Assembly: GCA_004296815.1 (NCBI GenBank)
Contig: SCVT01000655.1
Location: forward strand, 1-25,649
From: Reyranella sp.
Lineage (GTDB): Bacteria; Pseudomonadota; Alphaproteobacteria; Reyranellales; Reyranellaceae
Length of the DNA stretch: 25,649 bases
Reading direction: 5' to 3'
Shown here piece by piece: positions 1 to 25,649 of the stretch. Both the position numbers and the translations under genes were made by a program. The notes beneath the pieces are model-generated. The model did no database searches and was not told where the DNA came from. It worked only from the letters and a program-made list of their open reading frames with translations. How positions within the stretch are numbered: the stretch's first letter is position 1; each line of letters starts with the position of its first letter.

Positions 1-614
1 TCGGTGCCGCGCATCTCGTAGTTGGCGCCGATCGCGTCCTCGACCAGCTTGATGGCGACCTGCTGGCACCATTCGGCGCGCTGCTCGGGCGACATGTCGA
101 TCTTGGCCGTGGGAGTCGTTCCGCGCGGGAGCTGGCGCTCCTGGATCGTGAGCCCGACGCGGCTCACCGCATCGCGCCAGTTGGCACCGTCGAGCGCCGT
201 CGGAGAGACGAACTCGACGTCGCCGGTCCCGGCCGGGCCCGGCTTCACCTGCCAGCCTGCGCCGGCACGCTTCTGCATGACCCTCTGGGCGCCCGCGACG
301 CACTGGTTGTCGCCTTCCTGGCGCTGCACCCGGATCAGGGCCGTGCTGGGATCGCCGAACTCCTGCAGCGAGACCTCGCCGACGCCCAGCGCGCCGACGG
401 TCTGGCGGAGCTGGTCGAGCTCGGCCTTGCCGTCCTTGGCCTTGGCCTGGATGGCGATGCCGCCCTTGAAGTCGATGCCGAAGTTGAGGCCGATCGTGAA
501 CACGCCGACCAGCGAGATCACGTTGATCAGGGTCGACAGGATCAGCGCAGCCTTGCGCTGACCGAGGAAGTCGAACTTCCTCTTGAAAGCGAACAGGCGA
601 ACGGGCTTCCACAT
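1..614 (-). CDS. secF: Protein translocase subunit SecF (partial, C-terminus beyond window)
   Basis: SecF pairs with SecD in the inner membrane and uses the proton-motive force to help pull proteins through SecYEG. The 204 visible residues start MWKPVRLFAFKRKFDFLGQR, followed by the first membrane helix (about 22-43) and the family motif GIDFKGG (46-52). The segment VGEVSLQEFGDP (78-89) is the usual start of the periplasmic P1 domain. After it comes an unusually long stretch (about 99-204) before the expected VGP motif, carrying C105 and C183. The ATG at 614 lies 9 bases after the secD stop, with GAGG upstream, so translation is probably coupled. The frame is open to the left edge and the remaining helices are outside the window. 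The identity is secure; the insertion is judged from memory of the family, not from an alignment. Confidence 0.93.
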   Translation of the reverse strand, partial: MWKPVRLFAFKRKFDFLGQRKAALILSTLINVISLVGVFTIGLNFGIDFKGGIAIQAKAKDGKAELDQLRQTVGALGVGEVSLQEFGDPSTALIRVQRQEGDNQCVAGAQRVMQKRAGAGWQVKPGPAGTGDVEFVSPTALDGANWRDAVSRVGLTIQERQLPRGTTPTAKIDMSPEQRAEWCQQVAIKLVEDAIGANYEMRGT

Positions 615-623
615 GATGGCGCC

Positions 624-2294
624 TCAGATCACGAGTTCGGTGGGACGCCGCCAGCGGACCCAGACCGCGAGCAGCATTCGCGTGAAGATCGTCGAGCTGA
701 ACATCGAGGTCAGCAGGCCGAGCGACAACGTCGTGGCGAAGCCGCGGATCGGACCCGAGCCGAAGCCGAACAGCAACACGCCCGCGATCAGCGTCGTCAG
801 GTTCGCGTCGATGATCGCCGACATGGCGCGCTCGTAACCGGTGGCAAGCGAGCTGAAGGCCGAGCGGCCGAGCGCTTTCTCCTCGCGCACGCGCTCGTAG
901 ATCAGCACGTTGGAGTCGACGGCCATGCCCACGGTGAGCACGAGGCCCGCGATGCCCGGCAGCGTGAGCGAAGCACCCAGGATCGACATGCCGGCGAACA
1001 CCATCAGCAGGTTGACCAGCATGGCGAGGTTGGCGAAGCCGCCGAACACCGGCCCGTAGGCCACGAACATGAAGACCGCTACCAGCGCGGTGCCGACCAG
1101 CGCGGCGACGGTGCCGGCCTGGATGGCATCGGCGCCGAGGTCGGCGCCCACCGTGCGCTCCTCGATGATCGAGAGCGTCGCGGGCAGCGCGCCGGAGCGC
1201 AGAAGCAGCGCCTGCTCCTGGGTCTGCTGGGTCGTGAAGCTGCCAGTGATGATGCCGCTGCCGCCGCAGATCGCGCTCTGAACCACCGGCGCGCTGATGA
1301 TCTCGCCGTCGAGCTGGATGGCAAGCCGCTTGCCGATGTTGGCGCGCGTGGCGTTGCAGAAGGCCCGGCCGCCGGCGGCGTTGAAGGTGAAGCTGATGAT
1401 CGGCCGCCCACCCTGCTGCTGCTCGAACGTGGCCTTGGAGTCGTCGAGATCCTCGCCGCCGACGACGATCCGCTTCAGCACCGGCAGGCACTGCGGCTGG
1501 TAACGCCGGCAGATCTGCTCGGGCGAAAGGCGCGGATTGGCGCTCTGGATCTCTTCCCATGCCTTGGGATTGGTCCGGCGCAGCTCCTGCATGCCCTCAC
1601 GCGTCGGCACCAGGAAGGTGGTCGGCGGCACGGTCTGCGGGATGTTCTGCCCGGTCGCCGCGATGTCCTCGTTGACGAGGTGGAAGGTGAGCTTCGCGGT
1701 CTGGTTGATCTTGCGCTTGAGGTCGGTGGTGTCCTTGATGCCCGGGACCTGCAGCAGGATGCGCTCGTCGCCCTGGCGCACGATCGTCGGCTCGAGCGTG
1801 CCGGTTTCGTCGACGCGACGGCGCAGGATCTCGATCGACTGGTCGATCACTTCCTTCTTCTTCTTGGCGAGCTCCTGCTCCGAATAGGCGAGCCTGATCG
1901 TGTCGCCCGTGCCCGCCACGACGAGCGTCGGATCGATGGTGCGGATCGCCTCAATCGCCTTGGTCCGGCTCGCCTCGTCGCGCAACGTGACGATCAATGC
2001 CCGTCCCGGCTCGACGTTGACGTCCTTGAACGGCACCTGCTGCTTGCGCAGCTCGCCGCGCACCGAGTCCGACAGGTTCGTCAGCCGTTCGTTCAGCACC
2101 GATCGCAGGTCGGCTTCGAGGAGGAAATGCGCACCGCCACGCAGGTCGAGGCCGAGGTTGATCCGGCTCGACGAGTACCAGTGCGGCAGATGGTCGAGCA
2201 CGTTCGCCGGCAGCAGGTTCGGCAGGGCAAACAGCGCCGACAACAGCGTGATGCCGGCAATGACGATTGTCTGCCAGCGCGGGAGGTTGAGCAT
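624..2294 (-). CDS. secD: Protein translocase subunit SecD
   Basis: SecD is the partner of SecF: a six-helix membrane protein with a large periplasmic P1 domain that promotes late steps of Sec export. At 556 residues it is within the usual range. Visible landmarks are the first helix (about 9-27), the motif GLDLRGG (48-54), VRRRVDETGTLEP (158-170 region), the P1 signature around 320-350 (KRLAIQLDG, ISAPV, ITGSF), GADLGADAI (383-391), and the C-terminal helices with GMAVDSNVLIYERVREE. About 40 extra residues (roughly 228-272) precede the conserved VGGEDL, and P1 carries C262, C269, C313 and C343. The start codon at 2294 is 30 bases after yajC. It forms an operon with yajC and secF, the classical export cluster. 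Confidence 0.96.
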   Translation of the reverse strand: MLNLPRWQTIVIAGITLLSALFALPNLLPANVLDHLPHWYSSSRINLGLDLRGGAHFLLEADLRSVLNERLTNLSDSVRGELRKQQVPFKDVNVEPGRALIVTLRDEASRTKAIEAIRTIDPTLVVAGTGDTIRLAYSEQELAKKKKEVIDQSIEILRRRVDETGTLEPTIVRQGDERILLQVPGIKDTTDLKRKINQTAKLTFHLVNEDIAATGQNIPQTVPPTTFLVPTREGMQELRRTNPKAWEEIQSANPRLSPEQICRRYQPQCLPVLKRIVVGGEDLDDSKATFEQQQGGRPIISFTFNAAGGRAFCNATRANIGKRLAIQLDGEIISAPVVQSAICGGSGIITGSFTTQQTQEQALLLRSGALPATLSIIEERTVGADLGADAIQAGTVAALVGTALVAVFMFVAYGPVFGGFANLAMLVNLLMVFAGMSILGASLTLPGIAGLVLTVGMAVDSNVLIYERVREEKALGRSAFSSLATGYERAMSAIIDANLTTLIAGVLLFGFGSGPIRGFATTLSLGLLTSMFSSTIFTRMLLAVWVRWRRPTELVI

Positions 2295-2324
2295 GCCGAC
2301 CTGCGGTCTTCTATGGGCGAGCGG

Positions 2325-2756
2325 TTACTTCTTCTGCCCGCCGCCGAACAGGCTGCCCAGCAGGCTCTTGCGCTCGGCCGCCGGCGCGGGCGGCGGCAGC
2401 AGAGGCTTGTCGTCCTCCTCGCTGTCCTTGGCGCCGCGCACCGACTCACCGCGCGCCACGATGTCTGTGATGGTCTGCTTGATGATGCGAACCCGCACGC
2501 CCTCGGCAAGTTCCACCTGGACCTCGTTGTCCGAGATCACCTTGGTGACCAGGCCGATGATCCCGCCGCCGGTGACGACGCGGTCGCCGCGCTTCACGCC
2601 GGCCAGCATCTCGCGCTGGGCACGCACCTTGGCCTGCTGCGGACGGATCAACAGGAAATAGAAGACGACGAAGATGAGGATCAGCGGGAAGAGCTGGACG
2701 AGGAAATCCCCGCTGCCGCCGCCGCCACTCTGCGCCCATGCCTGGGAAATGATCAT
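2325..2756 (-). CDS. yajC: Sec translocon accessory protein YajC
   Basis: YajC is a small single-span membrane protein that associates with SecDF-YidC. The 143-residue product has a short N-terminus (MIISQAWAQ), a Gly-rich linker, one hydrophobic helix (about 18-38, LVQLFPLILIFVVFYFLLI), then the hallmark RPQQ and the soluble KRGDRVVTGGGIIG motif. The C-terminal tail (about 108-143) is longer than usual, with an acidic patch, a proline run and a basic GGGQKK end. The start is supported by GGGAG about 9 bases upstream. It is the first gene of yajC-secD-secF and is read from the candidate promoter at 2798-2825. Confidence 0.95.
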   Translation of the reverse strand: MIISQAWAQSGGGGSGDFLVQLFPLILIFVVFYFLLIRPQQAKVRAQREMLAGVKRGDRVVTGGGIIGLVTKVISDNEVQVELAEGVRVRIIKQTITDIVARGESVRGAKDSEEDDKPLLPPPAPAAERKSLLGSLFGGGQKK

Positions 2757-2797
2757 CTTCTGCTCCCGAATCTTCCGGCCGTCGAAAAAGCGCGCGG

Positions 2798-2825
2798 ACT
2801 ATAGCGGCCCCGCCCCGCTTTGCAA
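2798..2825 (-). promoter_or_regulatory. Candidate sigma-70 promoter for yajC-secD-secF
   Basis: Read on the minus strand, TTGCAA (2825-2820) is followed by a 16-base spacer and TATAGT (2803-2798). This would start transcription about 35 bases upstream of the yajC ATG, in the gap between yajC and the divergent DUF815 gene. Spacing and hexamers fit a housekeeping promoter, but no start site has been mapped. Confidence 0.5.
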
Positions 2826-2873
2826 TGCAAGCTCAGGGCGATATGGTCGCCCCCTTTTCGGCGGCCGGCAACG

Positions 2874-3737
2874 ATGGATCAGGATCTTAAAGACACTCTT
2901 TCACGCATTGCGGCAGCGCTCGACCGCCTGGCGCCACCGGCGCCAGCGGGCGCCAACATCGATGCGGCGGAAGCCTATGTCTGGCACGCGGCCGGCCATC
3001 GCCTCGAGGCCGTGCCCAAGGTCAACCGCGTCAGCATCGACCTTCTGATGGGCGTCGACCGGCAGAAGGAGACCCTGCTCGAGAATACCAGGCGCTTCGC
3101 CACGGGCCTTCCCGCCAACAACGCACTGCTCTGGGGCTCGCGGGGCGCCGGCAAGAGCTCGATCGTGAAGGCTGTCCACGCGCACGTGAACCGCGAGATG
3201 GGCGGACCGCCGGGACCGTTGGCCCTGGTCGAGATCCATCGCGAGGACATTCCGTCGCTTCCCGCACTGCTCTCCATGATTCGCAACTCGAAGCGCCGTT
3301 TCGTGGTGTTCTGCGACGACCTTTCCTTCGACGGCCAGGATGCTGCGTACAAGTCACTGAAGGCGGTCCTCGAAGGCGGCATCGAGGGTCGGCCGGAGAA
3401 CGTCGTCTTCTATGCGACGTCGAACCGCCGCCACCTGATGCCGCGCGACATGATCGAGAACGAGCGCTCGACGGCGATCAATCCCTCCGAAGCGGTGGAG
3501 GAGAAGGTGTCGCTGTCGGATCGCTTCGGCCTGTGGCTCGGCTTCCACAATGCCGACCAGGACACGTTCTTCGCCATGATCGAGGGCTACGCTGCCCACT
3601 ACAAGCTCGGTGTGCCGGCCGAGACGCTGCGCAAGCAGGCGGTCGAATGGTCGGTGACACGAGGCGCCCGCTCGGGCCGCGTCGCCTGGCAGTTCATCCA
3701 GGAAGTGGCGGGCCAGCTCGGCAAGAAGCTGGACTAG
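2874..3737 (+). CDS. DUF815 family AAA+ ATPase
   Basis: This is an ATP-binding protein of the DUF815 family (PF05673), whose cellular role is poorly defined. In the 287-residue product the Walker A loop is GSRGAGKS (88-95), Walker B is FVVFCDD (143-149), a sensor-1-like Asn is in ATSNRR (181-186), and the DRFGLWLGF segment (216-224) is typical of the family and may supply the arginine finger. There is no signal peptide or membrane span, so it should be cytoplasmic. I chose ATG 2874. A TTG at 2820 would extend the frame by 18 residues, but it overlaps the yajC promoter and adds no conserved sequence. The next gene follows after 2 bases, so the two are probably co-transcribed. Confidence 0.9.
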   Translation: MDQDLKDTLSRIAAALDRLAPPAPAGANIDAAEAYVWHAAGHRLEAVPKVNRVSIDLLMGVDRQKETLLENTRRFATGLPANNALLWGSRGAGKSSIVKAVHAHVNREMGGPPGPLALVEIHREDIPSLPALLSMIRNSKRRFVVFCDDLSFDGQDAAYKSLKAVLEGGIEGRPENVVFYATSNRRHLMPRDMIENERSTAINPSEAVEEKVSLSDRFGLWLGFHNADQDTFFAMIEGYAAHYKLGVPAETLRKQAVEWSVTRGARSGRVAWQFIQEVAGQLGKKLD

Positions 3738-3739
3738 CG

Positions 3740-4336
3740 ATGTCCGATCCCGAAGACGTCCTGTTCTCGCCGGCGGTCAAGGCGGAGCAGACGCGTCTCG
3801 GGTCGCGCGCGCAGTTCGAAGGCAAGGACTGGAAGACGGAGATCACCGACGATCTCCGGCAGTTCCTCGGTGCCATCGACACCTTCTTCTTTGCAACGGC
3901 GAGCGCTGATGGCCGCCCCTATATCCAGCATCGCGGCGGCCCGCCGGGCTTCCTGAAGCCGATCGGCACCCACACGCTGGCCTTCGCCGACTTTGCCGGC
4001 AATCGCCAGTACATCTCGCTCGGCCATCTGCGGGAGAACGACCGCGCCCACATCTTCATCCTGCATTTTGCGACCCAGCAGAGGGTCAAGCTGTGGGGTC
4101 GCGCCCGCATCGTCGAGGGCGACATCGAGCTGATGGAGCGTCTGGTCGACCCGCGCTACAAGGCGCGGCCCGAGCGGGCGATCGCCTTCACGATCGAGGC
4201 CTGGGACGTCAATTGCCGCCAGCACATCGTGCCGCGCTACAGCGAAGCCGAGATCGCACCTGCCGTCGACCAGCTCACGCGGCGCATCAAAGAGCTGGAA
4301 GAAGAAGTGGCACGCCTGAAGGCCGGCCAAAGCTAG
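3740..4336 (+). CDS. Pyridoxamine 5'-phosphate oxidase-like flavoprotein
   Basis: This 198-residue protein has the split-barrel flavin-binding fold of pyridoxamine-phosphate-oxidase-like proteins. The diagnostic stretch is about 45-75 (IDTFFFATASADGRPYIQHR, then GGPPGF), followed by LAFADFAGNRQYISLGHL (about 82-99), where flavin-phosphate contacts are expected, and VKLWGRARIV (about 117-126). The C-terminal 30 residues (RRIKELEEEVARLKAG) look like a short coiled coil, perhaps for dimerisation. It starts 2 bases after the DUF815 stop. Members of this broad group often act on unknown redox substrates and many are not involved in vitamin B6 synthesis, so only the family is assigned. Confidence 0.85.
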   Translation: MSDPEDVLFSPAVKAEQTRLGSRAQFEGKDWKTEITDDLRQFLGAIDTFFFATASADGRPYIQHRGGPPGFLKPIGTHTLAFADFAGNRQYISLGHLRENDRAHIFILHFATQQRVKLWGRARIVEGDIELMERLVDPRYKARPERAIAFTIEAWDVNCRQHIVPRYSEAEIAPAVDQLTRRIKELEEEVARLKAGQS

Positions 4337-4377
4337 GCACGGTCCTTGCTTCCCGGGGTTCTACAAGGGAGCCCCGC

Positions 4378-5445
4378 ATGACGAAGCCCAGAATCACCGC
4401 CCGTACCGCCGCTGGCTTCAATCGCCGCGCATTGCTCGCTGCCGCCGGCGCCGCGACGGCAGCCCTCGCCGCGCCGCGCATCCTACGCGCGCAGGGCAAG
4501 GAGCTCGTGATCGGCGGAGCGGCCAGCCACAAGAACTTTGTCGAGACGATCATCGGTCCAGCCGTCGAGAAAAAGTTCAACTGCAAGATCGTCTTCGAGG
4601 GATCGCGCTCGCTCGTGAACCTGGAGAAAATGCAGAAGAACAAGGACAAGCAGTACCTGTCGGTCGTTATGATGGACGATCCCGTCATGATCCCAGCCGT
4701 CGCCGAGGGCCTGCTCGACCCGATCACGACGGCCAAGGTGCCGAACATGGCGGCGTTGAAACCGGGCACCGTCCACATGGACGGAATGTGGGTAAACTAT
4801 CTGCAGCCCTGGCTCGGCATCGCCTACAACCCGAAGGCCATGAAGACCGCACCGACTTCATGGGCCGACGCCTATGACCCCAAGTACAAGGGTCGCGTCA
4901 TCCTGCCGTCGCTGCAGAACACGGAAGGGCTCGCCAACCTTTTCATGGCGGCCTTTCTCGCGACCGGGAAGCCGATGCCCGAGGCGCAGAAGGACATCGA
5001 CGCCGCCTTCAAGAAGCTGGTCACCATCAAGCCGAACCTGCTCACGGCCTACACGCAGATGCCACAGGCCTACAATCTGCTGGAGCAGGGCGAAGGTTTC
5101 ATGATCTCGAGCGCGATTTCGCAGGTCGCGATGGAGCGCAAGGTCGGCGGCGCGCCGGTCGACATCGCCGTGCCGAAGGAAGGCATCTTCGCCATGCCGT
5201 CGGGCGTGGCGTTGGTGAAGGGCGGCCCACAGCCCGAGCTGGCCGCTGGCTACATCAACGAAATGATCGGCCCCGAGGTGCAGGCTAAGCTCTCGACCGC
5301 GACCTACTCGCTGCCGACCAACAAGGACACGCCGGTTCCCCCCGGCGCACCGACCGGCGTCACCATCCACGGCATCGACTGGAAGTTCGTTGCGGACAAC
5401 CGCGCCGACTGGGTGAAGCGCTGGGACCGCGACATGTCGATGTAA
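4378..5445 (+). CDS. ABC transporter solute-binding protein (spermidine/putrescine/iron type)
   Basis: This periplasmic protein should capture the substrate of the ABC importer encoded by the next three genes. The 355-residue product begins with a Tat-like leader, NRRALLAAAG (15-24), an Ala-rich hydrophobic core and a likely cleavage site near LRAQG (36-40). The mature part resembles the extracellular solute-binding family that includes PotD and iron-binding proteins (PF13416-like), with motifs such as LQPWLGIAYNPKAM and WADAYDPKYKGRVILPS. The ATG at 4378 is chosen because AAGGGAG lies about 6 bases upstream and the leader begins there. That Shine-Dalgarno sequence falls in the loop of a small potential hairpin (CGGGG 4354-4358 with CCCCG 4372-4376). 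The substrate cannot be read from the sequence. Confidence 0.88.
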   Translation: MTKPRITARTAAGFNRRALLAAAGAATAALAAPRILRAQGKELVIGGAASHKNFVETIIGPAVEKKFNCKIVFEGSRSLVNLEKMQKNKDKQYLSVVMMDDPVMIPAVAEGLLDPITTAKVPNMAALKPGTVHMDGMWVNYLQPWLGIAYNPKAMKTAPTSWADAYDPKYKGRVILPSLQNTEGLANLFMAAFLATGKPMPEAQKDIDAAFKKLVTIKPNLLTAYTQMPQAYNLLEQGEGFMISSAISQVAMERKVGGAPVDIAVPKEGIFAMPSGVALVKGGPQPELAAGYINEMIGPEVQAKLSTATYSLPTNKDTPVPPGAPTGVTIHGIDWKFVADNRADWVKRWDRDMSM

Positions 5446-5452
5446 GCCGGCC

Positions 5453-6517
5453 GTGGCCGCCGAGTCGTTCCTCGATATACAAGGCGCCGAGAAGACATTC
5501 GGTGGCACCGCCGTCCTGGGTGGCGTCGACCTGAAGGTGGCGGCCGGCGAGTTCATCTCCCTTCTCGGCCCGTCGGGCTGCGGCAAGACCACCTTGCTGC
5601 GTATCGTGGCCGGCCTGCTCGCCGCCGACCGCGGCACGATCAGGCTGGACGGAGAGGATATCGGCGCCCGCCCGCCGCACCGGCGCGATGTCGGCGTCGT
5701 CTTCCAGAACTACGCGCTCTTCCCCCACCTTACGGTCGCCGAGAACATCGCGTTCGGCCTCAAGGCGCGGAAGCATCCGGCGGGCGAGATCGGCCCGACG
5801 GTGCGGCGCTTCCTGTCGCTGGTGCATCTCACGGACTTCGCCGACCGATCGGTACGCGCACTATCCGGCGGCCAGCAGCAGCGCGTGGCGGTGGCGCGTG
5901 CGCTGGCGGTGCACCCGAAGCTCCTGCTGCTCGACGAGCCCTTCTCCGCCCTCGACCGCAAGCTGCGGGAGAACATGCAGATCGAGCTGCGCCGCCTGCT
6001 GCGCGAGCTCGGCATCACCGCGGTGTTCGTGACGCACGACCAGGACGAGGCGCTCACCATGTCCGACCGCATCGCGGTGATGAACCGCGGTGCGATCGAG
6101 CAGCTGGCGCCGCCCGAGGAGATCTATCGCCGGCCGGCAACCGCCTTCGCACTGGAGTTCGTGGGCCTCTCCTCGCGCCTGGCCGGCAAGGTCCTCGGCA
6201 CAGAGCAGGGCCTCGTCTCGGTGCAAACCGCCTATGGCGTCCTGCGCGCGCCGGGCGACTTCGTGGCGGGCGCGCCCGTCATGCTCGCCGTGCGGCCCGA
6301 GCGCATCAGGGTCAACCCGCCACACGACTTCGCGTTGTCCGCGAAGCTCCGCGACACGGTCTTCCAGGGCGCCAAGGTCCAGCTCCACTTCCAGGCGCGC
6401 GACGGCGATAGCCTCATGGTGGAGACGTCGGACCTGCCGGACGGCCTGCCGCCGCCGAACACGGAGATGAAGCTCGGCTGGGCGGTCGCCGACACGCTGA
6501 TCTACCCGGCGCCATGA
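5453..6517 (+). CDS. ABC transporter ATP-binding protein (PotA-like)
   Basis: This is the cytoplasmic ATPase that powers the importer. In the 354-residue product the Walker A is GPSGCGKT (39-46), the Q-loop is VFQNYALFPHLTVAEN, the ABC signature is LSGGQQQR (137-144) and Walker B is LLLLDEP (157-163); the switch His is in VFVTHDQDEA. The C-terminal 100 residues include a TOBE-like regulatory domain with MLAVRPERIRV, as in PotA/FbpC proteins. The start is a GTG at 5453, 7 bases after the binding-protein stop; no in-frame ATG lies near the conserved N-terminus. Its last four bases overlap the first permease gene, which implies coupled translation. Confidence 0.93.
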   Translation: MAAESFLDIQGAEKTFGGTAVLGGVDLKVAAGEFISLLGPSGCGKTTLLRIVAGLLAADRGTIRLDGEDIGARPPHRRDVGVVFQNYALFPHLTVAENIAFGLKARKHPAGEIGPTVRRFLSLVHLTDFADRSVRALSGGQQQRVAVARALAVHPKLLLLDEPFSALDRKLRENMQIELRRLLRELGITAVFVTHDQDEALTMSDRIAVMNRGAIEQLAPPEEIYRRPATAFALEFVGLSSRLAGKVLGTEQGLVSVQTAYGVLRAPGDFVAGAPVMLAVRPERIRVNPPHDFALSAKLRDTVFQGAKVQLHFQARDGDSLMVETSDLPDGLPPPNTEMKLGWAVADTLIYPAP

Positions 6518-7365
6518 GCGTGCGCAGCGCCCCGTCGGTCTGGCGCGATCCCGTCGCGCTGCTCGCCGCGCCCGCCGTGCTCTACCTGCTCGTCGTCTAC
6601 GCCTTCCCGCTGTTCTGGCTGCTGATGAAGAGCTTCACCGGCCCGGCGGGCCCGACCGTGCAGCCCTACGTCGCGTTCATGGCCGATCCGTTCAACTGGC
6701 GCGTCATCGGCAACACGTTGCGGGTCGCGGCGTGGGTCACGCTGGTCTGCTTTCTCATCGGCTATCCCGCCGCCTTCGCCCTCGCGCGCGCCGGCGCATT
6801 CGTCCAGATCGTCATGCTGGTCTCGATCATCCTGCCGCTCTCGATCGGCGCCGTGGTCAAGGCATTCGCCTGGCAGATCGTGCTGCGCCGCGACGGCGTC
6901 GTCTCCCAACTCTTGCTCGGGCTCGGAATCTGGGACGAGCCGCAGCGCCTCTTGTTCACTGAGACAGGCCTCGTCCTGGGCGCCGCCAACATCTTCCTGC
7001 CCTTCATGATCCTGCCGATCTATTCGGTGGTGAAGCTGATCGACCCGCGGCTAAGCGAAGCCGGTGCGACGCTGGGCGCCACGCCGCTCTACCGCTTTGC
7101 CCACGTCACGCTGCCGCTCACCCTGCCAGGTGTCGTTTCCGGCATCGCCTTCGTCTTCTCGATGAGCGTGTCGATGTTCGTCATCCCGTCGCTGCTGATC
7201 GGCGACCGCTTCCAGACGCTCTCGACGCTCACCGGCCGCTCGTTCCTGCTGATGCGCAACGAGCAGCTCGGCTCGACGACCGCGGTCATCCTGCTGGTGC
7301 TGGCGGTCTCGATCGTCGTCGGCTCGACCTGGCTCGCGCGGCGGATGGGAGGCAGCACCACATGA
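6514..7365 (+). CDS. ABC transporter permease (PotB-like)
   Basis: This inner-membrane channel subunit has 283 residues with about six hydrophobic helices, beginning with one at roughly 15-35. The cytoplasmic EAA loop that docks on the ATPase is visible as SEAGATLGATPLYRFAHVTL, near residue 190. Gene order (binding protein, ATPase, permease, permease) and sequence both match the spermidine/putrescine type of importer. It begins with ATGA, where the ATG overlaps the ATPase stop, and it ends by overlapping the second permease start by 4 bases. Confidence 0.92.
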   Translation: MSVRSAPSVWRDPVALLAAPAVLYLLVVYAFPLFWLLMKSFTGPAGPTVQPYVAFMADPFNWRVIGNTLRVAAWVTLVCFLIGYPAAFALARAGAFVQIVMLVSIILPLSIGAVVKAFAWQIVLRRDGVVSQLLLGLGIWDEPQRLLFTETGLVLGAANIFLPFMILPIYSVVKLIDPRLSEAGATLGATPLYRFAHVTLPLTLPGVVSGIAFVFSMSVSMFVIPSLLIGDRFQTLSTLTGRSFLLMRNEQLGSTTAVILLVLAVSIVVGSTWLARRMGGSTT

Positions 7366-8162
7366 CGGCGATCGAGCGGTTCACGCGTTGGTTCGTCTGG
7401 GCCATGGCGGGCTTCACCGTCGTCTTCCTGATGACGCCGCTGATCGTCACGGTCGCCGTCTCGTTCGGCTCCTCGACCGTGTTCACCTTGCCGCCGCCCG
7501 ACTGGTCGACGCGCTGGTACGAACGGCTGGCCAACATGCGTGGCCTCCTGCCCGCCCTGGTCGTCTCGCTGCAGGTCGCGGCGATCTCCACCGCCGCCGC
7601 CATGGTGCTCGGCACGCTCTGCGCCATCGCGCTGGTACGCGGTCGCTTCCCCGGCCGCGAGACGATCTCGACCTTCCTCGTCTCGCCGCTGATGCTTCCC
7701 GGCCTGGTGATCGGCATCGCCATGCTGCAGGGCTTCAAGGCGATGGGCCTGCGCGACGTCTATGCGAGCCTGCTGGTGGCGCATGTCGTCATCACGCTCC
7801 CCTACGTCGTTCGCACGGTCGTGGGTGCCCTCTCGCTGTTAGACTTCTCGCTGATCGATGCGGCGCGCACGCTGGGCTGCTCCTATCCTGCCGCCCTGAT
7901 GCGCGTGCTGGTCCCGGCGTTGGCCCCGGCCTTCCTGACGTCGGGAATGTTCGCGTTCCTCGCCTCGATGGACAATTACCCGATCTCGATCTTCTTCACC
8001 GATGCCTGGACCAAGACACTCCCGATCCAGATGCTGCAATATGTCGAGGAGCGGCCGGACCCGACCATCGCCGCCATCTCCACCGGGCTCGTCCTTCTGG
8101 CCATCGTCGCCCTGATCATCGGTGACCGCCTCGTGGGATTGCGCAAGCTCGCCGATTTCTAG
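7362..8162 (+). CDS. ABC transporter permease (PotC-like)
   Basis: This is the second membrane subunit of the importer, 266 residues with about six helices. The EAA-type docking loop is IDAARTLGCSYPAALMRVLV (about 164-183). The region MDNYPISIFFTD is typical of PotC-like permeases. The start ATG overlaps the preceding stop by 4 bases. The stop is only 9 bases before the racemase-like gene, so all six genes from 4378 to 9795 are likely one transcript. Confidence 0.92.
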   Translation: MTAIERFTRWFVWAMAGFTVVFLMTPLIVTVAVSFGSSTVFTLPPPDWSTRWYERLANMRGLLPALVVSLQVAAISTAAAMVLGTLCAIALVRGRFPGRETISTFLVSPLMLPGLVIGIAMLQGFKAMGLRDVYASLLVAHVVITLPYVVRTVVGALSLLDFSLIDAARTLGCSYPAALMRVLVPALAPAFLTSGMFAFLASMDNYPISIFFTDAWTKTLPIQMLQYVEERPDPTIAAISTGLVLLAIVALIIGDRLVGLRKLADF

Positions 8163-8171
8163 CGGACCGAA

Positions 8172-8921
8172 ATGAAGATCCTGATCGCCAATCCCAACAT
8201 TTCCACCAGCGTTACCCACCGGCTCGTCGCCTCGGGCAAGCTCGTGGCGAGCCCAGGCACGGAGCTGATCCCCATGACGGCACCCCGAGGCGTGCCGTTC
8301 ATCGCCACACGCGCCGAGGCCGCGGTCGGCGGCGCGGTGCTGCTCGAGATGCTGGCGGAGAGGCGCGGCACCTTCGATGCCGCCGTCGTCGCCGCCTTCG
8401 GCGATCCCGGCCTCGGCGGCGCCCGAGAGCTCTTCGACTTCCCGGTGGTCGGCATGGCCGAGGCCGCGATGCTGGTCGCGTGCACGCTCGGCCGCTCGTT
8501 CGGCATCGTGAGCTTCTCGAAGTCGCTCGAGCCGTGGTTCGCCGAGATCGTAGCGTGGCATGGTCTCTCTGGTCGCTGCGTCGCGATCCGCACGCCGGAC
8601 GAAGGCTTCCGGTCGCTCAACAACGTGCAGGAAGAGATGGAGCAGCTCCTGATCGACCTCGCCAACCGCACGGTGGCCGACCACGGCGCCGACGTCGTGA
8701 TCCTGGCGGGCGCGCCGCTGGCGGGCCTCGCCAACAAGATCCGGGATCGCGTGCCGGTGCCGCTGGTCGACGGCATCCAGGCCGCGGTCACCATGGCCGA
8801 GGGGCTGGTGCGCATGAACCCGCGCAAAGCGACTGCCGGCACGTTCCGCCGCCCCGACCCGAAGGATTCCAAGGGACTCGCCGGCCCGCTCGCCGACGTG
8901 ATCGCGCACCGTGGCACGTGA
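8172..8921 (+). CDS. Asp/Glu/hydantoin racemase-fold protein lacking both catalytic cysteines
   Basis: The 249-residue protein clearly belongs to the Asp/Glu/hydantoin racemase superfamily: it starts MKILIANPNIS, has the FGDPG loop (76-80), GMAEAAM (94-100) and a C-terminal PLVDGIQAAV. Family racemases use two cysteines, one just before FGDPG and one in a later LGCAGM-like motif. Here these positions are A75 and G180 (the segment reads LAGAPLAGL). The only cysteines, C104 and C136, are elsewhere. Classical two-base racemisation is therefore unlikely; it may bind a ureide-like ligand or use other chemistry. It sits between the transporter and a PuuE-like amidohydrolase gene, and its last 11 bases overlap the start of that gene. 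The fold is well supported, the function is not. Confidence 0.82.
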   Translation: MKILIANPNISTSVTHRLVASGKLVASPGTELIPMTAPRGVPFIATRAEAAVGGAVLLEMLAERRGTFDAAVVAAFGDPGLGGARELFDFPVVGMAEAAMLVACTLGRSFGIVSFSKSLEPWFAEIVAWHGLSGRCVAIRTPDEGFRSLNNVQEEMEQLLIDLANRTVADHGADVVILAGAPLAGLANKIRDRVPVPLVDGIQAAVTMAEGLVRMNPRKATAGTFRRPDPKDSKGLAGPLADVIAHRGT

Positions 8922-9795
8922 CCTGAAAGGCTACGGGCGCACCCCGCCGGATCCGAAATGGCCGGGCGGCGCGCGCGTCGCCGTCTCCTTCGTGATCAAT
9001 TTCGAGGAGGGCGCGGAGATGTCGCTCTCGCAGGGCGATGCTTTCAACGAGAAGGTCTACGAGGTCACCGATGAGGTCGTGGGGGTGCCCGACCGCTGCA
9101 TGGAATCGCACTTCGAGTACGGCACCAAGGCCGCGTGGTGGCGCATCGCCGACGCGCTGGAGCGGCTGGGCGTGCACACTACCGTCAGCACCTGCGGCAT
9201 GGCGGCGGAACTGTCGCCGTGGCTGATCCGGGATGCCGTGGCGCGCGGCCACGAGATTTCCTGCCATGGCTGGCGCTGGGAGAAGCACGCCCACATGGCG
9301 GAAGCGGCCGAACGCGACGCCATTGCCAAGACCGTGAAGGTCCTGACCGAGATCGCGGGCACGCGGCCGGTCGGCTGGCATACCCGCTCCACGCCCTCGG
9401 TCAACACGCGCCGCCTGCTCGTCGAGGAGGGCGGCTTCCTCTACGACAGCGACGACTATTCGGACGATCTGCCGTTCTTCGTCGACGTGGCGAGCAAACG
9501 CCATCTCGTGCTGCCCTACAGCTTCGATACCAATGATATGCACTATCACCAGGGCTTCCACCGCTTCGTGTCGGCCCGCGACTTCGCCGACTACACGTGC
9601 GGCGCCTTCGACACGCTGTGGAGCGAAGGCGAGCGTTTCCCCAAGATGATGTCGATCGGCCTGCACCTGCGCATGATTGGCCGGCCGGGTCGTATCGCGG
9701 CGCTGGACCGCATCGTCAGCCACATGAAGGAGCGCGGCGGTGCCTGGTTCGCCACGCGCCGGCAGATCGCCGAGCACTGGCTCGTGCGCTTCTAG
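8911..9795 (+). CDS. Polysaccharide deacetylase family protein, PuuE/allantoinase-like
   Basis: This 294-residue NodB-fold protein resembles the PuuE (cofactor-independent allantoinase) branch more than cell-wall deacetylases. It has no signal peptide, and the usual metal-binding TFDDG is replaced by NFEEG (30-34). Typical PuuE-like features are FEYGTKAAWWRI (68-79), TCGMAAE (94-100) and SCHGWRWEKH (117-126). It is presumably a cytoplasmic C-N hydrolase acting on the compound imported by the adjacent ABC system; allantoin or another ureide is inference. The GTG start at 8911 overlaps the racemase-like gene by 11 bases, and no ATG precedes the conserved KGYGRTPPDPKWP. Its stop overlaps that of the convergent thioesterase gene. 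Confidence 0.85.
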   Translation: MARDLKGYGRTPPDPKWPGGARVAVSFVINFEEGAEMSLSQGDAFNEKVYEVTDEVVGVPDRCMESHFEYGTKAAWWRIADALERLGVHTTVSTCGMAAELSPWLIRDAVARGHEISCHGWRWEKHAHMAEAAERDAIAKTVKVLTEIAGTRPVGWHTRSTPSVNTRRLLVEEGGFLYDSDDYSDDLPFFVDVASKRHLVLPYSFDTNDMHYHQGFHRFVSARDFADYTCGAFDTLWSEGERFPKMMSIGLHLRMIGRPGRIAALDRIVSHMKERGGAWFATRRQIAEHWLVRF

Positions 9796-10262
9796 GCCTT
9801 CTTCGGGCGGACGATCTTGATCGTCGACGTGGCGTGCACGATCAGGCGGCCCTTCTCATCCTTGAGATCGCCGTCGAGGAAGCCGACCGAGCCGCCCCAG
9901 CGCATGACGCGGCCCTCGGCATAGACGATCCCCGGCCCCATCGCCTCGAAGAAGCTGATCTTGAGCTCGAGCGTCGGCACCGCAATGCCGAGCTTGCCCT
10001 TCACGATCGCGGCGTTGGCCATCGCCGTGTCGACCATGCCGGTGAGGAAACCGCCCTGGCAGATGCGGCCTTGCGAATGGCAGAAGGCCGGCACGACCTC
10101 GAAACGGAACCGCGCGTAGCCGCGTGCCGAGTCGATGTCGAGAATTTCGCCGTTCAATGTCTTGAGGACATCAGGCGCATTGGCCCGTAACGCGGCGAGT
10201 ATCTCCGAATCGTGCGCGAGATCCTTGGGAAAGTGCTCGAAATCAGGATGGGCTGAACTCAT
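9792..10262 (-). CDS. PaaI-like hotdog-fold thioesterase
   Basis: The 156-residue protein is a hotdog-fold thioesterase of the PaaI family, expected to cleave acyl-CoA thioesters in the cytoplasm. The core motif runs from about 60 to 82, with H62, the QGG at 69-71 in the position where many relatives have HGG, and D78 in GMVDTA as the probable catalytic acid. The beta strand VPTLELKISFFEAM (95-108) and the C-terminal ATSTIKIVRP complete the fold. It lies 10 bases downstream of the MarR gene on the same strand, so the regulator and thioesterase probably share a transcript. No Shine-Dalgarno sequence is visible before the ATG, which suggests coupled or leaderless translation. A thioesterase here fits the CoA-based enzymes encoded on the other side of the regulator. 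Confidence 0.85.
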   Translation of the reverse strand: MSSAHPDFEHFPKDLAHDSEILAALRANAPDVLKTLNGEILDIDSARGYARFRFEVVPAFCHSQGRICQGGFLTGMVDTAMANAAIVKGKLGIAVPTLELKISFFEAMGPGIVYAEGRVMRWGGSVGFLDGDLKDEKGRLIVHATSTIKIVRPKKA

Positions 10263-10272
10263 GGCGCGCGGA

Positions 10273-10761
10273 CTATAACGGACGCGCCGAGACCCGCACC
10301 TTCTCCAGCAGCTCGATCAGCGTCCGCGTTTCGGCCGCCGAAAGTCCCGACAGGATCCGCTTCTCGTGGGCGCGGACCAGCCGGCCGAACCGGGCGAGCG
10401 CCTTGCGACCGAACGGCGTGAGCGCAAGGGCATGTGTGCGGCCGTCGGTCGGCGATCTGTGCCGCACCAGGAGGTCCCGCGCCTGCAGGCGATCGAGGAT
10501 CGGCACCAGGGTCGAACGGTCGATGCCCAGCGCGCGGGCCAAAGCCATCTGGCTGAGACCGGCATTGCGCTCGACCAGCACCAGCAACCCGAACTCGCCC
10601 GGCGTCAGGGCCTCGCCGGCATGGGCGAAGGTGGCGGCGAAATCGGCGAACACAGCCGACTGCGTGCGGCGCAGGCCGTAGCCCAGCAGCGAGGGAAGCA
10701 AGCCGCGATCGAGGCTTCCGGCGAGCGGCTTGCCAGGGGACTTGGCGGGTGGACGGCCCAT
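10273..10761 (-). CDS. MarR family transcriptional regulator
   Basis: This is a winged-helix repressor of the MarR type, 162 residues from ATG 10761. The helix-turn-helix is LSQMALARALGIDRSTLVPILDRL and the wing is the basic loop RHRSPTDGRTHALALTPFGR, both typical. A TTG at 10797 would add 12 residues, but it falls inside the palindrome at 10783-10801, so I prefer the ATG even though neither has a clear ribosome site. It is transcribed away from the reductase operon, the usual arrangement for an autoregulated MarR repressor. MarR proteins next to acyl-CoA metabolism commonly respond to aromatic acids or their CoA esters; the ligand here is unknown. The stop codon lies in TTATAG, 10 bases before the thioesterase start. 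Confidence 0.92.
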   Translation of the reverse strand: MGRPPAKSPGKPLAGSLDRGLLPSLLGYGLRRTQSAVFADFAATFAHAGEALTPGEFGLLVLVERNAGLSQMALARALGIDRSTLVPILDRLQARDLLVRHRSPTDGRTHALALTPFGRKALARFGRLVRAHEKRILSGLSAAETRTLIELLEKVRVSARPL

Positions 10762-10782
10762 CGGGGGAGTGGTAAACGGAGA

Positions 10783-10801
10783 TTGTTTGGGGATCAAACA
10801 A
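10783..10801. promoter_or_regulatory. Probable MarR operator (palindrome TTGTTTG-N5-CAAACAA)
   Basis: A perfect 7-base inverted repeat, TTGTTTG (10783-10789) and CAAACAA (10795-10801), separated by GGGAT. It lies between the divergent MarR and reductase genes, 17 bases before the reductase ATG. Length and symmetry fit a MarR dimer site. The 17-base core pattern recurs at 17349-17365. Confidence 0.7.
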
Positions 10802-10818
10802 ATTCAGATCCGAGCACG

Positions 10819-11856
10819 ATGAGCTTCAAAGTACGCATCGCCCAGGCAGACCGCATCATTGACGTCCCCACCGGCGCCACCATCCTCGAGGCGGCGCTCG
10901 ATGCCGGTATCTCCTACCCGTTCGGCTGCCAGTCGGGCAACTGCGGCGCCTGCAAGTCGCATCTCGTCAAAGGCGAGGTGACGATGGAAGGCTACTCCGA
11001 GTTCGCTCTGTCGGACGAGGAGAAAGGCCGCGGCCTGATCCTCGCCTGCCGGGCCGTGCCCTGGGAGAAAAGCGAAGTGGCGTGGCTCGAAGAGGACGAC
11101 CTGATCGTCCACCCGCGCCGCCTGCTCGCCTGCAAGGTCGTCGGGCTCGACGACGCCACGCACGACATCAAGCGCATCCGCCTCGAGGTCGTCTCGGGCG
11201 GGCCGTTCGACTTCTCCGCCGGACAGTTCGCCTCCGTCACCTTCGACGGCTGCCCGCCACGCGACTACTCAATGGCCAACGTGCCGGGCGACCCGATCCT
11301 GGAATTCCATGTCCGGCGGACCGCAGGCGGTGCCACCAGCACGCACGTCGCGGAAAAGCTCTCGCTCGGCGACACCGTACGTGTCGAAGGCCCGTTCGGC
11401 CCCTCGTACCTGCGCGAGACCCATCGCGGCCCGATCATCGCCGTGGCCGGTGGTTCGGGCATGGCGCCGATCAAGTCGGTGGTGGAGCGGGCGCTGCAGA
11501 AGGACCTGCCGCAGCACATCTACTTCTATTTCGGCGTTCGCACCGAGCGCGACCTCTATCTGCACGACCATTTCGCGGCCCTGGCCGAGAAGCACAAGAA
11601 CCTCCACTTCGTGCCGGTGCTGAGCGAAGGCGACGGCATGAACCACCGCTGCGGCCTCGTGCACGAGGCCGTCGGCCGCGACTTCGACGAGCTGGACGGC
11701 TGCAAGGCCTATCTCGCGGGCCCTCCGGTCATGGTCGAAGCCGCGACCAGACTGTTCGAGGAACGCGGCATGCGACGCATCGATATCCACGCCGACGCCT
11801 TCTACACGGCGGCCGAGATGGCGAACGCGAACAAGAAGACGGGAGCGGAACTATGA
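10819..11856 (+). CDS. Ferredoxin-NAD(P)H reductase component of an oxygenase (2Fe-2S + FAD + NAD)
   Basis: This three-domain electron-transfer protein (345 residues) passes electrons from NAD(P)H through flavin to an iron-sulfur cluster and on to an oxygenase. The N-terminal ferredoxin domain holds the cluster ligands C37, C42, C45 and C77 (CQSGNCGAC...C). The FAD domain has RDYSMAN (148-154) and the nucleotide domain GGSGMAP (211-217), ending in AGPPVMVEA. Having ferredoxin first is the order of DmpP, BenC and XylA; PaaE has ferredoxin last. It is the first gene of the operon controlled from the palindrome at 10783-10801, and its stop overlaps the SDR start by 4 bases. The likely electron acceptor is the diiron protein encoded at 12798. 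The CDP-6-deoxyhexose reductase annotation often given to such proteins does not fit this context. Confidence 0.9.
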   Translation: MSFKVRIAQADRIIDVPTGATILEAALDAGISYPFGCQSGNCGACKSHLVKGEVTMEGYSEFALSDEEKGRGLILACRAVPWEKSEVAWLEEDDLIVHPRRLLACKVVGLDDATHDIKRIRLEVVSGGPFDFSAGQFASVTFDGCPPRDYSMANVPGDPILEFHVRRTAGGATSTHVAEKLSLGDTVRVEGPFGPSYLRETHRGPIIAVAGGSGMAPIKSVVERALQKDLPQHIYFYFGVRTERDLYLHDHFAALAEKHKNLHFVPVLSEGDGMNHRCGLVHEAVGRDFDELDGCKAYLAGPPVMVEAATRLFEERGMRRIDIHADAFYTAAEMANANKKTGAEL

Positions 11857-12785
11857 CGGACCTTCTGAAGGGACGCTCGGCGATCGTCACCGGCGCCGGC
11901 CGCGGTATCGGCCGCGCCATCGCCGAAGCGCTGGTCGCCGAGGGTGCCAGCGTGATCGTGGCCGACAACGGCGCCTCGATCGCGGGCGACGGCGGCGACC
12001 ACGAGGTTGCACGCGAGGCCGCCAAGGCGCTAGGCAAGAACGCCATCGCCTTCGGCGAGAGCGTCGCCTCGCCGGGCGTCGCCAAGCAGCTCGTCGACCT
12101 CGCGGTGAAGAACTTCGGCGGCATCGACATCGTCGTGAACAACGCGGCGATCCTGCGCGACGCCTTCGTGTTCCGCGCTGATCCAGGCGATTGGGACGCT
12201 GTGATCCGCACCAACCTGTCGGCCGCTTTCTATCTGATCAATGCCGCGTCGGGAGTGATGCGCGACCAGGGCAAGGCAGGCCGCGGTGGCAAGGACGGCT
12301 ACGACTGGGGCCGCATCGTCAACATCGTCTCGTCGGCCGGCCTCTACGGCAATCTCGGACAGGCGGCCTATGCCAGCGCCAAGGCGGGCCTGTTCGGCCT
12401 GACGCGCGTCACCGCCATGGATCTCGCGCGCGCCCAGATCACCGCCAACGCCGTGGCGCCGTTCGCCCGCACGCGTGTCACCGACATCATCCAACCGGCC
12501 AATGAAGCGCAGAAGACCTACAAGGAACGCGCCCTCAAGATCGGCGCCCACCACGTCGCCAATCTGGTGACCGCGCTCTGCTCGCCCACCGGCAAGTCGA
12601 TCACCGGCCAACTCCTGGGCGTGCGCGGCCGCGAGGTCTTCCTGTTCGGCCAGCCACGTCCTGTGGGCAAGCTCGAGGCCGGCTCGCCGGCAGGCATCGC
12701 GCAGGATCTCGCCGGCAAGCTCGGTAGCCAGTTCACCGATCTCACCACCGATCTCGAAGCCTTCAACACCGAACCTCTCGTCTGA
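11853..12785 (+). CDS. Short-chain dehydrogenase/reductase (hydroxyacyl-CoA dehydrogenase-like)
   Basis: This NAD(P)-dependent SDR has 310 residues, against about 250 for a simple SDR. The cofactor loop is TGAGRGIG (13-20), NNAA is at 96-99, and the catalytic set is N121, S161, Y173 and K177 (YASAKAG). The segment after the second beta strand (VADNG then GDGGD, 36-49) recalls the hydroxyacyl-CoA dehydrogenase domain of peroxisomal multifunctional enzyme 2, which suggests a hydroxyacyl-CoA or similar alcohol substrate. The C-terminal 60 residues extend beyond the core, with a glycine-rich LLGVRGREVFLFGQPRP. The ATG overlaps the reductase stop and the diiron gene follows after 12 bases. Confidence 0.88.
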   Translation: MTDLLKGRSAIVTGAGRGIGRAIAEALVAEGASVIVADNGASIAGDGGDHEVAREAAKALGKNAIAFGESVASPGVAKQLVDLAVKNFGGIDIVVNNAAILRDAFVFRADPGDWDAVIRTNLSAAFYLINAASGVMRDQGKAGRGGKDGYDWGRIVNIVSSAGLYGNLGQAAYASAKAGLFGLTRVTAMDLARAQITANAVAPFARTRVTDIIQPANEAQKTYKERALKIGAHHVANLVTALCSPTGKSITGQLLGVRGREVFLFGQPRPVGKLEAGSPAGIAQDLAGKLGSQFTDLTTDLEAFNTEPLV

Positions 12786-12797
12786 GGAGAGCCACCC

Positions 12798-13505
12798 ATG
12801 ACCGAGTCCATCACCGTCAAGACCGTCGAGGAGCTGAAGGACGCGCCGGAGGAATACCGCGAGGCCGTGGCCAAGCTCGTGATCAGCCACGCCATCAACG
12901 AGCTCTATGGCGCCCAGGTGTTCGACGAGCCGGCCATCGCCTATGCACCGACGCCTTACGCCAAGTGGCTGACCTGCCGCGTCGCCATGGAGGAATACGG
13001 CCATCACGTCCGCTTCCGGCAGCTCGGCGTGCAGATGGGCATCCCCGAGGAGCGCATGGTCCCCGGCACCGGCAAGAAGCCGCTGTCGATCTTCGAGTTC
13101 CCGCTCAAGACCTGGGAGGAGTTCGTCGCCATCAAGCTCTTGGCCGACCTCGCCGAGATCCTGCAGGTCGAGGACCTGCTGCACTGCACCTTCCATCCAC
13201 TGCGCAACCTCGCGCGCGCGACCATGCCGGAGGAGCGCTTCCACGCGCAGTTCGGCGAAGACTTCACCGCCGAGCTCGTCAAGACGCCACAGGGCAAGGA
13301 GACGCTGCAGGCCGCCGTGAACGAGTACTTCCCCTACTTGCCCTCGTTCTTCGGCGGCTCGAAGTCGAGGAACAACGAGATCTTCCGCAAGTGGAACATC
13401 AAGCAGCGTACCAATGACGAGATGCGCGCCGACTTCATGACGCGCGCGACCGAGGTTGCCAGCAAGTACGGCCTCACCCTGCCGGAGGTCCGGCAGGCGG
13501 CGTGA
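12798..13505 (+). CDS. PaaA-like diiron oxygenase subunit (phenylacetyl-CoA epoxidase family)
   Basis: This 235-residue ferritin-like helical protein carries the six-ligand diiron pattern of bacterial multicomponent monooxygenases: E35, E66 with H69 (EEYGHH), E120 (or E125), and E146 with H149 (EERFH). The sequence fits the phenylacetate-catabolism family (COG3396, PaaA/PaaC), but the protein is shorter than PaaA (about 310) and no PaaB, PaaC or PaaD gene is adjacent. With a reductase encoded upstream it probably forms a compact oxygenase acting on a CoA thioester or a free ring or alkene. A strong GGAGAG precedes the ATG, and the next gene overlaps by GTGA. The diiron assignment is well supported by motifs; the substrate is not known. 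Confidence 0.85.
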   Translation: MTESITVKTVEELKDAPEEYREAVAKLVISHAINELYGAQVFDEPAIAYAPTPYAKWLTCRVAMEEYGHHVRFRQLGVQMGIPEERMVPGTGKKPLSIFEFPLKTWEEFVAIKLLADLAEILQVEDLLHCTFHPLRNLARATMPEERFHAQFGEDFTAELVKTPQGKETLQAAVNEYFPYLPSFFGGSKSRNNEIFRKWNIKQRTNDEMRADFMTRATEVASKYGLTLPEVRQAA

Positions 13506-14059
13506 GCGACGTCATCGGACTGCCGGCGGCCACGCTCGCGCGCCTCAAGGCGGAGCTTCGCGCGGCGTCGTGGTTCGCCGCCCTGGGCGAGCCCCTGACG
13601 GGAGGCGATCGCACCGATGCCGCAGCCTATGCAGGCGCACTCGGTCTCGGAGGACTGACCATCGACCTGGCGAAGGACTGGCCGGAAGCCGAGCGGCTCC
13701 TGAAATCGTCCGACTGGTCCTCGCACTTGTGGGACCGCGAGGAGGCGCTGCGCCGCGATCTGCTCCAGCGCGCGGAAGCTCACTATCCCGAGCGTGCGCT
13801 CTGGACGGCTCTTACAGAGCTCACCACCGAGGCCGGTGACCTCGTACACGGCAAGGCCGCCACCGCCGCGTCCCGCATGGGCAACGCGGCGAAGGCGTCC
13901 ATCCACGTCGCGGCGGGCGCAGCCTCGCAGGCCGTCTACCAGCTCGCCGTTGCGCGACTCGCCGGCGACGCGGCGTCGCCCTTCGAAAGCAAGTTCCGTT
14001 TGTTCGCGGCCGGCCGCTGGCCGCTCGGCGTCGTGGGCTCTAGGGTGATTCTCTTCTGA
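13502..14059 (+). CDS. Uncharacterised protein coupled to the diiron oxygenase gene
   Basis: I do not recognise this 185-residue protein. It starts at GTG 13502, which overlaps the diiron-gene stop by 4 bases, so it is very likely translated with it. The first 110 residues are helical and charged, with several Trp (W24, W60, W72, W77, W101). Residues 118-155 form an Ala-rich amphipathic stretch. It ends in a distinctive GRWPLGVVGSRVILF (171-185) that looks like a conserved tail. There is no signal peptide, clear membrane span or metal motif. Context suggests an accessory subunit or assembly factor of the oxygenase, but that is inference. Codon use and coupling make it a real gene. Confidence 0.72.
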   Translation: MSDVIGLPAATLARLKAELRAASWFAALGEPLTGGDRTDAAAYAGALGLGGLTIDLAKDWPEAERLLKSSDWSSHLWDREEALRRDLLQRAEAHYPERALWTALTELTTEAGDLVHGKAATAASRMGNAAKASIHVAAGAASQAVYQLAVARLAGDAASPFESKFRLFAAGRWPLGVVGSRVILF

Positions 14060-14072
14060 GGAGCAGCCTTCG

Positions 14073-14909
14073 ATGAATGCCTACACAGCCCCGCCGCGCA
14101 CTGTCGGCCGGCTGAAACGCCCCTTCGGCGACCTCTACTATGAAGTGTCCGGCAGCGGCCCCGCCCTTCTCTTCGCCCATGGGCTGGGCGGCAATCACCT
14201 GAGCTGGTGGCAGCAGGTCGCGCACTTCGCGCCGAACTACACTTGCGTGACCTTTGCGCATCGCGGCTTCGCGCCCTCCGACCCGGTGGCCGGCGGCGTC
14301 GACCCTGCCGATTATCCGGCCGACCTCACCGCATTGATCGATCACCTGCATCTCCCCGACGTGCGTCTCGTCGCGCAGTCGATGGGCGGCTGGACCATGC
14401 TCGAATATGCGCTCGCCAATCCGGCGCGCGTGAAGGCGCTGGTCCTCAGCTCGACCTCGGGCACGCTCGACCGCCGCGGCAGCGACCCCTCCGGCGGACG
14501 TGACTACGACGCCTGGCTGAAGGATGCCGAGGCCAAGCTCGCCGACGGCGCGGCGAAGGGAATTCACCCTGCGATGGGCGCCCGGGCGGCGGAGCGAGTG
14601 CCCGCGCTGCACCTTCTCTATCGCAGCATCGACGAGATGGCCGGCAAGCTTGACAAGGAGAAGCTCCGTGCCGGCCTGCGCCGCACCGCGACCCGCACCG
14701 TCGCCGAATTCAAGGCGTTCCGCGTGCCGACCCTGCTGATCGCCGGCGGCGAGGACGTCGTCTTCCCGCCGTTCCTGGCAAGCGCCATCGCGGCAACCCT
14801 GCCCTGCGGCGAGGCGGAGATGATCGGCGATGCCGGCCACTCGCCATACTTCGAGCAGCCCGCTAGATTCAACGCGCTGGTCGACGCGTTCCTCGCGCGA
14901 CAGCGCTAG
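14073..14909 (+). CDS. Alpha/beta hydrolase
   Basis: This is a 278-residue alpha/beta-fold hydrolase with a complete catalytic set: oxyanion-loop HGLGGN (36-41), nucleophile S103 in AQSMGG, acid D228 in GGEDVV, and base H256 in GDAGHSPY. It resembles the ring-fission-product hydrolase and enol-lactonase type used in aromatic degradation (MhpC/PcaD-like), though lipases and haloperoxidases share the fold. GAGGAG precedes the ATG, 13 bases after the previous stop, so it belongs to the same operon. A role in hydrolysing an oxidised or ring-opened product is plausible but unproven. Confidence 0.9.
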   Translation: MNAYTAPPRTVGRLKRPFGDLYYEVSGSGPALLFAHGLGGNHLSWWQQVAHFAPNYTCVTFAHRGFAPSDPVAGGVDPADYPADLTALIDHLHLPDVRLVAQSMGGWTMLEYALANPARVKALVLSSTSGTLDRRGSDPSGGRDYDAWLKDAEAKLADGAAKGIHPAMGARAAERVPALHLLYRSIDEMAGKLDKEKLRAGLRRTATRTVAEFKAFRVPTLLIAGGEDVVFPPFLASAIAATLPCGEAEMIGDAGHSPYFEQPARFNALVDAFLARQR

Positions 14910-14915
14910 GAGGAG

Positions 14916-16448
14916 ATGGTGTCCAAGGACAATCCGCGAATTGCCGTCCTCGGCTTCGCGATCGAGTGCAATCGCTTCTCGCCGGTCACCACCGCGGAAG
15001 ATTTCGAGCAGGACGTCGACATCCGCGGCAACCGCATCGTGAGCGAGGCCCGCTCGGGCAAGTCGATCACCATGCCCGACCTGCCGGGCTTCTTCACCGA
15101 GATGGATCGCACCGGCGACTGGACGCCTGTACCGCTGCGGGTCTCGCTCGCCCAACCTGGCGGACCGGTCGCGGAAAAGTTCTTCAAGGACTATCTTGCC
15201 GAGATCGAGGCGGGCCTGAAGTCGGTGCTGCCGGTCGACGCGGTGTTCGTGTCGTGCCATGGCGCAGCGCTCGCCGAGGGCACCGACGATCCCGACGGCG
15301 ACCTGTTCGAGCTGCTGCGCCGCATCGCCGGTCCGGATGTGCCGATCGTGTCGGTGTTCGACCTGCACGCCAACGTCTCGCGCCGCATGATCGACAATCT
15401 GAGCGTCTTCGTCGGCTATCTCGAAAACCCGCACACCGACATCTACGAGCGCGGCGTGGAGGCCGCCAAGCACATGCGGGAGCTGCTCACCGGAACGAAG
15501 ACGGCGATCGAGATGGTCAAGATCCCGCTGGTGCCACCGCAAATCGCCCTGCTGACGGCCAAGGGCCCTTACGCCGACCTGATCAAGTACGGCCAGACCA
15601 AGGTCGGCGGCGACATCCTGAACGTCTCGGTGATGGCAGGCTTCGCTTACAGCGACAGCCCGAAGAACGGCCTGACCGCGGTCGTCACCGCGCGCAACGG
15701 CAACGCTAAGGCCGCGGCCGATCTCTCGCTCGACATCGCCAAGCGGGCCTGGGGCATGAAGGAGCGCTTCAAGCGCGCGATGATGTCGCTCGCCGACGCC
15801 GTCCAGCTCGCCGTGTCGGTTGGACGCGACCGACGACGCAAGCCGATCATCCTGGCCGACGTGGCGGATAATCCCGGTGGCGGCGGGCGCGGCAACACCA
15901 CCTACCTCCTGCGGGCGCTGAAGAGCGCCAGGGCGCAGGGCGTGATCTTCGGCGTGTTCAACGACGCGGCGCTGGCCGCCCAGGCGCACGGGCTGGGTGA
16001 AGGCGCGATCTTCAACGCCTCGTTCAATACGAAGGAACACCAGGAATTCTCCCTGCCCTTCGACTGCGAGGCCAAGGTCGTGAAGCTGTCGGACGGCCAG
16101 TATGTCGGCCGGCGAGGCGTGCTGAAGAATGTGTCTTCCGACATGGGCCCGTCCGCGCTGCTCGACCTCGGTGGCATCCAGGTCGTGGTCATCTCCAACC
16201 GCTGCCAGTGCATGGACCCGCGTCAGTTCGAGATGTTCGGACTCGACATCGCCCAGGCGCGCGTCGTCGTGGTGAAGAGCCGCGGCCATTTCCGCGGCGG
16301 CTTCGACGAGTTCTTCAAGCCCGAGCAGATCTACGAAGTCGACTGCCCCGGCCTGACCTCGCCGGTGCTGGCGAACTTCACCTGGACCAAGCTGCCGCGG
16401 CCGGTCTATCCGCTCGACGAGGAGACGAGCTGGACGCCGCCCGCGTAA
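14916..16448 (+). CDS. M81 family metallopeptidase (MlrC-like)
   Basis: This 510-residue protein belongs to the M81/MlrC family, named after the enzyme that finishes breakdown of linearised microcystin; most relatives have unknown substrates. Likely metal ligands are H115 in SCHGAAL, D149 and H151 in DLHANVS, and H173 in NPHTD; the N-terminal ECNRFSP (17-23) and C-terminal SRGHFRGGFDEFF are also typical. No signal peptide is present. AGGAGG lies only 2 bases before ATG 14916 but 5 bases before an in-frame GTG at 14919, so the true start may be that GTG (509 residues). It is the last gene of the 10819-16448 block and converges on the pirin gene with a 6-base gap. It may cleave an amide bond in the pathway substrate. 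Confidence 0.88.
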   Translation: MVSKDNPRIAVLGFAIECNRFSPVTTAEDFEQDVDIRGNRIVSEARSGKSITMPDLPGFFTEMDRTGDWTPVPLRVSLAQPGGPVAEKFFKDYLAEIEAGLKSVLPVDAVFVSCHGAALAEGTDDPDGDLFELLRRIAGPDVPIVSVFDLHANVSRRMIDNLSVFVGYLENPHTDIYERGVEAAKHMRELLTGTKTAIEMVKIPLVPPQIALLTAKGPYADLIKYGQTKVGGDILNVSVMAGFAYSDSPKNGLTAVVTARNGNAKAAADLSLDIAKRAWGMKERFKRAMMSLADAVQLAVSVGRDRRRKPIILADVADNPGGGGRGNTTYLLRALKSARAQGVIFGVFNDAALAAQAHGLGEGAIFNASFNTKEHQEFSLPFDCEAKVVKLSDGQYVGRRGVLKNVSSDMGPSALLDLGGIQVVVISNRCQCMDPRQFEMFGLDIAQARVVVVKSRGHFRGGFDEFFKPEQIYEVDCPGLTSPVLANFTWTKLPRPVYPLDEETSWTPPA

Positions 16449-16454
16449 CGACGA

Positions 16455-17333
16455 TCACCGATCCGGCAACGGGATGAACTCGTTGTCGCCCGGCACCTTC
16501 GGGAAACGCTGATCGCGCCAGTCGGCCTTCGCCTTCTCGATGCGTTCCTTGCTCGACGACACGAAGTTCCACCAGATGTGACGCGGCCCGTCCATCGTGG
16601 CGCCGCCCAGCAGCATCGCCTTGGCACCTGCAGTTCCGGCGACGGCCTCGACTGCCTGTCCCGGGGCGAGCACGGCGAGATCGCCGACGCCCAGCGTGCG
16701 CTCGCCTACTGTCAGTGAGCCGTCGGCTAGGTAGATCGCTCGCTCCGCATGCTCGGGCGACACGACGAGCCTGCCGCCTGCGGCTGCTTCGACACCGACA
16801 TAGAAGATGGGCGAGAAGTGCGTGGTGGGCGCCGTGCGCCCCGCATAGGTGCCGACGATCAGACGCTGCGCCACGCCCCCCTCGGACCATGCCGGCAACT
16901 TGGCCGCTTCGACATGCTCGAAGGCCGGGTCCGTCTCCTCGTGCGTCATGGGGAGAGCGACCCACGTCTGGACGCCATGCATACGGAAGCCGGTGGCGCG
17001 CATCTCGGGCTCGGTGCGCTCGCTGTGGACGATGCCGCGGCCGGCGGTCATCCAGTTGACGTCGCCGGGCTTGATCGGCTGGGCGAAGCCCAGGCTGTCG
17101 CGATGGAAGATGCCGCCGTCGAACAGGTAGGTGACGGTCGCCAGACCGATATGGGGATGCGGCCGCACTTCCATGCCGCCGCCCGGCGGCACGTCCATCG
17201 GTCCGAAATGATCGAGGAAGATGAAGGGGCCGACCATGCGCCGCTTGACGCTGGGCAGCACACGCCGCACCGCGAAGCCGCCGCCCAGATCGTGCGCCCT
17301 GCCCTGGATCAGTAGCTCGATCGCGTCGGCCAT
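16455..17333 (-). CDS. Pirin family protein
   Basis: Pirins are bicupin, usually iron-binding proteins; some bacterial ones have quercetinase or redox-regulatory activity. In the 292-residue product the four canonical metal ligands are present: H59 and H61 (RPHPHIG), H103 and E105 (VHSE). The C-terminal cupin is intact to PGDNEFIPLPDR. The ATG at 17333 is chosen because GAGGAG lies 6 bases upstream; an in-frame upstream TTG would put the start inside the palindrome at 17348-17366. The gene diverges from the acyl-CoA synthetase gene with that palindrome between them, so it is probably under the same MarR control. Its substrate is unknown. Confidence 0.9.
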   Translation of the reverse strand: MADAIELLIQGRAHDLGGGFAVRRVLPSVKRRMVGPFIFLDHFGPMDVPPGGGMEVRPHPHIGLATVTYLFDGGIFHRDSLGFAQPIKPGDVNWMTAGRGIVHSERTEPEMRATGFRMHGVQTWVALPMTHEETDPAFEHVEAAKLPAWSEGGVAQRLIVGTYAGRTAPTTHFSPIFYVGVEAAAGGRLVVSPEHAERAIYLADGSLTVGERTLGVGDLAVLAPGQAVEAVAGTAGAKAMLLGGATMDGPRHIWWNFVSSSKERIEKAKADWRDQRFPKVPGDNEFIPLPDR

Positions 17334-17347
17334 CTTGTTCTCCTCGA

Positions 17348-17366
17348 ATGTTTGTGCTGCAAACAA
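17348..17366. promoter_or_regulatory. Second probable MarR operator (TGTTTG-N5-CAAACA)
   Basis: A perfect 6-base inverted repeat, TGTTTG (17349-17354) and CAAACA (17360-17365), spaced by TGCTG, lies between the divergent pirin and acyl-CoA synthetase genes. The arms and the 5-base spacer length match the site at 10783-10801 next to the MarR gene, while the spacer sequences differ, as expected for a protein-binding site. It ends 7 bases before the synthetase ATG. Confidence 0.65.
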
Positions 17367-17372
17367 ATCTTC

Positions 17373-18821
17373 ATGGCAACCCGTCGCGACCTCTCACCCT
17401 TCTTCGCCCCCGACAGCATTGCCATCGTCGGCGCCGGCGAGCGCGCCACCTCGTCGGGCGGAGCGGTCATGCAGATGCTGCGCCAGGCGGGTTATGGCGG
17501 AAGGGTCGTTCCGGTCAATCCCAAGGGCGGCACCATCTTCGGTTACGAGTCGGTGACCTCGATCGGCGCCATGGACCAGCCGGTCGACCTCGCCGTCATC
17601 GTCATCCGGCCCGACGCCATTCTCGAGGCGGTCGGCGAAGCGGCCGATCGCGGCATCCGCAACCTGCTGATCCTGCCCGGCGGCTTCGCGGAAGCCGGCC
17701 CCTCGGGCGTGGCGCGGAACGATGCGCTGCTGAAGATCGCCGCCGAGCGGAACCTCACCATCGCCGGGCCGAACTGCGCCGGCCTCATCCACCTCGACCC
17801 GGCCAAGCGTTTCGCCGCGACCTTCCTGCGCGACCTGCCGCCGGGCAGCAGGGCCGGCAACGGCCTCGCCTTCGTCTCGCAGTCCGGCGCGCTGGCCGAG
17901 GAGTTCATCGACAAGGCCAACGCCCGCAACCTGCCGCTGATGTCGGTGGTCTCGGTCGGCAACGCCATCCATCTCGGTGTCGAGGACTATCTCGACTGGC
18001 TGGGCGATCGGCCGGAAATCGGCGCGGCCCTTCTCTACGTCGAGTCGATCGAGGACCACGAACGCTTTCGCGAGGTCGCGCGCCGGGTCTCGGCGAAGAA
18101 GCCCGTCATCGCCCTGTTCGGCGGTCGCACCGAGATCGGCGGCAGAGCGGCGGCTGCCCATACCGGCGCCGTCGCCAACACCGACGCGGCCATCGACGCC
18201 TTCTGCACCTCCTGCGGCATCGTCCGCGTGGAGAGCCTGCGCAGGCTACTGCTGGCGGCGAAGGCTTTCGGTCGGTTCCCCCAAGGTCTCGGGCGGCGGG
18301 CCCTGATCCTCTCCAACTCCGGCGGACCGGGCGTGCTCTGCGCCGACCGTGCCGTGCTGGAGGGCCTCGACCTCGCAGCGCTGCCGATCGCAATGGCCGA
18401 TGTCCTCCGCCAGCAGCTGCCCGCCGAGGCGTCCGTCGCCAATCCGATCGACCTGCTGGCGGATGCCCGGGAGGACCGGTTCGGCCTGACGTTCGAGGCG
18501 GCGATGGACCATGCTTCCCAGGCCTACGACATGGTCCTGATGATCCATGTCGTGCCGTTCATGGTCGACGCCGGGCCGGTCATCGAGCGGATGGCGGGCC
18601 TCGCGGCGGGTGCACGTCTGCCCGTGATGCACAGCATGATGGGGACGCTCCCCGGCAAGGCCGGTTGGTTCGCCACTATGGAACGGGCCGGCGTTCCGAT
18701 GTTCAACGATGTCGAGGAAATGGCCGAGGCGGCCGGCCTCCTGGCGCGCCACCGCGCCCTTCGCAGCGCAGCATCGGCTGCCTCTTTTCCTGTGACCTTT
18801 CGCGACCGGCGGGCAGGCTGA
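17373..18821 (+). CDS. ADP-forming acyl-CoA synthetase, alpha (CoA-binding/ligase) part only
   Basis: This 482-residue protein corresponds to the alpha half of NDP-forming acyl-CoA synthetases (acetyl-CoA synthetase, ADP-forming; CoA-binding plus succinyl-CoA-ligase-like domains). Visible are the N-terminal Rossmann CoA-binding domain (SIAIVGAG, 15-22; PVNPKGG, 47-53), GPNCAG (132-137), SQSGALAEEF (169-178), and the phosphohistidine loop AAAHTGA with H263. The ATP-grasp beta domain that usually follows (full proteins are about 700 residues) is absent; the frame ends after residue 482 and the next gene is unrelated. The partner must be encoded elsewhere, or this form has another role. The start is ATG 17373, because the upstream in-frame TTG lies inside the palindrome. 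No ribosome site is seen, so the message may be leaderless. Confidence 0.85.
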   Translation: MATRRDLSPFFAPDSIAIVGAGERATSSGGAVMQMLRQAGYGGRVVPVNPKGGTIFGYESVTSIGAMDQPVDLAVIVIRPDAILEAVGEAADRGIRNLLILPGGFAEAGPSGVARNDALLKIAAERNLTIAGPNCAGLIHLDPAKRFAATFLRDLPPGSRAGNGLAFVSQSGALAEEFIDKANARNLPLMSVVSVGNAIHLGVEDYLDWLGDRPEIGAALLYVESIEDHERFREVARRVSAKKPVIALFGGRTEIGGRAAAAHTGAVANTDAAIDAFCTSCGIVRVESLRRLLLAAKAFGRFPQGLGRRALILSNSGGPGVLCADRAVLEGLDLAALPIAMADVLRQQLPAEASVANPIDLLADAREDRFGLTFEAAMDHASQAYDMVLMIHVVPFMVDAGPVIERMAGLAAGARLPVMHSMMGTLPGKAGWFATMERAGVPMFNDVEEMAEAAGLLARHRALRSAASAASFPVTFRDRRAG

Positions 18822-18868
18822 CGGTGGAAAATCGTTCGTTCACAGCCAGTTAGCGACATTTCACGGGT

Positions 18869-18890
18869 GTTGCATTTTTGCAACTTTTTG
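18869..18890 (+). terminator. Possible weak terminator hairpin after the acyl-CoA synthetase gene
   Basis: GTTGCA (18869-18874), a TTTT loop and TGCAAC (18879-18884) form a 6-base hairpin followed directly by TTTTTG. The layout is that of an intrinsic terminator, but the stem is short and only half G+C. It could equally be a protein-binding palindrome upstream of the M23 gene. Confidence 0.35.
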
Positions 18891-18907
18891 TTGGACTTGT
18901 GGATATT
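18878..18907 (+). promoter_or_regulatory. Possible promoter for the M23 peptidase gene
   Basis: The 208-base gap before the peptidase gene has an AT-richer patch with TTGCAA (18878-18883) and GGATAT (18901-18906), spaced by 17 bases. It overlaps the hairpin above, and the resulting leader would be about 115 bases. Only hexamer resemblance supports it. Confidence 0.25.
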
Positions 18908-19029
18908 ACGTGGCCAGTATCGGCCGCAAGCGGGGCACGCGGGGGGCACCGGCCTGGGGAGGTCGGTGAATCGCTGGTTAGCCTCAACTGTAAGTTAGTA
19001 GCGTTCCAATGGAGAACGGGAGAGGCCGA

Positions 19030-20436
19030 ATGGCGTTCACGATGACGCGTCTCAAACGCGCCCAGCGATGGCGAACCGTCCGCAGCCTCATGGCAGCGAG
19101 CCTTGCACTCTCCACAATCCAGGTGTTTTGCGCCGCTGGGGCGATGGCCCAGGTGAAGGCGCCGGCCAAGAAGCAGCTCAATCCCCCTGCCAAGTCGGCG
19201 GCCCCCGCCGAGGACGTCCACCCCTTCTCGATTTCCGCCGACAGCTCGGTCGCCCAGCAGCTCATCAATCTCAAGGTCGATCCGGCCGACGCACAGGCTG
19301 CCGCCGATTCGGTCGGCAAGGCGCTCAGCCAGCCCGAGGTCAAGGCCGCCAATTCCGGCCGCGCCGTCCTCGAGAGCCAAGGTGCCGGCAAGCCCAAGCG
19401 TCTCGTTGCCCTTCAGCTCTATTCCGCCAAGTCGCTCGCCGTCGAGCTCGCGCGCGGCGCGGATGGATCGTTCGGCTACAAGCTCGCGCCGGGCGCGACG
19501 GAAGACGATGACCAGCGGGTCTCGACCCTCCCCGGCACAGCCTCGGCAACCGGTCCGGGCGCCCGTTCGCTGGTTGCCGACTCAGTGAAGACGGTCAAGG
19601 CGAGCGGCACCACCCTCGTCAGCGCTCTTGCGCCGAGCGGCGCCAGCCCGTCGGCGCTCAAGGAACTGACCGAGGCCCTGGCGGGCTTCGCGCCGGCCGG
19701 CACCAAGGTCGATGTCGTCCAGGGCCGCACCGTCGACGGAACGCCCCGCGTGCTCGTGGCGAGCCTCGGCGATGGCACCGCAAAGCAGTCCTTCTGGTGG
19801 TTCGCCCCGTCCAACCAGCCGGAGGGCTGGTTCGACGAGCAGGGCCGTCGCCTCGGCGGCACGGCGCTCACCGACCCGCGGCCGGGCGCCCGCATGTCCT
19901 CGCCGTTCGGCATCCGCCGCTACTACGGCCGCAAGAGCGGCGGCGGCTTCCACAACGGCATCGATTTCGAAGGCAAGACGGGCGAGCCGATCTATGCGGC
20001 CGCCGACGGGGTCATCAACCACCAGGGCTGGTACTTCAACTACGGCCGCACGGTGAAGGTCAGCCACGCCGACAACTTCGAGTCGCTCTATGCCCACATG
20101 TCGCGCTTCGCCGAAGGCATGGGTCCCGGCACGCGCGTCCGCAAGGGCGACCTGATCGGCTATGTCGGCTCGACCGGCCGTTCGACCGGCCCGCATCTGC
20201 ACTTCTCCGTGATCGTGAACGGCCAGTTCGTCGATCCGCAGCCCTATATCTCCGGCAAGGGCGGCAATGCTGTTCTGGTCGGCGAGACCCTCGTCTCGTA
20301 TCGGGCGTGGCAGCAGGAGATCAAGCAGGCGTCCGAGAAGGGCAAGAGCCGTGGCTGGGGCTTTTTCGGGTCGGGGCAGAGCTCCGAGCCCTGGACGAGC
20401 AACCCGTTCTCGCCGCGCGAGGCCGACCGCCTCTAA
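19030..20436 (+). CDS. Secreted M23 family metallopeptidase (LytM-type peptidoglycan endopeptidase)
   Basis: This 468-residue protein has a signal peptide (basic RLKRAQRWRTVR, hydrophobic core about 20-35, likely cleavage after AMA, 38-40) and so acts in the periplasm. Residues about 50-280 form a family-specific region rich in Ala and Ser, with no motif I recognise. The C-terminal M23 domain (about 285-415) has the zinc ligands H308 and D312 (HNGID) and H391, and the catalytic H356 (YAHM) and H389 (HLH), so it should be an active endopeptidase on peptidoglycan cross-links. I chose ATG 19030, with GGGAGAGG just upstream, over an in-frame ATG at 19009 that lacks a site. It stands alone between hairpins and is probably its own transcription unit. 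Confidence 0.9.
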   Translation: MAFTMTRLKRAQRWRTVRSLMAASLALSTIQVFCAAGAMAQVKAPAKKQLNPPAKSAAPAEDVHPFSISADSSVAQQLINLKVDPADAQAAADSVGKALSQPEVKAANSGRAVLESQGAGKPKRLVALQLYSAKSLAVELARGADGSFGYKLAPGATEDDDQRVSTLPGTASATGPGARSLVADSVKTVKASGTTLVSALAPSGASPSALKELTEALAGFAPAGTKVDVVQGRTVDGTPRVLVASLGDGTAKQSFWWFAPSNQPEGWFDEQGRRLGGTALTDPRPGARMSSPFGIRRYYGRKSGGGFHNGIDFEGKTGEPIYAAADGVINHQGWYFNYGRTVKVSHADNFESLYAHMSRFAEGMGPGTRVRKGDLIGYVGSTGRSTGPHLHFSVIVNGQFVDPQPYISGKGGNAVLVGETLVSYRAWQQEIKQASEKGKSRGWGFFGSGQSSEPWTSNPFSPREADRL

Positions 20437-20448
20437 TCCGCCACAGTC

Positions 20449-20475
20449 GGGCGCGCGCAGCCGTTGCGCGCGTCC
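20449..20475 (+). terminator. Stem-loop after the M23 peptidase gene
   Basis: A 10-base G+C-rich stem, GGGCGCGCGC (20449-20458) with GCGCGCGTCC (20466-20475, one G-U pair), closes a 7-base loop 12 bases after the stop. No T-run follows, so it may act with Rho or protect the 3' end rather than be a simple intrinsic terminator. Confidence 0.55.
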
Positions 20476-20561
20476 AATCGTTCGCCTAGGAATCGCGCCA
20501 TCAACCCGAACGGACGCACAAGGCGGCCGACGGGACAGAGGCAACCACGAGGGAAAGACAA

Positions 20562-21587
20562 ATGCTGAATAAAATCATGGCCGCCGGCGTCGTTGCCGTC
20601 GGACTGGTCGGTGCCGCCGGAACGGCGCAGGCCGGCAAGGATCTCGACGCCGTCAAGGCGCGCGGTCAGCTCATCTGCGGCGTCAGCACCGGTGTCGCGG
20701 GCTTTGCGTCGGCCGACAGCCAGGGCAAGTGGACCGGCATCGACGTCGACGTCTGCCGTGCCGTCTCGGCCGCCCTCTTCGGCGACTCCGAGAAAGTGAA
20801 GTATGTGCCGACCACGGCCCAGCAGCGTTTCACGGCGCTCCAGTCGGGCGAGGTCGATCTCCTGTCGCGCACCACGACCTACACGCTGACTCGCGATACC
20901 GCGCTCGGCTTCGACTTCACCGGCGTCAACTACTACGACGGCCAGGGCTTCATGGTGAACAAGAAGCTCGGCGTGAAGAGCGCCAAGGAGCTGAACGGCG
21001 CCACGGTCTGCGTCCAGCCGGGCACGACGACCGAGCTCAACCTCGCCGACTACTTCCGCGCCAACAAGATGACCTTCAAGCCGGTCGTCATCGAGAAGAT
21101 CGAGGAAGTGCGCGCCGCCTTCTTCGCCGGCCGTTGCGACGTGTTCACGACGGACGCCTCGGGCCTCTACGCGACGCGCGCCGCGAACGCGCCGAACCCG
21201 GATGACTACATCATCCTGCCCGAGATCATCTCGAAGGAGCCGTTGGGCCCCGTCGTCCGCCACGGCGACAACCAGTTCGCAGACATCGTGCGCTGGGCGC
21301 TCTACGCCATGATCGAGGCCGAGGAGTACGGCATCACCTCGAAGAACGTCGACGAAATGCTGAAGAGCGACAATCCCAGCATCAAGCGCATCCTCGGCGT
21401 CACGCCGGGCATGGGCAAGGCGCTCGGTGTCGACGAGAAGTGGGTCTACAACATCGTCAAGTCGGTCGGTAACTACGGCGAGAGTTTCGACCGCAACGTC
21501 GGCGCCGGCTCGCCGCTCAAGATCGCCCGCGGCCAGAACGAGCTGTGGACCAAGGGTGGCCTGCAATACGCACCGCCGATCCGCTGA
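20562..21587 (+). CDS. aapJ: General L-amino acid ABC transporter, substrate-binding protein
   Basis: This periplasmic binding protein of the Aap/Bzt broad-range amino-acid importer has 341 residues, the size of AapJ. The signal peptide runs to AQA (about 22-24). Matching features are RGQLICGVSTGVAGF near residue 34, GIDVDVCRAVSAALFGD, the RTTTYTLTRD segment, VQPGTTTELNLADYF, and the Aap-typical C-terminal NYGESFDRNVG. The cysteine pair in LICGV and VDVCR is also common in this family. GAGGGAAAG precedes the ATG. It heads aapJQMP; a nested stem-loop just downstream probably lets this gene be expressed above the permeases. Confidence 0.93.
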   Translation: MLNKIMAAGVVAVGLVGAAGTAQAGKDLDAVKARGQLICGVSTGVAGFASADSQGKWTGIDVDVCRAVSAALFGDSEKVKYVPTTAQQRFTALQSGEVDLLSRTTTYTLTRDTALGFDFTGVNYYDGQGFMVNKKLGVKSAKELNGATVCVQPGTTTELNLADYFRANKMTFKPVVIEKIEEVRAAFFAGRCDVFTTDASGLYATRAANAPNPDDYIILPEIISKEPLGPVVRHGDNQFADIVRWALYAMIEAEEYGITSKNVDEMLKSDNPSIKRILGVTPGMGKALGVDEKWVYNIVKSVGNYGESFDRNVGAGSPLKIARGQNELWTKGGLQYAPPIR

Positions 21588-21612
21588 GACGGTCGGTGTG
21601 AGACTGAACGGT

Positions 21613-21668
21613 CCTGATTTGCCCCGTTGCAAGGGAATAATTCCCCCTTACACTGAGGGCGAATCAGG
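21613..21668 (+). promoter_or_regulatory. Nested stem-loop between aapJ and aapQ
   Basis: CCTGATTTGCCC (21613-21624) can pair over 12 positions (one U-G) with GGGCGAATCAGG (21657-21668). Inside its 32-base loop, GGGAA (21633-21637) pairs with TTCCC (21641-21645) around TAA. Such structures after binding-protein genes commonly stabilise the upstream message or partly end transcription; which applies here is not visible. Confidence 0.6.
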
Positions 21669-21721
21669 CCGGACCAGCCGAACGAAGCGGGCCAGCCGAG
21701 ATTAGTCAGGGGGAAGAGCGT

Positions 21722-22912
21722 ATGGCAGTCGAGGCAATCGGCTCCTCGCAGCGCGTTAAAGTGGCGCCTTGGAACGATCCGGTCATTCGCGGCTGGGTCT
21801 TCCAGATCGTGGTCGTCGGTCTCGTCGGGTTGCTGGCCTGGTATCTCGTCAGCAACACGATGGAGAACCTGCAGCGGCAGAAGATCGCCAGCGGCTTCGA
21901 CTATCTCGGCCGCGAGGCCGGGTTCGAAATCGGCGACACGATGATCGAGTACTCGCCGGCCAGCACCTATGCCCGCGCGATCTGGGTCGGCATCCTCAAC
22001 ACGCTGCGCGTCGCCGTCCTCGGCATCCTGCTCAGCACGATCCTCGGCACCGTGATCGGCGTCGGTCGGCTGTCGCCCAACTGGCTCCTCAGCCGCATCT
22101 GCGAATGGTACGTCGAGGCCTTCCGCAACGTGCCGCTGCTGCTCTGGCTGTTCCTGTTCTACAAGCTGATCAGCGAGGCCTTTCCCGGCCCGCGCCAGGC
22201 GATCGGCGCCTTCTGGAACACCGTGTTCCTCAGCAACCGCGGACTCTATTTCCCGGTCCCCATGGAGGACCCGATCCACAAGTGGATGGGCTTGGGGCTC
22301 CTGGTCGGCCTCGCCGCCGCCGTCGCATTGCATCGCTGGGCGAAGCGGCGCCAGGAGGCGACCGGCCAGCCCTTCCCGTCGATCCTGGCCGGCATCGGCA
22401 TGACCCTGGGCGTGCCTTTCGTCGTCTGGCTGGCCGGCGGCGCACCGCATCACATGAGCTGGCCCGAGCTCAAGGGCTTCAACTTCGTGGGCGGCACCGT
22501 CATCCAGCCTGAGTTCACGGCTCTGCTGATCGGCCTGGTGCTCTACACCTCCGCCTTCGTCGCCGAGATCGTGCGCTCCGGCATCCTGGCGCTGCACAAG
22601 GGACAGAGCGAGGCGGCGGCGGCCCTCGGCCTGTCGCGCGGCCAGTCGATGCGGCTCGTGCTGCTGCCGCAGGCGCTGCGCGTCATCGTGCCGCCGATGA
22701 CCAGCCAGTATCTCAACATCACCAAGAACAGCTCGCTCGCCATCGCGATCGGCTATCCCGACCTGGTTGCCTCGATCAACGTCACGATCAATCAGACCGG
22801 CCAGGCGATCGAGAACATCCTGATCATCATGGCCGCCTACCTGTCGGTCAGCCTGTCGATCTCGGCGTTCATGAACTGGTACAACAAACGCATCGCCCTG
22901 AGGGAGCGCTGA
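21722..22912 (+). CDS. aapQ: General L-amino acid ABC transporter permease
   Basis: This inner-membrane subunit of the Aap importer has 396 residues, the large size typical of AapQ compared with about 230 for simple amino-acid permeases. A first helix lies at about 22-43, followed by a periplasmic loop with FDYLGREAGFEIGDT, characteristic of the family. The membrane core has VEAFRNVPLLLWLFLFYK and the docking loop EAAAALGLSRGQSMRLVLLP, ending with TKNSSLAIAIGYPDLV. A strong GGGGGAAGAG precedes the ATG. It follows the stem-loop and is 2 bases from aapM. Confidence 0.93.
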   Translation: MAVEAIGSSQRVKVAPWNDPVIRGWVFQIVVVGLVGLLAWYLVSNTMENLQRQKIASGFDYLGREAGFEIGDTMIEYSPASTYARAIWVGILNTLRVAVLGILLSTILGTVIGVGRLSPNWLLSRICEWYVEAFRNVPLLLWLFLFYKLISEAFPGPRQAIGAFWNTVFLSNRGLYFPVPMEDPIHKWMGLGLLVGLAAAVALHRWAKRRQEATGQPFPSILAGIGMTLGVPFVVWLAGGAPHHMSWPELKGFNFVGGTVIQPEFTALLIGLVLYTSAFVAEIVRSGILALHKGQSEAAAALGLSRGQSMRLVLLPQALRVIVPPMTSQYLNITKNSSLAIAIGYPDLVASINVTINQTGQAIENILIIMAAYLSVSLSISAFMNWYNKRIALRER

Positions 22913-22914
22913 GC

Positions 22915-24192
22915 ATGACCGACATGCCCGTCGGCGAGCGCAAGCAGCTCGCTCCCCCGACCGACGATAGCGGCATCCTCGGCTGGATGCGCAAGAACCT
23001 GTTCTCGAGCTGGGGCAACGGCCTCACCACCGTCGTCCTGCTCGTGGCGATCGTCTGGATCCTGAACTGGTTCCTCGAATGGGCGGTCTTCACCGCCAAC
23101 TTCACCGCCTCGACCGGCAGCGAATGCCGCGGCCAGGGCGCGTGCTGGGCGCTGATCCGCGAGAAATTCCGCTACATCTTCTTCGGATCCTTCCCCTACG
23201 AGCAGCACTGGCGGCCGCTGTTCGCCGTCATCGCCATGCTGTCGATGCTGGTGCTGAGCGCCGACCGCCGCATGTGGAACTGGCGTCTCCTGGTGATCTG
23301 GGGCGTTGGCTCCTTCGTCACCTTCCTGCTGATGTTCGGCCAGCTCCACATCCCGCTCTCGCTGTTCCTGGTCGTGGCCCTCGTGGTCGGCGGCATCGGC
23401 ATGGCGATGCGCCAGGGCATCGCGCGCGCCGGCGAGATGAATAGCTACCGCGCGCTGGCGGCGATCGGACTGGTGGGCCTCGTCCTGCGTTTCATCGGCA
23501 TCCTGCCGGCATGGAAGCTCTCGATCGCGCCGCTCAGCTACGTCGAGACCAGCCTGTGGGGCGGCCTGCCGGTGACGATCATCCTCGCCACCTATGGCCT
23601 GGCCTTCGCCTTCCCCTACGGCATCCTCCTGGCGTTGGGCCGCCGCTCCAACCTGCCGCTGGTCAAGGGCCTCTGCGTCGGCTTCATCGAGCTGATCCGC
23701 GGCGTGCCGCTGATCAGCCTGCTGATCATGGCGTCGGTGATGCTGCCGCTGTTCCTGCCCTCGGGCACGACCATCGACAAGTTCCTGCGCGCGCAGGTCG
23801 CCGTCATCCTGTTCGCCGGCGCCTACATCGCCGAGGTGATCCGCGGCGGCTTGCAGTCGCTGCCCAAGGGCCAGTTCGAGGCGGCCGACGCGATGGGCCT
23901 CAACTACCCGCAGAAGACGCTGCTGATCATCCTGCCGCAGGCGCTGCGCGTGGTGATCCCGCCGCTGATCAACACCTTCATCGGCTTCTTCAAGGACACG
24001 TCGCTGGTGCTGATCATCGGCATCTTCGACTTCCTCAACACCGCCAACCAGGCGCTGGTCGATCCCAACTGGGCGGGCTTCCCCGGCGAGGTCTATCTGT
24101 TCGCCGCCTTCGTCTACTTCGTCTTCTGCTACTCGATGTCGCGATACAGCAAGTATCTCGAGCTCGAGCTCAACAAGGGTACGCGCCGCTAG
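22915..24192 (+). CDS. aapM: General L-amino acid ABC transporter permease
   Basis: This is the second permease of the Aap importer, 425 residues. The N-terminus is cytoplasmic, followed by a helix at about 38-60 ([15 protein letters not shown]) and several extra helices before the conserved permease core. The core shows [18 protein letters not shown], the docking loop [20 protein letters not shown], and [24 protein letters not shown] precedes the ATG, only 2 bases after the aapQ stop, so the two are translated together. Confidence 0.93.
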
Positions 24193-24212
24193 GCGCCCGC
24201 GAGGAGCAATTC

Positions 24213-24980
<768 letters not shown>

Positions 24981-25035
24981 GCGGCCGGACGGAGCGATCA
25001 GTGGCGGACGCCTTGGCTCCGCCTTGATCGGCCGC
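24981..25035 (+). terminator. Strong composite stem-loop at the end of the aap operon
   Basis: Three consecutive paired blocks begin right after the aapP stop: GCGGC (24981-24985) with GCCGC (25031-25035), CGATCA (24995-25000) with TGATCG (25025-25030), and GGCGGA (25003-25008) with TCCGCC (25018-25023), around a 9-base loop. No T-run follows, so it may stop transcription with Rho or protect the message end. The rmlB start is 14 bases beyond it. Confidence 0.6.
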
Positions 25036-25048
25036 TAGAAGACCGGCC

Positions 25049-25649
25049 ATGAGGATCCTCGTCACCGGCGGTGCCGGCTTCATTGGCTCCGCCGTCGTGC
25101 GCCACATCGTCCGCGACACCGACTGGACGGTGGCGAACGTCGACAAGCTCACCTACGCCGGCAACCTCGAGTCGCTCGCCGACGCCGGCGCCAGCAACCG
25201 CCACCGCCACTACAAGACCGACATCCGCGACCGTGCCGGGGTGGATGCCGTCTTCGCCGAGTTCCGGCCCGAGGCCGTTCTGCATCTCGCTGCCGAAAGC
25301 CATGTCGACCGATCGATCGACGGTTCCGCGCCCTTCATCGAGACCAATGTCGGCGGCACCTACACGATGCTCGAGGCGACGCTCGCCTACTGGCGCACCC
25401 TCGACGAAGCGGCGCGCGGGCGCTTCCGCTTCCAGCACATCTCGACCGACGAGGTTTTCGGCTCGCTGGGGCCATCGGGCAAGTTCACGGAGACGACGCC
25501 CTATGCGCCCAACTCGCCCTACTCCGCGAGCAAGGCCGCGTCCGATCACCTGGTGCGCGCCTGGCATCACACCTACGGGCTGCCGACGCTCGCCACCAAC
25601 TGCTCGAACAACTACGGCCCCTACCATTTCCCTGAGAAGCTGATCCCGC
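25049..25649 (+). CDS. rmlB: dTDP-glucose 4,6-dehydratase (partial, 3' end beyond window)
   Basis: RmlB converts dTDP-glucose to dTDP-4-keto-6-deoxyglucose with bound NAD, a step in making rhamnose and other deoxysugars for surface polysaccharides. The 200 visible residues include the Rossmann loop TGGAGFIGS (6-14), [23 protein letters not shown], the catalytic STDEVFG (with the Asp-Glu pair that distinguishes dehydratases from epimerases), [10 protein letters not shown], and [17 protein letters not shown]. The ATG at 25049 starts directly at the conserved [10 protein letters not shown]. It probably begins a new dTDP-sugar operon running off the right edge. The motif set makes this much more likely than a UDP-glucose epimerase. 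Confidence 0.94.

Follow-up and report, generated by a model that had tools for sequence, protein, structure and literature searches.

An inverted repeat of the form TGTTTG-N5-CAAACA occurs between divergent genes at two places in a 25,649-nt stretch of DNA from Reyranella sp. (contig SCVT01000655.1), hereafter the window. This raises the question of whether both copies are operators of the MarR-family regulator encoded beside one of them and, if so, which genes and what kind of pathway they control.

Genes and palindromes of the window

With start codons picked from the sequence, the marR gene (positions 10273 to 10761, reverse strand, ATG at 10761) has a gene for a 4HBT hotdog thioesterase downstream of it (9792 to 10262, reverse strand). 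On the forward strand, the ATG at 10819 would open a reductase operon encoding a BenC/MmoC-like 2Fe-2S/FAD/NAD reductase (10819 to 11856), a short-chain dehydrogenase (SDR; 11853 to 12785), a PaaA/PaaC-family (Pfam ID PF05138) protein that is a putative diiron monooxygenase (12798 to 13505), a conserved protein with no Pfam or NCBIfam match and a mostly helical model (13502 to 14059), an alpha/beta hydrolase (14073 to 14909), and, as the last product, an M81 (MlrC) family protein (14916 to 16448). The second divergent pair consists of a pirin gene (16455 to 17333, reverse strand, ATG at 17333) and a gene for an alpha-type NDP-forming acyl-CoA synthetase (acs; 17373 to 18821, forward strand, ATG at 17373), whose product has no ATP-grasp match, so that its catalytic role is only putative.

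The palindrome is present in exactly two copies, both where the first-pass annotation had placed them. Predicted operator 1 (TGTTTG-GGGAT-CAAACA; 10784 to 10800) lies in the 57-bp gap between marR and the reductase gene, and predicted operator 2 (TGTTTG-TGCTG-CAAACA; 17349 to 17365) in the 39-bp gap between pirin and acs; neither is assigned to a strand. As that annotation had described, the arms are identical and the spacers are equal in length but differ in sequence (GGGAT versus TGCTG), and its by-eye impression that the window holds no third copy was borne out with up to 2 mismatches allowed. Given the chosen gene starts, both sites are intergenic. In 100 shuffles of the window, the mean was 0.14 copies, and no shuffle had two. 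The proposed genome-wide count, made on 4,641,910 bases in 770 contigs (89.5% complete), returned two exact copies in total, namely, sites 1 and 2, versus none for the reversed control. At up to 2 mismatches there were 12 places versus 12 for the control, and no place had exactly one mismatch, which leaves the two exact sites as the ones that stand out; with a third exact or one-mismatch site absent, the idea that the regulon extends further in this genome was rejected. Across 65 genomes of the genus, this one included, we found 51 exact sites in 41 genomes (reversed control, 2), and 80 loci contained 48 exact copies, with none for any of 14 permuted arms. A chance origin of the palindromes was rejected on these window, genome, genus, and permuted-arm counts.

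Both real and conserved, the pattern most likely marks the switch that governs a small set of genes for breaking down an aromatic acid. We put at about 80% the probability that the palindromes are operators of the CouR-like MarR protein whose gene lies beside site 1, through which it controls the marR-thioesterase unit, the operon from the reductase to the M81 gene and, in this lineage, acs, with an aroyl-CoA as the probable inducer. A MarR dimer would bind TGTTTG-N5-CAAACA and block RNA polymerase: at site 1, 18 nt upstream of the reductase ATG and overlapping a possible -35 box of marR, it would repress both the marR-thioesterase unit and the reductase operon, and at site 2 it would cover the predicted -10 box of a probably leaderless acs. 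A repeat noticed by eye has thus become a defined operator candidate with a genome-wide count of two, which ties these genes together as one set. The switch appears to be of an ordinary kind, and the pathway a little-known one.

The regulator, its probable inducer, and the pathway

The MarR protein scores over the Pfam cut-offs for the MarR domain (PF12802, 53.5 bits against 27; PF01047, 44.4 against 24.6), which places it in the family. Its closest solved structure by sequence is a MarR protein (6c28; 1.8e-24, the next being 1.3e-10) that the PDB listing names CouR and that we take to be from Rhodopseudomonas palustris; judged by this sequence resemblance, its closest characterized relative is CouR. 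The best NCBIfam match, to the Saro_0803 model NF053777, reaches 97.5 bits against an equivalog cut-off of 200, and the protein scores under the cut-off for all nine regulators listed.

For CouR of Rhodococcus jostii RHA1, the operator described is an inverted repeat whose arms are 5 bp apart, and one such box lies between the divergent couN and couR and overlaps both -35 boxes; the protein is released by p-coumaroyl-CoA, and its Arg36 and Arg38 are the arginines that contact the CoA phosphates (PMC4737184). The present locus resembles that system, as described there, in combining a predicted MarR repressor with a 5-bp-spacer repeat, in the position of the box between divergent genes over a -35 box (a possible one at site 1), and in the presence of several promoters within one small catabolic regulon. 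It differs in the arms (ATTGA/TCAAT in CouR) and in the genes, which serve p-hydroxycinnamate there and encode a PaaA-like protein, a reductase, and an SDR here, the ligand being established for CouR only (PMC4737184). Saro_0803-nov1 of Novosphingobium offers a second parallel, in that its MarR gene is divergent from a gene on the other strand (an oxygenase gene there) and its repeat lies over a -10 box, as predicted here for site 2; unlike the present sites, that repeat reads GCAATA...TATTGC and the ligand is resveratrol (PMC10046596), and the MarR protein studied here falls below the family cut-off.

By analogy with CouR, the aromatic substrate most likely acts as the inducer in the form of its CoA thioester. 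A free phenolic acid or stilbene-like compound as the ligand instead is unlikely, though of the competing explanations it survives best: the best NCBIfam match is to Saro_0803, which is reported to respond to resveratrol (PMC10046596), but CouR is the closest solved structure, and the regulon includes a thioesterase and an acyl-CoA synthetase. Because acs may make the aroyl-CoA inducer favored here, control through site 2 would amount to positive feedback.

The PaaA-like protein belongs to the wider PF05138 family (102 bits; cut-off, 28.5) and falls short of the PaaA equivalog TIGR02156 (91.7 bits; cut-off, 280). The phenylacetyl-CoA epoxidase complex is formed by PaaABCDE, and the window recalls it in having a PF05138 protein, an FNR-type reductase, and a hotdog thioesterase in one neighborhood. 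However, besides the PaaA score, the window's operon has no PaaB match in the Pfam and NCBIfam scans, and 24 of 40 distant loci carry a gentisate-dioxygenase cluster, one representative of which exceeds the TIGR02272 cut-off. Additional genes in many distant loci, of the gentisate dioxygenase type or for FAA hydrolases and TRAP transporters, point to a CoA-dependent route into gentisate, and the undescribed pathway that had been proposed for this regulon is narrowed to that probable route. No gentisate 1,2-dioxygenase was found among the ten window proteins scanned, so that the window itself does not amount to a gentisate operon; the one match over the cut-off in this genome lies elsewhere (C287). 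The predicted product of the window's enzymes, acting on an aromatic acid in the form of its CoA ester, is gentisate or a comparable substrate for ring cleavage.

The second site and the predicted acs promoter

The putative acs promoter (17335 to 17363, forward strand) consists of a -35 box TTGTTC (17335 to 17340), a 17-bp spacer, and a -10 box TGCAAA (17358 to 17363), which ends 9 nt from the acs ATG in the window; the transcript would be leaderless. The pattern TTG-N17-TGCAA recurs in all 25 rows listed, 6 to 9 nt from the acs ATG, and in 22 of these (all except L065, L066, and L067) the pirin start and its ribosome-binding stretch overlie the acs -35 box.

The expectation that orthologous gaps would keep the palindrome was upheld for site 1 (see below) and only in part for site 2, found in 8 of 25 pirin/acs gaps (12 of 12 arm positions in seven, 11 of 12 in the eighth) and absent from 17, those of the window's nearest relatives among them. 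The two-site arrangement is thus not fixed in the genus, gaps with site 2 being scattered over the tree, and the proposed feedback would be dispensed with in those 17 gaps. The spacer TGCTG is kept in most armless gaps because it seems to be part of the acs promoter, and 15 of the 17 contain the exact core TGTGCTGCAA, i.e., the spacer and the inner arm bases. With the core kept with and without arms and the arms so often missing, one could argue that only site 1 is a MarR operator and that site 2 is a chance by-product, in some species, of the kept acs promoter. We regard this as improbable: beside the arm matches in the eight gaps, the 4.64-Mb genome has no exact copy beyond sites 1 and 2, and the armless gaps for the most part have a different set of arm bases in common (CGCCTG and CAACGG types), which requires several concerted changes of all arm bases.

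That site 2 is an operator for acs agrees with gene order in relatives, where acs stands in tandem with marR (L074 and L077) or, in many distant loci, behind the reductase operon; coregulation of acs is thus supported by sequence in this genome and, independently, by these relatives. The suggestion that one MarR protein governs four transcripts therefore fares unevenly: it gains support for the two units flanking site 1, whose site is kept, and for acs, whereas only proximity suggests that operator 2 may control pirin.

Several other accounts of this gap were rejected. The core is not a genome-wide element (counting both strands, 1 genome copy versus 7 for the control); inspection by eye also spoke against translation of a leader peptide across site 2, as the frame varies between species, and against a sigma-54 promoter, whose spacing does not fit. 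Horizontal transfer of an acs-pirin block as the source of the scatter is unsupported by trees and identities. In the acs, pirin, and reductase-SDR-PaaA trees, the nearest rows to the window by path lack site 2. By whole acs row, the highest identity is to a site 2 carrier, L054; this row is a fragment of 149 columns, and the first 155 acs residues were therefore compared alike for all rows, with L034 (without site 2) best at 91.4% and L054 third at 90.6%. By acs DNA, the two best rows, L036 and L034, lack site 2. Exchange of a short tract, the gap alone, may account for the scatter.

The 8 gaps with and 17 without the second operator, over a kept promoter-like core, form a natural series in which one could follow the gain or loss of a repressor site over a promoter and ask whether feedback on an inducer-making step matters. 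A broader proposal, which we hold only tentatively, is that the PaaA-like diiron monooxygenase, reductase, and SDR turn an aroyl-CoA into gentisyl-CoA, from which the hotdog thioesterase frees gentisate for ring cleavage in an aerobic and undescribed route, and that, within the genus, the CoA synthetase that makes the inducer repeatedly comes under MarR control or escapes it through changes to the operator arms that leave the promoter core between them untouched.

The first site in related genomes

Of 30 exact-site loci that were read, the gap between marR and the reductase gene holds the site in 26 and the pirin/acs gap in 3; in the remaining one it lies beside marR, the reductase gene being some 0.8 kb away. 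Close relatives keep site 1 upstream of the reductase gene in 39 of 39 loci within 2 mismatches (33 exact), a threshold at which two permuted arms also reach 32 of 39, and in all 39 the gene divergent from the reductase gene encodes this MarR protein. Around the reductase start of 31 distant loci, the site is exact in 5, within 1 mismatch in 15, and within 2 in 19, leaving 12 without a site at that threshold; the 14 permuted arms gave no match at up to 1 mismatch in the close or the distant set. When spacers of 3, 4, 6, and 7 were tried, only 4 yielded matches at that level (2 of 31 distant loci). Judged from sequence, then, this would be a local MarR regulon, with an inverted repeat between the regulator and a divergent gene that is kept in orthologous gaps.

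Binding by another regulator encoded elsewhere, the adjacent MarR being incidental, is the least probable explanation: in 20 of the 31 distant loci, marR is not a divergent neighbor within 1 kb of the reductase gene (it lies elsewhere in 13 and has no hit in 7), and several of these loci still have the palindrome, but MarR is the divergent gene product throughout the close loci, a second exact copy lies near marR in L074 and L108, and the form and place of the repeat fit MarR operators of the CouR and Saro_0803 kind, as these are described (PMC4737184, PMC10046596).

A possible marR promoter (10769 to 10797, reverse strand) combines a -35 box TTGATC (10792 to 10797) inside operator 1, a 17-bp spacer, and TACCAC (10769 to 10774), which may be the -10 box; it lies 7 nt from the marR ATG in the window, and the transcript would be leaderless. 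TACCAC occurs in 37 of 38 rows at a fixed distance from site 1, 7 to 8 nt before the marR ATG; conservation of the -35 box is not independent support, because its TTG sits in the operator arm used to pick the rows. Neither the reductase operon nor pirin yielded a clear promoter.

Two exact sites lie outside these settings. One, at a contig end in G034, counts against the model. The other, in the Enhydrobacter aerosaccus genome, lies 16 nt before a gene for a TRAP solute-binding protein with 37% identity over 315 amino acids to the cluster-adjacent one in L079.

Two palindromes with identical arms between divergent genes

The palindrome TGTTTG-N5-CAAACA is found at positions 10784-10800 (probable operator 1, spacer GGGAT) and 17349-17365 (probable operator 2, spacer TGCTG). 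As the first-pass annotation had noted by eye, there is no third copy: the window contains no further match at up to 2 mismatches, and 100 dinucleotide shuffles of it yielded 0.14 matches on average and two in no case. In the genome of this Reyranella sp. (4.64 Mb in 770 contigs, 89.5% complete), the only exact palindromes are these two, and the reversed pattern, used as a control, is absent. At up to 2 mismatches, the palindrome and the control each match 12 places, and no palindromes with one mismatch were found in this genome, so that the signal consists of exactly two sites.

Gene starts around both sites were read from the sequence and gene identities were taken from domain searches. Operator 1 lies in the 57-bp gap between divergent marR (ATG at 10761, minus strand) and a gene for a 2Fe-2S/FAD-type reductase (ATG at 10819, plus strand), and operator 2 in the 39-bp gap between divergent genes for pirin (ATG at 17333, minus strand) and an acyl-CoA synthetase (acs; ATG at 17373, plus strand). 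A hotdog thioesterase gene is located downstream of marR. The reductase gene is followed, with overlaps or gaps of at most 13 bp, by genes for a short-chain dehydrogenase (SDR), a PaaA/PaaC-family protein, a 185-aa protein, an alpha/beta hydrolase, and an M81 protein. The product of acs (17373-18821) is an NDP-forming acyl-CoA synthetase of the alpha type; it has no ATP-grasp match, and no adjoining ATP-grasp gene was seen. The PaaA-like protein scores below the PaaA equivalog cut-off. E-x-x-H motifs bind iron, and its two motifs of this kind (E66/H69 and E146/H149) are kept in all 22 aligned sequences, including the one from the window, a pattern that would be expected of an active diiron protein. 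The 185-aa protein (13502-14059), which matches no family, has remained a neighbour of the PaaA-like gene across families (19 sequences were aligned), and its model is mostly helical and confident; it is possibly a partner subunit.

Conservation and distribution of the probable operator

Of 158 relatives found with a profile of the PaaA-like protein, the best 80 were taken as loci, all from named genomes; in 1.29 Mb, these contain 48 exact palindromes versus 0 for each of 14 permuted-arm palindromes. After removal of 10 loci (6 without a reductase match and 4 without its start), the remaining 70 were scored from -300 to +30 bp relative to the reductase start. Among the close relatives, the site is kept in the orthologous gaps, with exact copies in 33 of 39 loci, at most 1 mismatch in 38, and at most 2 in all 39. 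The distant loci retain it in part: it is exact in 5 of 31, within 1 mismatch in 15, within 2 in 19, and absent from 12. Permuted arms give no matches at up to 1 mismatch in either set; at 2 mismatches in the close set, two of the arms reach 32/39 and the others at most 2. With the spacer changed to 3, 4, 6, or 7 bp, matches at up to 1 mismatch were obtained with 4 bp alone (2/31). In several of the distant copies, the symmetry extends further, giving ATTGTTTG-N5-CAAACAAT. Overlapping tandem palindromes, which could offer room for two repressor dimers, are seen in locus L108 (6113-6145, 0 plus 2 mismatches; 7907-7939, 0 plus 1), and a two-mismatch relative, TGTTAG-N5-CATACA, directly precedes the same conserved ORF cluster in L076 (2334-2350) and L080 (2243-2259).

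The 65 genomes of the genus, own genome included, contain 51 exact palindromes (the sum over the per-genome table) in 41 genomes, versus 2 matches for the reversed control. Thirty of the exact loci were read: 26 are between marR and the reductase gene, 3 between pirin and acs, and one is beside marR with the reductase gene ~0.8 kb away. At least two exact copies are found elsewhere. One, in a genome taken to be Enhydrobacter aerosaccus (G010, contig C17; L159:2845-2878), is ~210 kb from the main locus and 16 nt before a gene for a TRAP solute-binding protein with 37% identity to its counterpart near the cluster in L079. Because many distant loci have TRAP transporters alongside the cluster, this gene looks like a regulon member. 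By eye, the frames after it resemble TRAP membrane subunits. The other, in G034, is at a contig end and overlaps the upstream end of a long open frame. Loci L160 and L161 (genomes G039 and G058) have the exact operator, marR, and the reductase and SDR genes (SDR identity in G058 is only 47-57%), with no match to the PaaA-like gene, and the interval from SDR to the following matched gene is too short to hold one; here the monooxygenase appears to have been deleted and the switch retained.

Promoter-like sequences and the history of operator 2

We compared 25 pirin/acs gaps (the window plus 24 loci; L045, where acs is incomplete, was excluded). Operator 2 is exact in 7, has one mismatch in 1, and lacks its arms in 17; the spacer TGCTG is common to all 8 gaps with the site. 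The exact core TGTGCTGCAA is kept in 15 of the 17 armless gaps. In the other two (L065 and L066), pirin is further off and a core variant lies just before acs, as it does in L067, which has no adjacent pirin. Because these three loci keep the variant without a close pirin, the core probably belongs to acs. All 25 listed acs rows (the window plus 24 loci, selected by the core) have TTG as a putative -35 element, exactly 17 bp, TGCAA, and then 6-9 nt to the ATG (in three rows another ATG triplet occurs sooner, at 2-3 nt), which suggests a leaderless acs transcript. The -35 element overlaps the pirin start region, itself possibly conserved, in 22 of the 25 rows, L065, L066, and L067 being free of the overlap; TTGTTC is likewise found at this spacing in L069, which the row pattern missed. 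The fixed TGCTG spacer would be explained by its being the acs -10 region. On the minus strand at operator 1, TACCAC (37 of 38 rows; TACCAT in one) follows the TTG-containing hexamer of the arm by 17 bp and precedes the marR ATG by 7-8 nt; as this TTG is within the arm that selected the rows, only TACCAC and its spacing provide independent support. On this reading, with both promoters inferred from conservation, operator 1 would overlie the -35 element of marR, and operator 2 the -10 element of acs. Neither pirin nor the reductase operon had a recognizable promoter of this kind.

Operator 2 requires 5 changes on the 27-row tree (4 if L045 and L067, of uncertain state, are omitted), and 6, 5, and 4 on the acs, pirin, and reductase-SDR-PaaA protein trees, in all three of which the nearest row to the window by path lacks the site. 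A comparison of the acs part adjoining the gap does not single out the species with operator 2. Several changes on all trees imply repeated gain or loss of the arms around a promoter-like core that was itself retained. As we read the tree, repeated gain would take fewer events, but about six bases would have to change in each gain.

Regulon membership and a possible pathway

The solved MarR protein nearest to that of the window is CouR (1.8e-24; the next is at 1.3e-10), and its best NCBIfam match, below the cut-off, is the Saro_0803 family model. Rhodococcus CouR recognizes an inverted repeat whose halves are 5 bp apart, in one box that lies between divergent couN and couR and overlaps both -35 boxes, and is taken off DNA by p-coumaroyl-CoA (PMC4737184). 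The inverted repeat used by Saro_0803 covers a -10 box (PMC10046596). The former resembles the arrangement proposed for operator 1 and the latter that for operator 2, so both geometries have precedents, and we regard the system as a small MarR regulon of a familiar kind. Of the four transcripts initially proposed for it, three (marR-thioesterase, the reductase-to-M81 operon, and acs) are well supported in this genome; pirin is a possible fourth. The link of acs to the system is independent of operator 2: L074 and L077 have acs in tandem with marR, and in many distant loci it follows the reductase operon.

A gentisate-dioxygenase cluster, one representative of which scores above the gentisate 1,2-dioxygenase cut-off, is found in at least 24 and an FAA-hydrolase cluster in at least 14 of the 40 distant loci, both counts being low because ORF picking misses genes; hotdog thioesterases and AMP-binding ligases are also found there. 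The locus in the window has no gentisate dioxygenase; the genome encodes one above the cut-off elsewhere (contig C287), and such enzymes are present in 62 of the 65 genus genomes, this one included. The simplest inference is a route from an aromatic acid via its CoA ester to gentisate cleavage: the acid would be taken up and activated to the CoA ester, the ring oxygenated by the PaaA-like protein with the reductase, the product dehydrogenated by the SDR, and the thioester cleaved before gentisate ring cleavage.

Adjoining the thioesterase gene, positions 4200-9795 hold what appears by eye to be a polyamine-type ABC transporter operon that includes racemase-like and polysaccharide-deacetylase-like genes; clusters of these two types occur in at least 19 of the 80 loci each, a low count.
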